Below are positions 1-64,000 of a DNA stretch of 64,000 bases, piece after piece; position 1 is the stretch's first letter; each line of letters starts with the position of its first letter. The DNA lies in IMG/VR virus record IMGVR_UViG_3300038409_000069, positions 1-64,000 of that record. One strand, written 5' to 3'. The translations under genes were made by a program, and so were the position numbers. Below the pieces are notes generated by a model, which was not told the DNA's origin, made no database searches, and saw only the letters and a list, made by a program, of their open reading frames with translations. Source of the DNA: a virus.

Positions 1-1
1 G

Positions 2-148
2 CGCTTCGCGGCCAAGGCCGGACACGATCTATCGCGGAACGGATCGATGACGCTTCGCGGCCTGAAGCTTGTCCTTGAACCGCTCGACCTCGTCGACATG
101 GCGAACGATCCATGCGGTCCAGATCAGACCAGCGGGGAAGCGACATGA
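2..148 (+). CDS. 3' end of an unidentified gene (5' truncated by window edge)
   Basis: Frame 2 is open from the window edge to a TGA at 146-148. That stop overlaps the ATG at 145 in the ATGA arrangement used throughout this operon, which is why I treat the frame as coding. About 48 C-terminal residues are visible, with a run resembling MTLRGLKLVLEPLDLVDMAN. The N-terminus lies outside the window and no family was recognised. Confidence 0.45.
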   Translation, partial: RFAAKAGHDLSRNGSMTLRGLKLVLEPLDLVDMANDPCGPDQTSGEAT

Positions 149-390
149 GCGAAGAATTGCAGATGCGCGCCTATTATTACGAGTTCACGCCCACCGGCGT
201 CGTCGAGATCGATCGCATCCTCGAAGCCGTGGCTCGCGCCGGCAGCGCCTACCATCACACCGAGTATTGGTCGGATCAGGACACGGCCCACAACGGCGAA
301 AGCTTCGCCGACTTTATCCAGCGGCGCGCCAACGAGGCCGCGGTAGCGCTCGCCCCTCCCTCACCCAAGAGCGAGGGAGGCGGGGAGTGA
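145..390 (+). CDS. Hypothetical protein, 81 aa
   Basis: The ATG at 145 follows a GGGGAAG ribosome-binding site and is preferred over an in-frame ATG at 112. The predicted protein (MSEELQMRAYYYEFTPTG...) is acidic and ends in a Pro/Glu/Gly tail. It couples to its neighbours by 4-base overlaps (ATGA at the 5' end, GTGA at the 3' end). It is probably a small cytoplasmic phage early protein of unknown function. Confidence 0.6.
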   Translation: MSEELQMRAYYYEFTPTGVVEIDRILEAVARAGSAYHHTEYWSDQDTAHNGESFADFIQRRANEAAVALAPPSPKSEGGGE

Positions 391-632
391 GCAAGAGCAC
401 CCTTCCCCCGACACCGTTTGCGATTCATGACAAGACGACGCTGACCGGTGGGTACATTGCTATCATGGATGGGCGCGGCAATCACGTCTGCGACCTATTC
501 CCGTTCGCCAAACGCGCAGGGCCGCATGAGGGGGACGTTGAGCACTACCACAAACTCGCGCGTCTCGTTGTGCGTGCCGCCGGCGACGCGTCTCTCTACA
601 AGACCGACCGCAACAACGGAGAACAACCATGA
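387..632 (+). CDS. Hypothetical protein, 81 aa (GTG start)
   Basis: Translation probably starts at the GTG at 387, which overlaps the previous stop (GTGA). The open frame continues upstream, but that part is antisense-like, Arg-rich and overlaps the previous gene, so it is left out. The C-terminal half (HVCDLFPFAKRAGPHEGDVE, then a His/Lys-rich helix) resembles small phage proteins of unknown function. Its stop overlaps the next ATG. Confidence 0.55.
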   Translation: MSKSTLPPTPFAIHDKTTLTGGYIAIMDGRGNHVCDLFPFAKRAGPHEGDVEHYHKLARLVVRAAGDASLYKTDRNNGEQP

Positions 633-1258
633 GAAACCGAGAATATCCGAGCGATGAGATCATCCAGCGCGCCGCGCACCTTTGGGCGGAGATGATGCGC
701 CAGCCGAAGTTCGACAACGGCGACCCCAGTTTTGCAGGCGCCATGACTAAAGTGCTGCATGACGACGTGGTTGCGGCCCAATCAGCGAAGGTGCCGGATA
801 TTGAAGCGGCGATCGGCAAGTTCGAAACCGAGCTGGTCGTCCACCTTCAGACGCTCCGGGACAAAGACGGCGAGCCGATGTCGCCTGAGGATGCGGCGTG
901 GGACCAAAAAGCGACGAACCGCCGCGAAGGTGAAAAGGCGACGTACTGGTGGCGCGCGATCTTGGGCGTCGATTATCACCCGGATCTGACCCTGCGCTAT
1001 GCAGCAGAGAGGGCCGGCCTTCCCAGTTCGCTCTTCTCGTGGAAGACGACGATGTTCATGACGACGCGTTATGTGTCGTGCAGCATCGGCTACGGCGCGC
1101 CGGACGAATACCATTATCCGCTCGGCGCCGGCCGCTGGCTCATCACTGATCTGCGTTGCGATGGCAAAGACATCGAAGCCGTTAAGGCCGCGGTGCTGGA
1201 CGGCCGCTTGCCGGAATTGCGCGTCGAGACCGCCAAAGTTGGCGTTCGCCTTCCGTAG
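629..1258 (+). CDS. Hypothetical protein, 209 aa
   Basis: The start overlaps the previous stop (ATGA at 629). The protein is soluble-looking and mixed charged, with a helical N-terminal half and a Trp/Tyr-rich centre around residues 105-165 (YWWRAILGVDYHPD, YVSCSIGYGAPDEYHYPLG). It has no signal peptide, membrane segment or recognised catalytic motif. It is the largest member of the small rightward operon that ends in the integrase. Confidence 0.6.
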   Translation: MRNREYPSDEIIQRAAHLWAEMMRQPKFDNGDPSFAGAMTKVLHDDVVAAQSAKVPDIEAAIGKFETELVVHLQTLRDKDGEPMSPEDAAWDQKATNRREGEKATYWWRAILGVDYHPDLTLRYAAERAGLPSSLFSWKTTMFMTTRYVSCSIGYGAPDEYHYPLGAGRWLITDLRCDGKDIEAVKAAVLDGRLPELRVETAKVGVRLP

Positions 1259-1267
1259 GAACTGATC

Positions 1268-1459
1268 ATGCCTGAAGACAACGTCGTTCGCCTCGACACA
1301 GAATTCTGCTTCAGGAACCTGGACACAGGCGAACGGTTTTACGCGAGCGAAATCCTCCCGTTTCCGTTCCCAAAGGCTAAGCTGACCGCCAAACAGCAAA
1401 AGGCCAATCAAAAAGCTCTGTTCGCGCGCGGGCAGCGTTGGGCGATGGAGCCTGCATGA
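1268..1459 (+). CDS. Hypothetical protein, 63 aa
   Basis: It starts 9 bases after the previous stop, with AGGAA upstream of the ATG. The protein (MPEDNVVRLDTEFCFRNLDT...) has an acidic N-terminus and a Lys/Gln-rich C-terminal helix (KLTAKQQKANQKALFARGQ). It is coupled to the next gene by an ATGA overlap at 1456-1459. No family recognised. Confidence 0.55.
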   Translation: MPEDNVVRLDTEFCFRNLDTGERFYASEILPFPFPKAKLTAKQQKANQKALFARGQRWAMEPA

Positions 1460-1761
1460 CCTCCCCCCTCCCTCTCGTCGAGCAGGTCGCGCGCGCGATG
1501 TGCAAGGCCGGCGGCGGCGACCCCGACCGCCTGCTCGTTGGCGTGATCCGCAACGTAGCCGGGGAAGTCGAGTGGGATGAGGCGCCGCCTCCGAGCGTGT
1601 CATCCCGCATTCGTGCGTCCGATTACCGCTACAAGTTCTGGCGCTGCTTTCAGACAGAGGCGCGCGCGGCGATCGCCGTGCTGCGGCCTGACGATCATGT
1701 CACCGATCCAAAGAACCTGCGCCAATCATGGCAGCCCAATTCCGGCGGCGGGCTCTTCTGA
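1456..1761 (+). CDS. Hypothetical protein, 101 aa
   Basis: The ATG at 1456 overlaps the previous stop and is chosen over an in-frame ATG at 1438. The product begins MTSPLPLVEQVARAMCKAGG and has a region rich in aromatic and basic residues near residues 55-75 (RASDYRYKFWRCFQTEARAA). The opening helix resembles those of many small alphaproteobacterial phage proteins of unknown function. It lies one base before the next gene. Confidence 0.55.
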   Translation: MTSPLPLVEQVARAMCKAGGGDPDRLLVGVIRNVAGEVEWDEAPPPSVSSRIRASDYRYKFWRCFQTEARAAIAVLRPDDHVTDPKNLRQSWQPNSGGGLF

Positions 1762-1762
1762 C

Positions 1763-1981
1763 ATGACCGCCCCCGCCACCGACGCCAAGGCGCGCCGCTT
1801 CCGCCCAGAACGGGTGAAGGCGCTGGTCGACGCCTACACGGCCGCGGGGATCAAGCCGGAAATCGTCATCCTTCCTGACGGGAGCATCAGGGCCCGGCCG
1901 GCGGGCGACGACCAGGCCGACGAAGCCGAAAAGCTTGAACGCAGGATACGGGCGGGGGTTAATGGCGGCGCTCATCCTTGA
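1763..1981 (+). CDS. Small protein upstream of integrase, 72 aa
   Basis: The ATG at 1763 follows the previous TGA by one base. The core (VDAYTAAGIKPEIVILPDGS) has the 'conserved helix, then strand with a PDG turn' look of small proteins that precede integrases in alphaproteobacterial prophages. Some of these are excisionase-like, but I see no clear winged helix, so that role is only a guess. Its 3' end overlaps the longer forms of the integrase frame. Confidence 0.55.
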   Translation: MTAPATDAKARRFRPERVKALVDAYTAAGIKPEIVILPDGSIRARPAGDDQADEAEKLERRIRAGVNGGAHP

Positions 1982-1997
1982 GTCCGGCGGGGGCGCC

Positions 1998-3146
1998 ATG
2001 GGGAAGGACCGGGTCCGCTATTACCATACGGCGGGCGGGAACGCGTTCTGGAAGCCGGGGAAGTTCGCCAAGGCCTATGGCCTGCCCGGCTCGCGACCGC
2101 TTGGCCCGGACGGCCCGGAGGCCAGAAAGCGGGCGATCGAGTGGACCGCAAAGCTCGATGCGGCGCGGGAGTCGAAGCGCAAACCGCCGCCCTCGAAATA
2201 CCCGCCCGGAACGCTCGGCTCGTTCTGGGAGACGCTCCCCGACCGAGACGCCTTCCAGATCATGGAGGCCCGCACCTGGGAGGATTATCCGCGCGCCTGG
2301 CCGGCGATCGAGCCCCGCTTCGCCCTCGTCCGCGTCGACAAGATCAGCCCCGAGGACAGCGAGCGCTTCCACCGGGACATCCATCCGGCCCACGAAAACC
2401 GGTTGCGTGACCCGGAAGGCAAACTCAAGCTGTCCTGGAACGAGGCCCACCGGGTTTTGAAGGTGTGGCGCGCGCTGCTCTCTGCGCTGGTCGCCTACCA
2501 GATCCTCAAGGCGGCGCCGATCGGGCGCGTTTCGAATCCGGCGCCAAAGGGACGGGAGGCCGTTTGGCTCCACGACGAGCTTACCGGCCTCGCCGAGTGC
2601 GCCGCGTTCGCCGGCTATGTCGGCATGGCGGTAGCCATCCGCATCGCCTGGGACGCCATGCTGTCGCCCGTGGACGTGCGTCTCCTGCCGCTCTCGGGCT
2701 GGCGCGGGGACGAGGCGGCGACGCAGCGCAAGAAGACCTCCAAGCGCGTTCTCCACGCCATCACTCCGGAGACGCAGGCGATCGTCGAGGCGTATATCAA
2801 TGATCTACGCCGCCGCGGCGTCGAGCTCTTGCCCGATGCTCCCCTGATCCGCCGGCCAGACGGAACGGCCTACCGGACCAAGCGCTTGTTCGCCGGCGAC
2901 TTCCGGGTCGTGCGTGACTTCATTCGGCCAGGCGAGACCCGCCAGTTTCAGGACATCCGCCGATCCGCCGCGACCGAGGCGCGCCTGGGCGACGCGACCA
3001 AGGACGATATCGGCGCAGCCATGGCCAACACCGTCGCTGAAAACGAAGCCCTCGCCGAGACCTACATGCGCGCGGCAAGCCGGCGAGTGCTGGAGGCCCG
3101 CACGATCGGCCGCCCAAGGATGGCCGCGCGATTTCGGAATCCGTAG
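1998..3146 (+). CDS. Divergent tyrosine recombinase (phage integrase-like), 382 aa
   Basis: Predicted site-specific recombinase. The C-terminal half carries a recognisable box II (FQDIRRSAATEA, about residues 324-335) and a probable nucleophile Tyr in AETYMRA about 30 residues later, plus a Lys-rich beta-hairpin (QRKKTSKR). Box I is unusual: where canonical enzymes have the first Arg, this one reads AMLSPVDVR. The His of the HxxR motif and the later His/Trp are also replaced. Known divergent prophage integrases keep the DxRR and Tyr in the same way, so activity is plausible but unproven. Starts at TTG 1935 and ATG 1962 are possible; ATG 1998 minimises overlap with the preceding gene. It is the last gene before a 444-base gap that may hold the attachment site. 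Confidence 0.75.
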   Translation: MGKDRVRYYHTAGGNAFWKPGKFAKAYGLPGSRPLGPDGPEARKRAIEWTAKLDAARESKRKPPPSKYPPGTLGSFWETLPDRDAFQIMEARTWEDYPRAWPAIEPRFALVRVDKISPEDSERFHRDIHPAHENRLRDPEGKLKLSWNEAHRVLKVWRALLSALVAYQILKAAPIGRVSNPAPKGREAVWLHDELTGLAECAAFAGYVGMAVAIRIAWDAMLSPVDVRLLPLSGWRGDEAATQRKKTSKRVLHAITPETQAIVEAYINDLRRRGVELLPDAPLIRRPDGTAYRTKRLFAGDFRVVRDFIRPGETRQFQDIRRSAATEARLGDATKDDIGAAMANTVAENEALAETYMRAASRRVLEARTIGRPRMAARFRNP

Positions 3147-3398
3147 CGGCGACATTGATTTTATTTGGCGTTTTCGACAGCCGGTTTCCGAAACCGGCGT
3201 TGATTTCATTAAAGAACGAGCCGGCCTGCCTGGCCGGGCCGAGCGGATATTTTCCTACATACATTCAAGCGCTTACTGAGCCATTGCGGAAAGTCAAAGC
3301 CGGGTCATTCCGAAATTGGGCTGCAGGCGTTCGCGCTCCGCCGCCCAGCCGTTCGCCCTCCGCACATTCGCGGAACGTCTCGGGGCCGCGTTACGATC

Positions 3399-3448
3399 GT
3401 TTACGCAGGTGCGTAAACCCCCACCCAGACCCACACCCCTTAGGGGTG
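3399..3448. other. Two adjacent perfect hairpins
   Basis: GTTTACGC-AGGT-GCGTAAAC (3399-3418) has an 8-bp stem. CACCCC-TTA-GGGGTG (3434-3448) has a 6-bp stem. They are 15 bases apart in a C-rich tract and could be protein-binding sites, folded RNA in the integrase 3' region, or arm sites. Confidence 0.5.
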
Positions 3449-3538
3449 CCCCAGGGATGGAAACGAGCCGGAAATGAAATGTGGCAAAGGCCCGTCGGTC
3501 TCATTCAGGCGAACGCCGAAAAAAGTTCGCGAGCCCGC

Positions 3539-3570
3539 TTGACCGTTCCTGTAGGAAATCCTACATAGGA
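3539..3570 (+). promoter_or_regulatory. Sigma70-like promoter overlapped by palindromic operator
   Basis: TTGACC at 3539-3544, a 17-base spacer, and TACATA at 3562-3567 match a housekeeping promoter. The spacer and -10 are covered by TGTAGGA-AA-TCCTACA (3550-3565) and by a second, overlapping dyad TCCTA-CA-TAGGA (3559-3570). A repressor bound there would block polymerase. The promoter lies 20-25 bases before the ribosome-binding site of the 3591 gene. The ribbon-helix-helix-like product of 3905-4069 is a candidate autoregulator. Confidence 0.6.
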
Positions 3571-3590
3571 CACATCAAGGGAGCACGGCA

Positions 3591-3905
3591 ATGCAACTCG
3601 GCGACACACTCTCGATCATCCTGGCGTCCGGCCTGAACCATAAAGGCCTCGCCCATGCCTCAGTCTGCGGCGAGATCGTCGAAGTCCGCGAAAAGGCGGT
3701 GAAGCTCCAGGCCGAAACCGAAAAGGGCAAGGCGGTCTCGGCTTGGTTTCCGAAGAAGGCGCTCCGCCGGATCGGCGAGGCCCGCGAGATGGCCGGATCG
3801 AACCACCAGCACCACACGACCGAGCTGGCGCGCTGGTTCAAGGCCGACGACTGGACCAACCGCTTCATCCAGATCACGACGCAAACTCACTGGCTGGCCG
3901 GCTGA
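3591..3905 (+). CDS. Hypothetical protein, 104 aa
   Basis: First gene of a three-gene operon behind the 3539-3570 promoter. A GGGAG ribosome-binding site precedes the ATG. The N-terminal half looks beta-rich (GEIVEVREKAVKLQAETEKG) and resembles a small barrel. The second half is aromatic and His-rich (SNHQHHTTELARWFKADDWT). Function unknown. The stop TGA overlaps the next ATG (TGATG). Confidence 0.65.
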   Translation: MQLGDTLSIILASGLNHKGLAHASVCGEIVEVREKAVKLQAETEKGKAVSAWFPKKALRRIGEAREMAGSNHQHHTTELARWFKADDWTNRFIQITTQTHWLAG

Positions 3906-4069
3906 TGGCAACCGAAGCCGAAATCCGGCGCCGCAAGAAACAGGACGCCACCCGGAAACGGGTGGCGATCTGGCTGGACCCAAAGACAACCAAGGCGCTC
4001 GACAAGCTGCGCGGGAAGACCCCGCGGGCGGCCTACGTGCGCCAGATGATTGAGGAGAAGACGAGATGA
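3905..4069 (+). CDS. Probable ribbon-helix-helix DNA-binding protein, 54 aa
   Basis: Begins at the ATG of the TGATG junction. The protein is short and basic: a Lys/Arg-rich N-terminus, a strand-like RVAIWLD, then two predicted helices ending in YVRQMIEEK. This is the size and layout of Arc/CopG/MetJ-type regulators. If it binds DNA, the palindromes at 3550-3570 directly upstream are the natural target. The family assignment rests on pattern only. Confidence 0.55.
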   Translation: MATEAEIRRRKKQDATRKRVAIWLDPKTTKALDKLRGKTPRAAYVRQMIEEKTR

Positions 4070-4506
4070 CCACAGCCGCCGAGCGCGCCGTCGAGCATAT
4101 CTTGCAGCGCATCCTCTCCGACCCGCGGGTCGCCTACTATTTCGATCCGCTCACCGAATCGATGGAACTCCTGTCGCAGGCGCATGCCGAAATCCACGGG
4201 CTCGACGCGGCAGACTTCCGGCGCGAACTCCTGTCGAACTTTCGCGCCGAGGTTCCAGCAAGGAGTCGAGACGCGAACCCTGTGTCAGACATCGCGCGTG
4301 AGATGGCCCAGGATGCAGAGGACCTCATCGCGCTCATTGATAAACAGACCTACGACGAATACCGACGCGGCGATTGGGATTTGCCGGATGACTGCGAACT
4401 GCTGGTGACCTTCACCGCTAAGGACTTGCAGAAGTTGGACCGCATTCTGAACTCGTATGCGAAAGCAGCCACTACAGCCGCCAAACTCGCGCACGGTCCG
4501 GTTTAG
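4066..4506 (+). CDS. Hypothetical protein, 146 aa
   Basis: The ATG overlaps the preceding stop (ATGA). The protein is acidic and helical with no membrane segment. It starts MTTAAERAVEHILQRILSDP and contains an acidic stretch (RRGDWDLPDDCELLVTFTAK) in its second half. It is the last gene of the operon from 3591; the next gene is on the opposite strand. No family recognised. Confidence 0.6.
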   Translation: MTTAAERAVEHILQRILSDPRVAYYFDPLTESMELLSQAHAEIHGLDAADFRRELLSNFRAEVPARSRDANPVSDIAREMAQDAEDLIALIDKQTYDEYRRGDWDLPDDCELLVTFTAKDLQKLDRILNSYAKAATTAAKLAHGPV

Positions 4507-4622
4507 ACCGACGTGGTTTTGGTCAGGAATGGCCGCCATGGCGCAAAGCTGCATCAAACAGAGCTTGATTTTACGTGGTTTCTTTTGAGCCAGAAATCCG
4601 TTTGGTCCATTTCGGGCAGCGG

Positions 4623-4775
4623 TCATCCACGCACTTGATCGCGCACATCCCACCAAAGCAGGATTGCGGCGGCGACTATGCTCGAACAAACGCGCACCGG
4701 ATCGCCTGTGCTCATGACGTAACCGACGATCATGCCGGCGCCTATCTGCATACCTCGGATGCGCCATTCGCCCAT
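4623..4775 (-). CDS. Small predicted membrane protein, 50 aa
   Basis: Read on the minus strand from ATG at 4775 to TGA at 4623. The product (MGEWRIRGMQIGAGMIVGYV...) has two short hydrophobic stretches, around residues 11-21 and 31-42 (SSIVAAAILLWW). It begins 17 bases after the stop of the 4793-5146 gene, as expected for the next gene of a leftward operon. It is too short for family assignment. Confidence 0.5.
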   Translation of the reverse strand: MGEWRIRGMQIGAGMIVGYVMSTGDPVRVCSSIVAAAILLWWDVRDQVRG

Positions 4776-4792
4776 GGTCGGTCACTTCCTTT

Positions 4793-5146
4793 TCAAGACT
4801 GTGCTTGTCGTTCTCGCAAGGCCCGACGCCAATCCTTCGCTTTGTCGAGATCAGCCAAGACGGGTTCGAGGCTCTCCCGAAACCGATCTCCGATGTTGTA
4901 TGGGAATAGCGGGTGCTTGTCGTAGCTCCAGAAGGTGCCCGCCGGGATCATCTTATGGAAGTAACAAGTTGAGCAGACGCCTGACTCGAACGGGTCGAGT
5001 TCGTAAGGCTTTCTGCATCGCGAGCAGCGCCGCCACCCTTTCGCCTCCCCGGTTGTGATCCACTTGCCAGAGTCGCTGAAGATAAGCGGGATCAGCCGCC
5101 CGTTGCGGAAGACTGCCGTCCATGCGTTTCCGGCTCGTGGCCTCAT
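4793..5146 (-). CDS. Zinc-ribbon-like hypothetical protein, 117 aa
   Basis: ATG at 5146 preceded by AAAGGAAA. Two Cys pairs (CSRC around residue 41 and CSTC around residue 58, 14 residues between pairs) suggest a structural zinc ribbon. The remainder is basic and aromatic, ending in a charged helix (DKAKDWRRALRERQAQS). Partner and function unknown. Confidence 0.6.
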   Translation of the reverse strand: MRPRAGNAWTAVFRNGRLIPLIFSDSGKWITTGEAKGWRRCSRCRKPYELDPFESGVCSTCYFHKMIPAGTFWSYDKHPLFPYNIGDRFRESLEPVLADLDKAKDWRRALRERQAQS

Positions 5147-5174
5147 GGCTGGTTTCCTTTTGAGAAAGGCGGCG

Positions 5175-5594
5175 TCAGATGCGCAAGTCTAGTCCGCGCA
5201 CGCCGTCGAGCAGAATCTCAGTCGCCACCTTCTCGGCGATCGCCTGATGCAGTTTGTCGAGCAGGGCAAGCCGAACGTTCCCGTCGAACTCGCTAACCGA
5301 TGCGCGGGCCTCAAGCCGCCGGCCGTTGAGGCTGAACACGGCCACGGCCGCAATCTCGGCCTGGAATATCGAATGCTCGACGACGACGTGCCCCTCAAAA
5401 GCGTTGCCCTTGATCGGGAGGGAGGCGAGCATCTTCTCGCGCACCGCGTCTTCCATCTCCCTGAGGAGCTTCACGCTTTCATCGGTCGGCGCGCGCTTCT
5501 CGACGACCTCCGCCCGGTGGTGATGATGCTCAGTGCGTCGGGGCGCGAAGGCGGCGCCGGCCGCCAGAAGCGCGATATCTCGGGTTTTGCTCAT
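5175..5594 (-). CDS. Hypothetical protein, 139 aa
   Basis: ATG at 5594 (MSKTRDIALLAAGAAFAPRR) is preferred over an in-frame GTG two codons upstream. The hydrophobic N-terminus could be a weak signal or anchor, followed by a His-rich stretch (EHHHH). The rest is amphipathic helix and strand (VVVEHSIFQAEIAAVAVFSL). Function unknown. Confidence 0.55.
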   Translation of the reverse strand: MSKTRDIALLAAGAAFAPRRTEHHHHRAEVVEKRAPTDESVKLLREMEDAVREKMLASLPIKGNAFEGHVVVEHSIFQAEIAAVAVFSLNGRRLEARASVSEFDGNVRLALLDKLHQAIAEKVATEILLDGVRGLDLRI

Positions 5595-5647
5595 GCCCAC
5601 GATTTTACACTACTTCGCGGCTCCCCGCTTCTCTTTTTAGGATAGAA

Positions 5648-5668
5648 CGGTAGTGCGGGGCGCTACCG
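5648..5668. other. Hairpin between divergent genes
   Basis: CGGTAG and CTACCG pair across a 9-base loop in the 141-base gap between the leftward gene ending at 5594 and the rightward membrane protein at 5736. It may be an operator or a leader structure. AT-richer sequence (CGTTAAATAG) near 5702-5711 could supply a -10, but no clear -35 is visible. Confidence 0.35.
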
Positions 5669-5735
5669 GGACTCACCCCAGACGGGCGAGCCGTAAACCA
5701 ATCGTTAAATAGCGGGCGGGCATCCTTGGCAAATC

Positions 5736-6680
5736 ATGCAAAAGCACCCTCTCTCGTATGCCTGCGCCTACACGATGCTGGGGGCGCTTGTCGTGTTCGG
5801 CCTCGCTGGCGTCTCGACCAAGTATATGGACCTCCTGCCGGCGGCGTGGGGGCCATTCATCCTGGAATGGGCGCCGACGGGCACCGTCGTCTCCCTGGGC
5901 CTTGCGTTCGTCGCGGCGGCTGTCGCATCCATGCGGAGCGCCTGGCACGCTGAGCGGGCCTTGCAGGCCGGTCCTGCGCATCGGCGCATCTTCTGGCTCG
6001 CCCTCGCTTACACCGGAGCCTGCATCATCATCGAGGTCACGATCGGCAAGGTCGGAGCCTACATGATCGGCAAGGACGTGAACACCCTGGCGCTTACGGC
6101 GCTCCTGACTTTCTTCGCCATCGCGCCTCGCCTTGTGTCCTACATCCTCGCCGGGATGGACGGGATCGCGCGTGAGGCAGCCGATGCAGAGAAGGCTCGG
6201 GATGACGCTCACGACTTGGCCCGCCTCGACATTATCGAAGGCAAGCGCAATGAGCGCATCGAGAAGGGCGTCGCCTCGCTCGAGGCGGAGCGCCGCGCCC
6301 GCAATGCGGCTCAGACGGGCGTCACGGCCGCCGCCGGCGCGCTCATGCTCAGCGCGGCTGCATCGGACGCCATCCCTGAATTGCCGCTTCCTGAGCCAGC
6401 CCCGCGCGTTTCTACGCTGGCTGAGACGGAAGCCCCTGCACGGAACGCTCCCACCAAGGAAGCCGTCCTCGCCGCAGGCGATGCAATGTACGACGCAGGT
6501 TTCGACGTGAGCACCCATATCCTGGCTGAGGCGAAGAATTGGAGCCAAGCCACGGTGGACCGTCGCCTGCGTGGAGCAGGCGAGACTTACGATCGGGACC
6601 TGAAGCAATGGAACCGCTGGCCGCGTAGATTCGCATCGGCTCCCCGGCAGAAATGGTCCCCGGCCCGAAGCGTGGCTTGA
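5736..6680 (+). CDS. Multi-spanning membrane protein with coiled-coil cytoplasmic tail, 314 aa
   Basis: Four hydrophobic segments are visible at about residues 9-27, 50-68, 86-105 and 120-140. They are followed by a charged coiled-coil region (about 145-200), an Ala/Pro-rich linker and a C-terminal helical domain (KEAVLAAGDAMYDAGFDVST...). The gene stands alone on the plus strand amid leftward genes and converges with 6684-6938. The plan of an N-terminal membrane bundle and a long basic/Ala-rich tail is shared with 9186-9941, so the two may act alike, perhaps at the host membrane. Function unknown. Confidence 0.65.
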   Translation: MQKHPLSYACAYTMLGALVVFGLAGVSTKYMDLLPAAWGPFILEWAPTGTVVSLGLAFVAAAVASMRSAWHAERALQAGPAHRRIFWLALAYTGACIIIEVTIGKVGAYMIGKDVNTLALTALLTFFAIAPRLVSYILAGMDGIAREAADAEKARDDAHDLARLDIIEGKRNERIEKGVASLEAERRARNAAQTGVTAAAGALMLSAAASDAIPELPLPEPAPRVSTLAETEAPARNAPTKEAVLAAGDAMYDAGFDVSTHILAEAKNWSQATVDRRLRGAGETYDRDLKQWNRWPRRFASAPRQKWSPARSVA

Positions 6681-6683
6681 GCC

Positions 6684-6938
6684 TCATCCATCCCGGCCCA
6701 AACGCTTCAGGGCGTCGTTGACGATGGTTCTCGCGGGCTCCTGAGCAAATGCATCGGCAAGGCGGCTGCCAACCACCACGTAGCAAGATGGCTCGGGCGT
6801 CTTGGTGTCAGCCATCACGATGTGGAGCAACCCGCATTTGCGACACCGGAACATGTCCTCGGCATAGACGTCCGGAACCAAGTCCCATTTGTGATAGCAC
6901 TTCGCGACATAGTCCCAGTATCGTTTTGGCGGTTTCAT
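6684..6938 (-). CDS. Cys-containing hypothetical protein, 84 aa
   Basis: ATG at 6938 (MKPPKRYWDYVAKCYHKWDL). A CxxC (FRCRKCGLLH, about residue 31) plus other Cys/His residues suggest a metal-binding knuckle. The C-terminal half is a helix ending ALKRLGRDG. It lies just downstream of the 6943-6983 block, which is a degenerate copy of the end of the gene at 7344. Confidence 0.55.
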   Translation of the reverse strand: MKPPKRYWDYVAKCYHKWDLVPDVYAEDMFRCRKCGLLHIVMADTKTPEPSCYVVVGSRLADAFAQEPARTIVNDALKRLGRDG

Positions 6939-6942
6939 CCCC

Positions 6943-6992
6943 TCACCCTACTCCGCTTCGCGGGGCAAGTGAAAGCCGATTGAGTTTTCCGA
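6943..6992 (-). pseudogene. Gene-end remnant, paralogous to the 3' end of 7344-7544
   Basis: On the minus strand this block encodes a stop-terminated peptide fragment (ENSIGFHLPREAE) closely matching the C-terminus of the 7344-7544 protein (EKHPIGFHLPNKVE). The 41 bases at 6943-6983 and 7339-7379 align at about 80 percent. The frame runs back to an in-frame stop near 7074 without any ATG, GTG or TTG, so the copy appears to be a remnant left by duplication of a gene end. Confidence 0.45.
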
Positions 6993-7051
6993 AAATTTCG
7001 GATAGCTGAATCTCGCCTTCCTTCCGGTTGCCCGGGTCCAACGGGGCAGGC

Positions 7052-7088
7052 AAAAAGCGGTTAGCGGCTCGCGTCAGCGGGCCGCTTT
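7052..7088 (-). terminator. Probable intrinsic terminator
   Basis: On the minus strand AAAGCGG pairs with CCGCTTT and runs into a TTTTT tract (plus-strand A-run at 7052-7056). The upstream arm overlaps the last codons of the 7074-7334 gene. The loop contains a further short GCT/AGC pairing. It would end leftward transcription of the spanin cluster. Confidence 0.5.
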
Positions 7089-7334
7089 CGTTTCGGACTC
7101 CCGTTGCATCGCTGCACGCAAGTCCCCGCCGACCTTCTGGAAGTCTTCGTGAAGGCCGTTCTGCCCGATGCGCCGGCGCGCCTCGTCAAGCGTCGGAAAC
7201 AGGCTCAACGGAAAACGCGGAGTGTATCGGCGCTCCCAATGGCTGAAGCCTCGCGCCAAAACGTAGCCCGCCATGAACAAACCAAAGAGCACAGTCGGAA
7301 CGCCGACCAGCGCAACCAGGATAACGCCAAGCAT
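7074..7334 (-). CDS. Membrane-anchored small protein, 86 aa
   Basis: A single N-terminal transmembrane segment (residues 1-28, VILVALVGVPTVLFGLFMAG) is followed by a basic region and a short amphipathic tail ending ETKAAR. It is downstream of the spanin genes and ends inside a terminator hairpin. It could belong to the lysis group, but nothing specific shows that. Confidence 0.55.
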   Translation of the reverse strand: MLGVILVALVGVPTVLFGLFMAGYVLARGFSHWERRYTPRFPLSLFPTLDEARRRIGQNGLHEDFQKVGGDLRAAMQRESETKAAR

Positions 7335-7343
7335 GCCGTCACC

Positions 7344-7544
7344 CTATTCCACTTTGTTGGGCAAGTGAAACCCGATCGGATGCTTCTCCTGTTCGACCAC
7401 AGGGCCGCGCTCGGCGCATTCGATGAAAGCTTGGGAGAGAGACTTGCAGCAGCGCAGATGGCGCTTCTCCCGAGGAGGAGCCGGCCCTACGCCGCTTGCA
7501 GAGCCGTTGCCGTAGAAGACGGGGTAGGACCAGTCGTCGGTCAT
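7344..7544 (-). CDS. Hypothetical protein, 66 aa
   Basis: ATG at 7544 overlaps the TGA of the o-spanin gene (ATGA). The product (MTDDWSYPVFYGNGSASG...) has a Cys pair (LRCCKS) and ends HPIGFHLPNKVE, a C-terminus duplicated at 6943-6983. A longer overlapping frame (7339-7557) is Arg-rich and judged non-coding. Confidence 0.5.
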   Translation of the reverse strand: MTDDWSYPVFYGNGSASGVGPAPPREKRHLRCCKSLSQAFIECAERGPVVEQEKHPIGFHLPNKVE

Positions 7545-7840
7545 TCAGCAGCCTCATTGTGCGCGTCGATCGCCTTCACCAGCTTGTCGGCGCGGTCGCG
7601 TTCGCAGGCGCCATGCTCGCCTTGAGCGAGCGAGAATTGCGACAAGGCGGTTTCGGTGAGCGGCGCGTCTGGCAGGGCTGGGACGGCGCACGGCGTCCTA
7701 AGCGCCTGATCCACATCCAGCCGGGAGTTGACCGTTCGAATCGGGGTAGAGGCACAGCCTACCAAGAGCGCTGCGATAAGCGCGCTCGAGATCGGCGTCC
7801 AGGAGCTTTTCGACTTGCGGGGCTGCGCGGGTGATCTCAT
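7541..7840 (-). CDS. Rz1-like outer-membrane lipoprotein (o-spanin), 99 aa
   Basis: A basic N-terminus and hydrophobic segment lead to a lipobox (AALLVGC, lipidated Cys at residue 29). A short Pro-containing mature domain follows (PCAVPALPDAPLTETALSQF), typical of Rz1-like lipoproteins. The gene starts inside the i-spanin gene in another frame, the classic embedded Rz/Rz1 plan. The ATG at 7840 is preceded by GAGGAAGAG. With its partner it would fuse inner and outer membranes at the end of lysis, so the host is Gram-negative. Confidence 0.8.
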   Translation of the reverse strand: MRSPAQPRKSKSSWTPISSALIAALLVGCASTPIRTVNSRLDVDQALRTPCAVPALPDAPLTETALSQFSLAQGEHGACERDRADKLVKAIDAHNEAAE

Positions 7841-8312
7841 CTCTTCCTCGTTGAGCATTGGCGGCGATGCGCTCGCGGTTGACGGCGTGTTCGGTTCCGA
7901 TGGCGGCGACTTCCTTCCGCGACTCCTCGCGGTGTTGGGCTGCGCGGCGATCGCTTTCAGCGTATTGATTGCGCACCTCATGTCCGCCGTCCCTTCTTCC
8001 GTCTCGATAGCGCCATTCGGCCCAAGCGAGCGCAAACAGGATCGCAGCCAGATAGAGCGCGATGCGTTGCCAGGGAAAGGACGGAAACCCTGGCAACCGT
8101 GCAAAGCCCATTACGCCGGTCAAATTCTGATTAGGTCTCTGCCTCTCCGGACCGAAGCGGAGCTTATTCCCAAGGCGAATTATCGCGGATATTCCCTTCG
8201 CGAATAGGGCGCGGAGGATGCGCCAGACGAAAAGCGCTCCGGCTTTCAGGGCGCGCCCGATCTTCACTTCGCCCTCCAGCAATAGGCGGAGGTTCTGGGG
8301 GCTGGGGTCCAT
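7698..8312 (-). CDS. Rz-like inner-membrane spanin (i-spanin), up to 204 aa
   Basis: From ATG at 8111 the product has one transmembrane segment (IALYLAAILFALAWAEW) followed by a charged periplasmic coiled coil of about 90 residues and a Cys-containing C-terminus. This is the standard i-spanin form. The frame stays open to 8312, adding 67 residues with an amphipathic basic helix, so the start could be 8312 or 8111; canonical Rz length favours 8111. It pairs with the embedded o-spanin 7541-7840. Confidence 0.75.
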   Translation of the reverse strand: MDPSPQNLRLLLEGEVKIGRALKAGALFVWRILRALFAKGISAIIRLGNKLRFGPERQRPNQNLTGVMGFARLPGFPSFPWQRIALYLAAILFALAWAEWRYRDGRRDGGHEVRNQYAESDRRAAQHREESRKEVAAIGTEHAVNRERIAANAQRGRDEITRAAPQVEKLLDADLERAYRSALGRLCLYPDSNGQLPAGCGSGA

Positions 8313-8348
8313 ACGCCCATGTTCGCACGGCTGGCGGGCGCGTGGACT

Positions 8349-8771
8349 TTAGGTTGGCGGCTTCCAAAACTGATGGACGTTCGACCAGCTCCGCCCGCCG
8401 TGGCGCGGACAAAATATGCCTTCCCGTCGCAATCGAGCCCAAATCTGGATTCGGCTTTCATTTTTGGGGTGCCAAGATGGAGGCTCATACAGGCGCACCA
8501 GGGCCCAATTTCGGCAACGCACCCCTTTGGCGGTCATGGCACTGCATTGCAGCTCTTCGTGCCATTGTTCACTTCTCCAAGCGCGATAGTCTTCAACACT
8601 AACGCCTTCGTTCTTCGCCTCCATTGCGTCCCAATCATCTAGCCATTGCAAAACGTCCGTGTCATCGACATCCGTCTGCCATGCTGTAATTGACAGGCCG
8701 CTTTGTGAGAGCAGACGAACCACCGCTCGAATCTTGCGGCGCGATCTGTCGGAAAGGTGCGGCCCGCTCAT
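8349..8771 (-). CDS. Putative zinc-binding protein with CxxHGG motif, 140 aa
   Basis: Helical N-terminal two-thirds, then CSAMTAKGVRCRN followed by FCPRHGGRS. The C-x8-C plus CxxHGG arrangement matches a small metal-binding module common in phage and plasmid proteins of unknown role. Its start overlaps the end of the upstream DNA-binding gene (ATGA at 8768-8771), so the two are translated together from the palindromic promoter region near 9051. Confidence 0.6.
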   Translation of the reverse strand: MSGPHLSDRSRRKIRAVVRLLSQSGLSITAWQTDVDDTDVLQWLDDWDAMEAKNEGVSVEDYRAWRSEQWHEELQCSAMTAKGVRCRNWALVRLYEPPSWHPKNESRIQIWARLRREGIFCPRHGGRSWSNVHQFWKPPT

Positions 8772-9022
8772 TTCGTTCGTCCTCTCACCATGCGCTCAAA
8801 GACCCGCAGGGCCTCTTCCGGGGTCGGTTCGTTGGCGACGCCATTCGCCTGCAAAGACCTGAGCCCGGCGAGAATCGCGCCCTTGCGCCCACCGTGCGCG
8901 CCCTTCAATGCGTCGAGAAGCTTTATCTCATCCGCACGGAGTGCGACGGAAACGACTTTCGTTCCCGTGCGTTCGCGGCTCTTGGCCGTTGCCTCGGATG
9001 AGGTTTGCGCGCGCTTCGCCAT
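8768..9022 (-). CDS. Probable ribbon-helix-helix regulator, 84 aa
   Basis: Basic N-terminus, a strand-like KVVSVALRADEIKLLDALKG and two helices: the layout of CopG/Arc-like regulators with an N-terminal extension. It is divergent from 9186-9941. The intervening DNA carries a perfect 12-base palindrome and a promoter (9051-9079), so autoregulation and control of the membrane protein gene are likely. The product of the coupled downstream gene (8349-8771) may be a cofactor. Confidence 0.55.
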   Translation of the reverse strand: MAKRAQTSSEATAKSRERTGTKVVSVALRADEIKLLDALKGAHGGRKGAILAGLRSLQANGVANEPTPEEALRVFERMVRGRTK

Positions 9023-9050
9023 GAAATTTGCATAGCACGCTGCTTTTAGC

Positions 9051-9079
9051 TTGACAATAGCATGCTATAAGCTTATCTT
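9051..9079 (+). promoter_or_regulatory. Promoter with perfect palindrome ATAGCATGCTAT
   Basis: TTGACA at 9051-9056 is a consensus -35. TATCTT at 9074-9079 is 17 bases away. The spacer contains ATAGCATGCTAT (9057-9068), a perfect 12-base palindrome, and a related half-site ATAGCAC lies at 9032-9038. The site sits between the divergent regulator 8768-9022 and the membrane protein 9186-9941, so it is the likely operator for both. Confidence 0.6.
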
Positions 9080-9117
9080 GCCGCCTGTTCGGAGCGGCCC
9101 GAACATCCCAAATCACA

Positions 9118-9168
9118 GCCCTTTGCGCCCGGCGACTGAACCTCGCCGGGCGCTTCGCCGCAAAGGGC
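9118..9168 (+). promoter_or_regulatory. Highly structured 5' leader of the 9186 gene
   Basis: An 11-bp perfect stem pairs 9125-9135 (GCGCCCGGCGA) with 9143-9153. A competing or enclosing 10-bp pairing joins GCCCTTTGCG (9118-9127) with CGCAAAGGGC (9159-9168). The two share bases 9125-9127, so the RNA can rearrange. It ends 17 bases before the ATG, overlapping the approach to the GGGAGC ribosome-binding site. No T-run follows. Control of translation or a protein-binding RNA is inferred. Confidence 0.5.
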
Positions 9169-9185
9169 GCATCGGGAGCAATCCG

Positions 9186-9941
9186 ATGGCAAAGAATATC
9201 ACCTCAGCGCCCCGCCGTTTCAAGCGGCTGAGCGTCGAGCTTCGAAACCTTCCGCTGGCCGTCCTGGTCGTCGTCATCTCGATCTGCATCGAGGTCTACG
9301 CAACAGGCGGCATATTTCAGCAAAACACCGCTTCGGTTTCGATCTTCGGATTGGGCGTCGCGCTCGCGCCCGTCGAAGCGGCCATCTCCCTGGGGCTGGG
9401 TCTGCTCAGCCTCTGGTGTGCAATGACTGCCGCGGCTCTCAGGGCCGATCCGCGGTCCGATCAGAAGGCCCGGGCGTTCGGCGCGCAGGCTCTTGCGTTT
9501 GTCCTGCTCTGCGCTCCGATCTACTATGCTGGAAATTCGTTCGCATTCCAGCGTCAACTCGCGGACTATCGCGAGTATTCAGGCTCAGAAGCTGAGCGCG
9601 CCGATCGAATGCTCGCGTTCGATGACGGCGCCGACAGCCGAGCCCGCGGCGACGCTGCGGAGAGCCTCAAGAACGGCGTCGAACCACAAGCCGCGCGGTT
9701 CGACTTTTTGTGCACGCTGTGGGCCGCGTTCCTTTACGTGGTGAACATGGCGGCGGCCCGCCTTGGTTGGCGCCCTCGTCCGGAAACGGACGCGGAGGCC
9801 AAGGCCCGGGAAGCGGCGGTCCGGGCGGCGAAGGCCGCTCAGACCCGCGAGCGCAACAAGAAGGCAGCCGACAAGGCCCGCCGCCAAGCCGAACGCGATG
9901 CAGCCCGCAAGGCCGGTCGCGGATTTCTCAGGGTCGTTTGA
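9186..9941 (+). CDS. Multi-spanning membrane protein with Ala/Arg/Lys-rich tail, 251 aa
   Basis: ATG at 9186 has GGGAGC upstream; the longer frame to 9051 covers the promoter and leader and is rejected. Hydrophobic segments lie near residues 21-41, 50-80, 96-114 and 177-197. The tail from about 205 is a highly charged Ala/Lys/Arg/Glu helix (ETDAEAKAREAAVRAAKAAQ). It is a single-gene unit with its own regulated promoter, structured leader and strong terminator. Related in plan to 5736-6680. Expression isolated from neighbours suggests a lysogenic or moron-type function at the membrane, such as exclusion; this is inference. Confidence 0.65.
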   Translation: MAKNITSAPRRFKRLSVELRNLPLAVLVVVISICIEVYATGGIFQQNTASVSIFGLGVALAPVEAAISLGLGLLSLWCAMTAAALRADPRSDQKARAFGAQALAFVLLCAPIYYAGNSFAFQRQLADYREYSGSEAERADRMLAFDDGADSRARGDAAESLKNGVEPQAARFDFLCTLWAAFLYVVNMAAARLGWRPRPETDAEAKAREAAVRAAKAAQTRERNKKAADKARRQAERDAARKAGRGFLRVV

Positions 9942-9945
9942 TCCG

Positions 9946-9982
9946 AAGCGCTCCGTCTCCTAACCGAGGCGGAGCGCTTTTT
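9946..9982 (+). terminator. Intrinsic terminator after 9186-9941
   Basis: AAGCGCTCCG pairs with CGGAGCGCTT (10 bp) around a loop that can extend the stem, followed by five T residues at 9978-9982. It starts five bases after the stop codon. Confidence 0.85.
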
Positions 9983-10194
9983 GCGTCGCGGGCCGGGCGC
10001 TACTCCGGCTGCTCGCCATTCAACCCGCCAGCCAATATGGACGGGACCGAGCCTGTCGAAACTGGCATTCGACGCGTGTCTGCTTTCCACGCCGCCGCGA
10101 CGCCTCCCTTATACGCTGCTTCGCGGCCCGGTGGAATCCTGTTGCGCCCGGCGGAGGGGGCGGTAGGGTGCGATCAAAATGCGTGGGGAGTGCA
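9983..10194. other. 212-base gap before the methyltransferase gene
   Basis: No gene or convincing RNA seen. A TTATAC at 10109-10114 could be a -10 but lacks a recognisable -35. A GGGGAG ribosome-binding site appears just before 10195. Confidence 0.4.
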
Positions 10195-10998
10195 ATGTCG
10201 GTTTTGTTCGCCGAACCAGCCGTTAGTCGTGATGAGGCTGCGCGTCTGGTTTCGTCTGTTAAGTGGTTCCATCGGGTCGAGCCGATCGAGGGCATGATCG
10301 CTCCCGGATATGTTCCGCCCCAGGGCTCATACGACGCCGCCGGCTATGCGGATTCCCTCCAATTGGGAGACATTCGCGGGAAGCGCATCCTCGAAATCGG
10401 TACATGGGACGGCCCGATGGCCTACGAACTCGCCAAGCGCGGCGCCGACGTTGTCGCCAGCGACATTCAAGACCCGAAGCACACCGGATTCAATGTCCTG
10501 GGTAAGATCGGCGGCTTCAAGGTGCCCTATGTGCGGACATCGGTGTACGATCTGCACAAGCATTTCAAGCCCGCGACCTTCGACATCGTCCTCTTCCTTG
10601 GTGTTTTTTATCACCTGAAGCACCCGCTCATGGCGTTCGAGAAAATCGCCTCCGTATTGAAACTCGGCGGGCAGATTCGCTGCGAAGGCGCAGGGATCGG
10701 CCCCTATTTCGAGAACCTGTCGAGCGAGCCGGTTTTGCTGCCCGCGCATGTATTCGAAACCCTCAACGCGATGGACGAGGCTGGTGTCCCTCTGGCGCTC
10801 TCATATCCCGGCACGTTTCGAAAGGGCGAGAACTGGTTCCTACCGAACAAGACCGCGCTCAAGGGCTGGATGCAGGCTGCGGGCTTTGATGTGGACGGCG
10901 TCTGGATGATGCTAACCGACGAGGCCCGCGGCGTTGTTCGGCTTGGCGGGCGCGCCACGAAGGTTGGACGCCCGACCGAGGAGCACAAGATCGTTTAG
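10195..10998 (+). CDS. SAM-dependent methyltransferase, CmoB/DUF1698-like, 267 aa
   Basis: Class I methyltransferase. Motif I is LEIGTWDGPMAYELAKRGA (from residue 66) with acidic D90 in VVASDIQ, and a motif-IV-like FLGVFYHLKHP. The start (WFHRVEPIEG) and WDG variant resemble the tRNA-U34 carboxymethyl/methyltransferase (CmoB) group and related sugar or lipid methylases. ATG at 10195 has a strong GGGGAG site; a GTG at 10168 is less likely. It is a lone rightward gene whose end overlaps the tail fibre end by 4 bases. The substrate is unknown; a glycan or tRNA modification is equally possible. Confidence 0.7.
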   Translation: MSVLFAEPAVSRDEAARLVSSVKWFHRVEPIEGMIAPGYVPPQGSYDAAGYADSLQLGDIRGKRILEIGTWDGPMAYELAKRGADVVASDIQDPKHTGFNVLGKIGGFKVPYVRTSVYDLHKHFKPATFDIVLFLGVFYHLKHPLMAFEKIASVLKLGGQIRCEGAGIGPYFENLSSEPVLLPAHVFETLNAMDEAGVPLALSYPGTFRKGENWFLPNKTALKGWMQAAGFDVDGVWMMLTDEARGVVRLGGRATKVGRPTEEHKIV

Positions 10999-13868
10999 CC
11001 GCCGAGCGCCTTCAAGCGCTGGTTCAATGTCTCGATGAGGACGGCCTGAGTTTCGACCGTCTCAATCAGCCGCTGGATCCATTCGCCGGTCGCGAGTCCT
11101 TTGACCGGATCGAGCTTCGCCTCGTTCGGCAGCGCGGTTAGGTGGCCCTTCTCGCGCCAATGCTTTGCGTAGCCGTCCAGCGTGAGCGGATCGTGTTCCG
11201 TGCCGAGTCGCGCCTGGAATTTGCGAGCGCCCTCGTGAATGCGCGGCTCGATGCGGTCCGGCGTTGCGGAAACCTCCACCAGCACCGGAATGCGCGCGAC
11301 CTTCTGGCGCTCGACGAGGATGGGATCGCCCGCCTCATCCTTCTCGCCCGTCGCAATCTGCTCCATGAGCGGCGCGCCAGCATCGTCGAATAGCGGCAGT
11401 TCGTCAAATACGGGTTCGTCGAATTCTACTTCGCTCTCGATCTGCACAGCGCGGCCGTCGCGTCGCTCAATCGAGCGCACGACCTTGCGCGCCCTGCGCG
11501 TGGCTTGAACTTGATGCGCCGGACTGCCAGCATGCACTCGATCCGGCGCTTTGCCGTCCCAGAACGTAAGGTCGACGAGCTTCGCCGGGTCGACCTCGCC
11601 AGCCTCGCGCGCAACCGCAGCGGCGAGCGGGTAGCAGGTGAGCTGCGTGTTGTCGTCATAGACAGCCGTTGCATTGATCGTTCCGGCGCCTTTCGCGCCG
11701 CCAGTCGCCGCGCCGACGACGATGCTGACGCCGGTCACATTCAGCGTTGTAGCCGAGTGATCGTATTGAAACCAAACCGTGGAGCCAGCATATACTTCTA
11801 TATCGGTCGCTTTGCTCGCATGCGAGCCGCCGTACAGAGCAAAATTAGCTCCGTCGTTGAACGCATTCCCGCCCGCGAACCTGACCGATTGGTCGGCCGT
11901 GGCATTTTTCAAGACGTAACCCACGCCAGATGCGCCGTATGTCAGATCAGAGTCCGCAATCTGAATGCGCTCAGCGGTGGCGTTGTCGTCGATGCCCGGA
12001 GACGTAAACGATGTAGTGGCAATCAGACTAGGAAAGGAATTATTCCCATCCAGCGTCAGAGTGCGGTCCGCGTCTCCAGTCGTGACGGTCAGCGTGCGGT
12101 TGGCGGTAAGGTTCGACCCTGGCTTGACAATGAGATTGTGGGAGCCGTCCGTATCGCGAAGATAGAGCCCCTCGTTGGCGAAAATGCGAAGTCCGTCTTC
12201 GGTTTCGTAGAGGGACGCGATTGCGCCCGCCTCCGCGGTCGGAACCGCAGAGCCGCTTTCCGCAATGATCGAAAAGAAATTGTCGGCCGCGTCGACTGTT
12301 CCGTTCTTGGACAGAATGGCGCCGGTCGATTGCACGCGAAACCACCAGTTCGCCCGGCAATTCTGGAGCGCGCCTGCGCCGGCCTGTAGCTCGATGCCAT
12401 TCCCCGACCCGCTGGGCCGCTGCACCATCAGACCAAAAATCAGATTCGAATCGGAGTTACCCGCTTTCCAGCCGATCCCGTCCGTGTGGCTGATTCGAAT
12501 GCGCTGGTAATTGTTATGATTGATGTTGTTCGTTGCCGTGCCGGCGCCCCAGGTCCAGCCGTTCGCGGTACTGGACGCCTGAACGTCGATGTCATCCCAA
12601 ACGTTGAGCTGCACCGTGTCGTCGCCGGTGTTTACGTCCTCGTGGATTTGATCGGACGTGGCGCCGGTGCAGACGAGTCGTGCGAAATTGCCGCCCGTGT
12701 GTCCGCGCAAATCAAGACAGCGCGTCGCAAGGGAGTTGCCGTCCAACACAATATCTGCGATCTGGAGACCGGTGGTGTTCCCCGTTGCGCTGTCGCATAG
12801 GATCATGGCGGAGCTTCCGCCTGTCCACTTCAGCGTCGTTCCGTATTGACCGTTTGTCGCGCCGCCCGCGCCGCGAATCTTGACGTTGTGCTTATCGGAG
12901 AGGTCGAGCTGGGCGCTGATTTCGATCGGATCGCCTTCCGGAGCATCCGGCAGCACGATCCACGGCCCGCCGCCGACAGAATTGGCATAATCCGTCGCCG
13001 CATCGAGCGCGGCCCCATTCGCCGCCGCGGTCGCGGAATTGGAGACGCCCCACCACGCAGCCTGCCAATCGCCGTCGACAAGGCGCTGCCACGCCCCGCT
13101 AGATCCATCCGTATCGCTATTCGGCGCAACCCACATCCCAGCCTGCGGATCGGCCGTGACGTTCGCCGATTGATCGCCGCTGCGCCAGACGAAGACGCCC
13201 CCGCCACCATCTCCCGCAGTCGTTCTGGCGCGCATGATGACCGCATCGACGACGCCAGCGGTAAGCGCAGAAAGAGCGGCCTTCGTCGCGACTTCCAGCG
13301 TCGCATTGAGCGCCCCAACCGCTGCGTCTGTCGTGGACGCCGTCACCACAGTGGTTAAGGCGGCCGAGACGGAAGTGTTCGCTATCTGAGATAGGAGCGC
13401 GAAGCCGGTCGTGCTGATGCCGATGACGTAGCCAACGAAGGCGTCCAGGTCGGCGCCGTCGAGGTCTATCTCGGCGCTGAAGCCGTCATTCTGCAAGGCA
13501 GACAGCGGAAGGCGCGGAACGCCTCTTTTTAGCTGGAGATGCGTCTGATAGATGCGATCCCCAAAGGATTGCAGGGCGCTTGCTTGCGCTGAACTGAATC
13601 CCGCATTCGCAAAGACAGTCGCCTGGAAGGATTCGAAGTCAAGCGCGATGACGATGATCGAATCAACGGCTGGAGCGCTGTCGAACGTGACCGCGCCCCC
13701 GAGGTTCGAACTATTGAACGAAACGCTATATGCGGTAACGATCGCGCCATCGACCAATACGCTGAGGTCGTTCGCACTCTGCACGTAAAAGTCAAACGTG
13801 AACTCGTCAGTGACCCCGTCGCCAATGAATGGGCCGCTGACCGTAATCTCTGAAGAAATGCCGCTCAT
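10995..13868 (-). CDS. Tail fibre / tailspike-like protein, 957 aa
   Basis: The N-terminal about 150 residues (FIGDGVTDEFTFDFYVQSAN...) resemble the virion-attachment domain of T7-type tail fibres. The middle (about 200-640) is Gly/Asn/Asp-rich and repetitive, as in right-handed beta-helix tailspikes (ADIVLDGNSLATRCLDLRGH). The C-terminus holds a charged segment and a coiled coil (EWIQRLIETVETQAVLIETL). It is the last gene of the leftward late operon. Host-surface binding and possibly glycan cleavage are expected; no catalytic residues can be assigned. Confidence 0.8.
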   Translation of the reverse strand: MSGISSEITVSGPFIGDGVTDEFTFDFYVQSANDLSVLVDGAIVTAYSVSFNSSNLGGAVTFDSAPAVDSIIVIALDFESFQATVFANAGFSSAQASALQSFGDRIYQTHLQLKRGVPRLPLSALQNDGFSAEIDLDGADLDAFVGYVIGISTTGFALLSQIANTSVSAALTTVVTASTTDAAVGALNATLEVATKAALSALTAGVVDAVIMRARTTAGDGGGGVFVWRSGDQSANVTADPQAGMWVAPNSDTDGSSGAWQRLVDGDWQAAWWGVSNSATAAANGAALDAATDYANSVGGGPWIVLPDAPEGDPIEISAQLDLSDKHNVKIRGAGGATNGQYGTTLKWTGGSSAMILCDSATGNTTGLQIADIVLDGNSLATRCLDLRGHTGGNFARLVCTGATSDQIHEDVNTGDDTVQLNVWDDIDVQASSTANGWTWGAGTATNNINHNNYQRIRISHTDGIGWKAGNSDSNLIFGLMVQRPSGSGNGIELQAGAGALQNCRANWWFRVQSTGAILSKNGTVDAADNFFSIIAESGSAVPTAEAGAIASLYETEDGLRIFANEGLYLRDTDGSHNLIVKPGSNLTANRTLTVTTGDADRTLTLDGNNSFPSLIATTSFTSPGIDDNATAERIQIADSDLTYGASGVGYVLKNATADQSVRFAGGNAFNDGANFALYGGSHASKATDIEVYAGSTVWFQYDHSATTLNVTGVSIVVGAATGGAKGAGTINATAVYDDNTQLTCYPLAAAVAREAGEVDPAKLVDLTFWDGKAPDRVHAGSPAHQVQATRRARKVVRSIERRDGRAVQIESEVEFDEPVFDELPLFDDAGAPLMEQIATGEKDEAGDPILVERQKVARIPVLVEVSATPDRIEPRIHEGARKFQARLGTEHDPLTLDGYAKHWREKGHLTALPNEAKLDPVKGLATGEWIQRLIETVETQAVLIETLNQRLKALGG

Positions 13869-13896
13869 GGGGTCGCATTTTGCGGGCGTTTAGGGG

Positions 13897-13908
13897 GCGC
13901 GCGGGGTT
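13897..13908 (-). promoter_or_regulatory. Late-region element GCGCGCGGGGTT (copy 1)
   Basis: The plus-strand 12-mer GCGCGCGGGGTT (AACCCCGCGCGC in the sense of the late operon) sits 29-40 bases upstream of the tail fibre start. An identical 12-mer occurs at 33219-33230 and near-matches at 37120 and 44890. The role is inferred: promoter element or RNA processing site. Confidence 0.45.
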
Positions 13909-13957
13909 GCGTGAGGGGAGGATTGGGGGCAGGGTCGGCCTCAAGGGAGGGGCCGAG

Positions 13958-14389
13958 GTGAAACGGCTATCCGGCTGGAAACGCCTTTGGATCGTGGGGG
14001 CTGTCGGTTGCTGGGCTTACGGAGCCTTTTGGCTGCCGCAGAACAGCGTTCTCATGGAGCCGCCCCCGACACGTGCAAACGCCGAAGTAGAATGTATGGC
14101 CACTTTGACCACTGAAGCGCCATCCGCTCAGCCACTGATGCCTGACGAGCAGCCGTCGTCCAACGAACGACTAAGCCAATGGTTGGACTCGCAACCTCTT
14201 AGAGAAGCCGATGCAGAGTGCGTGCGTCGCACCTTGCCGCGGCTACTCGGAGAGTACTGGAGCATGGCGGCTTTCGGAGTCCTCTCTGTCATTTTGTTTC
14301 CAATCATGGCCGGCCTGGGAATTCGGCTGGCGTTTCTGATCGGCCGTTGGGTTTGGCGCGGCTTCTTCCCGACGAAGCAGCGAGCTTAG
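13958..14389 (+). CDS. Two-segment membrane protein, 143 aa (GTG start)
   Basis: GTG at 13958 follows AAGGGAGGGG; the longer frame from 13880 is Gly/Arg-rich and rejected. A first membrane segment lies near residues 9-26 and a second near 110-130 (FGVLSVILFPIMAGLGIRLA), with a polar, Pro/Ser-rich loop containing Cys between them. It forms a small rightward island between two leftward virion genes. A holin-like or superinfection-related membrane role is possible; unproven. Confidence 0.6.
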   Translation: MKRLSGWKRLWIVGAVGCWAYGAFWLPQNSVLMEPPPTRANAEVECMATLTTEAPSAQPLMPDEQPSSNERLSQWLDSQPLREADAECVRRTLPRLLGEYWSMAAFGVLSVILFPIMAGLGIRLAFLIGRWVWRGFFPTKQRA

Positions 14390-14390
14390 C

Positions 14391-14558
14391 ATGCCCGTTG
14401 AAGCCGTCGCATTCCTTGGCGGACTGGGGCTCTTCGGCATTTTCTGCTGGGCCGCAATCCAAGACATGAACAGGCCGCGCAAGCGCCGCCGTTACCCTGG
14501 TCCGCCGGGCTCGCTTCGTCGCCATAAACGGGAGCTATCGGGTATCCTGGATGAGTAG
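14391..14558 (+). CDS. Small membrane peptide, 55 aa
   Basis: ATG at 14391 is one base after the stop of 13958-14389; stop TAG at 14556-14558. One N-terminal hydrophobic segment (VAFLGGLGLFGIFCWAAIQ) is followed by a very basic tail (NRPRKRRRYPGPPGSLRRHK). Its end overlaps the last 24 bases of the opposite-strand giant gene. It forms an operon with the preceding membrane protein. Confidence 0.55.
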   Translation: MPVEAVAFLGGLGLFGIFCWAAIQDMNRPRKRRRYPGPPGSLRRHKRELSGILDE

Positions 14559-17500
14559 CTCGCGCGCACTGTCCAGCGGGTCCTCGGTTACATCTTCCTC
14601 GCCCGTCGCAATGTCGGTGAGCGCCTCGCCTGTAATCCACATCTGCCTCGACGGCAGGCCCGCGGCATAGCCCGCACTCATCAGGGCTTGCTTGACAACC
14701 TCTTCGCTATCGCCGCGCTGGGCTGCCTGCGTCAGCTTGATCGGCGCTTCGATAGCAGCTTGCGCAGGCGTGGCCTTGTAATCATAGCCTGTCACAGCCG
14801 CGTTGAGCGCATCGCGAACGATAGGGATACCCTGGAGCGGATAGAGCGCGACTTCCAAGGCGACGCGTGTGTTGCGCTCCTCATCGTCTTCATCGTCCTG
14901 CGGCTCGAGCCGGCCATAAAACCACATGGTAGCGAGCGCCGGCAGGAACCAGACGAAGGCCATGTTGGCCGCGAAGCGCGCCGGGCTGATCTTGCCGGCC
15001 AGCACGCCAGGGATTTGCTCGACGAACATCTGGTTATAAAACGAGTTCGCCCACGACATAAAAAGCGTGGCGAGGCGCCAGAACTGGTTGTCGTTGGCGA
15101 GGATCGATGCAAGGTCTTTCGGGGCGCCGCCGGACTGCGTAGTCCTGACGATGCTATCCGCATGCTCGACGGCAGCGGCTTCATCGCCTTGCTCAATTCC
15201 AGGAACCTTGCCGGCGAGAGCCGTTTCATAGCCAGCGAGCCACGCAGGGCCAGCAACCGCCATGTCCATGAGCTGAGACAGGATCATCATCTTGTCCTGC
15301 GCCGCCTTCGGGACCTGAGGCAGGATGCCGGGACGCTCGCCGAGTTTCGTCGCCATTGCATCGCGGACGTCCCGATCAAAGTTCGCCATCCGATGCTTCA
15401 TGAAGTCGGAGCGGTCGAAGATGAATTGGAAGCGGGCCGGCAGCGTCTCCGGGGCGCCGAACAGGCGCGCGGTCTGCCTCGCCAGGAACTCAGGATAGTC
15501 GCGCGCGATCGTTATGCCCTTCTGCTTGAGCATCGGCAGGATGCCAGTTCGTGGGATGGCGTTGAGCGCGCCCAGTTCTTGAATCAGCGCAGTCGTGATC
15601 TTGATGCCCATGGACACGACGGTCGCATTGTTGCGCACCTTGGCGACGACGCGCTCCCAGGAATCCATCACGCGCGGCTGGGGCTGCTCGACCTTCGAGA
15701 CCCAATTGTCGAGCACCTTGACGCCCCATGGCCCGAGGACGCCGCTCACCGCAGCCGCCACGCGCTCCGAGGCAATCAACCTGCGGGCGTCGATGATGAG
15801 CTCGCGATGCGTCAGATCGTGGACGGTTTCCTCGACGTGCTCGGAAATAACCGAGATGGGATCGAGGCGGAACGCTTGACCGGCCGTGCCGCGGCGCTGC
15901 TTGAGGCGCCCGCGCTTGGTTCCGATCTGGCGATAGGAGCCGCCCGATATTTGCTCGACGGCTTCCTTCGCCTCGCGCTTGGCTGCTCGCCGCGATCGCG
16001 TTGCATCGAACTTGACCGGAAAATAGCCGCCGCGGAACGTTCCGAAGCGCGTTTGAACGGGGAGCGGCTCCACTTCCTCCGGGCGCACGCCGCGGACGCG
16101 CTCGTCGAGCGCGAAGCTCTCGGCCTTGAACGATTCGAGGAAGTCCCACACGGACTGCACGAAATTCCAGTCACGCTGATCCAAGCGCCTGAGCACAGCT
16201 TGAAGCTGATCTTCCGACCAGTTGAAGCCCTCCATCATGTGTTCGCGGTTGTAGGCGTTTCCGACGTTCAGCGCGACGCCGATCTGTTGCAGCTTCGTCA
16301 GGTTGTCAGCGATCTCCGGGATGAACTCCTTTTTGAGGAGCATCCGGCCAAGCTCTTTCTTGGAATAGACCGACAGGATGTCCTTGAAGCGCTGCGTCTC
16401 TGTAACCAGGCGCTCGGTCTTGGCCGACTCGGCGCGCTGTGCGGCGGGAATGAATGCCGAGAACCACGGGCCGTTGGCCTTGAGTCCGTCCATGAAGCGG
16501 AAGAGCTGTTCGGCCTTCACCATGGATCCGTGAATGTCCATGACGAGATCGACAGCCCGCTCGAAGCGCGAGCGGGAGGCGAGCGACCGCACGATATGAG
16601 CGCGCTTCGGGTATTCCTGTTCAGCCTGGACGACGAGCCCTTCGATCACTTCGTTGAGCTGGCGGTTCTTGCGATCGGTCAGAACCTTGTTCCAGCGACG
16701 CCCGAGCTGGTCGAAGTTCGACACAACATCGCGCAAGCCGCGAACCTCTTCCATGCTGAGCGAATTGAAGGGCCGGCGCCTGATGGCTTCGAGAAAAGCC
16801 GGGTCCATCTCGACGATGTCGTCAACGTCGATGCCTTCGTTTTCCAGTTCAGTCAGGTAGTCCCGGAACGAAGCGCGGGCGCGCGCGCCAGGATAGGGCT
16901 TCGCGCGCAAGTCCACCGCTTCGAGAACCTGATCGATCTGGTCGAGATGGCGACCGCCGCCGGGCAGGAACGCCTTGCGGGTTCCCTCGTTGTCAAACTT
17001 GCGCAGGTAGCGCCGAATCCGGTCGGCTTCATCCGCTGCGGCCCGCGCCAGCCGATACATCCAGAAGCTCGCCAGTTGCCGCGATTTATGCAACGACGCC
17101 TGCGCGTGATCGCCCTTTGCAAGGGCTTCCATGGCATTCCTCGCGGCCCGCCGTTCGCCCGCCAAGAACTTGTCATACGAGCGAACTTCACGCACGCTCA
17201 TATTATTGACGGCGCGCTCTGCAAACTGTCTTGCGGCCCTGTTCGCCGGCGTCACCCGTCCGCCGGCGGCCTGTTGGATCGCGGCGAACTCAAGTTCAAG
17301 GACGCGGGCCTGGGCCTCTGTATTCGCCGCCGCGCGCGCCGCTTCGGCGATGGTTCCATCGCGTAGCGGATCCCCATACTCTGCCTCGAGGCGGGCGTCG
17401 ATGCCTTCTTCGATCGCCTGCGCCCGCGGCTTCAGGCCGCGCAAAGCTTGGATGAGTTCGTCGCCCGATGAAAACCCGAACCAGGTCGCCGCGAGATCGG

Positions 17501-20500
17501 CCGAAACCGAATCCCCGCTCTCCGCCTCCCGGTCGAGCGCCGCCGCGATCTGCTCGCGGATTTCGTCCTTGTTCTTGGTGAGATCGATCCCGCGGCTTTC
17601 GAACCATCGGCGCATGTCGTCGCGTCTCTGGTTTTGCTCAACCGCAGCCTCATCGTCTACCGAATAGACGGCTCTCTCTCCCTTTATGTCGGAGATGAGG
17701 GTCTTGATGAATTCTTCCAGGGTTGGGCGTTCAGGGCCGGCAAACAATTCGTCTTGCGCCAGCTCAACCGGGTCGTTGATGACAAGCGTCCCGTTGCTCC
17801 GGCGCATGAAGTTCTGCGGACCAAGGTCGAAGAAGTAGCGCGGGGCATCCGCTGGCAGAGTCTCGCGCAGGTATGCGCGCAGCGCATCCATCGCCTGAAG
17901 GATGGACTTGCGTTGCGGATCGTTCTCCGCCAAGCCTGTGATAAAGAACCGGCCGTTCTCAACACCCACGCGGGCGCGTGTTTGGTTCTCTTCCAGCCGT
18001 TCAGTGCTGAAGCGGATGCCGGACTCCATCGAAGCCGCTTCGCCAGGGTTCGGCAAATGCTTGGCGTAAGGGGCGCCCTCGGCATGAGCTTGACGCGCGA
18101 AGTCGAGAAATGCACCCGTCACCATATCGGGGCGCATTTCAACGAAGACCGAGCGAGGGTCATTCGGATCAGCGAAGACGGATTTGGATCGCCCGCGCCC
18201 GATCCGTTCGGGGCCGGCGAATAGTTCGTCTTGGGAGAGTTCTTGGGGGCCGACAACTTGCAGGCCGCGTCCTTCGAGGATTTCCAAGGCCCGCTCGTGG
18301 TTTGCAATTTCCCGTTGGCGAGCGCCGTAGGAACTGGACTTCGGGTTCTGTGCCGTAGACCGCGATCCCAGCCATTCGATCTGCGCGCGCATCGCTTCTA
18401 CGGCGGCAGTTCTGTTGCCATGATCGTCCAGGTATTCGCGCACAAGGTCGGCCGGACGGCCCAGCATGCCCTTGTTCTTCTCGACGAACTCGCGCAGCGT
18501 TTGGTCTGTGATTGCAGCCTCGTATGAGGTGCGGATCGGTTTCTGCGTGGCCTCCCTTGAAGCCGTTTGTTCGGTGCGCCGCGGAAACGGGATGACATTC
18601 GAATCGTCGCCCTCTTGGAAAAGTCGCCCCCCCTTCGCCGGCTTCACCCCAAAGTACCCAGCCTCAAACGCTCTTTCTGCAAGAGCATCCGGATCGAGCC
18701 CGCTTTCGTTGTTGATGAGGCCCGGCCTTGCGCGAGGATCGCCGAGGGCTTGCCTGATTTCTCCGCCGGTGTCTTTGATGCCGCCTTGGGCGCGGACCCA
18801 TGCTCCAAGTCTGAGGGCCGTCTTGCGCTTGCCTTGCTTCTTCAGAGCCATTGCATCGGCGAGGACTCTTTCGATGTCCTCAGGACGTGCAGGACGCAAT
18901 GCGGGCGGCAATTCATTCAGGATGTTTTCGCCGTAGTCGTCGACGAGAGCTTGCGCGGAGAGCTTCATCGGCGGAAGGTCTTCGGGCTTCGCTTCCTCTC
19001 CGGTCGGGGCGACGACGTTGCCGTCTTCGTCCGTCTCTTGCGGAAGATCGCGCCATTCGCCAAAGGCGAGCCAGTCATGCGCTCGGCGCGCCGGATCGCT
19101 GTCCACCTCCCGCTCAATCGCCGGACGAATGCGCGCCCGTTCTGAGCGCCACCAGCGCTTTTGCTTTCTGGTATATGTCTCCATGACGCGGGCGCGAAGT
19201 TCTGCCTCTTGGGCTTCTCTGGCGCCTGCGATGGCGTTCTGATAGTCTGCCCAAGCCGCTTCGCTCAATCCGCTTTCTTCGCGCGTTGCGAAGATCGGAC
19301 GATCGACGCCGGCCGCTGCTCTCGCCTCCGCCATCTCTTGTTCGGTTGCGAGAAGCCTGTCGAATACATCCCTGATCTGGGGATTGAGGTTCGCATCAAG
19401 GCGCATCACCGAGCGGTAGATTTGCAGGAGCCACGCCTTGAACGCGGCGAAGGCTTCGCGCAAGCCGAGGCTTGGCGCTTTGCCTTCCATAAGGTAGGCT
19501 TCGAACGTGCGCGCCCACAATTCGTGGTAGTCGCGCCGCTGTTCGAGCGTCATGCTCTCCCACTGGCCCGGCTGCAAACCGAACCAGTTCTGTGTCGATG
19601 CCCACATGTCCTTGAGTTCTTGCGGGGCTTGCTCATCCAGAGAAACCGCCTGCAATATCTCGAGGAACAGGTGGCCGGATTCGTGCAGGAAGGTCGAGAG
19701 ATCGGAGGCTTCGAAAAGGTTGATGGTCGCTTGGCGGAGGCTTCCGTCTGTGGCGAAGCGGTCCAGCAAGATAGAGCCCCTCTTCCCTTCCTGCGAGCGG
19801 GACTGAAACAGCGGCATCCCCTCTTTCAGGACGCGCTCTTTCATTTGGGGGGTGAGGTCGAGGACGTAGGCGGAGGCTTGAGAACGTTCCTCGGGCCCTC
19901 TTACATAGCCATCACGGAGCCGGCCTCTCCCCTGGATATCGCGCAGCGTCGCGGCGGCCTCCTCGCGCGTCGCAAAGTTCTGACCATAAGCCGGGCCCTG
20001 CGTATCCCAAATCGCGAAAGGCGCTCCCGGATCATTGGTCGCATTTCGATCTGTCCGACCGAATTGAACGCTCCCCTCCCTCACCTCCCCGCCCATCGCA
20101 TGCGCCACTTTCTTCACAGCGCCAAGGACGTTCGTGTCATAGTGAGATGCGGCTGAGTCGTTGCCCTGGATCAGCTTTGAAGTTTCACCAGTCGGAAACG
20201 ACACACTATCGAACCCATCCCTTGCGGCTCTATAGATGATCGCTCTTACGGCTGCGCCGGTCCAGGCTGAGGTTTTGGAGGCGAGGGGGGCGCGGACGAA
20301 TTCCGAGCTTCTCCATTGCTGCAATCGTGCTTCAAGTTCCGCGCGAGTGTTGCTATGCGGCTGCTGCGCGGCCTCGTCCGCAGTTAGAGGCTTGAAGGTG
20401 CCGCTCTCGAAAAACTGCGTAGAGGGGTTGTCGGCAAGGACTTTCTGCAAGGTTTCGATTGTGTCCTTGACGGCCCGCGCCTGCTGCCCCAAATCGCTTT

Positions 20501-23500
20501 GCACCTCCCCCCCGAACAGCGTCCTTTGTCCCTTGTCGTCTATACGCTCTTCGCCTCTTACTGAGACCAGGACGCCTAGGTCGTTTGAGGGGGGGCGGGA
20601 CCAGTGGGATTGGAAGTCGGAGCCGGGCATCTTCGGAAGGTTCCGCAGCTCTTCGTAAATCTGCGCGCTGCGCTCGGTGAGTTCCTTGCTCGGCGGCTTG
20701 TCGGCATTCTCCGCCAACTCGCGCAAGAGCGCCGCTTGTCGTTGCTCTGTCTCCCCACTGAACTCCGGAATCTTCAGCCTCAGCTCAAACACCGGCTCAT
20801 CCCCAGGAAGACGGAGATCGCCGGGGCCGCGGCGGATGCCTGCTTCTTGGAATGAGCGGATTTGTTCGGCAGTGCGAGGCCCGGCAAAATTGAAGCCCAT
20901 GTCTTCGGGGGCCAGGACGTCGAACATTTCCTCTTCATAGTCCGCCTGTTCGATGGCGTCGCGATTGCGCGGGTCCACGTACTCCTCAAGCGTCATCGGT
21001 TCGCGTCGGGTTTGCGCCCTCGGATCAAACCGATTAAACGCCTCATTGAGCACAAGCCTATTTGCGCGTATGTGATAGAGAAGTTCTTCTTTCGTGACGG
21101 ACTTCCGCGAGCGGAATTCATCCAGCCCGAGGAACTTCATTTCATCCGCTACGCGACCCGTAAAGCCTGTGACGCCTCTCGCCTTGGCGATCCTGTTCAG
21201 GGCCTCCTCTCCACGCATGGCGCGATCGGGAAGCGCTTTCGCAGCCTCAAGGGCTACGGACATGAAGCCTAGGGCGTCGAGTTCCCGCTGGGTTTGGAAG
21301 AGTTCGCCGCCTTCTGTTCCTGGGCCTCCCTCTCCCACCGATCCGCCAGTTCGTTGGCCTCCTCCTCGGTCAGAAACCCGAGCGGGTCGGAGCGCCTCGA
21401 CCTTTTCGTAGAAGGCGTTGTCTCTGGCGGCGAGTTGCTTGTCACTAGCCCGCTCCTTCTCGAAAGTGTCCGATGGAAGGTTTCCAAGATACAGGATTTC
21501 GCCGTTCGGCGATACGTCCACGTCATCGCGAAGGATGTAGATGGAATCCTCTTCCGGAACGTCCTTGATGTGGTAGCCTTCCGGCAACGGCCTGCGGCCC
21601 AGGAATGCGAGGTAGGCCCGGCGGTGAGCCTCAGTCTGTGGAGTGAAGACATAGGCGCCGCGTTGCATATCGGCCATGTCCTGCAAGAGGATGTCAGCAA
21701 CGCCGTCGAAAATCGCCTTGAGTCCGCTCAAGCCGAACTTTTCCGCGCCCCGCTCGTACATCCGCTCATGGCGGCGCAGGCGCCCCAGGAACGTCCAGTC
21801 AACAGCAGCAGCGTGGCCGTTCTCAGGCTCGGGCGCAATCTGAACGATGACGTGCTCGTTGCCAACCGCAAAGCCATAGCGGCGGGCCGTCTTGGCTTCT
21901 CCCGGAATCGGCTCGGAAACGACATCCTCCGGCGCAAGCGCGGCTTGGTCAAGTTCCCCGCCTTCTTCGTTCATAACGCCGCGCAGAACGCTGTCAGCCG
22001 GCCCTACGTTGCCGGCTTCAGCCTGCCTTGCCCGGGCCTCCTCCTCCCGCGCAAAGCGCACCAGGGCGCGCTGCACCGGCGTGCGCTCGGTATGCGGCGT
22101 CGCCAGAGCCTGCTGTGTCGCGGCTTCCCATTCTGGCGTCTCAGGCTCCGGCAATTGCGCCGGCGGCTCTGTGCGGCCCGTGCTGAATTGGCGGCGCGCA
22201 TCGGCCGGGGCGCCGCGCTCCAGCGTCCGCTCCTGAATTTCCCGCATCGCTTCGCCGGCGCGCTCGGCGGCGGAGCGGACGCGTTCGGATTCGTCAAAGT
22301 CGGCCTGCTCCAGTTCCTGCGCGTCGGCGGCTTCCTCTTCGGCGAGGATTGCATCGAAGCGCTCGCGGGGCGTCGGCTCCGGGCGCATCGGCTGCGCGCC
22401 TTTCAGCGCGGGAGCCGCTTCGTCTTCCTGCGCCGGGCCGCGGACATTGAAGCCCTCTCCGAACAGGGTTCGCAAGAACTTCTCGGTCCGCTGCGCATAG
22501 TCGCCCTGCCCTTTGCGAGAAAGCGCCTGGATGGCGCGGGCCAGAGCGCCGTACATTTTCGCGTACCGTGCATTGACTTGCGGGCTGGTTCCGCCTTCAC
22601 GGTAGGCTTGATCCAGAAGTTCGCGGACTCGGGCTTCGACGACGGCGCCAATCTCGTCGTCGCTCTGCGCGATCTGGGCTTCGTTGGCAATATCCTCAAC
22701 GCGCTTGCGGATCACTTCGATTTGGGCTTCGCGTTCGGCCGGCGTCGCCTCGTTCGGCGAGCGCCGAGCGAAGTTCTGAAGCGATGCATGCGCGGGAACG
22801 CGCAGCACGCGCGCCGCGAATGTTCCGCTCGGCATCGAGACTTGGGCGTGTGCGGCAAGCGCCTGTTCAAGCCTTTCGGCGCCGATGCCGAGTTGATCGG
22901 CGACGGTGAATGGATCGGCGCCCGCCGACTGGAAGTGCTCGACGAAGCGGTCCGCATCGATGAACACTTCGCTCGGGTCCATCTCATTGACGGCGCCTTC
23001 GAGCGCGGACGGAAGCCGCTGGCCAAGTGCAGACTTGCGCGCCGCTTCGGTCTGCTGTTCGAACAGCGCGGCGTTGCGGTCAGCCGCGGCGACTTCGCGA
23101 AGGTCGAGCCCGAGATTGACGCTCGACGGGATTGCCGCAAAGCCTATGCCGCCCTGCGCGCCGATATAGCCGGCGCGCAGAATTTGCTCGATCGCTTCGG
23201 GCGTGAAGACCTTGCTCCACGCCGTCGCCGCGTCGCCCTCGCCTGCGCCCCGCTCCGTCTCCTGCTGGGCAAGGTCCTGGTGGATGATTTGGGCAAGCTG
23301 TTGCGAGGCTTCCTCGACGCCCTGATCGACGGACGTGGCTGCAACGTCCGCCAGCGCCCGCCTGTAAGCCGGCGCAGCGCCCGGGCGGACGATGCCGCGT
23401 CCGGCGATCGCGCGCGCCCCGAGCCGCCCAAGGCCTGATAGGCGCAGCCCCAGCGCATCGCCGACGAATTCGAGCGCCGTCGCCCAGGCGCCATAGGCTT

Positions 23501-24437
23501 CAGCCTGCCTCGCCGCTGCGTCAGGATCAGCGCCGGCGCGCAGAAACTCGACGTAGGCCTGTCCCGTCTCCTGCTCGTTTCCGAACGACAGGTAGCCGCC
23601 GGCGAAGCCGCCGAAGCCTCCGATGGCGGAGCTGACGCCGGCGATCGGCGCGACCAGAGCGGCCCTTCCTGCTTCGCCTGCATCTCCAGCCAGCACCTTG
23701 CGCGCAATCTCGCGGCGCTCGGCTTCGTTGCCGTAGGAGCCGGAAAACGCTTCGTCTGTTCTGCGGGCCGCCTGCCGGCCAGCCCGTTCGAGCGAACCGA
23801 GCACCTGCGGCGCGAGCCGTGCGGTCGGCCCTAGGATGAACGGACCCCAATCGTCGCCGCCCTCGCGGGCCTGGAGTTCGTCAAGCCTCGCTTGCTCTTC
23901 GGCCGTGAGCGCCGGCCCCCTGCCGCGCTGCGCCTGATACGAGCGATAGCCGAGCTTGCCGAGCTCGACGTCGAGCTGGCCTTGGCGGAATTGCGGACGC
24001 GGATCAATCCCGCCGCGGCGCAGCGGCTCAAGAACCAAGCCCGGCGAGAACAGGACGCCAGCTTGCAGCGCGATTTGCTGCGCCGTTGGATCGCGCGCAA
24101 GCCTTTCGAAGATCGACAGCGTTTCTACGTCATCACGGGCGACTGCAATGTTGTTCTGGTTTTCAAGCCAGCGCCGCAAGCGCGGACTAGTCTCTGTCTG
24201 TTGCTCAATGCGCTGCGCTTCGGCGGCGCGCGAGAAGACATCGCGATATGTCGTGACGGCTTGCCGCGGCTGACGCACGATTTCGCCGATTTGCGCATCG
24301 ACGGCGGCCTCGTCAGGCGTTTGCACTTCCTGCGTCAGATTGCGATGGATGGGCGACGGCAAGGCGCCCTCGCGGTCCTCGCGCTCTTCGTCGGATTCGA
24401 GCGGATGCGTGTCGAGCCATTCCGAGAGCGTCGTCAT
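14535..24437 (-). CDS. Giant polyvalent internal virion (ejection) protein, 3,300 aa
   Basis: It occupies the T7 gp16 position, after gp14- and gp15-like genes. No polymerase motifs are seen. Visible modules: a helical N-terminus with Gly-rich hydrophobic stretches (about 255-285); a region near 1075-1130 (ADEMKFLGLDEF, VTKEELLYHIRAN) and an 'EVQSD...' domain (about 1300-1500), both typical of phage large polyvalent proteins; a zincin-like metallopeptidase with HESGH at 1585-1589; a kinase-fold-like patch with DLGPQN (2204-2209) and NDP (2221-2223); then about 900 mainly helical residues with a hydrophobic segment near the C-terminus. It is probably ejected with the DNA. The start overlaps the previous stop. 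Catalysis is predicted only from motifs. Confidence 0.8.
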   Translation of the reverse strand: MTTLSEWLDTHPLESDEEREDREGALPSPIHRNLTQEVQTPDEAAVDAQIGEIVRQPRQAVTTYRDVFSRAAEAQRIEQQTETSPRLRRWLENQNNIAVARDDVETLSIFERLARDPTAQQIALQAGVLFSPGLVLEPLRRGGIDPRPQFRQGQLDVELGKLGYRSYQAQRGRGPALTAEEQARLDELQAREGGDDWGPFILGPTARLAPQVLGSLERAGRQAARRTDEAFSGSYGNEAERREIARKVLAGDAGEAGRAALVAPIAGVSSAIGGFGGFAGGYLSFGNEQETGQAYVEFLRAGADPDAAARQAEAYGAWATALEFVGDALGLRLSGLGRLGARAIAGRGIVRPGAAPAYRRALADVAATSVDQGVEEASQQLAQIIHQDLAQQETERGAGEGDAATAWSKVFTPEAIEQILRAGYIGAQGGIGFAAIPSSVNLGLDLREVAAADRNAALFEQQTEAARKSALGQRLPSALEGAVNEMDPSEVFIDADRFVEHFQSAGADPFTVADQLGIGAERLEQALAAHAQVSMPSGTFAARVLRVPAHASLQNFARRSPNEATPAEREAQIEVIRKRVEDIANEAQIAQSDDEIGAVVEARVRELLDQAYREGGTSPQVNARYAKMYGALARAIQALSRKGQGDYAQRTEKFLRTLFGEGFNVRGPAQEDEAAPALKGAQPMRPEPTPRERFDAILAEEEAADAQELEQADFDESERVRSAAERAGEAMREIQERTLERGAPADARRQFSTGRTEPPAQLPEPETPEWEAATQQALATPHTERTPVQRALVRFAREEEARARQAEAGNVGPADSVLRGVMNEEGGELDQAALAPEDVVSEPIPGEAKTARRYGFAVGNEHVIVQIAPEPENGHAAAVDWTFLGRLRRHERMYERGAEKFGLSGLKAIFDGVADILLQDMADMQRGAYVFTPQTEAHRRAYLAFLGRRPLPEGYHIKDVPEEDSIYILRDDVDVSPNGEILYLGNLPSDTFEKERASDKQLAARDNAFYEKVEALRPARVSDRGGGQRTGGSVGEGGPGTEGGELFQTQRELDALGFMSVALEAAKALPDRAMRGEEALNRIAKARGVTGFTGRVADEMKFLGLDEFRSRKSVTKEELLYHIRANRLVLNEAFNRFDPRAQTRREPMTLEEYVDPRNRDAIEQADYEEEMFDVLAPEDMGFNFAGPRTAEQIRSFQEAGIRRGPGDLRLPGDEPVFELRLKIPEFSGETEQRQAALLRELAENADKPPSKELTERSAQIYEELRNLPKMPGSDFQSHWSRPPSNDLGVLVSVRGEERIDDKGQRTLFGGEVQSDLGQQARAVKDTIETLQKVLADNPSTQFFESGTFKPLTADEAAQQPHSNTRAELEARLQQWRSSEFVRAPLASKTSAWTGAAVRAIIYRAARDGFDSVSFPTGETSKLIQGNDSAASHYDTNVLGAVKKVAHAMGGEVREGSVQFGRTDRNATNDPGAPFAIWDTQGPAYGQNFATREEAAATLRDIQGRGRLRDGYVRGPEERSQASAYVLDLTPQMKERVLKEGMPLFQSRSQEGKRGSILLDRFATDGSLRQATINLFEASDLSTFLHESGHLFLEILQAVSLDEQAPQELKDMWASTQNWFGLQPGQWESMTLEQRRDYHELWARTFEAYLMEGKAPSLGLREAFAAFKAWLLQIYRSVMRLDANLNPQIRDVFDRLLATEQEMAEARAAAGVDRPIFATREESGLSEAAWADYQNAIAGAREAQEAELRARVMETYTRKQKRWWRSERARIRPAIEREVDSDPARRAHDWLAFGEWRDLPQETDEDGNVVAPTGEEAKPEDLPPMKLSAQALVDDYGENILNELPPALRPARPEDIERVLADAMALKKQGKRKTALRLGAWVRAQGGIKDTGGEIRQALGDPRARPGLINNESGLDPDALAERAFEAGYFGVKPAKGGRLFQEGDDSNVIPFPRRTEQTASREATQKPIRTSYEAAITDQTLREFVEKNKGMLGRPADLVREYLDDHGNRTAAVEAMRAQIEWLGSRSTAQNPKSSSYGARQREIANHERALEILEGRGLQVVGPQELSQDELFAGPERIGRGRSKSVFADPNDPRSVFVEMRPDMVTGAFLDFARQAHAEGAPYAKHLPNPGEAASMESGIRFSTERLEENQTRARVGVENGRFFITGLAENDPQRKSILQAMDALRAYLRETLPADAPRYFFDLGPQNFMRRSNGTLVINDPVELAQDELFAGPERPTLEEFIKTLISDIKGERAVYSVDDEAAVEQNQRRDDMRRWFESRGIDLTKNKDEIREQIAAALDREAESGDSVSADLAATWFGFSSGDELIQALRGLKPRAQAIEEGIDARLEAEYGDPLRDGTIAEAARAAANTEAQARVLELEFAAIQQAAGGRVTPANRAARQFAERAVNNMSVREVRSYDKFLAGERRAARNAMEALAKGDHAQASLHKSRQLASFWMYRLARAAADEADRIRRYLRKFDNEGTRKAFLPGGGRHLDQIDQVLEAVDLRAKPYPGARARASFRDYLTELENEGIDVDDIVEMDPAFLEAIRRRPFNSLSMEEVRGLRDVVSNFDQLGRRWNKVLTDRKNRQLNEVIEGLVVQAEQEYPKRAHIVRSLASRSRFERAVDLVMDIHGSMVKAEQLFRFMDGLKANGPWFSAFIPAAQRAESAKTERLVTETQRFKDILSVYSKKELGRMLLKKEFIPEIADNLTKLQQIGVALNVGNAYNREHMMEGFNWSEDQLQAVLRRLDQRDWNFVQSVWDFLESFKAESFALDERVRGVRPEEVEPLPVQTRFGTFRGGYFPVKFDATRSRRAAKREAKEAVEQISGGSYRQIGTKRGRLKQRRGTAGQAFRLDPISVISEHVEETVHDLTHRELIIDARRLIASERVAAAVSGVLGPWGVKVLDNWVSKVEQPQPRVMDSWERVVAKVRNNATVVSMGIKITTALIQELGALNAIPRTGILPMLKQKGITIARDYPEFLARQTARLFGAPETLPARFQFIFDRSDFMKHRMANFDRDVRDAMATKLGERPGILPQVPKAAQDKMMILSQLMDMAVAGPAWLAGYETALAGKVPGIEQGDEAAAVEHADSIVRTTQSGGAPKDLASILANDNQFWRLATLFMSWANSFYNQMFVEQIPGVLAGKISPARFAANMAFVWFLPALATMWFYGRLEPQDDEDDEERNTRVALEVALYPLQGIPIVRDALNAAVTGYDYKATPAQAAIEAPIKLTQAAQRGDSEEVVKQALMSAGYAAGLPSRQMWITGEALTDIATGEEDVTEDPLDSARELLIQDTR
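17754..18233 (-). repeat. Repeated QDELFAGPER peptide flanking a kinase-like module
   Basis: The giant protein contains QDELFAGPER twice, at residues 2069-2078 and 2228-2237. The about 150 residues from the first copy carry a nucleotide-loop-like IGRGRSKSVF and the DLGPQN...NDP motif. The arrangement looks like domain insertion or duplication at a short repeat. Confidence 0.5.
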
Positions 24438-26053
24438 CGGGCCTCACTCGCAAGGAAGCGCGCATAGGTGGCTTCGACGTATCCGACTGTCGGCTGCCTG
24501 CCTCCATGCGTATTCTGATAGCGCAGCACGATCTCGCGGCGCGCATCCCGCGGAATGAGATCGAACGGCACGACAGCGGCTGGCGTTACTCCTTCGCCAA
24601 GCGCTCGAAAGCCTTCGCGCCGCCCCCTGCTTTCCTGCACGCGCAGCGGCGCAACCACTCGTTCGCGAGGAAGCCGCACGACCGCGCGTCCGATCATCTC
24701 CTGCGTCTCCAAGGCGTTCGGAAGCCGCCGCTGGCTCTCGACAAACGGTACAACCTCTTGAAGGAGGGCGCTGTTAAAGGCCGACGACGCCGCGCGCGCT
24801 GCATCGCCCTCGCGTCCGCGTCTGTCGCCCGGCGTCAAATCGAAACGGTCGCCGAGCATCGCCTCGGCGATGTTCCGCACGGCGCCGTAGGCCTGCGACT
24901 GGAGATCGACGGCGCCGCCGTTCGGACCGCCTTGAAGCGACTGTCTGCGCTCCAGTAGCCGCGCAACGTCTCCGCCGCTGATCTGCGTCGAGTCCGCATC
25001 CGCAAGGATGCTTTCAAGCCAGCCTTGCCGTGTGAATTGTCCCGGTTGTGTCAGCGCAACGTGCAGGAGCCCGAGATAGGCGGGGGAATTGTCCTTGGCC
25101 CTGCCCGCACCGCTTGCATACGACTGCGCCCGCGTCCGGTAGGCTTCGGTGAGTCGCGCATAGGATTGGCCAAGCAGCGGGTTTGATGTGAGTTCGCGAA
25201 ACGCCGCCGGATCGAGCGAGGAAAGCGGACGCCCTGCGGCAAACGCCTGCCAGCCCATCCCCTCCACCTGATCGATATACTCTCTCTGTGCGGCGCGCAT
25301 GGTAGTGCGCAATTCGCCGGCGGCTTGTGCATCAAGGCTTGGACGGATGCGCTCAAACAGCGCTTCGGCTTCGGTCGGACTGGAAACCGCCATTTGCTGA
25401 ATGACGGACGTGTAGATGCCCGACTGAATGGCTCTCACCCGGGCCTGCGTCTGTTCAGGCGACCAGCCATTGCGGCGCGCCACGTTCTGAGCCTCGCCGA
25501 TCGCTGTTGCGATGTTGGCGCGCACCGCCGCTTCATCGCCCCACGCGGCGACTGCGCCGCTTTGGGCCTCCAAGATGCGCGCTTCGCTCTGCTCGTTCTG
25601 ATAGGTGTTGGACTCGCGAGCGAGATGGGTCGCCACGGAATTGAGCGTGTCAGTCGCATGCTGCGAGAGCGCTTGGCGAGCCAGAGCCGCGGCGCGTGGC
25701 GAGCGCGCCCGAGAGACGATCTCGTCAAGGTCTTGTTGGATCCCCGTTTCGATTTCCTGGCGCCGTTCGAGCGCTCCAGCGCCCCGCGCCGTGCTCAGGT
25801 ATCCCGTCTCCGGGTTGTAGAGCCGGTCTCGGGTGCGCGCCCTGAATTCCGCGTCGAGTTCTCGGGCGTTCGCCTCGTTGAACTCATCGTCGACTTTCTG
25901 CGCTGTCTGGGCGACCGTTTCGAGCCCGTGCGCTACGCGCGCAGTCGCCCGCGCTTCGAGCGCGCCAAACGCATCTTCGTCAGCCTGCACGCGCAATCTC
26001 GCGCCTGCGGGCTGAAGCTGGGCTTGATCCTGTATGACGGGAACCGACGCCAC
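24434..26053 (-). CDS. Internal virion protein (T7 gp15-like position), 539 aa
   Basis: GTG at 26053 (VASVPVIQDQAQLQPAGARL) begins five bases after the preceding stop; the frame extends to 26305 but there overlaps the Gly-rich gene. The product is almost entirely helical, Ala/Arg/Gln/Glu-rich, with no signal or membrane segment and a C-terminal helix ending ATYARFLASEAR. Order and composition match the central ejection-channel protein of T7-like virions. It is ATGA-coupled to the giant protein. Confidence 0.65.
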   Translation of the reverse strand: MASVPVIQDQAQLQPAGARLRVQADEDAFGALEARATARVAHGLETVAQTAQKVDDEFNEANARELDAEFRARTRDRLYNPETGYLSTARGAGALERRQEIETGIQQDLDEIVSRARSPRAAALARQALSQHATDTLNSVATHLARESNTYQNEQSEARILEAQSGAVAAWGDEAAVRANIATAIGEAQNVARRNGWSPEQTQARVRAIQSGIYTSVIQQMAVSSPTEAEALFERIRPSLDAQAAGELRTTMRAAQREYIDQVEGMGWQAFAAGRPLSSLDPAAFRELTSNPLLGQSYARLTEAYRTRAQSYASGAGRAKDNSPAYLGLLHVALTQPGQFTRQGWLESILADADSTQISGGDVARLLERRQSLQGGPNGGAVDLQSQAYGAVRNIAEAMLGDRFDLTPGDRRGREGDAARAASSAFNSALLQEVVPFVESQRRLPNALETQEMIGRAVVRLPRERVVAPLRVQESRGRREGFRALGEGVTPAAVVPFDLIPRDARREIVLRYQNTHGGRQPTVGYVEATYARFLASEAR

Positions 26054-26057
26054 GGGG

Positions 26058-26390
26058 CTACTCCAGAAAATCGTAACCGCTGCCGCCGGAGCCGCCGCCG
26101 CCCGCGCCGCCGCCAAAACCTCCGCCCCCTCCGCCTCCGCCGCCGGCCACGCTTGCGGACTTTGCTTCGCCCTTCGTCGCGCGCGCCCACCGCGCCACGC
26201 TGGCAAAGCTCGACGAATCGAGCGCGAAGAAGTCAGCCTTCGCCACTTCCGTATCCGCCTTCGCCTTTGTCGTGACGACCCTCGGAACAGGCTTGGAATT
26301 TGCATTGTAAATCGGGATAGAGCGCGTCAGCAGATCAAGCCGCGGCGTGCGCCCGATAATGCGCGGCGCAGGTTTGGGGGATCGAGCCAT
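26058..26390 (-). CDS. Gly-rich-tailed virion-associated protein, 110 aa
   Basis: The likely start is ATG at 26390 (MARSPKPAPRIIGRTPRLDL); in-frame starts at 26396 and 26450 are alternatives. A short Pro/Arg N-terminus and a central Lys/Ala segment are followed by a polyglycine tail of more than 20 Gly-dominated residues ending GYDFLE. It sits between two internal virion genes. A linker or plug role is possible; no family recognised. Confidence 0.55.
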   Translation of the reverse strand: MARSPKPAPRIIGRTPRLDLLTRSIPIYNANSKPVPRVVTTKAKADTEVAKADFFALDSSSFASVARWARATKGEAKSASVAGGGGGGGGGFGGGAGGGGSGGSGYDFLE

Positions 26391-26442
26391 GCGCATAGAA
26401 TACGCTTGCCCAGAGGCTCGGGGGGCTTGATCAGTGACGCAG

Positions 26443-27024
26443 TCACACAACCGGGATGTTGTAGCGTCTGACCGGCGCGATGGCCGCCCCTGTGCGCGGG
26501 TGATAGCCGGCCGGCGCCGCCGGCATCATCCAGCGGCTCGATATCGTCGATGCGCTGTCGAGCAGAGAGCCGAAGGCGGCGATGTTGCCGGCGTTCGCCG
26601 CGCTTGCGCCTTGGGTGCGCAAAAGCTGCGCCTGATTCTTGAGGCCGGCGCGATCGTAATCCAGCCTTCGGATGTCGGCCTCTTCGTTCTTGGTCAGAAT
26701 CGAGCGATCGATGCGATAGGCCTGCTCAATGTCGCCGATCAGGTCGGCCGGCGAGCCGAAGCCGGGATCAATGCCCACCGCAGCGGTGCGCGCCACTGCT
26801 TCGCCGCGCTCTGCGCGAACGCGCGCGCCAAGTCTGCGCCGTTCGATCGCGGCGCCCTCTCGGATGGTGTCCTGGTCCTGCGCGATGAGCTTCGCGTTGA
26901 TGTCGGCGACCTTGGCCTGATACTCGCCGGCCGCCTGCTGAGCCCGCCCCTGCTGCACCATGGAATAGGCGCCGAGCGCGGCTGCGCCTATTTGGGCAAT
27001 GAGGAGTACCGCCGGGTTGCACAT
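26443..27024 (-). CDS. Internal virion protein (T7 gp14-like), 193 aa
   Basis: Starts MCNPAVLLIAQIGAAALGAY, the MCNP-plus-hydrophobic-helix opening typical of gp14-type internal virion proteins, followed by a long charged helix (QQAAGEYQAKVADINAKLIA). The C-terminus is Pro/Gly-rich. It would insert into the host outer membrane during ejection. The start is adjacent to the preceding gene (1-base overlap at 27024). Confidence 0.7.
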   Translation of the reverse strand: MCNPAVLLIAQIGAAALGAYSMVQQGRAQQAAGEYQAKVADINAKLIAQDQDTIREGAAIERRRLGARVRAERGEAVARTAAVGIDPGFGSPADLIGDIEQAYRIDRSILTKNEEADIRRLDYDRAGLKNQAQLLRTQGASAANAGNIAAFGSLLDSASTISSRWMMPAAPAGYHPRTGAAIAPVRRYNIPVV

Positions 27025-27482
27025 CAGGCGTTTCCTCTCGCCAGTTCGAACGGCAGAAACGGATGGCCCTGCACCTCAATCCCCTCGCCGAACGCAAAGC
27101 CCAGCCACTTGAGCCAGCGGATCGACAGGCGATTATGCGCATGCACGACATTGAAGAGGCGTTCGAAGCCCAAACTCACGTCCTCGACTTCCCCCTTCGA
27201 CACCTTTAGAAAGGCCCGCGCATGTTCTTTGATGCTGTCGCGGCCCAGAAGCCAGATAGAAGCTTCATCGCTAAGAAAGCTGACCGGGGCGCAGCCATAC
27301 AGGCATTGCACGACGCCGCCGACTTCCCATGCCTTTGCTCTCGAACTTACGTCGAGCGCGTTCTCCAGCGCCTCCCTTGGTTCATGTCCGCCTACCAGCT
27401 TGCATTCGAGCGCATCGATTGCGCGCATGTGCGGCGCGAGCGCGTCGATGTCATCGGTGCGGGCCTCGCGGAACAGCATCAT
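27024..27482 (-). CDS. GNAT-fold virion assembly protein (DUF2833, T7 gp13-like), 152 aa
   Basis: Tandem ATGs at 27482 and 27479; the latter overlaps the TGA of tail tubular B. The sequence MMLFREARTDDIDALAPHMR and the later region with HNRLSIRWLKWLGF match the acyltransferase-like fold of T7 gp13 relatives, needed for core assembly. No acetyl-CoA loop is clear, so a structural role is more likely than catalysis. Confidence 0.65.
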   Translation of the reverse strand: MMLFREARTDDIDALAPHMRAIDALECKLVGGHEPREALENALDVSSRAKAWEVGGVVQCLYGCAPVSFLSDEASIWLLGRDSIKEHARAFLKVSKGEVEDVSLGFERLFNVVHAHNRLSIRWLKWLGFAFGEGIEVQGHPFLPFELARGNA

Positions 27483-29854
27483 TGCGTCACCGCCGGTTCG
27501 CCGTAAAGGCCCAAGAGCTCGAAGGGATACGGCGCCGATTGGCGGATGATCGTCACGCCGTCGAAATCCCAGCCGCCGTCCGGTTTCAATGGTATGGTGT
27601 CGCCGGAAACGGGCGTGGTTCCGTCCCAGTTTTCGACATCGTCGTTCACAAGAGTCGCCAGAAGGGTCGTGTCGGTGGGATTGCCGTACTGGATCCCGAT
27701 GGTGGCGCGAAGCTTGAGCACGACGCTTGTGATCTTCTTGCGCCGGCCCTGCGCTGCGCCTCTGTCGGTGCCCTGCCACACTGGCAGCGGAACGATGTCC
27801 GTATCATAGGGCAAGCCGACGCACACTTCCGCCGCATCGAACGGCAGCGTCACGCGCCCATCCGATACCGTCAGGTCCTCCAGCGCCGAACCGTCGGCAA
27901 TGGCGTTGACGGTCTGCCCCTCGAGATGCCAGAGCCCCGTAATCGTGTCCGTCGCCGTATCGTCATAGACGATGTGACTGTCGAGAAAGCGCGCCTCCGA
28001 GAGATTCGTGACCACGTCGCTGCTATTGAACGTAGGCCGCCAGCGCGGGACGATCAATTCAATATAGCGCTTCGTCGCCCCGTTGATGGTGCGCTTGACG
28101 AGGAGATAGACTTCATCCTCAGTCGGGCCTTCGATGCTGGCGCAGGATTCGACGACGCCAAAGCCTGTTGCGCTCGCGCCTGAGCCAAACGTCCCGCCGA
28201 TGTAGCAATCCGTCCAGGCGAAAACATTCTGGTCTTCGAGGAACGTGAGGCAGAGCAGGACGCCGTCATCTCTCACGCACCAGACGATCGAATGCGGATC
28301 CTGCTGATAGCACCAGTCGACGATCGAATGGCCTTCGAAGAAATGCGGGGCGAGAAGCGTGAGGTCGTTCGAGCGAAACCCGTCCTTCTCGAAGGAATAG
28401 CCGAAGGCGCGGATGACGGCGCCCTGGCGCTGTGCGAAGAGCACAATATCGCCAACCACGATTGGGCGAAGGGCGGCAGAGCCGCGCGCGCTGTGGCGAA
28501 CCGGGACGATCGACGAGGGCGTAATGAACTCAGTGACGCCGCCGCCCTTGACCGTGTATTCTGCGTCCCGCGTCAGGACGGCCAGTTGCTTTAACGACGC
28601 CAGCCCGACAACCGCATTGACGCCCGGCGTCAGGCGGAAAGACACGGCGTCGTCGGCCTTTGCCGGACTGGAGACGTTCAGGTTGTCGTAAATGTTGGAG
28701 ACAGACGACCATACTGCGGCGGGATTATTGTAGGTCTGGGCAAACCAGAGGCGGCCTTCATGGAACTCGCACACGCTGGGGAACGAAGACGCCGCCGAGA
28801 ACGGATTGCGCGAGCCTGGCGGCGTATTGCCCAGATCGGGAACGATGTTGTTGTCGATGAAGTTCGAGCCTTCGGTGCCGCCGATGAAGCCGAAGACGCC
28901 GGCCTCGTTCTTGTAGACGATGTACCGCTCCGCGCCCGCGGCCGTCGTCCATGATACGGTGTTCTTGGTTCCGGAAATGGTGAGGTCGTTGGTTGCGCTC
29001 GCCGCAGTCGTCGGCAGGCTTTCTTCGCCGGTGTCCTCGTCAATCGCCGTGATCTTGTAAGAATAGGTCGTGAGGCTCGTCACGTCCGTCGTCGTCGTGG
29101 CCGAAACAGTCGGGGACGTAGGCGACGCCTGGACCGGTCCGAACGTCACGCTTGTGAAGGTCCAGGCCGAATGCGCCGTCCGCGTGAGCTTGCGCACCGC
29201 ATAGCCTAGGTGCGTCAGATACATCGTATCGGCGCGTTGGGCGTAGCCCAGCGTGAAGATGTCGGCCTGATCGTATGGCGAAGTCTGTTGGTAGAGGCGG
29301 GAGAAGGTCCCGCCGGATGTGAAGGCCGTGTAGTCGGTGGTGTCGACCGCATCGCCCCACATGTCCACGAGCGTGAACGTGTTGGTCGCGACATTGGCGA
29401 GGGTGAATACGCGGCCGTCCTCGAGCTCCACCATGCCGCCGACTGAATCCGGGAAGACCTTGTCGCCGTTCGACCAGCCGTGCCCGGTGATTTCGACGAC
29501 GCCGGGGCTGTCTTGCGTTATGGAGACGATGTTCTTGGCGGTTTCGAGGATTTGACCCCTTGCGGTTCCGGAGAGATGCGCCGCGATCGGGCGCATGACC
29601 TCATCCCCGAATTCGAGGATGTAGGCTTGCTCGGCGTTGAATTGGAAGGGCAGTATCCTGGTTGTGTCGGCGCTGTCGCGCGCCTCGCCGATGAATTGAG
29701 TTCCCGGGCGATTGATGATCGCGCCGCTCTTCTTGATGAGGGCGTTCTTCGCGGTCTTCAGGCATTCGCCGTAGCGATCGAGGTTCGTCCTCGCGAAAAG
29801 CTCTGGCGAGATGACGCCGCCGGCGAAAGAGTTCTGGGCAAGGCGCAGACCCAT
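27479..29854 (-). CDS. Tail tubular protein B-like (nozzle), 791 aa
   Basis: The N-terminus (NSFAGGVISPELFARTNLDR and a following NRPGTQFIGE) is a hallmark of gp12-type nozzle/stabilisation proteins. The middle has Ig/fibronectin-like beta-rich stretches (TYSYKITAIDEDTGEESLPT). The size matches the family. It lies directly after tail tubular A, with one base between them, and forms the tube through which DNA leaves the head. Confidence 0.85.
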   Translation of the reverse strand: MGLRLAQNSFAGGVISPELFARTNLDRYGECLKTAKNALIKKSGAIINRPGTQFIGEARDSADTTRILPFQFNAEQAYILEFGDEVMRPIAAHLSGTARGQILETAKNIVSITQDSPGVVEITGHGWSNGDKVFPDSVGGMVELEDGRVFTLANVATNTFTLVDMWGDAVDTTDYTAFTSGGTFSRLYQQTSPYDQADIFTLGYAQRADTMYLTHLGYAVRKLTRTAHSAWTFTSVTFGPVQASPTSPTVSATTTTDVTSLTTYSYKITAIDEDTGEESLPTTAASATNDLTISGTKNTVSWTTAAGAERYIVYKNEAGVFGFIGGTEGSNFIDNNIVPDLGNTPPGSRNPFSAASSFPSVCEFHEGRLWFAQTYNNPAAVWSSVSNIYDNLNVSSPAKADDAVSFRLTPGVNAVVGLASLKQLAVLTRDAEYTVKGGGVTEFITPSSIVPVRHSARGSAALRPIVVGDIVLFAQRQGAVIRAFGYSFEKDGFRSNDLTLLAPHFFEGHSIVDWCYQQDPHSIVWCVRDDGVLLCLTFLEDQNVFAWTDCYIGGTFGSGASATGFGVVESCASIEGPTEDEVYLLVKRTINGATKRYIELIVPRWRPTFNSSDVVTNLSEARFLDSHIVYDDTATDTITGLWHLEGQTVNAIADGSALEDLTVSDGRVTLPFDAAEVCVGLPYDTDIVPLPVWQGTDRGAAQGRRKKITSVVLKLRATIGIQYGNPTDTTLLATLVNDDVENWDGTTPVSGDTIPLKPDGGWDFDGVTIIRQSAPYPFELLGLYGEPAVTQ

Positions 29855-29855
29855 G

Positions 29856-30455
29856 TCAGCCCCTCGCCAGCATCCAGTCGGGTTGGCCCTGCTCGGCCGT
29901 CAACTGGACGATCTCTTCCGCCTCGTTCATGGAGATGGCGCGCCGGACGGCTGCGGCGTAACCTTCAATCGTGGTTCGCAGGTAGGCGTCGCTTTTTTCG
30001 AGCGGCTGGACCAGAAGGTGCGCCAGATACCACGAGAGCGCCGCGACGAAATGCGGCCCGAACTTGGACGCGTCCGTCTCCTGCTTGATGTAGAAGATGC
30101 GCGCGCCGGACTCGTCGGTATAGATATTGTCGCCGATGCCGATATGCTTGATCGGACTTTGCGGCTCGAACCATCCCCTCTCCGGGAGGAGATAGACAAG
30201 CCTCAGGCAGTCGCTTGGGCGCTCATAGGAATACTGCCAGTCGTCTTCGAGATCGTTCGTGACGTTCTCGTTGAGCGCCGCGACGTTACGGGCATGACGC
30301 CAGATCGCCTCGGCCGTCACCACATCGCGCGCGTGCTCATAGAATTCGTTGCACCAGCGCGCCTCGGCGGTCTGGTCCGTTATCGTCGTGATGCGCCTCT
30401 GTCCCGCAAGCCGGGCTCCAAGGGCGAGGTTGCAGATTTGCGTGACGGAGGCCAT
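29856..30455 (-). CDS. Tail tubular protein A-like (adaptor), 199 aa
   Basis: The opening SVTQICNLALGARLAGQRRI and the following ARWCNEFYEHARDVV are characteristic of gp11-type adaptors that join the portal to the nozzle. The length is typical. It is flanked by head genes on one side and the nozzle gene on the other. Confidence 0.85.
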   Translation of the reverse strand: MASVTQICNLALGARLAGQRRITTITDQTAEARWCNEFYEHARDVVTAEAIWRHARNVAALNENVTNDLEDDWQYSYERPSDCLRLVYLLPERGWFEPQSPIKHIGIGDNIYTDESGARIFYIKQETDASKFGPHFVAALSWYLAHLLVQPLEKSDAYLRTTIEGYAAAVRRAISMNEAEEIVQLTAEQGQPDWMLARG

Positions 30456-30470
30456 GCCCGCCTCCGTTCA

Positions 30471-30866
30471 TCAAGTCGCCGCACGACGGCGGCGCGGCGC
30501 CGGGTGCATGGGCGAGCTGTCGGCCGGAGCAGGCAGCATGCCTTGCTCGCGCTCTGGAAGGACCGAAAGCGTCTGGTTGACGGTCTTCGGCGCCGACATG
30601 CCAGAAGACGCCATCTGGTTCATGATCGCCTCGGGAAACGGACGGGTGGGCAATCGCCGATCGCCCACGCCGCCCGGCCCGCGTTCGCCTCGAGCCAGCA
30701 ACGCTTCCGTGCGCTCGTCGATCATCGCTTGCGCGTCGGGGTCCGCCGCCTCGACATGCCAGCCGATGATCGATTTAACATTCGCAGGCAGATCGAACTC
30801 CTGTCCCGCCTTGACAAGACCGAGCGCCGACGCCTGCAAATCCTTGAGGGCACGAAAGCGCGCCAT
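30471..30866 (-). CDS. Hypothetical virion-operon protein, 131 aa
   Basis: A small N-terminal domain (MARFRALKDLQASALGLVKA, then DLPANVKSIIGWHVEAAD) is followed by a Pro/Met/Arg-rich disordered tail. It lies between the Bbp16-like gene and the adaptor, so a head-tail completion or decoration role is possible. Confidence 0.6.
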   Translation of the reverse strand: MARFRALKDLQASALGLVKAGQEFDLPANVKSIIGWHVEAADPDAQAMIDERTEALLARGERGPGGVGDRRLPTRPFPEAIMNQMASSGMSAPKTVNQTLSVLPEREQGMLPAPADSSPMHPAPRRRRAAT

Positions 30867-30877
30867 GAGGGCTCCTA

Positions 30878-31366
30878 TCAGTTGAACACAGAGGCGTCCT
30901 GATCGAACGCCGTGAAGCGGCCCGGCTCATCGGCGAGCACAGCGATCACGGAACCCGCCGTGATGATGTGCGTGGCGCCGGTGAAGTGGAGGCGCGAATA
31001 GCGGCCGTAGTCCGCCTTTGGGAAGGGCACGGAATATTCCTGCCCTGCCGCCCAGCCGACCGATGCAACCGCTGCGGCCACCGGCGTAAACGCCACGGAC
31101 GAGCCGGTGAAGGCCGTATCGTTGGCAGTTACGAACGTCACCGCCATCGTGCCCACGTTCGTCGAAACGAGCGCATCGACGACGCGGATGTTGAGCCAGA
31201 GATTGGCCCGGTCCAGGTGATGAACCGAGTTGCCCGAGGCGAGCGGCCCGTGATCCTTGTAGTTGGTCGACGCAAACGTGTGCGCCGCCGCCGACGTGGA
31301 GATCACCTGCGCGTGGCTGCCCGAAGCGCTCTGGAACGTGTAGAGGTCCTTGAGATCGTACATCAT
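30878..31366 (-). CDS. Bbp16-like capsid-associated protein, 162 aa
   Basis: The beginning (MYDLKDLYTFQSASGSHAQV) and overall beta-rich, Ala/Thr/Val-rich composition resemble Bbp16 of Bordetella phage BPP-1, a capsid-stabilising protein. It lies immediately after the major capsid gene, where cement proteins are expected. Two adjacent ATGs (31366, 31363) are possible starts. Confidence 0.7.
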   Translation of the reverse strand: MMYDLKDLYTFQSASGSHAQVISTSAAAHTFASTNYKDHGPLASGNSVHHLDRANLWLNIRVVDALVSTNVGTMAVTFVTANDTAFTGSSVAFTPVAAAVASVGWAAGQEYSVPFPKADYGRYSRLHFTGATHIITAGSVIAVLADEPGRFTAFDQDASVFN

Positions 31367-31380
31367 TGCTGTTCGCCCCC

Positions 31381-32388
31381 TTACGACACGGTGGCTTCGG
31401 AAGAGAGGATCGAATCGGAGCGCCGCACCGGAATTCCGTCGAGCATCATCGCCATTTTACCGGCGTAGTTCTCGAAGGTGATCCCGCCGCCGTTGCTCAC
31501 GGTTTGGATAATCCCCTTGCGCAGGGCCGTGCGCGTCTTGCCGTTCATGTAGAAGACCGGCGTCACCCCGCCCCGGCTGGGGAGAAGTTCCGTGGCTTCG
31601 ACCATGAGCGAGACGAGCGTGGCCTGATTTGCCGTCGACGTGAGCGTGCCGGTCTTGATGTTGGCGATGCGAACGCCGTAGCGCCAATCCTTGACCGCAA
31701 GGCCCGCCTTCCACTCGTAACGGTCCATGTAGGCGCGGAAGCGCTTGTTGTTCACATCGAACGCGTCGCCGAGCCCGAGGTCCTCGTGCTGGAGGCCGGC
31801 CTGCGATCCGCGGGGATAAATCCCGCAGACCGTCTCTTCGCTCCAGCCGACGAGCCAGACAGACGTGTTGTCCGAGTCCGTGCCGCCCGCATCGATGATG
31901 TTGTCCTTCGAGTTCGCGGTCGTGTCGTCCTTGTAGTAAGCTGCAAGACCGGGAAACTTCGGGACATCCGTCGACGGATTGGCGGTCGGATCGCCGTACC
32001 AGAGCGTCGTGCAGAACTCGTTGGCCATGCCCATGATGTGAGCCTGGGCCTCAGAGAACCGCGCGCCGTTCACGTCGCCGCCGAGTTCGGCGAGGTCCTT
32101 GTCGATTTCGCTGCGGTCTTCGAGCATCCCGCAGGGAAACGTGATAGGCGTGGTCGTCGACTTGGTCGCCGAAACGCCTTGGTTGAAGAGCCGCCAGGTC
32201 GGCGTCGGCAAGCCGATGCGCAAAACGGCCTGGTGACCGGTGAGAAGATTGCCTTCGCGGAAGGGGATGTCCTCGTAGACTTCGTCCTGCCGCTTCAGGA
32301 TTTCGATGATGGTGGCGATCCGCTTGTTGGACACGTCGTAACGAGTCTTCAGGTCTGCAAGCGTGAGAGCGCCCGATAGCTCTGCCAT
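31381..32388 (-). CDS. Major capsid protein (BPP-1/Bbp17-like), 335 aa
   Basis: Follows the scaffold gene. The sequence ALTLADLKTRYDVSNKRIAT and a later stretch (SEIDKDLAELGGDVNGARFS) fit the HK97-fold capsid proteins of BPP-1-like podoviruses, which run 330-350 residues. It starts 5 bases after the scaffold stop. About 15 bases separate it from the Bbp16-like gene. Confidence 0.85.
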   Translation of the reverse strand: MAELSGALTLADLKTRYDVSNKRIATIIEILKRQDEVYEDIPFREGNLLTGHQAVLRIGLPTPTWRLFNQGVSATKSTTTPITFPCGMLEDRSEIDKDLAELGGDVNGARFSEAQAHIMGMANEFCTTLWYGDPTANPSTDVPKFPGLAAYYKDDTTANSKDNIIDAGGTDSDNTSVWLVGWSEETVCGIYPRGSQAGLQHEDLGLGDAFDVNNKRFRAYMDRYEWKAGLAVKDWRYGVRIANIKTGTLTSTANQATLVSLMVEATELLPSRGGVTPVFYMNGKTRTALRKGIIQTVSNGGGITFENYAGKMAMMLDGIPVRRSDSILSSEATVS

Positions 32389-32393
32389 GAGGC

Positions 32394-33164
32394 TTAGTCT
32401 CCGTACATGATGTCAGCGGCGCGCGTCGGCGCTTTCGGCTGCGAGGAGCCGCGCGCATCGACGAACGCGTCTTCGGAAAGCTTCGAGCGAACGCGGTGCA
32501 GGAAGCGGATGAATTCGGGACTGTTCTCCCAACCCCATTCCTTCACCTGAGAACGAAACTCAGGCGTTGCGAATGTGCGGAGCACTTCCTTGGCGCCGCC
32601 GAGCTTCTGGGCGAGGACGGTCTTGTCCCCGTTTCCAAGTTCGGCGTCGGCCAGGGCCGCGCTCTTCCATTCGGTCTGGAGTTGGGCGAACCCGTTGCGC
32701 GTCTGTTCGACAACGCCGTTCACCGCCTGCTGCATTCGATCCGCGACGATCGAAACCAGCTCTTGCGCGTCTTCCTGAGAGACGTTTAGCCTGCGAAGAA
32801 CGGGGGTGGCTTTCGCCACCATATCCTCGTCGAGCTGCATGCCTTCAGGAAGCGTGAAAGGCTGATACGCTTCCGACTCGCCGTCCTTCTTGGCGTCGCC
32901 AGGGGCGCCCGCCTTTTTGTCCGGAGACTTGTCGTCTTCGTCTTCGCCAAGAAGCGACTTGCCTTTGTCCGCCGTCGCGGATTCGGACTTGTTCGCTTCC
33001 TCCTCGCCCTTCGCCTCGGGCTTGGATTCTGTAGGCGCCGCATCGGGCGCTTTGTCTTGTGCGGACGTATCGGCGCCGTTCGGCGCGGCCTTGTCGGCCG
33101 GCGCGTCGTCGCTCAGAAGCGGTGCGTCGTTTGTTTCAACGGGAGCTGCTTCGCCGTCCGCCAT
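32394..33164 (-). CDS. Capsid scaffolding protein, 256 aa
   Basis: The N-terminal half is a disordered Asp/Glu/Lys/Ala/Pro region. The second half is a coiled-coil helix and a short helical C-terminus (EFIRFLHRVRSKLSEDAFVD). This composition and position just before the major capsid gene are typical of scaffolds, which guide procapsid assembly and exit. The upstream 69-base gap holds the GCGCGCGGGGTT element. Confidence 0.75.
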   Translation of the reverse strand: MADGEAAPVETNDAPLLSDDAPADKAAPNGADTSAQDKAPDAAPTESKPEAKGEEEANKSESATADKGKSLLGEDEDDKSPDKKAGAPGDAKKDGESEAYQPFTLPEGMQLDEDMVAKATPVLRRLNVSQEDAQELVSIVADRMQQAVNGVVEQTRNGFAQLQTEWKSAALADAELGNGDKTVLAQKLGGAKEVLRTFATPEFRSQVKEWGWENSPEFIRFLHRVRSKLSEDAFVDARGSSQPKAPTRAADIMYGD

Positions 33165-33218
33165 GAATTCCCCTGTCTGCGCGAATGCGCATCAGGGGTA
33201 TTTTCACACGGGGATTTC

Positions 33219-33230
33219 GCGCGCGGGGTT
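33219..33230 (-). promoter_or_regulatory. Late-region element GCGCGCGGGGTT (copy 2)
   Basis: Identical to the 12-mer at 13897-13908. In late-operon sense AACCCCGCGCGC is followed by GAAAT. It occupies the gap before the scaffold gene (55-66 bases upstream of ATG 33164). Candidate late promoter or processing site. Confidence 0.5.
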
Positions 33231-33233
33231 TAG

Positions 33234-33470
33234 CTACCAGCGGAGATCGTAGATCAAGAATCTGGGCTCGAATGGCCTCAGCGCCAGATAGCGTCCAGTT
33301 GGAATAGCGTTTTCCGGAACAAGCACCCAAGGCCCCTGCTCCGAAGGCCCTTCGTAGAGATCGGCGCCCGAATCCACTTCGCGCATGAAATCCTGCGCCG
33401 GCTCACTAGGATCAGGCGAACCTTTGGTCATGGACAGGATCAATTCTGAGCGTGTCGGCTGTCTCGTCAC
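33234..33470 (-). CDS. Hypothetical protein, 78 aa (GTG start)
   Basis: The GTG at 33470 overlaps the TGA of the mutase gene. An internal ATG at 33431 is an alternative. The product has a beta-rich second half (GPWVLVPENAIPTGRYLALR) ending FLIYDLRW. It is the last gene before the scaffold transcription unit. Function unknown. Confidence 0.5.
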   Translation of the reverse strand: MTRQPTRSELILSMTKGSPDPSEPAQDFMREVDSGADLYEGPSEQGPWVLVPENAIPTGRYLALRPFEPRFLIYDLRW

Positions 33471-34552
33471 AGTTCCAACCTCCGAAACGCCGCCATAGCC
33501 TGCCCCACCACCTGGTGCATGTCCATGTACTGGTAGGTTGCGAGTCGGCCTATAAAGATGACATTCTCTTGCTGGTCGGCGAGGTCGCGGTAGCGCTCAT
33601 AGAGTTCTCTATTGGCCGGCGCCGGGATTGGATAGTATGGCTCGCCCTCCCCGCTCGGGAACTCTGTCGTGATCGTGGTGTAATCGCACTCTTGGCCCGT
33701 GATGTGGCGCCATTCGATTGTCCTTGTGAACGGCTGCCAGGATGCGGGATAGTTGATCTGGGCGCAGGGCTGGCGCAATCCGCCCGGGTAGGTTTGATGG
33801 TGGAAGGTGAGGGAGCGGTAGGGGAGCGGGCCGAACTGATGCGAAAAATATTCATCGATTGGGCCAGTCCAAGCCATGCGCGGGTAGCGCTCTTTGGCGT
33901 GCGGCCCATTCTGCCAGCGGTAGAGGAACTTGCCGCGGTCGTCGCGTAGGCGAACCTCAATGCCCGGATGATCCAGCATCCGCTCAAACATCTTCGTATA
34001 GCCATCCTTTGGGACGGCTTGGTATTTGTCGCGGAAGACTCGGTCGTCTGTGTCGTCGGGGCGGAACGGGATGCGCGCCGTCACGCTGGGGTCGAGTTCA
34101 GTTGCCGCCCTCCCCCAATGCTTTTCGGTGTAGTCCCTGAAGAAGATTTCGTAAAGCGTAGCGCCCACGGTGTTGATGGCTTGCTCTTCGGCGTTGCGCG
34201 GGTTCGGGAACTGGCCGGTCTCGCCCCAAGCGTACTCAATCATGCACATCGTATCGCGGTTGATCGGGAATGGCAGAAGGTGGCCGTTCACGCTCGCCTT
34301 CACCCGGTGCTCGTATGGCGTCCACTCGGTGAATCGGGAGAGGAAATCGAAAACCACGTCGGAGTTGGTATGGAAAGCATGGACCCCGTATTTCTGGACG
34401 AGAACGCCGTATTCGTTCACATAGTCATAGGCGTTGCCGCCGATGTGGTCGCGCTTGTCGATGATAAGCACACGTTGGCCAGCCTCTGCCAAAAGGCGAG
34501 CCATGGTGCTTCCGGCAAATCCGGCGCCGACGATGAGCCAGTCATAGGACAC
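33467..34552 (-). CDS. glf: UDP-galactopyranose mutase, 361 aa
   Basis: Flavoenzyme that interconverts UDP-galactopyranose and UDP-galactofuranose. The N-terminal dinucleotide fold is DWLIVGAGFAGSTMARLL, then IIDKRDHIGGNAYDY. Later family signatures include KYGVHAFHTN, the Arg/Tyr-rich region FRDYTEKHWG, and a C-terminal FIGRLATYQYMDMHQVVGQA. Length is normal for the family. The start is GTG at 34552, exactly adjacent to the stop of the 25-aa frame upstream. Galf is an unusual sugar, so it is presumably incorporated by the neighbouring glycosyltransferases into a surface or virion glycan. Confidence 0.9.
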   Translation of the reverse strand: MSYDWLIVGAGFAGSTMARLLAEAGQRVLIIDKRDHIGGNAYDYVNEYGVLVQKYGVHAFHTNSDVVFDFLSRFTEWTPYEHRVKASVNGHLLPFPINRDTMCMIEYAWGETGQFPNPRNAEEQAINTVGATLYEIFFRDYTEKHWGRAATELDPSVTARIPFRPDDTDDRVFRDKYQAVPKDGYTKMFERMLDHPGIEVRLRDDRGKFLYRWQNGPHAKERYPRMAWTGPIDEYFSHQFGPLPYRSLTFHHQTYPGGLRQPCAQINYPASWQPFTRTIEWRHITGQECDYTTITTEFPSGEGEPYYPIPAPANRELYERYRDLADQQENVIFIGRLATYQYMDMHQVVGQAMAAFRRLEL

Positions 34553-34630
34553 TCAGTAGCGCGGCGTCTTGCGCGGCGGCTTCGCCGGCGGGCGGGCGAC
34601 CTTCTTAGGCGGGGATGGTTTCTTGGGCAT
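34553..34630 (-). CDS. Tiny basic peptide, 25 aa
   Basis: ATG at 34630 to TGA at 34553, encoding MPKKPSPPKKVARPPAKPPR and five more residues. It overlaps the end of the glycosyltransferase gene by 26 bases, and its stop is immediately followed by the GTG of glf. The Lys/Arg/Pro-rich content resembles nucleic-acid-binding tails. It may be a real peptide or simply a coupling ORF. Confidence 0.4.
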   Translation of the reverse strand: MPKKPSPPKKVARPPAKPPRKTPRY

Positions 34631-35603
34631 TGGCTCTCTCCTGGTTTAGGGCGGTGAAGACTTTGCGGGTTTCGGCGAAGAACGTCGTGCGCTCTTTTGC
34701 GATGTGACCGAACCCGATATAATCCAGGTTCGGCTCGGCGATCTGGAGGCGCTCGACAACCAATTCGGCGGTGGAGCGCAGCGCTGGGTCGTCTCGCCAC
34801 GGGCGAGGGCTGGGATCGTCGCGCCAACCGTAAACCTCTTCGCACGCGCCGAAACAAAGTCCCGTGACGACGTCGCACCCCATGCTCGCCGCCTCTCTCG
34901 GCAGTCTGTCCTTCCCCGGAAACGTTCCAAGATCGACATAGACGCGGGCCTGCGCGAAGAGCTTGGCGATCTCAGCACGAGGGACTCCGCCGCCGATCGC
35001 GGCTATCTTGATCCCAGGGTCAAGGCGTTCGATCTCCTGCGCAATGGCCGGCAAGTCGGCAATGACCTTGTCCGGCCGGGCGTTGAAGGCCACGAGCTTT
35101 GGCCGCTCTTCCATCGGCATAGGCTGAGCGTATTCGGTCAGGTCGACCGTGTAGTCCGAGAGCATGCCGAGCGAGTTGAATTGAAGCGCCTCGATGAAGC
35201 GCTCGGCATATCGAGACTGGCAGGCGTGAAAGACGTTCGGCTTTCGAAGGTGGTTCAGGTTGACTTGGCTTAGCGCCCCGAAGGAATTGTCGACGCTGAG
35301 CCACCAGACGAGAACCTTGGCCTTGCGCCAGGCTTGAACCAGAGGCGCCGCAGTCTCGGGGATGACGACCACGTCGCCCTCTTGATCCGGGATCGAGTGG
35401 GCGAGGTTGGCCTTGTAGCGATCGTATTCCGGGGCGAACGGCGCATAGGCGGGGAACTCGCGCACCCCGTTTTTGAGATCGTCCCACTTGAAATAGACGA
35501 GCCTTGCATCGAACCCCTGCTCTATCAGAGCGTCGGAGAGTTGATGCGTCGCCTCGGGGCCGCCGGTGACGATGCCGTGGAGGGCCAGAATAAAGATGGT
35601 CAT
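34605..35603 (-). CDS. Putative glycosyltransferase (GT-B-like), 332 aa
   Basis: ATG at 35603 overlaps the preceding stop; the frame extends further but only in Arg-rich antisense. The N-terminal half (MTIFILALHGIVTGGPEATH) and a nucleotide-sugar side with RDDP..., PGKDRLPREAASMGCDVV suggest a two-domain GT-B-type fold with an ExxxxGC-like donor loop near residues 240-255. It sits in the sugar cluster next to glf. Donor (possibly UDP-Galf) and acceptor unknown. Confidence 0.6.
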   Translation of the reverse strand: MTIFILALHGIVTGGPEATHQLSDALIEQGFDARLVYFKWDDLKNGVREFPAYAPFAPEYDRYKANLAHSIPDQEGDVVVIPETAAPLVQAWRKAKVLVWWLSVDNSFGALSQVNLNHLRKPNVFHACQSRYAERFIEALQFNSLGMLSDYTVDLTEYAQPMPMEERPKLVAFNARPDKVIADLPAIAQEIERLDPGIKIAAIGGGVPRAEIAKLFAQARVYVDLGTFPGKDRLPREAASMGCDVVTGLCFGACEEVYGWRDDPSPRPWRDDPALRSTAELVVERLQIAEPNLDYIGFGHIAKERTTFFAETRKVFTALNQERANAQETIPA

Positions 35604-35800
35604 GCCGTCGGCGCACTCGGCGCGGCCTCGTCTTGCCTCATTTCTTCGGCGACAACCGACAGATGCCCTAAACATTCCGCTATGTACGGAGGGTCGGCAA
35701 AAGTGTCTTGGTTCTCTGGCAGAGCCGCGTTTTCCCTGAGGGATTTCGCGGTTCGCTCGGCTGCTTCGGCGATAATGTCGAGCACTTCATCGCGCGTCAT
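35600..35800 (-). CDS. Hypothetical protein, 66 aa
   Basis: Small acidic helical protein (MTRDEVLDIIAEAAERTAKS...), ATGA-coupled both upstream (35797) and downstream (35603). It has no recognised domain. It lies between the Bbp19-like gene and the glycosyltransferase. Confidence 0.55.
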   Translation of the reverse strand: MTRDEVLDIIAEAAERTAKSLRENAALPENQDTFADPPYIAECLGHLSVVAEEMRQDEAAPSAPTA

Positions 35801-36150
35801 GATTCAGACTCCTCAGTCTCTTCAACCGCATCTTCCTTCGGCTCTTCCCGCCGCCCCGGCCCATCATGCTCTCTCAGCATCAAAAGCCAGTTATCGTGAT
35901 GAACCCGTTTGCAGCGCTCTTCAAGAGTCAGGGAGGCGGCGTGCTTGCCCAATGCGCGGAAAGTCATGTGCGTGTCGGATGCGCCGCCCTGCGTCTGCAT
36001 CGTGAGCGGATCGCGTGAGCCGCATTCAACATAGGCCCACCACAGAAAATCGCGGCCAAGCGGACTGGCGAGGGTCTGGGCAAGCCAAGTGTTGATGTTC
36101 TCCTCGCGGATGCGGATCGCGTTCTGCGCGTCGCGCTCGCGCCTGCTCAT
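35797..36150 (-). CDS. Bbp19-like protein, 117 aa
   Basis: The central segment (LASPLGRDFLWWAYVECGSR followed by a Thr/Ser stretch and a helical end) matches the small Bbp19 domain of BPP-1-like phages, thought to be virion-associated. The C-terminal 20 residues are acidic. It is coupled to both neighbours. Confidence 0.6.
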   Translation of the reverse strand: MSRRERDAQNAIRIREENINTWLAQTLASPLGRDFLWWAYVECGSRDPLTMQTQGGASDTHMTFRALGKHAASLTLEERCKRVHHDNWLLMLREHDGPGRREEPKEDAVEETEESES

Positions 36151-37094
36151 GCGGGATCCTTCTCAGGCTGCGCAAACAGCCCGCACTTGCGGGCGAGATG
36201 CGCGCAGATGGCGTCCACCCGTTCGGCCCATATGACGTAATGGGGTTGGGCGCCGGGTTGCTGCGAGGCTTGACGGTAGGACGCGGCGATCTCAGCGAGC
36301 ATGGCGACGTCTGCGCTCATCTCGTGAGGCTGCGGCAAGCGATACGGATAGGCGCCGTAATGGTCGATCTGGAGCGAGAGCCTGGCGTCGAGCCATATCT
36401 TGAAGCCGCAGGTCCGGGACCGGGAGCAGAACGTGTAGTCGCTTGTCCTTGGGATCGGTCCCTCGCCGGTGGCGGCGATGTCGGAGTAGAAGGCTGGGAG
36501 GCGGCCGTATTCCTTCGCCCAATCCGGGATGCATTGATGTTCGATGACGTCGAACACGTTCATGCGGATGAGCAGCGCCCCGATGGGCAGGCCCGCGACT
36601 TCGCTGAGTTCCGGGCGGGTATAGAGGGAAAGCCAATCGATCGGCGTCCCGTCGAGCTCAACGCCCATGACCTCGATGCGATCCGGCTTCTTGAAGCAGT
36701 ACGTGGCGCCGACGATGTCGACGTTGTGGTCGACGAGGCGGGCGATCGCGTCCTCTGGATCGCGGATCCCTTCGTCAGTTTCGTAAAAGAAGATGGCGTC
36801 GACCGGCGGATCGCCCGCGTCGACCAGCTTCTTGTTTACGTCGCGCGCGGCCTTCAGGATGTTGTTCTGGTTGTGCGAGAGATGCGAGCCGGAGCATCTC
36901 GCCGGGATGAGCCGGACGCCGTGTCCATGCATTGCCGCCTGCATTCGGAACATGGTCTCGTTGAACTCGTCATTGACCATGCCGCCAGAAGGCGTGCCGA
37001 TGATGACGGTTGCGCGCGGGAGGCGCTTGACGATCGCCGGCGCGCTCAGATCGAGAGCGTCGGCCGGGGTTGGGAGTGTTTCAGTGTCAGCCAT
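36147..37094 (-). CDS. Glycosyltransferase-like protein (GT-A-type), 315 aa
   Basis: The Rossmann-like start (RATVIIGTPSGGMVNDEFNE), the acidic ETDEGIRDPEDAIARL and the following HNVDIVGATYCFKK match phage and bacterial GT-A family enzymes, where the acidic pair binds the metal and nucleotide sugar. Four or more Cys residues occur. It follows the portal gene after a short gap that holds a GCGCGCGGG element. Acceptor unknown; a virion protein is possible given its position. Confidence 0.65.
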   Translation of the reverse strand: MADTETLPTPADALDLSAPAIVKRLPRATVIIGTPSGGMVNDEFNETMFRMQAAMHGHGVRLIPARCSGSHLSHNQNNILKAARDVNKKLVDAGDPPVDAIFFYETDEGIRDPEDAIARLVDHNVDIVGATYCFKKPDRIEVMGVELDGTPIDWLSLYTRPELSEVAGLPIGALLIRMNVFDVIEHQCIPDWAKEYGRLPAFYSDIAATGEGPIPRTSDYTFCSRSRTCGFKIWLDARLSLQIDHYGAYPYRLPQPHEMSADVAMLAEIAASYRQASQQPGAQPHYVIWAERVDAICAHLARKCGLFAQPEKDPA

Positions 37095-37118
37095 GAGTAC
37101 AATCTATGGGCTGATTTG

Positions 37119-37130
37119 CGCGCGCGGGCT
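37119..37130 (-). promoter_or_regulatory. Late-region element GCGCGCGGGCT (copy 3, variant)
   Basis: GCGCGCGGG at 37120-37128 matches the first nine bases of the 12-mer at 13897 and 33219, followed by CTAG instead of GTTT. In late-operon sense it reads AGCCCGCGCGC, then GCAAAT. It lies 26-34 bases upstream of the start at 37094 and touches the end of the portal gene. Confidence 0.4.
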
Positions 37131-38988
37131 AGCGTTTCGCCGGCGGTTTTGCGGCGGGCGCAGCGGCCGGCGGCTGTTCGGACGATCCGCCTTGCGGCGG
37201 AGGCGCAACGCCCATGTTGGCGAGGATCGTCTCGAGCGCCGTGTTGCCGCCGCCCACGTTCGTTTCTCCGAGATTCTTGAGCGCCGCGCTCGCTTCCTTG
37301 AGCGGAGCTGCAGCCGCAGCCGCCTGCGCGGCCATTTCCTGTTGCTGGCGGACCTTGCGCATCTCGACGACGGCGTCATCGGAGCGGACGATCGTCGGAG
37401 GCGCGCCCGAAGCATCGGCGTATTCGTCAATGGCCTGGTCGGCGTCGAACTTGTCCGCAGCCGACGTGAACCCGGAGCCGACGAGCCCGGCGACGAACTG
37501 AGCCACGCGCTGAATCCCGCCCGTCGCTGCGGCCTTCTGAGCCTGAGCCAAAAGCGAGATGTAATTGACCTGGATGTCCATGCCCTGCAATTCAGGCGGA
37601 GGCGGCGGAAGCGCGCCGGTGTTTGAGAGCCCCATCCAGTAATCGATGCTCGCATCGATGAGACGCGCGACCGTTCTGTCGATCAGCGGCCCGTGCATTT
37701 CGTTCTGCGAACGCTCGACCACAGGACCGAGTTCGGCCAGCTTCTCTTCCTTGCGCTCGACCAGCTCCAGCTCGTTGCGCGGCTGGACGCCCTCCATCTG
37801 CGATATCGCGCGGAAGAGGTCGGCGTAGAAGGCTTCTCTCACCCGTTCCTGCGTCGCGTTGATGTCTTCGAGAAGCGCAGCCACATCCGGCTTCACTTCA
37901 TAAACCGGCTTGATGCCGCCCGAGGCGAGATCGGAAACGACGTTCTTGGCGCCCGGCAGCGTCGAAATCCAGCGGTCCATGCCGTTGGATTGATGCTGGG
38001 TCGGGGGGTTGACGAGCTTCTCGATCGCCTCGCCCTTGCGCTTCTGCTGGATCTGCAATTGCCGAATGTCGGCGAGCGCATCCATGCCGGGAGATGAGCC
38101 GTAGATGTCGTTTCCGACCACGTCCCAGCGCGGGGCGATGATCGGGTTGTGTCGATATCCGCTCTTCCTCAGGAACTTTTTGCGGTCGTCGCAGGATTGC
38201 TCCCAATAGATGGAGCGAAACTTCATGTTGCGATTGTCGACCTTGCCGCCCATGCGTTCGGTGTTCGGCTCGATCGCATGCATGACGTTTACCCACTGGT
38301 CGTAGTTCGATCGATCCCAAGCGGTTTTGACCTGGATCGACGCTTTCGACCAGTCGGGCTCGGCGAACCGGTCATTCGGGTCCGCCAGAAAGTCGCCGAC
38401 GAGCTGCATCACCGTCATCTGCATTTCGCGATAGAGCGTGTCGACGACGCGGCGATTGTTGAGGGCGAGGGCGTATTCCCCGATCGTGAGCGTGTTGAGG
38501 CGAATCACGTCATCGAAGTCGTCGTCGACGATCGCGCAGCCCGTACCGAACACGCCCATTTCCCGGTAGATCGTGGGCAGGCCCTGATAGACGTTCGATG
38601 CGTGGAAGACTTGCCTCACCCGGCGCTCGAGGAATGAGAGCCAGACCTTCACCGGGCCGAATTCGTTCAAGTCGAGGTCGTGGGTTTCGAGCTTGAACCA
38701 CGGCCGCGCCGGCGATGACATGCCGCTCATCATGCCGTTGGCGAGCGTCCGGCTTGCGACGGTCCCGGTCGAGTCTACAATGTTCTGGTTGCGCTTGTCG
38801 CCCTTGTTCGTCTTGGTGATGAAGAAGCGGGAGCGCCTGGGCAAGATGTAATCGGAGAGGTCGCGCCAATGCTGCTCCCAGGACGAGCGCTCGAGCTTCA
38901 TCGCGCCCCAGCGACGGTTGAGGCGGTCGCGCAGGTCAAGCGGCTGAGAATTGCCGCCGTCGATGGTGGCGAGGGCTGCGAGGCTCAA
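37129..38988 (-). CDS. Portal (head-tail connector) protein, 619 aa
   Basis: Long helical protein with the podovirus-connector signature (RSSWEQHWRDLSDYILPRRS near residue 33, DSTGTVASRTLANGMMSGMS near 71) and a Glu/Ala/Pro-rich disordered C-terminus. Size and order (terminase upstream, scaffold and capsid downstream) fit a PF12236-type connector. It forms the dodecameric channel for DNA packaging and exit. Confidence 0.9.
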   Translation of the reverse strand: MSLAALATIDGGNSQPLDLRDRLNRRWGAMKLERSSWEQHWRDLSDYILPRRSRFFITKTNKGDKRNQNIVDSTGTVASRTLANGMMSGMSSPARPWFKLETHDLDLNEFGPVKVWLSFLERRVRQVFHASNVYQGLPTIYREMGVFGTGCAIVDDDFDDVIRLNTLTIGEYALALNNRRVVDTLYREMQMTVMQLVGDFLADPNDRFAEPDWSKASIQVKTAWDRSNYDQWVNVMHAIEPNTERMGGKVDNRNMKFRSIYWEQSCDDRKKFLRKSGYRHNPIIAPRWDVVGNDIYGSSPGMDALADIRQLQIQQKRKGEAIEKLVNPPTQHQSNGMDRWISTLPGAKNVVSDLASGGIKPVYEVKPDVAALLEDINATQERVREAFYADLFRAISQMEGVQPRNELELVERKEEKLAELGPVVERSQNEMHGPLIDRTVARLIDASIDYWMGLSNTGALPPPPPELQGMDIQVNYISLLAQAQKAAATGGIQRVAQFVAGLVGSGFTSAADKFDADQAIDEYADASGAPPTIVRSDDAVVEMRKVRQQQEMAAQAAAAAAPLKEASAALKNLGETNVGGGNTALETILANMGVAPPPQGGSSEQPPAAAPAAKPPAKR

Positions 38989-39398
38989 ACGCGACTCACC
39001 CAGCTTCTATTGCCGCCGAAGCCGAAGCGCGGGCGGGTGGCGACATAGGCCGGTATGGGCAACGGCGGCGGAGGAGGGGGCGGAGAAACCGGCGCTGGCG
39101 CGGCGGGCGCGGAGACAGGCCCGGCCTGGTTCATGACCACCTGACCCGTCGTGCTCGCCGGACCTGTTATCCCTCTGGCGCTCGTTGCAATGCCTGCGAT
39201 CAGGCGCTCTCTTCCGCTTGTGGAAAGAGACGAGAACGGGACGGGTTCGCGGTAGGGCTGGCGTCCGGGCGGGGTTTCGGGTTCAGGAAATTCCGGTGTC
39301 TTGGGTTTCAGCGCATTTTGCGGAGCATCGTCGCCGAGAAGCCACCCGGTCGGCGAAAGCGAGACGCCGAGAATGTCCTTTGACGTCGGGAGGCACAT
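38985..39398 (-). CDS. Pro-rich hypothetical protein, 137 aa
   Basis: Starts MCLPTSKDILGVSLSPTGWL. It has a Pro-rich middle and a run of nine Pro-dominated residues before a short basic end. It is immediately upstream of the portal gene and overlaps it by four bases (38985-38988). It may be a head protein or a flexible linker; no family identified. Confidence 0.55.
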   Translation of the reverse strand: MCLPTSKDILGVSLSPTGWLLGDDAPQNALKPKTPEFPEPETPPGRQPYREPVPFSSLSTSGRERLIAGIATSARGITGPASTTGQVVMNQAGPVSAPAAPAPVSPPPPPPPLPIPAYVATRPRFGFGGNRSWVSRV

Positions 39399-39405
39399 GC
39401 CCGCA

Positions 39406-40311
39406 TTATGCGGGCGTGTTCACCCTTGCGGCGTTCACCACCTCTCTCACGCAATCGCGCAAGGGCCTGTGCCGATAGCCAAACGTCTCCGCGAACTTTG
39501 TTGAATCAAGGCAGGCGTTCTTGGGGCGCTTGAAGGATTCGCCTGTTTCGTCGGATGAGATCGGCTCAATCGGCGTATCAAGGCCAGCCTCTTCCAGGAT
39601 CATGCGCGTCCAGTCGGCGAAACTCAGGCATTCGGGGCCGGCGAAATGATAGATGCCGGTGTATTCGTTCCTGTCCTTGATTAGCTTCTCGGTTGCGATG
39701 AGAATGGCGCGGGCGAGTTCTCTAGCGTCCGTTGGCGTCGTGATCCGATCAGACACGACGCGGTGACTTTCGCCACGCTCGGCCTGACGCAGGCGAGCGT
39801 GAAGGAACGTCTCTTTGCAGGGCGAGAAGAGCGCCGTGGTGCGGATGACCATCCATCCTGTCCAGTGTTGGCTTGCAAGGCGCTCACCCAGCCTTTTGGT
39901 GTAGCCATACCAGTTGACAGGTGTCTCGTCGTCGTCTCGCTCAGTCCACGGGCCAGGCACATCACCGCCGATGCCCCCGAACACGCAGTCTGTCGATATA
40001 TGCACGAGCGGAATGTTACGCGACGCGCAAGCCCTCGCAAGCCTCCCGGGAGCGTAGCCATTGATATCTAATCCCTCGCCTTGCCGAACCTGCGTTTCAG
40101 CGAGCGATAGCGCGGCGCAGTTGATGACGGCCGCGGGTTTCACCTCGTCCAGGCGCTGCGCGACTTGCTTTGGATTAGTGATGTCGAGCGAAGCGCGGTC
40201 GAAGAAATGCAGGTCGTGCGTCCATGCCTCGAACGCCGACCAGTCGCAGCCGACTTGATTGATGCACTGAGCGAGTTCGCCCGGCCAGCCGGTGACGAGG
40301 ATGGGGTTCAC
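39406..40311 (-). CDS. rfbD: dTDP-4-dehydrorhamnose reductase-like SDR, 301 aa
   Basis: Short-chain dehydrogenase fold. Start GTG at 40311. Family hallmarks are NCAALSLAETQ, the conserved ISTDCVFGG (Cys in place of the usual Tyr) and YGYTKRLGE containing the catalytic Tyr/Lys pair. Length is about 300 as expected. It reduces the 4-keto-6-deoxy sugar to a dTDP-rhamnose-type product. The nucleotide-binding start is VTGWPGELAQ, a divergent glycine loop. Genes for RfbA and RfbB are not in the window, so the host must supply the precursor. Confidence 0.75.
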   Translation of the reverse strand: MNPILVTGWPGELAQCINQVGCDWSAFEAWTHDLHFFDRASLDITNPKQVAQRLDEVKPAAVINCAALSLAETQVRQGEGLDINGYAPGRLARACASRNIPLVHISTDCVFGGIGGDVPGPWTERDDDETPVNWYGYTKRLGERLASQHWTGWMVIRTTALFSPCKETFLHARLRQAERGESHRVVSDRITTPTDARELARAILIATEKLIKDRNEYTGIYHFAGPECLSFADWTRMILEEAGLDTPIEPISSDETGESFKRPKNACLDSTKFAETFGYRHRPLRDCVREVVNAARVNTPA

Positions 40312-40363
40312 AATATCGGGTCCATTACGCCGCCCTCTCTATTCTCGCGCCGAAGGCGCCCAC

Positions 40364-40498
40364 TCATGCCAGTTTGAAGTCTCGGCGGCAGCGCCGACAG
40401 CGGTTCACCCTGGCCCTATTGTTCAGGGCGTCGAACGTTATGCCCTCTTCAAGATCGTGGAATGTCAGGCAGCACAGGAGCCAGCCAATCAACTTCAC
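40364..40498 (-). CDS. Small Cys-rich protein, 44 aa (GTG start)
   Basis: GTG at 40498 overlaps the TGA of the epimerase gene (GTGA); stop at 40364. The product begins VKLIGWLLCCLTFHDLEEGI and ends in an RCRRCRRDFKLA segment with a CxxC. Small phage proteins with an N-terminal MKL.. stretch and a C-terminal knuckle (DUF1660-like) look similar. It lies in the gap before the reductase gene. Confidence 0.5.
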   Translation of the reverse strand: MKLIGWLLCCLTFHDLEEGITFDALNNRARVNRCRRCRRDFKLA

Positions 40499-41469
40499 GC
40501 CGCCCTCTCAACCTTCGCGCCAAACGCGCCCACGCGCCTGTACCAATCCAATGTGATGGTGTTCGCGCTGCGGGTCAAACCGTCATGGCGGATGGCGGAT
40601 GAGATTTCGTCAACCCCGTTGCGGATCGTGCGCATTGGGCGCCAGCCGAGGGAGCGTATCTTCGCGAAGTCCACCGAGTAGGAGCGATGGTCGACGACGC
40701 CCTGGCGCTCAATCTCGCGGGCGCCTGTGGCCCGCTGGATCTTGCCGGCAAGCTCTGCAATGGTCAGATTGCGCATGCCGACGTTGAAGATGTGGCCGGA
40801 GACGTTGCGGGCCGTGAGCATGGCGATCTGAGCCGCCGCCGTGTCACGCACATGCACAAAAGGCCGGGACTGAGAGCCGTCGCCGCCGATGTGGATTTTG
40901 CCCTCGACAACCGCGTCATGGGCCATGGTGTTGACGCTGAGGTCGAAACGCATGCGGGGCGACAGGCCGAAGACCGTAGCCTGCCTGAGGACCACAACCT
41001 CAAAGCCCCCAAACCCGCAAGCGAGCGCGCCCTGCTCTGCCAACGCATTCGCCTTGGCGTAGGCCGTGAGAGGATTGATCGGGCTCGTCTCGTCCACCAT
41101 TTCGGGGTTAAAGCCATACACTGCGCATGAGCTGGGCAGGATGTAGCGGCCAACCCCTGCCCGCTTCGCCAGCCCGCAATTCCGAACCCGGGCTTCATGG
41201 TTGATCTCGTAAGTCTCTGATGCAAAGGCCTCGCCAGCCGGGTCGTTCGAGATCGCGGCCAAGTCAATGACTGCATCGATCTGCCTGAAATGCGACCTCG
41301 TGAGATTCCGCACGTCGTCGGTGATGCAGAACAGCCCCTCATGAGACTTGAGCTTATCCCTGCCGAACCAGAACCGATCTATTGCCCTGACTTCATGTCC
41401 GTCTGCAAGAAGCATCGGGACGAGGACTGAGCCGATGTAACCGCCGGCGCCGGTGACGAGGATTCTCAT
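40495..41469 (-). CDS. NAD-dependent epimerase/dehydratase (extended SDR), 324 aa
   Basis: ATG at 41469. Rossmann start MRILVTGAGGYIGSVLVPML; catalytic-Ser region LPSSCAVYGF (around 111-120). Where YxxxK is expected the sequence reads TAYAKAN, leaving Tyr137 but Asn at position 141 instead of Lys. This could reduce or change activity. The substrate is probably a nucleotide sugar, judged from neighbours. It sits between the RfbC-like and RfbD-like genes. Confidence 0.7.
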   Translation of the reverse strand: MRILVTGAGGYIGSVLVPMLLADGHEVRAIDRFWFGRDKLKSHEGLFCITDDVRNLTRSHFRQIDAVIDLAAISNDPAGEAFASETYEINHEARVRNCGLAKRAGVGRYILPSSCAVYGFNPEMVDETSPINPLTAYAKANALAEQGALACGFGGFEVVVLRQATVFGLSPRMRFDLSVNTMAHDAVVEGKIHIGGDGSQSRPFVHVRDTAAAQIAMLTARNVSGHIFNVGMRNLTIAELAGKIQRATGAREIERQGVVDHRSYSVDFAKIRSLGWRPMRTIRNGVDEISSAIRHDGLTRSANTITLDWYRRVGAFGAKVERAA

Positions 41470-41489
41470 ACACCGGATTTTGCCTTCGT

Positions 41490-42008
41490 TTACAGCAGTG
41501 GGGCGTTCCGGTCCCTCTCGCTCATGATGGCGTCGGCCTGGGATACGGGCCATTCAATTCGGAGCTTTGGGTCGAACGGGTTGAAGCCCATCTGTGCGTT
41601 GGGCGCATACCGCTGATTTACCTTGTACAGGACACGGGTGTTGTCCTCACAGGTGCAGAACCCATGGGCCCACCCCTTAGGCACGAAGAGCGAGCCCGAT
41701 GCGGGGATGAGACGGAAGGTGCGCACTTGGCGCGTTTGAATCTGGACGCAGACGTCCAGAATGTCCCCATCCAGAACACGGACGACCTTCACTTGCATCG
41801 GCTCCTGCCAATGCAAGCCGCGGATTGTCCCCGCCTTTCGGCTCAGACTCTCGTTCTCCTCGGCGACGTGGAAATTGGCAACGAGCGTCGTCGGACGCTC
41901 ATAGGTTCGAGCAAAATAGCCGCGCTCATCCTGGGAAAGGTGCGGGGTCGGAATGATGACCGGCTCAGGTACGATCACATTCGACACTACGAAGAGAGAT
42001 TCGCTCAT
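41490..42008 (-). CDS. rfbC: dTDP-4-dehydrorhamnose 3,5-epimerase-like, 172 aa
   Basis: Cupin-fold enzyme. The hallmark GTIRGLHWQ contains the catalytic His (residue 66), and a later KVNQRYAP carries the conserved Tyr. A further family hallmark is DERGYFARTYE. Size and order match RfbC. It is coupled to the 42005 gene by ATGA. With RfbD-like and the SDR it forms a partial deoxysugar pathway inside the late operon. Confidence 0.85.
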   Translation of the reverse strand: MSESLFVVSNVIVPEPVIIPTPHLSQDERGYFARTYERPTTLVANFHVAEENESLSRKAGTIRGLHWQEPMQVKVVRVLDGDILDVCVQIQTRQVRTFRLIPASGSLFVPKGWAHGFCTCEDNTRVLYKVNQRYAPNAQMGFNPFDPKLRIEWPVSQADAIMSERDRNAPLL

Positions 42009-42196
42009 ACCCGCCGCCTCGACGTTCTGATAAGGTCCTCGCGGCTGGATTGGAAGAGCCGCTTCTTGCCCCGCGCGCAGGCTCGGGTCACAGCGTCAAC
42101 GCTCGTGAGCCAAGCTTCCATGCCGGCTTCGGTCAGGGTTTGCGGCGCGCCGCCGGATTGCTGCAGGCCGTCTTCGTCGATGTCAGGAACGCTCAT
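42005..42196 (-). CDS. Hypothetical protein, 63 aa
   Basis: ATGA-coupled on both sides (to the large terminase at 42193-42196 and to RfbC at 42005-42008). A short acidic N-terminus, a central helix (TEAGMEAWLTSVDAVTRACA) and a basic C-terminus. No domain recognised. Confidence 0.55.
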   Translation of the reverse strand: MSVPDIDEDGLQQSGGAPQTLTEAGMEAWLTSVDAVTRACARGKKRLFQSSREDLIRTSRRRV

Positions 42197-43707
42197 GTTC
42201 GCCCCATGGCTGCGTCTGAATAGGGGTTGTACTCAGATTCCTTGCGCGCCTGTTCCTGGCGCACAATCTCGGTCTGTTCGCTCTTCAATGCAACAGGTTC
42301 GGCGAAGGTGAGCGCGAGCGCGTCAGCCACGTCTGTTGATGCAAGGCCTCGATCCATCATATCTTCCTTGCTTTCAAGGATGATTTTGTCATCCGCCCCA
42401 CGGTAACCGTATTCAATTCCCGTGAGGTCGGTTTCAAGTTCATGGTCATCCGGAATCGAGCCTCTCGGCAGCCAGTCCTTCATCATCAGCCAGCATTCCG
42501 CCCGCTTGTTATAGGCGCGCGCAATCTTGGTATCTTTGCGCCCCACCCTGCCGGACGGAATGACCTCGAACACTGGGCGCTGGAGCTTCGCAAGTCGGTC
42601 AATCACGCCGGCGCCAACCGAAGCGGCGCCTTCTATGAAAATCGCATCCACGCCTTCGCGGTCGCTCAATTCAGCAACCTCAGCGGCGAGGGTCATTGTG
42701 TCGATACCTCTGTATTTCTTCCAAGGAATCGTACACGCATCGCGCCCCCGGCGGAAGGCTATGACCGTCTGGCATGCGCCATACCGCGCCACATCCACGC
42801 CCATGATGAGGGGTTCCCAGAGGAAGCATTGCGGCTCGCGCGCCATGGCATTCTCGACGGTCTCGCCATCAATGAATTGCATGTCGCCGGCGCGCGGCGC
42901 CTCGCCTTTAACTCTGACGCGAAAGAAGTCGCTGTCCTCCCCGTAATCTTCCTCCCACTGCTTGATCTTCTCTTTGTTCGTGAACGAGACCGTGCGGGCA
43001 TCTATGGTGCGCGTGATCCAGCGGTGACGAAGACGGCCGAAGCACTCGTGGAACTTCCCGTTGTTGCGCGTCCGATTGCCCCGCGCGAACCAGAAGATTT
43101 CCGTATTCGCGTCGGTCAAAGCGCCTTCGGCCGTCTCCCATATGATCGGCGGTATCTGCGACGCTTCATCCATCACGAGGACGATGCGCTTGCCTTGGTT
43201 GTGAAGGCCGGCGAAGGCTTCCGGGTTCTTCTCGTTCCAGGGGATGAAGTCGGCGCGCCAACTCTTCTCGTTGCGCGGGTCATTGGCATAGATGGCGGTC
43301 GCGGTGATCGTGAACAGCGGCGCCGTAATCGACATCCGAAACCATTTGCCTACCTCTGGGGCCGTCTTGGTTCTGAGCTGCGTGTCCGTGCCCGCCGTGA
43401 TGACGCAGCGCGTGTCCTCGTGCGTGGACATCGCCCAGTTCAACACCATGCCTATGTCCGCTGACTTCCCTATCCCGTGACCCGAGCCTATAGCCTCAAG
43501 GACAGGCATATGTGGATTGGCCTTTAGGCGCGCACCGATCTCTTTCAGGTGGTCGACTTGCCAAGGCTCAGGCCCCGAGAACCGCTCAAGGGGAGAGCCC
43601 TTCTCACCCCAGGGGAACGCCACCATGATGAACCCGAGCGGATCGTGGTGATAGTCCGCCAGTTCGATCAGGGGCGCTAGGCGATCAGTGGACGTTTTCC
43701 GCTTCAT
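42193..43707 (-). CDS. Terminase large subunit, 504 aa
   Basis: Packaging motor with N-terminal ATPase and C-terminal nuclease. Walker A-like GSGHGIGKS (74-82), Walker B IVLVMDE (175-181). Nuclease acidic residues: D305 in IMGVDVARYG, E359 in FIEGAASVG, and an Asp in ASTDVADALAL. It overlaps the small subunit gene by 23 bases. Length is typical. Confidence 0.9.
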   Translation of the reverse strand: MKRKTSTDRLAPLIELADYHHDPLGFIMVAFPWGEKGSPLERFSGPEPWQVDHLKEIGARLKANPHMPVLEAIGSGHGIGKSADIGMVLNWAMSTHEDTRCVITAGTDTQLRTKTAPEVGKWFRMSITAPLFTITATAIYANDPRNEKSWRADFIPWNEKNPEAFAGLHNQGKRIVLVMDEASQIPPIIWETAEGALTDANTEIFWFARGNRTRNNGKFHECFGRLRHRWITRTIDARTVSFTNKEKIKQWEEDYGEDSDFFRVRVKGEAPRAGDMQFIDGETVENAMAREPQCFLWEPLIMGVDVARYGACQTVIAFRRGRDACTIPWKKYRGIDTMTLAAEVAELSDREGVDAIFIEGAASVGAGVIDRLAKLQRPVFEVIPSGRVGRKDTKIARAYNKRAECWLMMKDWLPRGSIPDDHELETDLTGIEYGYRGADDKIILESKEDMMDRGLASTDVADALALTFAEPVALKSEQTEIVRQEQARKESEYNPYSDAAMGRT

Positions 43708-44227
43708 TGGCGCGCGTGCGTCTCTGGCGGATCAGTTCGGCCAAGCCTTCCTTCAGCGCTTCGTCGCCTTCGGATGAGAACAGTTGCAGGCGCCGCCCCA
43801 GAAGCTCAAGCGCGCCCTGTTTGCTGGCCAGCTTGAACTTGGTGCGGACGATGGGGGCCTCTTTGCCGCCGCCTACAGATTCGACGGTGACCTCTTGGAT
43901 TGCCGCAGCCTGGTCTCGATCGATCGCCGAAAGATCAACGCGAGCCTCGCCGCCTTCAATGCTCACGTAGTCGAGCATGTTGGAGAAGCCCATCAGAGCA
44001 AGCTCACGAACGATGCGGTCAGCGGTCACTTCGTACCGATCGAAGAGCTTCTCCTGCTTCGCCGCGATGGCCGCTGCAATACTAACATTTGCTAACAGGC
44101 GCGCGCCTTGTTCATTTGCGGTCTTCGCTGAGTAGCCGGCCCGAATGGCAGCCTGCGTCGCGTTCAGGTCGATGAGGTATTCCTGAACGAACCGCTCCTG
44201 CTTTGGGGTAAGACCGCCTTTCGCCAT
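43685..44227 (-). CDS. Terminase small subunit, 180 aa
   Basis: The N-terminus LTPKQERFVQEYLIDLNATQ and AIRAGYSAKTANEQGARLLA is the terminase_2 (small subunit) signature, which recognises packaging sites through a helix-turn-helix. Its end overlaps the large subunit. It sits after a helix-turn-helix gene at 44243-44863. Confidence 0.85.
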   Translation of the reverse strand: MAKGGLTPKQERFVQEYLIDLNATQAAIRAGYSAKTANEQGARLLANVSIAAAIAAKQEKLFDRYEVTADRIVRELALMGFSNMLDYVSIEGGEARVDLSAIDRDQAAAIQEVTVESVGGGKEAPIVRTKFKLASKQGALELLGRRLQLFSSEGDEALKEGLAELIRQRRTRANEAENVH

Positions 44228-44242
44228 GGGTTTAGGATAGCC

Positions 44243-44863
44243 TCACGCGACCTTTAGCGGGGTTGCCTTGTACCAGCGTTCGAGGACGATCTTGCGCTTG
44301 TCTTCCGGCAGGCCTTCGAGGGCGCGGATCACGGATTCAGGCGGGCATTGCTTGGGTTGCTCTATCGCCCTCTCATGCGTTTTGCGGGCCTGGCGGATGG
44401 TCTGGAGGGCTTGGGCGGCTGCTCTGTCTGCTTCGAGTTCGGCGAGGCAGATATTGACGAATGCGCCGGGCTCGACGCGCATGTAGGCGTCCGTGCCTTC
44501 GATAATGCTGTCCATCATCGTGTCGAAGTCTTCGTCATCGGCGACAATGCGCTGGATGAATTGCAGGTCTTCGGTCACCGTGCCGCGATCGATATCGAAT
44601 ATCTGCGCCAGCATCCATATGGGATAGTTCTTGCCCTGGAGATAGTAGAGGATGGTCCTGCGGACAGAAAGCGCATCATCGCCGCTCCTGGGCTTGAGGG
44701 CGCGGCGTTCGCCGACCTTGAGGCGCTTGGCAATGAGGCCGGCCGCGTCTCTGGCATGGACCAGAAGCTCGCGATCGATTGGGCGCGGCGCCTTCTTGGG
44801 CTTGGCGTCGTCAGGACACCCATTGTCGGTCTTGGAGACGTAGCGGTCTGAGGCTGGGATCAT
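44243..44863 (-). CDS. Helix-turn-helix protein upstream of terminase, 206 aa
   Basis: ATG at 44863; a GTG at 44872 is possible. A predicted helix-turn-helix lies near residues 70-100 (RTILYYLQGKNYPIWMLAQI followed by FDIDRGTVTEDL), followed by acidic and then basic helices. It is the first gene of the late operon, just downstream of an operator-like dyad and a GC-rich element (44872-44901). A role in late expression or packaging is suggested by position, not proved. Confidence 0.55.
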   Translation of the reverse strand: MIPASDRYVSKTDNGCPDDAKPKKAPRPIDRELLVHARDAAGLIAKRLKVGERRALKPRSGDDALSVRRTILYYLQGKNYPIWMLAQIFDIDRGTVTEDLQFIQRIVADDEDFDTMMDSIIEGTDAYMRVEPGAFVNICLAELEADRAAAQALQTIRQARKTHERAIEQPKQCPPESVIRALEGLPEDKRKIVLERWYKATPLKVA

Positions 44864-44871
44864 GCTTTGCA

Positions 44872-44901
44872 CTGTAAGTGATTTACAGCGCGCGCGGGTT
44901 T
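44872..44901 (-). promoter_or_regulatory. Dyad CTGTAA-N5-TTACAG with late-region element (copy 4)
   Basis: CTGTAA (44872-44877) and TTACAG (44883-44888) form a perfect dyad with a 5-base spacer. Immediately upstream in the leftward sense lies AAACCCGCGCGC (44890-44901), matching the 12-mers at 13897 and 33219 in 10 or more positions. It lies just before the start of the late operon. Confidence 0.55.
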
Positions 44902-45179
44902 CACTCCAGTGTCTGCTTTGGTTCGCCGTCAGGAGGAAGGATCAAATCCTTGCGCATGAGCAGGTAGGAGCCGCAGAATGCGACGGCCATCTTGATCGCG
45001 AGAACGACAAGGCCGGGAAGCGCGACGCTGGTCTTGAGCCCTTCGAAAATGTGAAGTTCGACCCGCTGAGGGTCTTCAAAGTCGAAGCGTGTGGAGACGG
45101 CCAGCGCAAGGATGAGCGCTCCGAGGATCATTTGCGCGCTGACGGCGAGCCGGCGGCGTAAGGCGGGAGAGCGGATCAT
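44901..45179 (-). CDS. Two-segment membrane protein (holin-like), 92 aa
   Basis: Hydrophobic stretches near residues 12-30 and 52-75 with a basic N-terminus and a polar C-terminal tail, size about 90: the plan of class II/III holins. It is ATGA-coupled to the 45176 gene. No endolysin adjoins it, so a holin role is only a suggestion. Confidence 0.5.
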   Translation of the reverse strand: MIRSPALRRRLAVSAQMILGALILALAVSTRFDFEDPQRVELHIFEGLKTSVALPGLVVLAIKMAVAFCGSYLLMRKDLILPPDGEPKQTLE

Positions 45180-45622
45180 ACAGCTACCGACAATTCAGGT
45201 TGTGCGGTCCGCGCCGCTCGTCTGGCCCGGGGCTTCTGGGCTTGCGCGGCGGACGCGCCGAGCCGTTCGTTAAAAAACTTCATCATCAGGTCGAGCTTTT
45301 CGTCAAGCCGTTTCTCAACCTGCTTGAGCTGCTCGACGAGGGTTGTGACGCTTTCGCCCTTGTCGGTCAGCGTCTGGCGCAATTGCCCGTGTTCGGTCTT
45401 GAGGGCGTTATGGTCTTTCTGGTACTGCTCGGCGTGCTCGGTGATGCGCTGATTGATGCCCTCCAGCTCCGCCCTGAGCATGTCCTTGAGCGCGTCAAGC
45501 TTCAAGTCCTGCTTGGCTTCGAGCCAGCGCACCGCCATGTGCAGGGCGACCCAGCCGCCGCCGGCGAGAAAGGCCGCGACAATCAATTGCCAGATAAAGC
45601 CCGGATCGATCGTGAACGTCAT
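45176..45622 (-). CDS. Membrane-anchored coiled-coil protein, 148 aa
   Basis: One N-terminal transmembrane segment (IWQLIVAAFLAGGGWVALHM) followed by a coiled coil from about 30 to 120 and a basic Ala/Arg tail. It resembles holin-associated or membrane-tether proteins of phages. It is coupled to the holin-like gene downstream and to a 42-aa frame upstream. Confidence 0.55.
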   Translation of the reverse strand: MTFTIDPGFIWQLIVAAFLAGGGWVALHMAVRWLEAKQDLKLDALKDMLRAELEGINQRITEHAEQYQKDHNALKTEHGQLRQTLTDKGESVTTLVEQLKQVEKRLDEKLDLMMKFFNERLGASAAQAQKPRARRAARTAQPELSVAV

Positions 45623-45747
45623 GCATGCCGGTTCCCGTCCGTCGCCTCAAACGCTCCCCGATCCCCTGACGGCCACATATCCTGTGATCGTGATAGCCCG
45701 CGGGTCGGGGTGTTGCGCTTGGGAAGCAACGGAGGGGATATTGACAT
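45619..45747 (-). CDS. Possible small protein, 42 aa
   Basis: ATG at 45747 to TGA at 45619. The stop overlaps the next start in the ATGA style of this operon, which is the main support. The sequence (MSISPPLLPKRNTPTRGLSR...) is polar and Arg/Ser/Pro-rich with no domain. It otherwise fills an about 150-base gap. Confidence 0.3.
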   Translation of the reverse strand: MSISPPLLPKRNTPTRGLSRSQDMWPSGDRGAFEATDGNRHA

Positions 45748-45772
45748 GGATCAAGGCTTGTGCGGGCTTGGT

Positions 45773-46174
45773 CTACGCCGTGCGACGGCCAAGGTGATCA
45801 CTCAACATCTTTGCCGCCGGCGCCAAGTTCCCGCTTCGCCAAGCTCGCCAGATCGCCTCGCCCTCGTTTCCACCTTTGAACAGGTACTTCGAATCGTACC
45901 AGCCTGACTCGTCGCGCTGGGCGCGACCCAACCAGAGCTTCAGCGCGTATCCTTCGTTCGCCAGCCACAAAGTGATGTCGAGTTTTTCGCAGTACATCAC
46001 GTACTGGTCGCCGACCCAATCGCTTGGTTCGGTCTGTCGGATGCGGGCGGCCAGCTCGCGGACCGGTTTGCTCACGAAATGCGAGCGCGCCCAGCCGAAC
46101 CACAGCGGCGCGGTGCAAAGCCCGATGAGTCCGGCGCCGAGGCCAAACACAAATGCCAGGAAGGGGTCGATCAT
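45773..46174 (-). CDS. Membrane-anchored hypothetical protein, 133 aa
   Basis: One N-terminal transmembrane segment (FLAFVFGLGAGLIGLCTAPL) followed by a soluble domain of about 100 residues (DWVGDQYVMYCEKLDITLWL...) that is acidic and aromatic-rich. It is ATGA-coupled to the frameshifted gene upstream. Function unknown. Confidence 0.6.
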   Translation of the reverse strand: MIDPFLAFVFGLGAGLIGLCTAPLWFGWARSHFVSKPVRELAARIRQTEPSDWVGDQYVMYCEKLDITLWLANEGYALKLWLGRAQRDESGWYDSKYLFKGGNEGEAIWRAWRSGNLAPAAKMLSDHLGRRTA

Positions 46175-46384
46175 ATCGTTTCCTCGTGCTTGGCCTCGGG
46201 GAGACTGCCGCCATAGCCGTAAAGGACGCGGCGCAGCCGCTTGTGCTTCTCAAAGCTCTCCGGGTCCTTCGTGCGCCAAATGTCGTCGTTCCAAACCATC
46301 TTGCCCGTCTCGCGGTCGATGGTCGTTGTACGTCATACGAGCGTTGTACCGCTCGGCGGCGCGTTGGACGGCGTGGGCGGTCAT
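46171..46384 (-). pseudogene. Frameshifted small gene (about 70 aa if corrected)
   Basis: ATG at 46384 (overlapping the stop at 46381) and TGA at 46171 (overlapping the ATG at 46174) give perfect operon coupling at both ends, yet the span is 214 bases, one too many. The first frame reads MTAHAVQRAAERYNARMTYN. The coding signal then moves to the frame IDRETGKMVWNDDIWRTKDP, ending LPEAKHEETI. The shift lies at about 46318-46335. It may be a true mutation, recoding, or a base-call error. Confidence 0.6.
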
Positions 46385-46605
46385 GCGTCGGCGCCTCCAT
46401 CTTCGTCGAACTTCCACCGCTCGGTGGCGATAGCTTGGTAGAGGTCGTGAAGCTTCTCGCTGACCTCTTCGGCGAGCGCCTTTAGGTGCGGCGTCTCGTC
46501 GACCGCGCGGTGCTCGAGAACGAACAGGTCGAACGTCTGCTCGACCATGCACGCGCGGTCCATGGCTTCGTGAAAGTTCCAGGCGTCGAGAGGTTCGTCG
46601 CTCAT
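46381..46605 (-). CDS. Hypothetical protein, 74 aa
   Basis: ATG at 46605 (MSDEPLDAWNFHEAMDRACM) overlaps the previous stop. Acidic helical protein with an Asp/Glu/Gly-rich end (WKFDEDGGADA). The longer open frame upstream is Arg-rich and rejected. Function unknown. Confidence 0.55.
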   Translation of the reverse strand: MSDEPLDAWNFHEAMDRACMVEQTFDLFVLEHRAVDETPHLKALAEEVSEKLHDLYQAIATERWKFDEDGGADA

Positions 46606-46871
46606 GGCCCTAGCCCCACGGATGTCGACGAGCAGCAGAACGGACGACGCGGAGGCAAGCCAGCTTCCTGCCTGCTGATGGCGCCGGTCTTTTCCCAGCA
46701 GGCATAACGCCAACCGAAGCACCACAGGGCATGAGCGCGAGAGCCTGTGTAATGCGGGTTCGCCCAGACAGACTTGCCGGCGCGAAACGCGCGTTCGCCT
46801 TGCTCGGCTTCGGCCGTGAACAGCAATGCGCGTTGGGCTTTTGTCGGGGCGGGGATTTTGCGCGCAGTCAT
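46602..46871 (-). CDS. Hypothetical protein, 89 aa
   Basis: ATG at 46871 (MTARKIPAPTKAQRALLFTA). A central stretch GKSVWANPHYTGSRAHALWC has aromatic and Cys residues, and the end is Arg/Cys/Ser-rich. It is coupled to the DUF1902-like gene upstream and to the 46605 start downstream. Function unknown. Confidence 0.5.
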   Translation of the reverse strand: MTARKIPAPTKAQRALLFTAEAEQGERAFRAGKSVWANPHYTGSRAHALWCFGWRYACWEKTGAISRQEAGLPPRRPFCCSSTSVGLGP

Positions 46872-47083
46872 AGCGGCTTTCCGACAAGTTCGTTCGGGCC
46901 GTCCCACGAAAAGCGCAATTGTTGCCCGCGAGCCTGCGCGAGCCCGGATGCGACTTCCGGCAACCGTTCCGCCACACGCTCTCTCGTCTTGTCGAAGATG
47001 AGCAGGCCCGGCATGTCGATGCTCGAGCCCTGCCAGATGCCCGAATCCAGGTCCAATGCGATTTGAATGCGGAGACGGGTCAT
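46868..47083 (-). CDS. HicB-fold/DUF1902-like protein, 71 aa
   Basis: ATG at 47083. The pattern IQIALDLDSGIWQGSSIDMP followed by GLLIFDKTRERVAERLPEVA matches the DUF1902 fold related to HicB antitoxins. No HicA-type partner with a double-stranded-RNA-binding-like domain lies next to it, so it is unlikely to be a toxin-antitoxin unit here. It is coupled on both sides. Confidence 0.6.
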   Translation of the reverse strand: MTRLRIQIALDLDSGIWQGSSIDMPGLLIFDKTRERVAERLPEVASGLAQARGQQLRFSWDGPNELVGKPL

Positions 47084-47913
47084 GCTTCCTCCAGCATGCG
47101 GATGAGTTGGGCGCGTTCTTTGGGCGTGAGGAGATGGCCGCGCTCGCCGATCTTTTTCGCGAGCGCTTTGAAGGGGCTCTTTGGGGGGCGCGCTTGTTTC
47201 TTGCGGCGTCCGGCGGCGACCATGCCAGCGTTGGGCGTTAGTTCGCCTGCGAGAACCTTCGCGTGGATTTCTTTGTGGTTCTCGCGAAGGACGCGGAGGG
47301 CACGAGCAGATGAAGTTCCCGTTGGCGCCGGGATACAACCTTGTATCTCCTCTTTCTGTGCGATACAAGGTTGTTTTTGTTTGGAGGCGTTCTTGTTCCC
47401 TTTCGGGGCACCGCCTAGTGGCGCATCGCGCAGTCTCTGAAGCTCCACATCCTCCGCGTTGATCCTGTTGGCTCTGTTGGCGCGCTCCCTCGATTTAGCG
47501 ACGCGCCGCTCCGCCTCATCCCTTGAAATCTCGTGGCGAGTGAAGCGGTCATATGTGTCCTTCAGCTCGTCGTACTTACCGAGCCACGGCTCGATGAGCT
47601 TCGAGTACATGGCCTCAAACGAGCCGTAGTTTACCACCTCACAACGGGCGGCGCTGTCCACGGGCGCAACGAGGTCCTTATTCCAGTCCAGCTTTTCGGC
47701 GCGCTCCAGCATTTCACAGAGCACTGGGAACATGCTGGTATGCGCATCGCCGATGCCTATGAATCGGCCCAGGAGATATTCCTGACTTTCCGGATTTTTG
47801 CCGCGCAGATGTTTGCCCATGACCGTATCGAGCGGACCGTAGGCATCATCCCGAGCGCGCCCGCGAGCCTTCAGGCTCTCCGGCACTCGCATAAGCGGCA
47901 TCTGCTTATTCAT
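47080..47913 (-). CDS. Phage DNA-associated protein with basic helical C-terminus, 277 aa
   Basis: ATG at 47913. The N-terminal half is acidic and helical. The middle contains GGAPKGNKNASK and the later stretch LTPNAGMVAAGRRKKQARPP; both recur in phage replication-region proteins whose genes neighbour helicases and HNH genes. The C-terminal segment is strongly basic. Coupled to the helicase gene upstream by an 8-base overlap. DNA-binding is inferred from composition. Confidence 0.55.
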   Translation of the reverse strand: MNKQMPLMRVPESLKARGRARDDAYGPLDTVMGKHLRGKNPESQEYLLGRFIGIGDAHTSMFPVLCEMLERAEKLDWNKDLVAPVDSAARCEVVNYGSFEAMYSKLIEPWLGKYDELKDTYDRFTRHEISRDEAERRVAKSRERANRANRINAEDVELQRLRDAPLGGAPKGNKNASKQKQPCIAQKEEIQGCIPAPTGTSSARALRVLRENHKEIHAKVLAGELTPNAGMVAAGRRKKQARPPKSPFKALAKKIGERGHLLTPKERAQLIRMLEEA

Positions 47914-50560
47914 CGCCGTACAACCTTCTCAGCTTCAACCGACGCAGAAATATTAGGATCAGCTTCTTGACCTGCTGCTTGGTGTCGGGATGCTGAATCA
48001 GATACTGGACGCCGCCGTTATTAAGATCGCTGGCGTTATTGACCTCGTCCACCTCGAACAAGTGGCACAACGCCTTGTTCAACAAGCTCATGACTTGGGC
48101 AACGGCTTCGCTGCGGTCCTGAAAAATGCCGCGACCTAGCAGCTCGTTCGCGAAGCGCATCCCCTCCCTACTGAGAATGCCCGGATTGTCCTTGGATTTG
48201 TAAAGATCATAGAGTTTGCTCAGCGGCGGATAGAGGCGCATCTTTTCCGCGTGCATCGCCTTGGCTGGCGCCAGTTTGAGATTAGCGTTCACACATTCGA
48301 GGAATTCCGCCCGCTCGGCCTCGTCCAGCGAATTGGTTTCGTATATCCACTGGCGTAATTCGTCGGCGGTTATGTCCTTCGCATCCTTGGGATGTTCCTT
48401 TAGAATTGCGCGCAGGGGCGCGATAGTTTCCGGAAGCGCAGTAAGGTCGCGCCGGTAATCTGGATCGGTTATTACGGCCTTAGCGTGCCGCTTGGCCCTC
48501 TCGATAAACTTCCCATCATTCTCGGGAAAAGTGTCCGACACAAGCTTACCGAGCCACGCGTCGTCATCGACATCCAAGGGACCGTCGCTTTCAATCCGCT
48601 GCTCGATAACGTGCTCAAGCTGAAACTTATCATGCTCCGTAAATGGCGATCCCTGTGGGTCAATATCCGGATCTCCCGGCTGGCCTACATCTCCTCTTAG
48701 GAGGTCGCCCCAGGTAGGAAGCGCGGCCTTGCTAAGAAGGTCGTCCATCCCATGCAACCAATCGCGTGCGGTCCGCATCGAATGGTCTGTTTGTCCGCGT
48801 TTCGGTCCGCGCTTCGGAAAGAGATACCGAGTCGTCACAAACTCTGCGAGAGAGCGATCGCCCAGAAAGAACTTCAGGTGCGATGGAAGGCGGCTTCCCC
48901 TGCCGTCCAATTGCACTTGCCAGGATATTGATTGCTCCTGCCCGATATCCACGATGAGAAGACACGGCCAATTATTGAGACCACGAACCCCCATATCGAC
49001 AATGAACTGAATGCGGGCAGACAAGTCGTCGCATCGGCCGCCGTTATGCTTCGCGCGGAACCATGGATGGATCAGTCCTCGTTTGGCGGAGAATGAGCGC
49101 TCCTCCTCCGGAAGTTTTCGCTCCTCAAAGGAATATCCATTCCAGGAGAGGCGGCTCTCGATCTGGCCGTACATGATCGCGGTGCGCCAACCCGCACCGG
49201 AGAATGACTCTCGCGCTAAAGAGTTCTCAACGTGAGCAGCCAGTTGATCCGCAAGTTCACAACTTTCGTGGCGCACGAGAATGTGAGGGCTGTACCAATG
49301 GTCAGGGGCACGCGCCTTCATCCGCTCTTCGAGATCACGCGCAATATGGATTGCATCCATCACTGCGGCGAGGTCGCTTGCGGCGCTTACCGATTCATCA
49401 TGGGCGCCTGTATAGCTAACTACACGCCCGCGCTCGAAGGCATCATAGGCGCCTGGGATACACTCTCTGATATATCCACGATCTATGGAATCTTGGCTCC
49501 ATGGCGGAATGATTTTAAGGCACTCATCCGCTGCTCGAACATCTTCATAGCTGGCGGCATACCCGAGCACGAAATAGGGAGGGAGCTTGCCGAGCCCGAA
49601 TTGTTGCAGAAACTGTCCCTTTGCGTCGGTGGGCGACGCTGTGACGCCAAATTTCAAAGCGTCGCCGCCAAGTCTCACGAGACGCGATGTCTGCTCCGCA
49701 GCAAAATCGCACTCATCCCAAATAATGACATCAAATTGAGACAGCGTGGCCTTAACAGCATCATCGCTACGGTTCTCGTTATCAGACTCATCCTTCCAGA
49801 GAGATTGTGGGCACGCCACGAGAATATCGTTGAATCCGGGGCCTCTTTGAAGTTGGGCAGATCCGTTTGCAATGGCGACCTGCGGCGCGCGAGTATGTAG
49901 ACCTAGCTCAACCACTTCCGCGCGAAGTTCGCGCATCAACTGCTTTGCGAGTTCTCGCTCGGGCACGAGCCAAAGTACGCGCCGCGCCCGCTTGCGCCGA
50001 CCGACCGTCTTTAACACACCCTCATTTAGCGCCAGCAGCAGCGCAATCATAAGCATCGTTTTGCCGCCTCCTGGCGGTAAAACGATCAAGGACAAGTATC
50101 GCGAAAGGATGCTTCGCTTCTCAGGGTCCGTGAATAATTCGAGGAACGTCTCAACATTCTGCGGCCCCGCGAGCATTTGAGTCACGCGAAGATTATCGTA
50201 TGAAGCGCGCGAATCGAACCAATTCTCCTGAGCGTACCGGTCGTCTGGCTTGGCGCCGTAATTTCTATTTGCATTCGGGCCGCCGGAGCGACAGGTCAGC
50301 TTGCTATTCGAGAACGTGAACGGTCCGCCATCGGACCGCGGTGTCCGGTGGCTAGTATCTAATGGGATGCGTCCATTTTCGCATGGCGCCCCACAAACCT
50401 CGTTACACACCCCCTCCACAAGGTTTTCGCAGACGTCGCCATTCTCATGGAAACGCAGGCACAAAAGACGCCAATCGTCCGCCGACATATCGCTTGGTTT
50501 ATTGAGTGGCAGCTCAAATTCCGGCTGCGAGTCAAAAAGCTGCTTTTGTTCATTGCTCAT
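47906..50560 (-). CDS. SF2 helicase with N-terminal HNH-like module, 884 aa
   Basis: ATG at 50560. The N-terminal C56/C60 and LDTSHRTPRSDGG, then SNSKLTCRSGG with N85, C90 and further Asn residues, resembles an HNH nuclease site (His71). The helicase follows: Walker A PPGGGKT (162-168), DEAD-type box DECD (282-285), TASP motif III (307-310) and a motif VI QLDGRGSR near residue 550. The C-terminal about 250 residues are helical. The fusion of a possible nuclease with a helicase suggests branch or damage processing during replication, or restriction-like activity. It is coupled to the downstream gene and probably to the DUF1376 protein upstream. Confidence 0.75.
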   Translation of the reverse strand: MSNEQKQLFDSQPEFELPLNKPSDMSADDWRLLCLRFHENGDVCENLVEGVCNEVCGAPCENGRIPLDTSHRTPRSDGGPFTFSNSKLTCRSGGPNANRNYGAKPDDRYAQENWFDSRASYDNLRVTQMLAGPQNVETFLELFTDPEKRSILSRYLSLIVLPPGGGKTMLMIALLLALNEGVLKTVGRRKRARRVLWLVPERELAKQLMRELRAEVVELGLHTRAPQVAIANGSAQLQRGPGFNDILVACPQSLWKDESDNENRSDDAVKATLSQFDVIIWDECDFAAEQTSRLVRLGGDALKFGVTASPTDAKGQFLQQFGLGKLPPYFVLGYAASYEDVRAADECLKIIPPWSQDSIDRGYIRECIPGAYDAFERGRVVSYTGAHDESVSAASDLAAVMDAIHIARDLEERMKARAPDHWYSPHILVRHESCELADQLAAHVENSLARESFSGAGWRTAIMYGQIESRLSWNGYSFEERKLPEEERSFSAKRGLIHPWFRAKHNGGRCDDLSARIQFIVDMGVRGLNNWPCLLIVDIGQEQSISWQVQLDGRGSRLPSHLKFFLGDRSLAEFVTTRYLFPKRGPKRGQTDHSMRTARDWLHGMDDLLSKAALPTWGDLLRGDVGQPGDPDIDPQGSPFTEHDKFQLEHVIEQRIESDGPLDVDDDAWLGKLVSDTFPENDGKFIERAKRHAKAVITDPDYRRDLTALPETIAPLRAILKEHPKDAKDITADELRQWIYETNSLDEAERAEFLECVNANLKLAPAKAMHAEKMRLYPPLSKLYDLYKSKDNPGILSREGMRFANELLGRGIFQDRSEAVAQVMSLLNKALCHLFEVDEVNNASDLNNGGVQYLIQHPDTKQQVKKLILIFLRRLKLRRLYGDE

Positions 50561-51207
50561 GCGATTGCCATTGCTCCATTCAAAAGCCCAAGGTCCGCCA
50601 ACGCCTGAGGCGATGGCAGCCGTTTCTTCCGTTCCACCTTTCGGGAGGGAGCGCGCTGCTGCTGCCCTTGGGTAGCAAGCAGCGGCGCGCGACCGAGGCA
50701 CGGCGCCGCCGGAGAAGACTCTTCTTTCTTTGGTTCTGGATCTGGATATGGTTTAGCAAAAAGCGGCGCTTGATTTTCCGAGACTTTTTCGTTTTGGCTT
50801 GGCAAGTCACTTTCGAAGTCACTTCCAGAGTCACTTGCCAAGTCACTTGCGAAGTGGCGCGCGGCGGCGCCCTTTTTCCCCTGCTCCGAATACTCTTCCC
50901 AACGGCGCTCCATCTTGCCCAATTCGACGATGGCGCGGCCGTTCGAAATCATGCCGCCGGCGATCGTGATCTTCTTCGCCTCGACGAGTTCGCGCTTGAT
51001 CCGCTTCCACCGTTGCGTGGTCGTGTTGGCCTGGCGCGCCAGCCAAATGTCGTCGTCGGCGATCGGCCCGGCTTCCTCGTAAATCAGGTCGAGGATGAGG
51101 TTATAGGCGCCGCGCTGCTCCAGGTTCAGCTTCGCCATTCCGCGCAACGCATTGGCCTGATACCGTGGGTAGTAGGGCATCTTGTGAAAGACTTCCGGAG
51201 ATGTCAT
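50557..51207 (-). CDS. DUF1376-type phage replication protein, 216 aa
   Basis: ATG at 51207 with GAGGAG five bases before; a TTG at 51222 is unlikely. The N-terminus (FHKMPYYPRYQANALRGMAK followed by NLEQRGAYNLILDLIYEEAG) is the DUF1376 domain of phage replication-region proteins. The Ser/Asp-rich middle is encoded by a 12-base tandem repeat (50804-50855), and the C-terminus is basic. Overlaps the helicase start. Confidence 0.75.
   Translation of the reverse strand: MTSPEVFHKMPYYPRYQANALRGMAKLNLEQRGAYNLILDLIYEEAGPIADDDIWLARQANTTTQRWKRIKRELVEAKKITIAGGMISNGRAIVELGKMERRWEEYSEQGKKGAAARHFASDLASDSGSDFESDLPSQNEKVSENQAPLFAKPYPDPEPKKEESSPAAPCLGRAPLLATQGQQQRAPSRKVERKKRLPSPQALADLGLLNGAMAIA
50804..50855 (-). 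repeat. 12-bp tandem repeat within coding sequence
   Basis: Four units of a 12-base repeat (AAGTCACTTNNN and variants) beginning at 50804, 50816, 50828 and 50840, plus a partial fifth. They encode the Ser-Asp-Leu/Ser-Asp repeats of the DUF1376 protein. Unit number may vary between relatives. Confidence 0.75.
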
Positions 51208-51241
51208 ATTCTCCTCGTTCAACGTGTGAGTGATTGGAATA

Positions 51242-51281
51242 TCGGCGGCTCGGCGGTGACACGCCGGCCGCCGAATTTTTT
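51242..51281 (+). terminator. Strong rightward intrinsic terminator in a leftward operon
   Basis: A 13-bp GC-rich stem (TCGGCGGC and CGGCG paired with CGCCG and GCCGCCGA, one bulged T) is followed by six T residues at 51276-51281 on the plus strand. Flanking genes are all leftward, so it faces away from them; it could stop antisense rightward RNA. In the leftward sense the same hairpin has no T-run. Confidence 0.7.
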
Positions 51282-51528
51282 AGGGTAAGCCCTTCTCCGG
51301 CAGCGTGGACTTGGATGCCCTCGGATAGTGCCTGATCACGAGCGCGAGCTTTGAATCCTCGATCTCGCCGAGGACTTGAAAGAAGGCTTCCGGCAATGCC
51401 GGGCCTTCCGCGTCCCAGGTGATTTCGATGCAGCAGCGCTTTGGGGCTGTCTCCATCCGGCGTCTGAATTCAGCCATGTTGAGGCTGGAGTCGGGGCCGA
51501 GGATGCGGCGGGGGAGGCCGGTGCTCAT
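51280..51528 (-). CDS. Hypothetical protein, 82 aa
   Basis: ATG at 51528 (MSTGLPRRILGPDSSLNMAE) overlaps the previous stop. The central strand-rich part (PKRCCIEITWDAEGPALPEA) is followed by a basic tail. The gene end overlaps the T-run of the rightward terminator. Function unknown. Confidence 0.55.
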   Translation of the reverse strand: MSTGLPRRILGPDSSLNMAEFRRRMETAPKRCCIEITWDAEGPALPEAFFQVLGEIEDSKLALVIRHYPRASKSTLPEKGLP

Positions 51529-51779
51529 GTCGTCTCCTCGAATTTCTTGCGGTAGACGGGAGGGGACTTGATGCGCTGGTCTGGGCCGGCGGCGCGCTTC
51601 ACGTAGGTGCGCGCTTTCATCGGCCCGTGAGTCGAAGAGACGCGCTCGAGTTCGACGACCTTGCCTTCCCTCTTGATGAGGGATTCAGCCGGGACGCGGA
51701 CGATCTCCGCGCTCGGAGCCGCCAAGGCGATGAGGTAGAGCTTGTCCTTGGGGACGGGCGCGAGGTTGTCGAACTTCAT
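51525..51779 (-). CDS. Hypothetical protein, 84 aa
   Basis: ATG at 51779 (MKFDNLAPVPKDKLYLIALA) overlaps the stop of the upstream gene. A short beta-rich region (AEIVRVPAESLIKREGKVVE) is followed by a basic C-terminus. The frame continues upstream but in an antisense-like sequence. Confidence 0.5.
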   Translation of the reverse strand: MKFDNLAPVPKDKLYLIALAAPSAEIVRVPAESLIKREGKVVELERVSSTHGPMKARTYVKRAAGPDQRIKSPPVYRKKFEETT

Positions 51780-52150
51780 TCTCCCTCTCCCTTTTCGCTG
51801 GGGTTGGGAGGAAGAGGGACCGGTTGCCAGAAGAGCGGCTCCAGATATGGAGCCGGGACGTTTGGGTCCATGCACGAAACCCAACCCTGCTTACCCCCAA
51901 AGCGCCAATACCCCTCACACGCAAACGGATCTTTTCCGCCATAGCAGGCGAGCAAGATGCGAACCGCCATGCCGAAGCGGTCCGGCTCCTTCGGCGCCGT
52001 CTCGATCGGTTGCCAGCCTTCGGAGATTGTGAAGCCGGCTACCTTCGCGGCAAACATCACGTCGTCCGTCATGCGCGCTGCATCGCGTTCGCTCAGATTG
52101 TCGTCGCCTTCGAGAAGGGAGCCGATCAGAAGTTTTCTCACTTTGCTCAT
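51776..52150 (-). CDS. DUF551-like protein, 124 aa
   Basis: ATG at 52150 (MSKVRKLLIGSLLEGDDNLS). The stretch EGWQPIETAPKEPDRFGMAV and the C-terminal PLFWQPVPLPPNP match the small W-x-P-I-E-T-A-P domain common in phage hypothetical proteins. Coupled at both ends. Function unknown. Confidence 0.6.
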   Translation of the reverse strand: MSKVRKLLIGSLLEGDDNLSERDAARMTDDVMFAAKVAGFTISEGWQPIETAPKEPDRFGMAVRILLACYGGKDPFACEGYWRFGGKQGWVSCMDPNVPAPYLEPLFWQPVPLPPNPSEKGEGE

Positions 52151-52635
52151 GCCGCCCTCCGTCCCTGATGCTTGTCGACGACGATTTTGAGGTGTTCTTT
52201 GCAGTACGGGCGGTTTGCTTCGTTCTGTGCGATCGGCTGGCCGCAGCAGGGCGAATGCGCGTTTACGGGGCCAAGGGCCGGGCCGAAGATGAAAGCGCAC
52301 TGAGACGGTTTGCGCTTCGAGAACGGGATCGGGTCAGGCGGCGGGACGCGCTCGGGCGGGGCCTTGCATCGGGGCGGATGCGGGATGGCCGCGGGGTTGC
52401 GCTTCGCCTGCATCAATTGCTTGGCGTGCTTCGAGAGCTGCGCCTGTTTGGACGTGGGCGTGCCGATGCGAACGAGTTTGCCGATTACGGCGTTGCGCGT
52501 GACGTTCGCGCCTGGCTCCGCAAGATTGATCGCATTGGCGATCTGACTTGCAGACATCCCGGCCACCTGGAATTGTCGCAGGAGGCGGACGCGGTCGTCG
52601 GTCCAACGGTTCGGCTGGTTGTCGCCTCTAGGCAT
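52147..52635 (-). CDS. gcrA: GcrA-family cell-cycle regulator, 162 aa
   Basis: ATG at 52635. The N-terminal domain (NRWTDDRVRLLRQFQVAGMS then ASQIANAINLAEPGANVTRN, AVIGKLVRIG) is the GcrA DNA-binding fold, which in alphaproteobacteria binds GANTC-methylated promoters with RNA polymerase sigma70. The C-terminal part contains Cys/His residues (SPCCGQPIAQNEANRPYCKE). It is in the leftward early region. Carriage by a phage suggests it redirects host cell-cycle or methylation-dependent transcription. Confidence 0.8.
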   Translation of the reverse strand: MPRGDNQPNRWTDDRVRLLRQFQVAGMSASQIANAINLAEPGANVTRNAVIGKLVRIGTPTSKQAQLSKHAKQLMQAKRNPAAIPHPPRCKAPPERVPPPDPIPFSKRKPSQCAFIFGPALGPVNAHSPCCGQPIAQNEANRPYCKEHLKIVVDKHQGRRAA

Positions 52636-52981
52636 CGAACACCCCCGGATGCGCGACCTCGTCGATAAGGCGCAGCATGTGTCTTCGCGCTTTGTTGCTG
52701 ACCCGACGCGCTCCGCGGCCTCGCTGTGAAGCTTGCGGATAGGCGATGAGAGCGTAAGCTGCTTCGCACCAGGCGAGACGCTCGCGTTCCGAACCAAACA
52801 CCGCGTCGTTGCGCTCAGACGCGCTGTGGGCGCGCAGAACCGCCAGGGGCGGCATCCGTAGGCCCTTCGGGTTCAGCGGGGTTTCTGAGGCAGTCTGTGC
52901 AGATTGTGCGCCAACTGGTCCGGCTTGCGCCGGCGCAGCCCCGAAGACGACGGCGCCGAGAGCGGCGAAGAGGCTTTTCAT
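52628..52981 (-). CDS. Secreted hypothetical protein, 117 aa
   Basis: ATG at 52981 overlaps the next stop. A clear signal peptide (MKSLFAALGAVVFGAAPAQA, AQA cleavage) precedes a charged mature domain with Cys (RLAWCEAAYALIAYP) and a basic end. Exported; role unknown. Confidence 0.6.
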   Translation of the reverse strand: MKSLFAALGAVVFGAAPAQAGPVGAQSAQTASETPLNPKGLRMPPLAVLRAHSASERNDAVFGSERERLAWCEAAYALIAYPQASQRGRGARRVSNKARRHMLRLIDEVAHPGVFDA

Positions 52982-53247
52982 GAGCGCCCTCCGAACATGT
53001 CGGGCGTGTCTGGGCAGCGCTCAGGCTTGGGCGCATCCTCGTCTTCGCGCTCGTCGAACTCGGGGCAGCCTCGACAATCGCTCTCGTTGACGCGGTGTGG
53101 CGACTTCCGATCGATCAGGTCATGAACCCATTGAGGGGCCTCGATGTAGGCGTCCCATACGCTGTCATGGTCGCCATTGTCGGCGCGATAGGGCCAATGG
53201 CAGCTAGTGCCGTCGCCGTAGATGCAGGTTGCGCAGGTCTGGCTCAT
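52978..53247 (-). CDS. Cys-rich probable metal-binding protein, 89 aa
   Basis: ATG at 53247 (MSQTCATCIYGDGTSCHWPY). Cys residues in CxxC-type spacing recur (CATC, then SCHW, DCRGC, RCP), with an acidic C-terminus. A small metal-binding knuckle protein of unknown role, ATGA-coupled to neighbours. Confidence 0.6.
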   Translation of the reverse strand: MSQTCATCIYGDGTSCHWPYRADNGDHDSVWDAYIEAPQWVHDLIDRKSPHRVNESDCRGCPEFDEREDEDAPKPERCPDTPDMFGGRS

Positions 53248-53819
53248 GTCGTCTCCCCTCCGCGCGAAAGATGTGCGGGCGGCTGTTCGCCAAGGGACGG
53301 TTCGCCGCCCGCAGTTTGGGGTCGAGGGAAGGAAGAAAGGGCGGGAGACGCGCTGGTTCTGGCGTCTCCCGCAGTGTCGCCAGCCGCGGGAGGAATGTGT
53401 GCCGGCGAATTCACGTTCGTGTTTTCCGCGCGCTTCTGCGCGAGTCGCAGCGACTCGGCGGCGATCGCGAAGATGGTTTCGTAGTGGCCGCGTCCGCGCT
53501 CTTGGGCGCGGTTCCAGGCGGCGCAGAGCGCGTCACGCTCTGCTTCGCTCCAAACGCGCGGGACTTCGATTGCCGCGCTCAGCGACGCATTTAGAGCGAC
53601 GATGCGGCGGACCTGATCGGCAAGGCGATCCTCAACGCAGCCGCCTACAATCCCGCACAGTTCGGCCAGCACACCGAGAGCAAACTGCGAATCCCGGTGC
53701 GTCCATTCGAGGAAGTTGGCCGCCGTATGGTCGAGGTCGCAATTGACCTTCGCGCTATCTCCTACCCACGTAGGCGCGCGCGTGCGCAATCGCTCAATGA
53801 TGCGTTCGACGTTTGACAC
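53244..53819 (-). CDS. Hypothetical protein, 191 aa (GTG start)
   Basis: The GTG at 53819 has no ATG alternative upstream. The helical N-terminal region (RIIERLRTRAPTWVGDSAKV) and middle (LCAAWNRAQERGRGHYETIF) are followed by a Pro/Ser-rich disordered tail. It is the start of a coupled leftward run. No family recognised. Confidence 0.55.
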   Translation of the reverse strand: MSNVERIIERLRTRAPTWVGDSAKVNCDLDHTAANFLEWTHRDSQFALGVLAELCGIVGGCVEDRLADQVRRIVALNASLSAAIEVPRVWSEAERDALCAAWNRAQERGRGHYETIFAIAAESLRLAQKRAENTNVNSPAHIPPAAGDTAGDARTSASPALSSFPRPQTAGGEPSLGEQPPAHLSRGGETT

Positions 53820-53874
53820 TGAACCCCCAAACTCCGTTTGCGGAGCACCCCAGAAAAACCCAAGCCTTGCGGCG

Positions 53875-54000
53875 TCAGAACGCCCTGACGTGAGCGTCTT
53901 TGCGCGCCTCCTCCTGTTTGTAGTCGGCGCAATCGATCATGAGCGCGACAATCAGCGCGAACGCGCACAGGATGATGAAAACTGCGATCTGCTCGTTCAC
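53875..54000 (-). CDS. Small membrane peptide, 41 aa (GTG start)
   Basis: GTG at 54000 overlaps the preceding TGA (GTGA); stop at 53875. One transmembrane segment (AVFIILCAFALIVALMIDCA) and a charged tail (YKQEEARKDAHVRAF). It pairs in tandem with the 53997-54116 peptide. Possibly part of a membrane complex; unknown. Confidence 0.5.
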   Translation of the reverse strand: MNEQIAVFIILCAFALIVALMIDCADYKQEEARKDAHVRAF

Positions 54001-54116
54001 GGCTCATCCTCCGGATGGTTCGCGACCGTCCAGATCGCGATCGGGCCGACGATCGGGACGAAGATGCCGAGGAAGACGAAAAGCATCTCGAGAGCGGTGA
54101 GGCTGGGTTCGTTCAT
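53997..54116 (-). CDS. Small membrane peptide, 39 aa
   Basis: ATG at 54116; stop at 53997 overlapping the next GTG. One hydrophobic segment (LFVFLGIFVPIVGPIAIWTV) with an acidic C-terminus (NHPEDEP). Coupled to the 54113 gene upstream. Confidence 0.5.
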   Translation of the reverse strand: MNEPSLTALEMLFVFLGIFVPIVGPIAIWTVANHPEDEP

Positions 54117-54322
54117 GCGCGCTCTCCCGCGCGTTGCTGCTCGCGCCAGCGCTTGAACGCGGCGCGGTTGGCTGCATATTCCCGCTGGCTGCGATCGACG
54201 TAGCGGCGCGCGAGTTCCTCGGTCGCTTCCTTGAGCCGCTGTTCAACGACGACGCGTCGCGCCTTTAGCTCTTCGATCAGGGCGCTCAGCGTGGCGCTGT
54301 CCATGTGCGCGAGGTTGCTCAT
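54113..54322 (-). CDS. Helical hypothetical protein, 69 aa
   Basis: ATG at 54322 (GTG at 54328 possible). Highly charged coiled-coil-like protein (LIEELKARRVVVEQRLKEAT...). ATGA-coupled to the membrane peptide downstream and to a 39-aa frame upstream. Function unknown. Confidence 0.55.
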   Translation of the reverse strand: MSNLAHMDSATLSALIEELKARRVVVEQRLKEATEELARRYVDRSQREYAANRAAFKRWREQQRAGERA

Positions 54323-54438
54323 GCGCACCCCCGTTCGCCATTCGGTCGCGAAGTATTCTCGCTGAGGTCATCGAATCGATGAACGCCCGTGCGTTCGCTC
54401 TGCGCACGGCGCGCGCGGGAGTGAGGTGAATTCCTCAT
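54319..54438 (-). CDS. Possible small protein, 39 aa
   Basis: ATG at 54438; stop at 54319 overlapping the next ATG. The Arg/Ser-rich sequence (MRNSPHSRARRAQSERTGVH...) could be real or a chance frame. Support is only the operon-style overlap. Confidence 0.3.
   Translation of the reverse strand: MRNSPHSRARRAQSERTGVHRFDDLSENTSRPNGERGCA
54411..54419 (-). promoter_or_regulatory. GCGCGCGGG match (possible copy 5)
   Basis: Nine bases match the core of the late-region element, 89-97 bases upstream of the 54322 start and inside the 39-aa frame. It lacks the following TT and the downstream AAAT seen at the other copies, so it may be chance. Confidence 0.25.
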
Positions 54439-54490
54439 TGTCAGGTTGATGCGAGGAAGAAAACCAAGTCCCCAGTCGTTATTTGCTTGA

Positions 54491-54514
54491 ACTGCCGGCG
54501 ATGATGACGGCAGT
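54491..54514. other. Hairpin upstream of the 54559 gene
   Basis: ACTGCCG (54491-54497) pairs with CGGCAGT (54508-54514) around a 10-base loop. It lies between the leftward small genes and the rightward gene at 54559. Operator or leader structure is possible. Confidence 0.4.
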
Positions 54515-54558
54515 GTAACGAAACAAAACGTGGGTCCCAAGGGACGGGGGAGGTGGGC

Positions 54559-54762
54559 ATGAAGCGCACAAAAGGCGCGCTGCGAAACTGTGCGCTCTAC
54601 ACTCAGATCGAGCTGACCATCTGCCACGGGAATGTGTATTTCACGATGAGCAACGAGCGCGGCGCGACTATTTCCGGCTACGTGCCGGTCGATGTTTGGC
54701 GCGCCTCGGTGAGGGCTTTGCCGCCGCCGGACAACAAGGTGCCGTTTCGGGCGCGTCATTGA
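54559..54762 (+). CDS. Hypothetical protein, 67 aa
   Basis: ATG at 54559 preceded by GGGGGAGG; GTG 54553 is possible. The product MKRTKGALRNCALYTQIELT and the following beta-rich segment (NVYFTMSNERGATISGYVPV) look like a compact small fold. It is a lone rightward gene converging with the Xre gene 54756-55028 (overlap 7 bases). Function unknown. Confidence 0.55.
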   Translation: MKRTKGALRNCALYTQIELTICHGNVYFTMSNERGATISGYVPVDVWRASVRALPPPDNKVPFRARH

Positions 54763-55028
54763 GCGGCCTCCAAGGCAGGCTCGCGCTCCTTGTCGGGCTC
54801 AGGCGATTTCATGCGTTTGGCGCGCATGCGCGGCTCGGCGATTTGATCCCGCGTGAGTTCGGTGACGGCGATAATCCGCTCTTCGACGGCAGCGCTCGGC
54901 GGGCTCGCGCCCCGTTCGATGCGCGAGAGCTGCGCGTCTTTGATCCCAAAGAGGGGGGCCGCCTGATGGAGGTCGAAGTTCTTCTTCTTCCGCCAAAGCC
55001 GGAGCGGCGAATCATATTTCTCGCTCAT
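54756..55028 (-). CDS. Xre-family (Cro/CI-like) regulator, 90 aa
   Basis: ATG at 55028; upstream in-frame residues overlap the operator. Residues 1-60 fit an HTH_3 domain (LRLWRKKKNFDLHQAAPLFG followed by IKDAQLSRIERGASPP). The C-terminus is charged and disordered. It is leftward and divergent from 55124-55504. Its promoter region contains the palindrome CTTGCAC-ATG-GTGCAAG (55039-55055), which it probably binds. Confidence 0.75.
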   Translation of the reverse strand: MSEKYDSPLRLWRKKKNFDLHQAAPLFGIKDAQLSRIERGASPPSAAVEERIIAVTELTRDQIAEPRMRAKRMKSPEPDKEREPALEAAQ

Positions 55029-55038
55029 CGCCGGTAGG

Positions 55039-55055
55039 CTTGCACATGGTGCAAG
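55039..55055. promoter_or_regulatory. Operator OA: perfect CTTGCAC-N3-GTGCAAG
   Basis: A perfect 7-bp inverted repeat with a 3-base centre (ATG), located between the two divergent Xre genes. Two more 17-base copies lie at 55555-55571 and 55600-55616. In the leftward sense a TTGACC stands just upstream of this site (plus-strand GGTCAA at 55059-55064), so the repeat covers a promoter. Confidence 0.8.
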
Positions 55056-55123
55056 TTCGGTCAAGACGGATGGTTAACCCATTGCTGCCATTCTTGCTTT
55101 CCGGGCGATGGGGGCCCTGAGGG

Positions 55124-55504
55124 ATGGCCCGTATGCTGCCTTCTATGGCGTTGAGGGCCCGAAAGAAAGAAGCCGGGGCCATACCCCGGAATTTCATACG
55201 GGAATGGCGGGAAGCGGAGGGCTGGACCCTCCTAGAGCTGCTCGACCACCTGGCGCCCCTGCATGTCCGGATGACGGAGGGCAATCTGTCCAAGATGGAG
55301 CGCTCGAAAACCCCCGTCGATACAGGCACTTTGCACGCCATGGCGGTTGTCTTCAAGACGAGCCCGATAGCCCTTATGCTGGGGCCGCCCGGCGATCCGC
55401 TGGTCATGGCTATCGACGCCCTAGGGCCACTGGACAAAGAGGACCGCGCCGACGCCGTGGCGTCCCTCCTCTCCATGCTGAGGCTCGCCAAGCGGGCCGG
55501 CTGA
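55124..55504 (+). CDS. Xre-type DNA-binding protein, 126 aa
   Basis: The HTH-like segment (FIREWREAEGWTLLELLDHL, then RMTEGNLSKMERSKTPVDTG) fits a phage repressor or anti-repressor. The C-terminal part is helical and hydrophobic (LGPPGDPLVMAIDALGPLDK) and could mediate oligomerisation. Starts at 55124, 55133 or 55145 are all possible. With 54756-55028 it forms a divergent lysogeny switch around the operator OA; the copies OB and OC lie just after this gene. Confidence 0.7.
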   Translation: MARMLPSMALRARKKEAGAIPRNFIREWREAEGWTLLELLDHLAPLHVRMTEGNLSKMERSKTPVDTGTLHAMAVVFKTSPIALMLGPPGDPLVMAIDALGPLDKEDRADAVASLLSMLRLAKRAG

Positions 55505-55532
55505 CGGCCTAAGCCTCTGAAATCGCGGGCGA

Positions 55533-55616
55533 CTTGCACTAGGCGATATTTTTTCTTGCATATGGTGCAAGTTTGGCTTGCCCTTAACCAAACTTCGTGC
55601 TTGCCTGTAGTGCAAG
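55533..55616. promoter_or_regulatory. Operators OB and OC plus a half-site before the early rightward operon
   Basis: A half-site CTTGCAC at 55533-55539, OB (CTTGCATATGGTGCAAG, 55555-55571, one arm change) and OC (CTTGCCTGTAGTGCAAG, 55600-55616, arm changes) match OA at 55039. They lie between the Xre gene and the first early gene at 55670, in an AT-rich stretch (TATTTTTTCTTGCATAT) where the rightward promoter must be. The graded match suggests ordered occupancy. Confidence 0.75.
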
Positions 55617-55669
55617 TTCAGGCCGCGATTCGGCGCCCCCGGCGCAGACGCGGGAATGGGAGAGGGCAA

Positions 55670-56236
55670 ATGGCCGTACAGGCGACAGCGACACTTCGGG
55701 CGATCAGCCCTTACTCGCAATCACGGGCGCACGAGACGCCGAAGAAAGAGAAGGAGACGCCGGACGCCTACGAGGTTCGGACGTGGCCTGAGAAAGCGCA
55801 CTTCGACGACAAGGGCGCCGTCTTCATCCCGCCGATGTCGTTCAAGATGAGCCTGGATGCGGCGGCGAAGTATCTGTCGATCCAGATCCCGGGCAAGGGC
55901 AAGAGCACCTACACGAAGCACTTCGCCAGCGGCGTGCTCGTTCTCAACCCCGTCTATGTCGGGGTGAAGAAGAGCGAGCTTCGCTACGATCGCATTCACG
56001 CCAACGCGGATGGCGTTCGCGGCTCCGGCAAGCGCGTCTGGCGCTACTTCCCGCGCATCGAAGATTGGAAGGCCGACGTCGAGTTCAACATCTACGACGA
56101 GGCCGTGACGCGGGACGTGTTCACGCGGGTTCTGGAAGAGGCCGGGAAGTTCATCGGGATTGGCCGCTTTCGTCCTCAGAACGGCGGGTTTTATGGCCGC
56201 TTTGCCGTGGAGGGCGTGAAGTGGCAAGAGATTTGA
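55670..56236 (+). CDS. Conserved phage early protein of unknown function, 188 aa
   Basis: ATG at 55670 after GGGAGAGGG; the frame runs upstream to 55556 through the operators and is not used. Soluble protein with a Lys-rich region (KEKETPDAYEVRTWPEKAHF), a beta-rich core (GVLVLNPVYVGVKKSELRYD) and FIGIGRFRPQNGGFYGRFAV near the C-terminus, a stretch I associate with conserved phage proteins without being able to name the family. It is the first gene of the rightward early operon under operator control. It directly precedes the repeat-rich tract. Confidence 0.65.
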   Translation: MAVQATATLRAISPYSQSRAHETPKKEKETPDAYEVRTWPEKAHFDDKGAVFIPPMSFKMSLDAAAKYLSIQIPGKGKSTYTKHFASGVLVLNPVYVGVKKSELRYDRIHANADGVRGSGKRVWRYFPRIEDWKADVEFNIYDEAVTRDVFTRVLEEAGKFIGIGRFRPQNGGFYGRFAVEGVKWQEI

Positions 56237-56776
56237 TCCACCTCGCGGCGCGGCTCAACACCGCACACCGCCTCACGGCACAACACCCCACTCCGCAACG
56301 CACCTCTACGCGACACCGCGCAACGCGCCTCTATGCCTCGCCCAGCGACACAACTCCGCGCAACCCAACGCGACGTTTTCCTGTTCGCTCATTATCCCGC
56401 GCTGCTCGGCGTCTCGCCTCGCAACGCGCCACGTCACACCACGCCGCAACGCGACGCAGCGATTTCCTGTTTTTGGCTACGCTGCGCACCGCGTCACTGC
56501 GCTGCGCACCGCGACACCGCGCAACGCGACGTTTTCGGTTTCTCCCTTTCCGCAGCGCGTCGCTACGCAACTTCGCGCTCCGCGCGACGCGATGCAACGT
56601 TCGAGTTTTCAGCGCACCTTGCCGCGCCGCTGCCCGTCGCAGCGCGTCACGTCACAGCGCCCCACGCCGCAACGCTCATTCATCCAGTTTTCAGCGCCGC
56701 ACTGCGCAGCACATCGCCACACATCGCACCACTGCACGGCACAGCATCCCGCAACGCAACGCCCTTGGAGTCCTGA
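56237..56776. repeat. 540-base gene-free tract with CGCAACGC repeats (possible replication origin)
   Basis: No stop-bounded gene with normal composition. The tract is C-rich on the plus strand and packed with CGCAACGC at 56294, 56319, 56420, 56445, 56520, 56668, 56750 and 56755. Further variants include CGCAACCC at 56358, and CAACGCGACGTTTTC occurs at 56366 and again at 56522. Other direct repeats include GCTGCGCACCGCG at 56481 and 56501. Spacings of 25 bases occur twice, with 75 once. Iteron-like repeats just upstream of early genes fit a replication origin or protein-binding array; a degraded minisatellite is the alternative. Confidence 0.6.
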
Positions 56777-57298
56777 ATGCTTAACCTGACCGCCAGCCCT
56801 AAGCGCGCCGTCCAGATCGACCGGCTCACCGAGGCGCTTACCGCCCTCTCGATTGGCCAAGTCATCTCATACGAGACGCTGTCCAAGATTGCGGGCGAAC
56901 CTATGGGCAGCACGTCTTACGCTGTTCGCCGCGCCCTTTCGCGCGCCGAGAAAGAAACAGGCGCGCTCTTCGGCAATGTCCGGAATGAAGGCTTTCAGCG
57001 CCTCCGCGCCGAGCACGCCCCCGGCGTTGGCGGCAAGGCCAACGATCACATCCGCCGCCACGCTCGCAAGACTGAGCGCCGCCTTGGCTCATGGCGCCCG
57101 CCGAATGACGCGACGCAATCCCAAATCGCCGAAGTCGCCGCCTACCGCGCACACATGGGCATGGTCGCGAGCATCGCCACCAAGAACATCATCAAGTCAC
57201 TGACCAAGAGCATCGAGGAAGCCGCGCCGATCTCACCAGAAACGATGGCGCAGCGCCTTGCCGAAACGATGGGCAAGAGCCGTGACAAGGCCCGGTGA
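56777..57298 (+). CDS. Probable DNA-associated protein, 173 aa
   Basis: ATG at 56777 immediately after the repeat tract. The region near residues 15-75 (IGQVISYETLSKIAGEPMGS followed by YAVRRALSRAEKETGALFGN) looks like a winged-helix. A basic stretch with His (DHIRRHARKTERRLGS) and a C-terminal helix follow. Because it directly follows the CGCAACGC tract, it is a good candidate to bind it. Family not recognised. Confidence 0.6.
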   Translation: MLNLTASPKRAVQIDRLTEALTALSIGQVISYETLSKIAGEPMGSTSYAVRRALSRAEKETGALFGNVRNEGFQRLRAEHAPGVGGKANDHIRRHARKTERRLGSWRPPNDATQSQIAEVAAYRAHMGMVASIATKNIIKSLTKSIEEAAPISPETMAQRLAETMGKSRDKAR

Positions 57299-57492
57299 TG
57301 CTCTCCGACGCCTTCGTCGCCGCCCTCACCATAGCGATGTGGGAATGGATCAAGGCTGTAGTCCGCGCAGTCGCGCAGGCTCAGAGGGATTTTCAGCTTC
57401 GCCGCAAATCCCTTCGTTTTCCTTGCGGCGAGGAAGCGCCGGCCGGTCACCCAACGCATGTGCCGGCCGGCGCGAAGATTGGAGAGGCGTGA
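57298..57492 (+). CDS. Hypothetical protein, 64 aa
   Basis: ATG at 57298 in a TGATG junction with the previous gene; GTG at 57295 is possible. The N-terminal amphipathic, Trp-containing helix (AALTIAMWEWIKAVVRAVAQ) could be membrane-associated. The second half is Arg/Gly/Pro-rich. Function unknown. Confidence 0.5.
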   Translation: MLSDAFVAALTIAMWEWIKAVVRAVAQAQRDFQLRRKSLRFPCGEEAPAGHPTHVPAGAKIGEA

Positions 57493-57812
57493 TGCCTGAT
57501 TTCACACCAGGGCCGCTTGAGGTCATCGCCTACACAGACGAAGCCCCGCGCGTCAATTATGAAATCTGGACGCATCCGGGAACCGATGAGGGCGACCAGA
57601 CTGCCATTGTTTTCACGAGGGCCGATGCCAATTTGTACGCCGCGGCACCTGAGATGTACGACGCGCTGAAGGGCGCGCACGCAGCAATCGACATGCTCTA
57701 CGCCCGCCTCATTGCAGTTGAAGGACTCCGGTTCTTGCCGAGCAAGGACCCGACGTGGCCCAAGATGGTCGCGGTTTTTGAGGCGATCAAAAAGGTCGAT
57801 GGAGACGCGTGA
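57492..57812 (+). CDS. Hypothetical protein, 106 aa
   Basis: ATG at 57492, one base overlap with the previous stop. The opening (MPDFTPGPLEVIAYTDEAPR) and ADANLYAAAPEMYDALKGAH resemble a family of small phage proteins common in Rhizobiales-type phages; no function is known to me. Coupled to 57812. Confidence 0.6.
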   Translation: MPDFTPGPLEVIAYTDEAPRVNYEIWTHPGTDEGDQTAIVFTRADANLYAAAPEMYDALKGAHAAIDMLYARLIAVEGLRFLPSKDPTWPKMVAVFEAIKKVDGDA

Positions 57813-58159
57813 TGTCCGCCCATCCCGAACCAATCCCGCTTCCAGATCGCCGCCCCGATGGCTGGTGGCTCGGCAGGCGCGGGCCGTTCCCGACCCTGAT
57901 AGACGCGCACGCCGCCCGCCGGGACATCGTAGTCTGCAAGTATTGCGGCGGCATGTTCGGGATCCATTTGCCGAGCTGTTATCGGCCAAGGAAGGGCGTC
58001 GAGAGCGCCCCGCGTCCTGACTATCTCGCCTATTGCGAAGCGGCGATGCAGCAAAGCGACGATACTCCTGTTCTCGGTCCGCCCTCTGTCTTCAAATTCT
58101 CCGAACCTCCGAAGCGTCTCGACGGAAACGGCAACGAGATCCGCGGGAGCAAGTCATGA
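57812..58159 (+). CDS. Putative zinc-binding protein, 115 aa
   Basis: ATG at 57812 (GTG 57809 in frame). Cys residues in VVCKYCGGMFGIHLPSC and a later DYLAYCEAA suggest a small zinc knuckle. The rest is Pro/Arg-rich and polar. Coupled to the next gene by overlap at 58156. Confidence 0.55.
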   Translation: MSAHPEPIPLPDRRPDGWWLGRRGPFPTLIDAHAARRDIVVCKYCGGMFGIHLPSCYRPRKGVESAPRPDYLAYCEAAMQQSDDTPVLGPPSVFKFSEPPKRLDGNGNEIRGSKS

Positions 58160-58404
58160 CGCCATACGTCAAAGGTGACACCGCGAATCTGATTGTGCGA
58201 CTGCGTGAGGCTCGAGATGAGGCGCGCGTTCGCTTGTCTCAGACCCAAGAATGGATCGCCTATCAACGCTTCGGCGCGCCAAGCGAAACCGACGCGGACT
58301 GGACCGTAGCAGCGCAGGTTGAGGTGTTGTGTTCGCGGCTCAGCGAGGCTGCGGATGCACTTGAGCGCGGCCCGGCGCAAGCAGAGGGAGCGAAAGATGG
58401 CTGA
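58156..58404 (+). CDS. Hypothetical protein, 82 aa
   Basis: ATG at 58156 (MTPYVKGDTANLIVRLREAR). Coiled-coil-like, charged helices (ALERGPAQAEGAKDG end). Coupled on both sides. Function unknown. Confidence 0.55.
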   Translation: MTPYVKGDTANLIVRLREARDEARVRLSQTQEWIAYQRFGAPSETDADWTVAAQVEVLCSRLSEAADALERGPAQAEGAKDG

Positions 58405-58666
58405 CGTCATCCCCTTAATCCGCGACGCCCAGGCCCGGCAAGCCATAGTCGGCAGCCCCGTCATCGCCAACAAGACAATCGCGACCCTCCTACGCGATCG
58501 CGCCAACCAAATCCTCAACGATGCGCACGACTTCGCGCAAGGCCCGGCGATCCACCCGGAAGGCCGGCTCACCGAAATCATGTGCATCTGTCACCGCCTG
58601 GACGCCATCGCTCGTGAATACGAACGGGCGGTCAATCCGCAGCCGCCAAAGGGAGATGCAGCATAA
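58397..58666 (+). CDS. Hypothetical protein, 89 aa
   Basis: ATG at 58397 (MADVIPLIRDAQARQAIVGS) 8 bases inside the end of the previous gene. Helical, with CxC near residue 63 (MCICHRLDAIAREYERA). The stop overlaps the next ATG (TAATG). Function unknown. Confidence 0.5.
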   Translation: MADVIPLIRDAQARQAIVGSPVIANKTIATLLRDRANQILNDAHDFAQGPAIHPEGRLTEIMCICHRLDAIAREYERAVNPQPPKGDAA

Positions 58667-59001
58667 TGGAGAAGAAACTCGCAGAGGCGCTCGCGGGCGC
58701 GGCGCTGAAGGCGGTTGATGCGGTGCTTCTGAAGGCCGCCGAGCCGCTCTTGAAGTTGCCAGACGACGCACTGGATCGCTTGATTGAACTCATGAAGGAC
58801 GCCGAGAGGCCGGAATCGAAGGCAAGGTTCGAAGCGACAATCGGCAAGCCGTACTCAGAGACACACGCCACGGCGTCGCGCGTCTACATCGATGTGCTGT
58901 TGACGGCGCGCTCGTTTCGCTCGGCAGCCAACGCCTACGTGCTTTGGATGGCCGAGTCCATGATCGCCTCAATGAAGGCGAAGGAGGAATCCAAGCCATG
59001 A
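58666..59001 (+). CDS. Hypothetical helical protein, 111 aa
   Basis: ATG at 58666. The amphipathic helical N-terminus (MEKKLAEALAGAALKAVDAV) could associate with membranes; an acidic middle and a basic end follow. Coupled to the next gene. Confidence 0.5.
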   Translation: MEKKLAEALAGAALKAVDAVLLKAAEPLLKLPDDALDRLIELMKDAERPESKARFEATIGKPYSETHATASRVYIDVLLTARSFRSAANAYVLWMAESMIASMKAKEESKP

Positions 59002-59279
59002 CATCTCTCGCCAAATCCCCCACCAGCGTCCGCCCGAACCAAGAGGCGATAGACCGCCTCGCCGACTTCAAGGAGTGGGAGAACGACCTCGACGCATTAC
59101 TTGAACGGCATCTCGAAAAACTTGACCCGTTGCTGCTTGAACATTGGCGCTATATCGGCCGCCTCAGTCGCCGCGACGCCGTCAAGTACGCCCGCGACGC
59201 TGCCAAGCAATTCATCCTTCAAGACGCCATCAGCGCCCAGGATGCGCAGAAGATGCGGGAAGAGGCGCAAGACCGATGA
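58998..59279 (+). CDS. Hypothetical protein, 93 aa
   Basis: ATG at 58998 (MTSLAKSPTSVRPNQEAIDR) overlapping the previous stop. Helical, Arg/Asp-rich (KEWENDLDALLERHLEKLDP). Coupled to 59276. Function unknown. Confidence 0.5.
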   Translation: MTSLAKSPTSVRPNQEAIDRLADFKEWENDLDALLERHLEKLDPLLLEHWRYIGRLSRRDAVKYARDAAKQFILQDAISAQDAQKMREEAQDR

Positions 59280-59533
59280 GCCGGAGCCGCACACAATACG
59301 TCACCGTTCAGGTCGATCTCGACGAGTTCGCGACCGAAGACCTCGTTGCCGAACTCAGGGAGCGCGAGGACTTCAACGACAATCCCGGCTTCTGGGCGCC
59401 GTCGATCGCCGACCATTGGACCGACGTTGAATCGGCCCTGCTCCGCAAGGACTTCGACTGGTTAGAGCGCTGGCTGTGGCCGCAAGTCAAAGCCCAATAC
59501 CCGAAACTCAAGTTCGTCAAGAGCGCCGCATGA
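59276..59533 (+). CDS. Hypothetical protein, 85 aa
   Basis: ATG at 59276 (MSRSRTQYVTVQVDLDEFAT). A short strand then acidic and aromatic helices (NDNPGFWAPSIADHWTDVES), ending basic. The stop TGA overlaps the ATG of the frameshifted HNH gene. Confidence 0.55.
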   Translation: MSRSRTQYVTVQVDLDEFATEDLVAELREREDFNDNPGFWAPSIADHWTDVESALLRKDFDWLERWLWPQVKAQYPKLKFVKSAA

Positions 59534-59941
59534 CCCGCGCGCAGCGCGCCCATCGAGATCGAGCCCCGCTCCGAAGCGCGCTTCTCCTACCGCGAGCAGC
59601 GCGAGATATTGGAGCGCCAGTCCGATGCGGAAGGCGTCGTCCGCTGCGACGAATGCAACACGCCGATCGCCGAGCTGAAGGACCGCGGATGGGAGCGCCT
59701 CCGCGCCTTCGCGTTCGACCATGTCCTTGAACGCGCCATGGGAGGCAAGACGATGGTCGGCAACGGTCGCGCCATCTGCGACGGCCCTAAGACCTGCCAT
59801 GCGATCAAGAGCGCCAAGCGGCAAGCCGTCATCGCGAAATGCAAGCGGCTCTCTGGGGAGACGCTGAGTCAGTACGAGCGCCGAAAGAGATTCGGCCCAA
59901 GCCTGAAGGGCAATTCAAGCTTCCAACGGAGAGGACGATGA
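59530..59941 (+). pseudogene. HNH endonuclease-like gene with apparent +1 frameshift
   Basis: ATG at 59530 overlaps the preceding stop in the usual ATGA manner, but its frame becomes non-coding after about 6-7 codons. The coding signal continues one base over as IEIEPRSEARFSYREQREIL and then a clear HNH module: RCDECNTPI, FDHVLERAMGGKT, MVGNGRAICDGPKTCHAIKS. In the second frame no ATG or GTG start precedes a TTG at 59609. The shift lies in the GC-rich start region (around 59540-59556). Whether this is a sequencing error, mutation or alternative start is unresolved. The nuclease would be an early-operon DNA-processing enzyme. Confidence 0.6.
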
Positions 59942-60699
59942 CCGGCCAAGAAATCATCCCGCCGAACGGCTCCGCAGTGATGCAGGCGCCGGAAAGGCAG
60001 GCGCTCACGCCGATGGAGCTTCTGAGCAACGCCATCGAGCGCGGCGTCGACCTGCCGATGCTCGAAAGGCTCATGGACCTCCAAGACCGCCACGAGCGCG
60101 CGCAGGCTAAGAAAGCTTTCGACCAAGCGCGCGCCGACGCCAAACGGAAAATCCCGGTCATCAAGAAGAACCGAGAGGGCCACAACAAAAAGCGTTACGC
60201 TGATTACGCCGCCTATGCTGAGGTCGTCGACCCGATCCTCGCCGAGCATGGACTCAACGCCAGCTTCCGGCCGGATCAGACCGACACCAAAATCAGCGTC
60301 ACGTGCATCCTCTCGCATCGCGACGGACACCGGGAGGAAAGCACTCTCTCCGGGCCGCCGGACAACACCGGGAACAAGAATGCGATCCAGGCCATTGGCT
60401 CGACGCTGAGCTATTTGCAGCGCTACACCCTTTGCCTTGCCTTGGGTCTCGCCGCCACGGAAGACGATGACGGCCAAGCGGCGGGAAACGATCTGCCGAT
60501 CGCCGAAGAACAGCTTCAGGCCCTCCTAAAGCGCGTCAGCGACACGCACGCAGACGCCGAGAGGCTGTGCAAGTACATCGGCGTTTCGTCTCTCGCGGAA
60601 CTCCCGCAGAGCAAACTCGCCGAAGTCAGCGCCATCCTGGACGACCGGCAGCGCAAGGCCGACGCCAAGGCGAAGTCCAAGAGCGGAGCCGCCGCATGA
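59938..60699 (+). CDS. erf: ERF-family single-strand annealing protein, 253 aa
   Basis: ATG at 59938. The core includes KKAFDQARADAKRKIPVIKK, HNKKRYADYAAYAEVVDPIL, then TLSYLQRYTLCLALGLAATE: the ERF signature with the GS-T-LSYLQRY-like loop. The C-terminus is Lys/Ala-rich. It anneals complementary DNA strands for phage recombination and probably genome circularisation. It is coupled to the YqaJ nuclease immediately downstream, the usual annealase-exonuclease pairing. Confidence 0.85.
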   Translation: MTGQEIIPPNGSAVMQAPERQALTPMELLSNAIERGVDLPMLERLMDLQDRHERAQAKKAFDQARADAKRKIPVIKKNREGHNKKRYADYAAYAEVVDPILAEHGLNASFRPDQTDTKISVTCILSHRDGHREESTLSGPPDNTGNKNAIQAIGSTLSYLQRYTLCLALGLAATEDDDGQAAGNDLPIAEEQLQALLKRVSDTHADAERLCKYIGVSSLAELPQSKLAEVSAILDDRQRKADAKAKSKSGAAA

Positions 60700-61322
60700 T
60701 GATCCTGCAATCCGACCCGAATTGGGCGACGGCGCGCCTGGGCTGTCTCACCGCGTCGCACATCGCCGATATGATGGCGCGCACGAAGAGCGGCTGGGGC
60801 GCGTCGCGCGGGAATTACGCGGCTGAATTGGTCGCCGAGCGCCTGACCGGCGTTCCTGCATCGCGCTTCGTGAGCGCCGAGATGCAGCACGGCATCGACA
60901 CCGAGCCGCTCGCGCGCGCCGCGTATGAATTCCACACCGATGCGACGACCGGCGAGGCCGCGTTCATCCTGCATCCGACGATCGAATGGTCCGGCGCATC
61001 GCCGGACGGGTTTGTCGGCGAAGACGGTCTCGTCGAGTTTAAGTGTCCGAACACGAGCACGCATATCGACACGCTCTTGGGCGGCGCGATCCCGGAGAAG
61101 TACCGCCTCCAGTGCATGTGGCAAATGGCATGCACGGGCCGGCAATGGTGCGATTGGGTTTCATTTGACCCGCGGCTGCCGGAGTCCATGCGCCTCTTCG
61201 TGCGCCGCCTGGAGCGTGACGCGGCCAAAGTCTCGGAAGTCGAGCGCGAAGCGGAACTCTTCCTCGCCGAGATCGACGACACCATCAAGCGGCTACGCCG
61301 CACCTACCTGGAGGCCGCCTGA
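60696..61322 (+). CDS. YqaJ-like (lambda-type) exonuclease, 208 aa
   Basis: ATG at 60696 (MMILQSDPNWATARLGCLTA). The PD-(D/E)XK core is visible: Glu70 in HGIDTEPLAR, Asp104 in SGASPDGFVG, Glu114 and Lys116 in LVEFKCPN. The shape matches viral recombinase YqaJ. Directly follows ERF. It would resect DNA ends for annealing. Confidence 0.9.
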   Translation: MMILQSDPNWATARLGCLTASHIADMMARTKSGWGASRGNYAAELVAERLTGVPASRFVSAEMQHGIDTEPLARAAYEFHTDATTGEAAFILHPTIEWSGASPDGFVGEDGLVEFKCPNTSTHIDTLLGGAIPEKYRLQCMWQMACTGRQWCDWVSFDPRLPESMRLFVRRLERDAAKVSEVEREAELFLAEIDDTIKRLRRTYLEAA

Positions 61323-61459
61323 TGTTCGGCTCCGGCCTCACCTATCCAGACGAAGACGAAGACGATTGGACGAACCCTTTCGACGATCCGGAAGAGGAAG
61401 AGGACGACGAGATCGAACCTGAGTTCGACGACGACAACGCGCTTGAGGAGGAGTTCTGA
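61322..61459 (+). CDS. Extremely acidic 45-aa protein (possible DNA mimic)
   Basis: ATG at 61322 overlapping the previous TGA (TGATG); TGA at 61457-61459. Of 45 residues, 23 are Asp or Glu and none is Lys, Arg or His (for example PDEDEDDWTNPFDDPEEEED). Such composition recalls DNA-mimic proteins such as Ocr and others that block nucleases. Its position right after the exonuclease suggests it may restrain that enzyme or host nucleases. Sequence-based inference only. Confidence 0.6.
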   Translation: MFGSGLTYPDEDEDDWTNPFDDPEEEEDDEIEPEFDDDNALEEEF

Positions 61460-61461
61460 CC

Positions 61462-62013
61462 GTGGGGACCGTTGTCCATCTCATCAAGCGTCTCGGCTCA
61501 CTCGTTCCGGCGGACAGTGAGGGCGAGGAAGCCCTGCGGGCGATTGCGCACGGCGTCGAAGTAAAAGCCGAGATCACTATCCCGGTGAACGCCCCCTTTA
61601 GGCGCAAATTCTTCGCACTCCTGGGAGTGGTCTATCCGCACGTCAAAGAGACATGGCCGGAGCGCGAAGACTTCCGCGAACAGGTGCTCATTTCGCTTGG
61701 CTTCTCCCGAACGGTCAAGCGCATGGACGGAACGACGGAAACGCGCGCCGTCAGCATGAAGTGGCACAAGATGAAAGAGCCGGAGTTCAGGACTCTCTAT
61801 GAAAGCTTTGTGGATCTGTGCGTCACCAAGCTCTTGCCTGGCGTTGGCCGCGAGGACGTAACGCGGGAGTTCGAAGAGGTTTTGGCAGGATATCAGAACA
61901 GTCTCGCATCCATCGAAACACATCTTCGGGGGGATGCGAAGCGCGACGCGGGCGGGGTAAGGGGGCTTACCGGATCGCCCGCGTCGCAACGTGCTTCAGG
62001 AGCCTCCCGATGA
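61462..62013 (+). CDS. DUF1367-like phage protein, 183 aa
   Basis: The start is GTG or a nearby codon at 61462. IPVNAPFRRKFFALLGVVYP and the adjoining charged regions match the DUF1367 family of phage early proteins, near recombination genes. The C-terminus is Gly/Ser-rich. No catalytic role known. Coupled to 62010. Confidence 0.65.
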   Translation: MGTVVHLIKRLGSLVPADSEGEEALRAIAHGVEVKAEITIPVNAPFRRKFFALLGVVYPHVKETWPEREDFREQVLISLGFSRTVKRMDGTTETRAVSMKWHKMKEPEFRTLYESFVDLCVTKLLPGVGREDVTREFEEVLAGYQNSLASIETHLRGDAKRDAGGVRGLTGSPASQRASGASR

Positions 62014-62390
62014 GCCAAACCTGGAAACTCAAAAGGCTCCGCCAATGCGAAAAGTGTCCGTGGAAGAAATCCACGGACCCGCATGACATCCCGAACGGCT
62101 ACAGCGTCGAGATGCATGAGGGATTGCGCCAGACGATAGCGGATCCCGGATCGCTGCGCGCGCCGGCGGCCTCCATGGCCTGCCACGAACACCCGCCCGG
62201 CGATGAGGTGCATTGCGTTGGCTGGCTCGCGCATCAGTTGGGGCCCGGCAACAACATCGGCCTGCGGTTGCGCATGCTGAGCTGCGAGAACGCCCGGCAT
62301 ATCCAGCTCGACGGCCCGCAACATGAGACTTTCGAAGCGACATTGCCGCGCAGGAAGCGCAGGCCGAAGCGCGCAGGGGCCTCCCGATGA
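62010..62390 (+). CDS. DUF6283-like Cys-rich protein, 126 aa
   Basis: ATG at 62010 (MSQTWKLKRLRQCEKCPWKK). The CEKCPW motif plus later Cys/His (ACHEHPPGDEVHCVGWLAHQ) match a small phage family with a CxxCPW signature and predicted zinc binding. The C-terminus is basic. Coupled on both sides. Confidence 0.65.
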   Translation: MSQTWKLKRLRQCEKCPWKKSTDPHDIPNGYSVEMHEGLRQTIADPGSLRAPAASMACHEHPPGDEVHCVGWLAHQLGPGNNIGLRLRMLSCENARHIQLDGPQHETFEATLPRRKRRPKRAGASR

Positions 62391-62791
62391 TGCACAAAGT
62401 TCATTTCGGCAATCCCGCCGGAACCGGCGCCCGCTCAAAGCCCGAACCCAATGGGGCGGGCGCCGCCCTTCCCTTCCAACCGTTCGCAACTGTTGTCCAG
62501 CGCAAGCGCTCATGGGCGTGGTTCGCACTGCATAACCGCGCCCTCGGGCGCGTCCCGTCCATTATTCAGGCTTACACGCCGCCGTCTCTGTTCGGCAAGG
62601 CCCTTCCGCTTCCGCTTCCGCTTCCGCTGTTGCTCACGCGCGAGCGCGACCCGCTGCCCGCGCGCCGACTTGAGCCGACGATCATTCAGCAGACATGGGA
62701 ACTCTTTCTCGCCTATCCGCTCAGCACATGGGCGCTCTTCGGCTCGGTCGTGCTCTCGGCTTGGTTTCTCTATCTGGGTTTCACCAAATGA
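62387..62791 (+). CDS. Membrane-anchored protein with Pro-Leu repeats, 134 aa
   Basis: ATG at 62387 (MMHKVHFGNPAGTGARSKPE). A central PLPLPLP tract is encoded by a 6-base repeat (62603-62626). A C-terminal transmembrane segment (TWALFGSVVLSAWFLYLGFT) ends the protein. A tail-anchored architecture with a rigid Pro-Leu spacer is implied. Function unknown. Confidence 0.55.
   Translation: MMHKVHFGNPAGTGARSKPEPNGAGAALPFQPFATVVQRKRSWAWFALHNRALGRVPSIIQAYTPPSLFGKALPLPLPLPLLLTRERDPLPARRLEPTIIQQTWELFLAYPLSTWALFGSVVLSAWFLYLGFTK
62603..62626 (+). repeat. Four CTTCCG tandem units
   Basis: CTTCCG repeated four times encodes the Pro-Leu alternation of the 62387-62791 protein. It may be prone to slippage, changing the protein by two residues per unit. 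Confidence 0.8.
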
Positions 62792-62856
62792 ACGTTTCCG
62801 CCCAACAAGCCGCAGTCGAATCCTATTGGAAAGAGCGAGGCTACGGCGATGCGTGA
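62788..62856 (+). CDS. Very short peptide, 22 aa
   Basis: ATG at 62788 overlaps the preceding TGA; its own stop (62854-62856) overlaps the start of 62849. The sequence MNVSAQQAAVESYWKERGYG plus two residues could be a coupling peptide. Support is positional only. Confidence 0.35.
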   Translation: MNVSAQQAAVESYWKERGYGDA

Positions 62857-63208
62857 CCTTAAAACAATTCGCGCCGCCGCCGAAATGGCGGCGAAGTGCA
62901 GCGGCATCGGCCGAAACATGTGGGGCGAGTGGGAGGATAATCCCGCTATCGTCGCTTTCGACAAGGTGTGTCCGCCAAATGCCGTCATCGAATTGTTGGA
63001 CCGCATCGCCGAGCTTGAGGCGGCGCTAGAGCCGTCACGCGTCGCGCTCACTCTCGCCGCCCGGACGTTCGACACCTACGCGATGGTCCACCGCGCAAAG
63101 GGAACGAACGACAGCGCCGAGAAGGCTGAAGCGAATCGGGTGATGGCGCTGCGCATGTACGAGGCGCTCGAGCAGTTCCCATCCAAGATCGCAGGGGACG
63201 CTTCATGA
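62849..63208 (+). CDS. Ead/Ea22-like early protein, 119 aa
   Basis: ATG at 62849 (MRDLKTIRAAAEMAAKCSGI). The central helix NAVIELLDRIAELEAALEPS resembles the LLDRIAELE helix of Ead/Ea22-like phage proteins. No motif for catalysis. Coupled to neighbours. Confidence 0.5.
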   Translation: MRDLKTIRAAAEMAAKCSGIGRNMWGEWEDNPAIVAFDKVCPPNAVIELLDRIAELEAALEPSRVALTLAARTFDTYAMVHRAKGTNDSAEKAEANRVMALRMYEALEQFPSKIAGDAS

Positions 63209-63447
63209 CGGAAACGCTGTTCGACAAGCACCCGCAGCAAGCCGCCGAAGAGGAAGGCTATTACTTCGACGGCACCCACGTGTGGGATGCGGACGATGTG
63301 CTCTTCCACGTCGGTCGTGTGCGAGACGGCGCCGAGATGCACGCCATGATCTATGCGTTCCGGCAGGGCCGCACGGCCGGAGAAAAACTCGGACGCGCCA
63401 AGCTTCAAGGCGAGATCGCCGCGCTGCTGTGCGTTCAGTCTTCATAG
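63205..63447 (+). CDS. Hypothetical protein, 80 aa
   Basis: ATG at 63205 (MTETLFDKHPQQAAEEEGYY). A beta-like stretch (FDGTHVWDADDVLFHVGRVR) and a C-terminal helix. Coupled to the previous gene. Function unknown. Confidence 0.5.
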   Translation: MTETLFDKHPQQAAEEEGYYFDGTHVWDADDVLFHVGRVRDGAEMHAMIYAFRQGRTAGEKLGRAKLQGEIAALLCVQSS

Positions 63448-63469
63448 GTCCACAGCCAACGAGGGGAAA

Positions 63470-63934
63470 ATGAGCACCTACCGCGAAGAGCGAGCCCAGA
63501 AATCGGACGATGAGCTGTTCGCCGAATATCCGAGCATCGAGCCAGAATACACCCGCGGCAACCTTGTCGCCGAGCGGGTCATGGCTCAGTTCAAAGAGGA
63601 GCACTTCCAGCCGCTAGCGAAACTGGTTGGCGACTTCATCGCGGACAAGCTCTGGGACATGCTCCGGGATCATCTCCTAAGCGACACGGAGCTGAACCTC
63701 GAAACCGCGATGCGCGGTCGCGTCGAGTCAACCGTTCAGGCTCTCCTCGGCGGTCACCAATGGGCGCTGCAAAAATACGTCCTCGGCGAGCGCTATGACT
63801 GCGAGCAGATCCGCGCGGCGATCGCGAAGCACATTCCCGCCGAACTGCAAGACAAGCGCGTGGCCGATCTGGAGGCCGAACTCGCGCAGGCCAAAAAGGA
63901 TTTGAAGTTCTACCGCGAGGACCGCCGATGGTGA
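63470..63934 (+). CDS. Hypothetical helical protein, 154 aa
   Basis: ATG at 63470 with GAGGGG upstream (22-base gap after the previous stop). Predominantly helical with an acidic middle and a C-terminal coiled coil (VADLEAELAQAKKDLKFYRE). No domain recognised. Its end overlaps the next start at 63928. Confidence 0.55.
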   Translation: MSTYREERAQKSDDELFAEYPSIEPEYTRGNLVAERVMAQFKEEHFQPLAKLVGDFIADKLWDMLRDHLLSDTELNLETAMRGRVESTVQALLGGHQWALQKYVLGERYDCEQIRAAIAKHIPAELQDKRVADLEAELAQAKKDLKFYREDRRW

Positions 63935-63969
63935 ACCCACTCTATCCCCGCGAGGCAGCGTCCGACTGA
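63928..63969 (+). CDS. Possible tiny peptide, 13 aa
   Basis: ATG at 63928 overlaps the previous gene end; TGA at 63967-63969 overlaps the next ATG. Probably only a coupling frame. Confidence 0.25.
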   Translation: MVNPLYPREAASD

Positions 63970-64000
63970 TGGCTTGGGAACCTTACAAAGCGCCCTTTCG
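63969..64000 (+). CDS. 5' end of a gene cut by the window edge
   Basis: ATG at 63969 in a TGATG junction, encoding MAWEPYKAPF before the window ends. Too short to identify; it shows the early operon continues beyond 64000. Confidence 0.5.
   Translation, partial: MAWEPYKAPF

What the first reader, a model, noticed from the sequence alone, without database searches (positions are those of the whole stretch)
14535..24437. 3,300-residue polyvalent protein in the T7 gp16 position
The ejected inner-core protein here appears to carry several extra modules: a zincin-like HESGH site, an 'EVQSD' domain typical of phage polyvalent proteins, a region like ADEMKFLGLDEF and a kinase-like patch. Delivery of multi-enzyme effectors through the ejection channel would be a distinct take-over strategy.
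Basis: partly seen in the sequence, partly recalled or inferred. Interest (0 to 1): 0.75.

Follow-up and report, generated by a model that had tools for sequence, protein, structure and literature searches.

The report
Modular phage ejection protein with protease tags
This giant phage protein belongs to a common family of probably injected multi-part proteins with a built-in protease, and its swapped-in modules are bordered by a short tag (a hydrophobic residue, any residue, then glutamine) that tracks this protease-bearing family and looks like a cutting site.

Summary
In detail: one 3,300-aa ORF with all four named motifs, in the last internal-virion-protein slot of a podovirus structural operon. 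It is not homologous to T7 gp16. It is a distant homologue of Bordetella phage BPP-1 Bbp10 (phrog_9880), a large family: 201 complete non-redundant members were analysed here. The HESGH zincin is not an added module but the family core (HExxH in 201/201), and was already described in Bbp10 (CLCA_X, 2013). The 'ADEMKFLGLDEF' and 'EVQSD' patches are one composite, uncatalogued module. The kinase-like patch is weakly supported, rare, and lacks the usual ATP-binding lysine. Multi-enzyme injected 'polyvalent proteins' were proposed in 2017, so the take-over idea is not new.

New here: accessory modules in this chassis are bounded by [L/F/Y]-x-Q. At the conserved C-terminus of the EVQSD module the residue after 'PLF' is Q in 21/22 copies in zincin-bearing chassis but 2/37 elsewhere (S/A/T). 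ART-type module ends show the same switch (24/26 versus 1/9). The tag precedes the zincin in 130/134, and in 61/67 of a separate set (background 38%). I propose chassis-matched processing sites, with the zincin as likely protease. Cleavage and virion presence are untested.

The parts
14535..24437 (-). 3,300-aa Bbp10-class ejection/polyvalent protein gene (366 kDa)
   Evidence: ORF; phrog_9880 E=5e-292; tblastn to BPP-1 Bbp10 and about 40 phages; mass
24072..24338 (-). LPD22 domain (aa 34-122), N-terminal scaffold
   Evidence: Pfam PF18834 E=3e-16; found in 16 of 18 family proteins scanned
22278..23993 (-). N-terminal scaffold regions N1 (aa 149-460) and N2 (aa 470-720)
   Evidence: family HMMs
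21303..21890 (-). orphan region aa 850-1045 (slot A), no match
21294..21302 (-). LFQ junction tag 1 (aa 1046-1048), just before the FYS/EVQSD module
19803..21293 (-). FYS/EVQSD composite module (aa 1049-1545); holds ADEMKFLGLDEF and EVQSD; ends DLTPQMKERVLKEGMPLFQ
   Evidence: family HMM hits aa 1053-1139 (3e-19) and 1184-1454 (6e-33); alignment A4
19803..19811 (-). LFQ junction tag 2 (aa 1543-1545) between EVQSD module and zincin
19278..19802 (-). zincin domain (aa 1546-1720): HESGH 1585-1589 and E1639 as likely third zinc ligand (HE-x-x-A)
   Evidence: H1585, E1586, H1589, E1639, A1642 invariant in 18 aligned family proteins; HExxH in 201/201; AF2 pLDDT mostly 80-96
18651..18911 (-). GGI domain (aa 1843-1929), found before the zincin in most relatives, in slot B here
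18615..18623 (-). LFQ junction tag 3 (aa 1939-1941)
17727..18242 (-). kinase-like module flanked by a near-identical 13-residue direct repeat EL[SA]QDELFAGPER (copies 18204-18242 and 17727-17765; DNA 30/39)
17766..18200 (-). kinase-like core (aa 2080-2224): GRGRSKSVF, DLGPQN catalytic loop, NDP (DFG-like)
   Evidence: phrog_3809 4e-5 and T7 kinase family 0.44; colinear pieces with T7 gp0.7
14538..17498 (-). conserved C-core (aa 2314-3300)
   Evidence: C-core HMM; 38 phage records cover at least 80%

Best explanation
The gene encodes a Bbp10-class internal (ejection) virion protein: a conserved chassis (LPD22 - N1/N2 - zincin - about 1,000-residue C-core) with two cargo slots, one before and one after the zincin, into which unrelated effector modules are exchanged. 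Here slot A carries an orphan region and the FYS/EVQSD module, and slot B an orphan region and a minimal kinase-like module. Modules are separated by a chassis-specific tag, [L/F/Y]-x-Q, which imported modules adopt at their borders. The most likely meaning is that the tag is the P3-P2-P1 cleavage signal of the chassis's own zincin (or, less likely, of another phage protease), which releases the modules in the virion or after ejection. For this protein, cutting at the three LFQ sites would give about 114, 55, 45 and 152 kDa pieces (1-1048, 1049-1545, 1546-1941, 1942-3300). Shown: homology, synteny, slots, module exchange, tag statistics. Inferred: virion packaging, zinc binding, cleavage, its timing, and the modules' activities.
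For: Homology and synteny with BPP-1. HExxH in 201/201 members; E1639 and A1642 invariant in 18 aligned family proteins. Slots: zincin-to-C-core gap 572 aa here, median 102. Tags: before the zincin 130/134 versus 38% in random 30-mers, 61/67 in a separate genome-contig set. Before the FYS module 30/32 in this chassis versus 6/24 in other long polyvalent proteins with the same module, p=9e-8. Residue after the EVQSD module's ...PLF is Q in 21/22 versus 2/37, p=1e-12. ART-type ends [LFY]xQ 24/26 versus 1/9 (others mostly RxS), p=2e-5. L.Q is the most over-represented of 400 i,i+2 pairs in slot A, also with the zincin junction removed. LFQ is depleted in the C-core, 4 observed versus 16 expected. 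The quick tree of the module needs at least 12 changes of chassis (6 forced by starred branches), so the tag follows the chassis. BPP-1 capsid and cement proteins are not cleaved (PMC3863775), which gives no sign of a prohead protease acting on them.
Against: No cleavage data. The sequences are related: with the quick tree only 5-6 supported independent chassis changes exist (about 4 for, 0 against, 2 ties; sign test median p 0.125), so the p values overstate independence. In the separate set L.Q in slot A is only fifth of 400 pairs (86 versus 55). The GGI domain is not followed by the tag above background (54/111 versus 48%). Many [LFY]xQ triplets also lie inside folded regions, so the triplet alone cannot be the whole signal. 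N4 vRNAP, which also has an HExxH domain, is packaged uncut (PMC5512222).
Confidence: 0.55

Rival explanations
1. The [LFY]xQ tags are recombination seams or inherited linker, not cleavage sites: modules are gained by recombination within chassis-derived flanks, and the Q is carried along.
For: The tagged proteins share a chassis by descent. Module exchange between slots is visible (GGI domain before or after the zincin; FYS-type module in slot B of L102). A near-identical repeat flanks the kinase-like module.
Against: At the module's own C-terminus the flanking TPxM+...G.PLF is conserved in both groups and only the next residue changes, Q versus S/A/T; a second module type switches from RxS to [LFY]xQ. 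Surrounding linkers do not align.
Confidence: 0.22
2. The sites are processed, but by another phage or host protease, and the zincin acts on host proteins as an effector.
For: Effector zincins are known in conflict systems (PMC5512222). FYS/EVQSD proteins without this zincin end in PLF followed by S, A or T, so other proteases may serve other chassis.
Against: The Q tag tracks the chassis that always carries the zincin. BPP-1 capsid and cement proteins are uncut, and the 'protease' of the BPP-1 record looks like an acidic scaffold protein.
Confidence: 0.13
3. Ordinary structural ejection protein: the inserts and motifs have no enzymatic role and the tags are flexible spacers.
For: No module of this protein is catalytically proven; the FYS/EVQSD model is of low confidence (pLDDT 56.5) and fold searches found nothing.
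Against: Invariant HExxH + E in the zincin; conserved H, R, E, Q, S residues in the EVQSD module; relatives carry ART, PBECR nuclease and GNAT domains in the same protein.
Confidence: 0.1

Closest known systems
Bordetella phage BPP-1 Bbp10 family (phrog_9880)
   Same: Homologous over zincin (about 40% identity) and C-core (28%), same gene neighbourhood, LPD22 N-terminus in the family
   Different: 2,052 aa in BPP-1; window has a longer slot A and a 572-aa zincin-to-C-core stretch (median 102) with kinase-like insert
Polyvalent proteins of Iyer et al. 2017 (PMC5512222)
   Same: Multi-domain, virion-gene neighbourhood, zincin, LPD22, kinase-like domain; zincin processing already proposed there
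   Different: No junction code linked to chassis was found described; the EVQSD module has no Pfam entry
CLCA_X zincins (Lenart 2013, PMC3650047)
   Same: Residues 700-1000 of Bbp10 are a seed of that family; HExxH site
   Different: Published consensus HExxHxxxD; here HExxHxxxE, as in Bbp10 itself
T7 gp16 and N4 virion RNA polymerase
   Same: Same position or role as large ejected internal proteins; N4 vRNAP also has an HExxH domain
   Different: No profile homology to T7 gp16 or to the N4 C-terminal region
T7 gp0.7 protein kinase
   Same: Glycine-rich motif and D-[LM]-x-x-x-N...DP motif in the same order
   Different: beta3 lysine absent here, separate early gene in T7, BLAST E only 0.034 for the single pair

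Membership tests
Bbp10 family (phrog_9880) | profile match over the C-core and zincin | tested here: met
   phrog_9880 E=5e-292; C-core aa 2314-3300
Bbp10 family (phrog_9880) | gene order nozzle - internal virion protein - gp15-position protein - this gene | tested here: met
Bbp10 family (phrog_9880) | SLT transglycosylase in the preceding gene (common, not shown to be required) | tested here: not met
   SLT in BPP-1 and Carin1 counterparts, none in window:24434-26305
Polyvalent proteins | several disparate domains in one polypeptide near virion genes | tested here: met
   LPD22, zincin, EVQSD module, kinase-like patch
Polyvalent proteins | injected into the host with the DNA | not testable with these tools
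   needs virion and infection proteomics
Zincin metallopeptidase (CLCA_X) | HExxH plus downstream Glu ligand | tested here: met
   H1585 E1586 H1589 E1639 invariant in 18 aligned proteins; HExxH in 201/201, of which 184 fit a downstream Glu pattern
Zincin metallopeptidase (CLCA_X) | HExxHxxxD consensus of the paper | tested here: inconclusive
   E in place of D, as in the Bbp10 seed
Zincin metallopeptidase (CLCA_X) | zincin fold | tested here: inconclusive
   AF2 mostly confident (pLDDT 80-96) with strands, HExxH helix and Glu helix; Foldseek found no PDB match; ligand distances not measured
Protein kinase | catalytic DxxxxN and DFG-like Asp | tested here: met
   D2204, N2209, D2222
Protein kinase | beta3 (VAIK) lysine | tested here: not met
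   SVFVEM at 2096-2101; nearest Lys is K2085 in GRGRSKSVF
T7 gp16 | sequence homology | tested here: not met
   hhalign probability 0.8%
N4 vRNAP C-terminal region | C-core homology | tested here: not met
   profile-profile probability 0.4%

The most novel reading that the evidence does not exclude
Injected polyvalent proteins use a chassis-specific 'border code': each chassis has its own short junction tag ([LFY]-x-Q with the CLCA_X zincin; [LM]F-S-R or R-x-S in other long polyvalent proteins), matched to its own processing protease, and effector modules moving between phages are re-tagged so as to be released correctly. The code would let one find module borders, proteases and new effectors from sequence alone.
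Probability: 0.42. Interest if true: 0.8.

Novelty: new variant of a known kind. Interest (0 to 1): 0.6.

Why it matters
The 2017 polyvalent-protein proposal left open how one injected giant is split into working parts and by what signal. A border tag that differs at one homologous residue (Q instead of S/A/T) when a module sits in a zincin chassis gives a concrete, cheap test of that idea. It would also supply a sequence rule for cutting many unannotated phage giants into modules, and the FYS/EVQSD module is a recurrent, uncatalogued candidate enzyme.

Tried and rejected
Homology to T7 gp16 and to the N4 vRNAP C-terminal region (single-sequence hint, lost with proper profiles). A prohead-protease origin of the tags: BPP-1 capsid and cement proteins are uncut, and only two [LFYI]xQ sites are in the window capsid protein. 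Relatives of the kinase-like module: none in phages, viral contigs or genome contigs, one sub-threshold hit in plasmids. Fold identity of the EVQSD module: low-confidence model, no Foldseek match. Fold match of the zincin plus slot B model: none. Tag after the GGI domain: at background, serves as a negative control. A generic 'LFQ everywhere' reading: LFQ is depleted in the C-core.

Full report
Observation. The ORF at 14535-24437 (-) is intact and 3,300 codons long and holds all four motifs. It lies in a 70,376-bp virus record, in a podovirus structural operon: portal (phrog_332), major head protein (phrog_212), gp11-like (phrog_394), nozzle (phrog_376), internal virion protein (phrog_418), gp15-position protein, this ORF, then a large ORF in the tail-fibre position. 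The order is that of BPP-1. 'T7 gp16 position' is therefore fair, but there is no detectable sequence homology to T7 gp16.

Family. phrog_9880 matches at 5e-292. The C-terminal 989 residues are matched in 41 phage records (38 with at least 80% coverage; Bordetella, Caulobacter, Xanthomonas, Pseudomonas, Vibrio, Cobetia, cyanophages), in 562 or more viral-contig stretches and in 113 genome-contig stretches. In 201 complete non-redundant members the median length is 2,287 aa and six reach 3,300, so the size is in the upper tail but not unique; Mel-JY33 and others are larger.

Chassis and slots. HMMs built here show a constant chassis: LPD22 and N1/N2 scaffold, zincin, C-core. HExxH is present in 201/201; H1585, E1586, H1589, E1639 and A1642 are invariant in 18 aligned family proteins. 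Bbp10 residues 700-1000 were already used as a CLCA_X zincin seed (PMC3650047). The zincin is thus the core, not an added part. Variable cargo sits before it (slot A) and, rarely, after it (slot B: 572 aa here against a median of 102). Relatives carry ART, PBECR nuclease and GNAT domains.

Modules of this protein. ADEMKFLGLDEF and EVQSD belong to one composite module, aa 1049-1545, found in 21 of 134 members of the first set and 0 of 67 of the genome-contig set (p=1.4e-4). It also occurs outside the family: in Pelagibacter phage HTVC028P as a separate gene beside internal virion protein genes, and in a cyanophage of 209 kb. It has no Pfam entry; phrog_7348, labelled endolysin, matches 14 of 22 members. 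Conserved H, R and E-x-Q-S-D suggest an enzyme, but the model is poor (pLDDT 56.5). The slot B insert ends in a kinase-like core, aa 2080-2224: GRGRSKSVF, a DLGPQN loop and NDP match phrog_3809 (4e-5) and, weakly, the T7 kinase family (0.44), in the order of T7 gp0.7. The beta3 lysine is missing; K2085 in the glycine-rich strand recalls WNK kinases, which is from my own knowledge and untested. Polyvalent kinases that lack the C-lobe are described in PMC5512222.

Junction tags. Reading the module borders showed LFQ at 1046, 1543 and 1939. In slot A of relatives LFQ is 3.7 times over-represented; in the C-core it is four times under-represented. [LFYIVM]xQ lies just before the zincin in 130/134 against 38% of random 30-mers, and in 61/67 of a second, genome-contig set. 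L.Q is the most over-represented of 400 i,i+2 pairs in slot A even without the zincin junction; in the second set it is fifth.

Is the tag a property of the module or of the chassis? I fetched the same FYS/EVQSD module from other proteins. Before the module the tag is in 30/32 zincin or C-core proteins, 6/24 other long polyvalent proteins and 11/33 short ones, background 25-30%. At the module's C-terminus, where TPxM+...G.PLF is conserved in both groups, the next residue is Q in 21/22 zincin chassis (the exception looks like a spurious regular-expression match) and in 2/37 others, which mostly have S, A or T. A second module type, the ART-like end IKSA.GN.G.FDPxxPxI, continues with [LFY]xQ in 24/26 zincin chassis and with RxS in most others (Q in 1/9, that one a fragment cut at a contig end). 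A quick tree of the module needs at least 12 chassis changes, 6 forced. Independent pairs nearly always go the predicted way, but supported pairs are too few for significance. The GGI domain, found in many members, is not followed by the tag above background.

Interpretation. The tags behave like protease sites matched to the chassis. The zincin is the natural candidate: it is always present, processing by zincins was proposed for polyvalent proteins, and BPP-1 capsid and cement proteins are not cleaved. None of this shows cleavage. N4 vRNAP with its HExxH domain is packaged whole (PMC5512222), so cutting, if any, may happen after ejection.

Structure tests. The zincin region is modelled mostly with pLDDT 80-96, strands and helices in zincin order, but Foldseek returned no significant PDB match for the whole 711-aa model, and I could not measure ligand distances. 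The kinase-like part of that model was in effect a single-sequence prediction and is not evidence.

Verdict. The protein is a new, large member of a known kind; the take-over idea is published. The chassis-matched junction code is, as far as the held literature shows, undescribed and directly testable.

Noticed in passing
24434-26305 (-): The gp15-position protein lacks the SLT transglycosylase domain that BPP-1 Bbp11 and Carin1 gp33 have; the muralytic domain of this virion was not found.
   Followed up: partly
33467-37094 and 40495-41553 (-): Sugar genes inside the virion cluster: by eye a UDP-galactopyranose-mutase-like ORF and glycosyltransferase-like ORFs, plus an epimerase (phrog_540). 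Perhaps glycosylation of virion or host surface.
   Followed up: no
17727-17765 and 18204-18242 (-): Near-identical repeat EL[SA]QDELFAGPER flanks the kinase-like module; DNA only 30/39 identical, so an old duplication or conserved border.
   Followed up: partly
L102 aa 673-1663: A close C-core relative carries 990 aa in slot B with a second HExxH-type motif (LIHELQHIIQ) and an FYS-type module ending in ALFQ: cargo can sit in either slot.
   Followed up: partly
viral and genome-contig loci: FYS/EVQSD module in 21/134 members of the first set but 0/67 genome-contig members; perhaps tied to lytic life style or to sampling.
   Followed up: partly
BPP-1 record, L002:2681-3370: Bbp18 is annotated 'protease' but reads as an acidic scaffold-like protein; Bbp10 is annotated 'crystallin beta/gamma'. 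Both names may mislead.
   Followed up: partly
long polyvalent proteins without this zincin, such as L272, L310, L341: Their module borders carry LFSR or RxS-type tags (FS tag 9/24 against 0/32): a possible second border code with another protease.
   Followed up: partly
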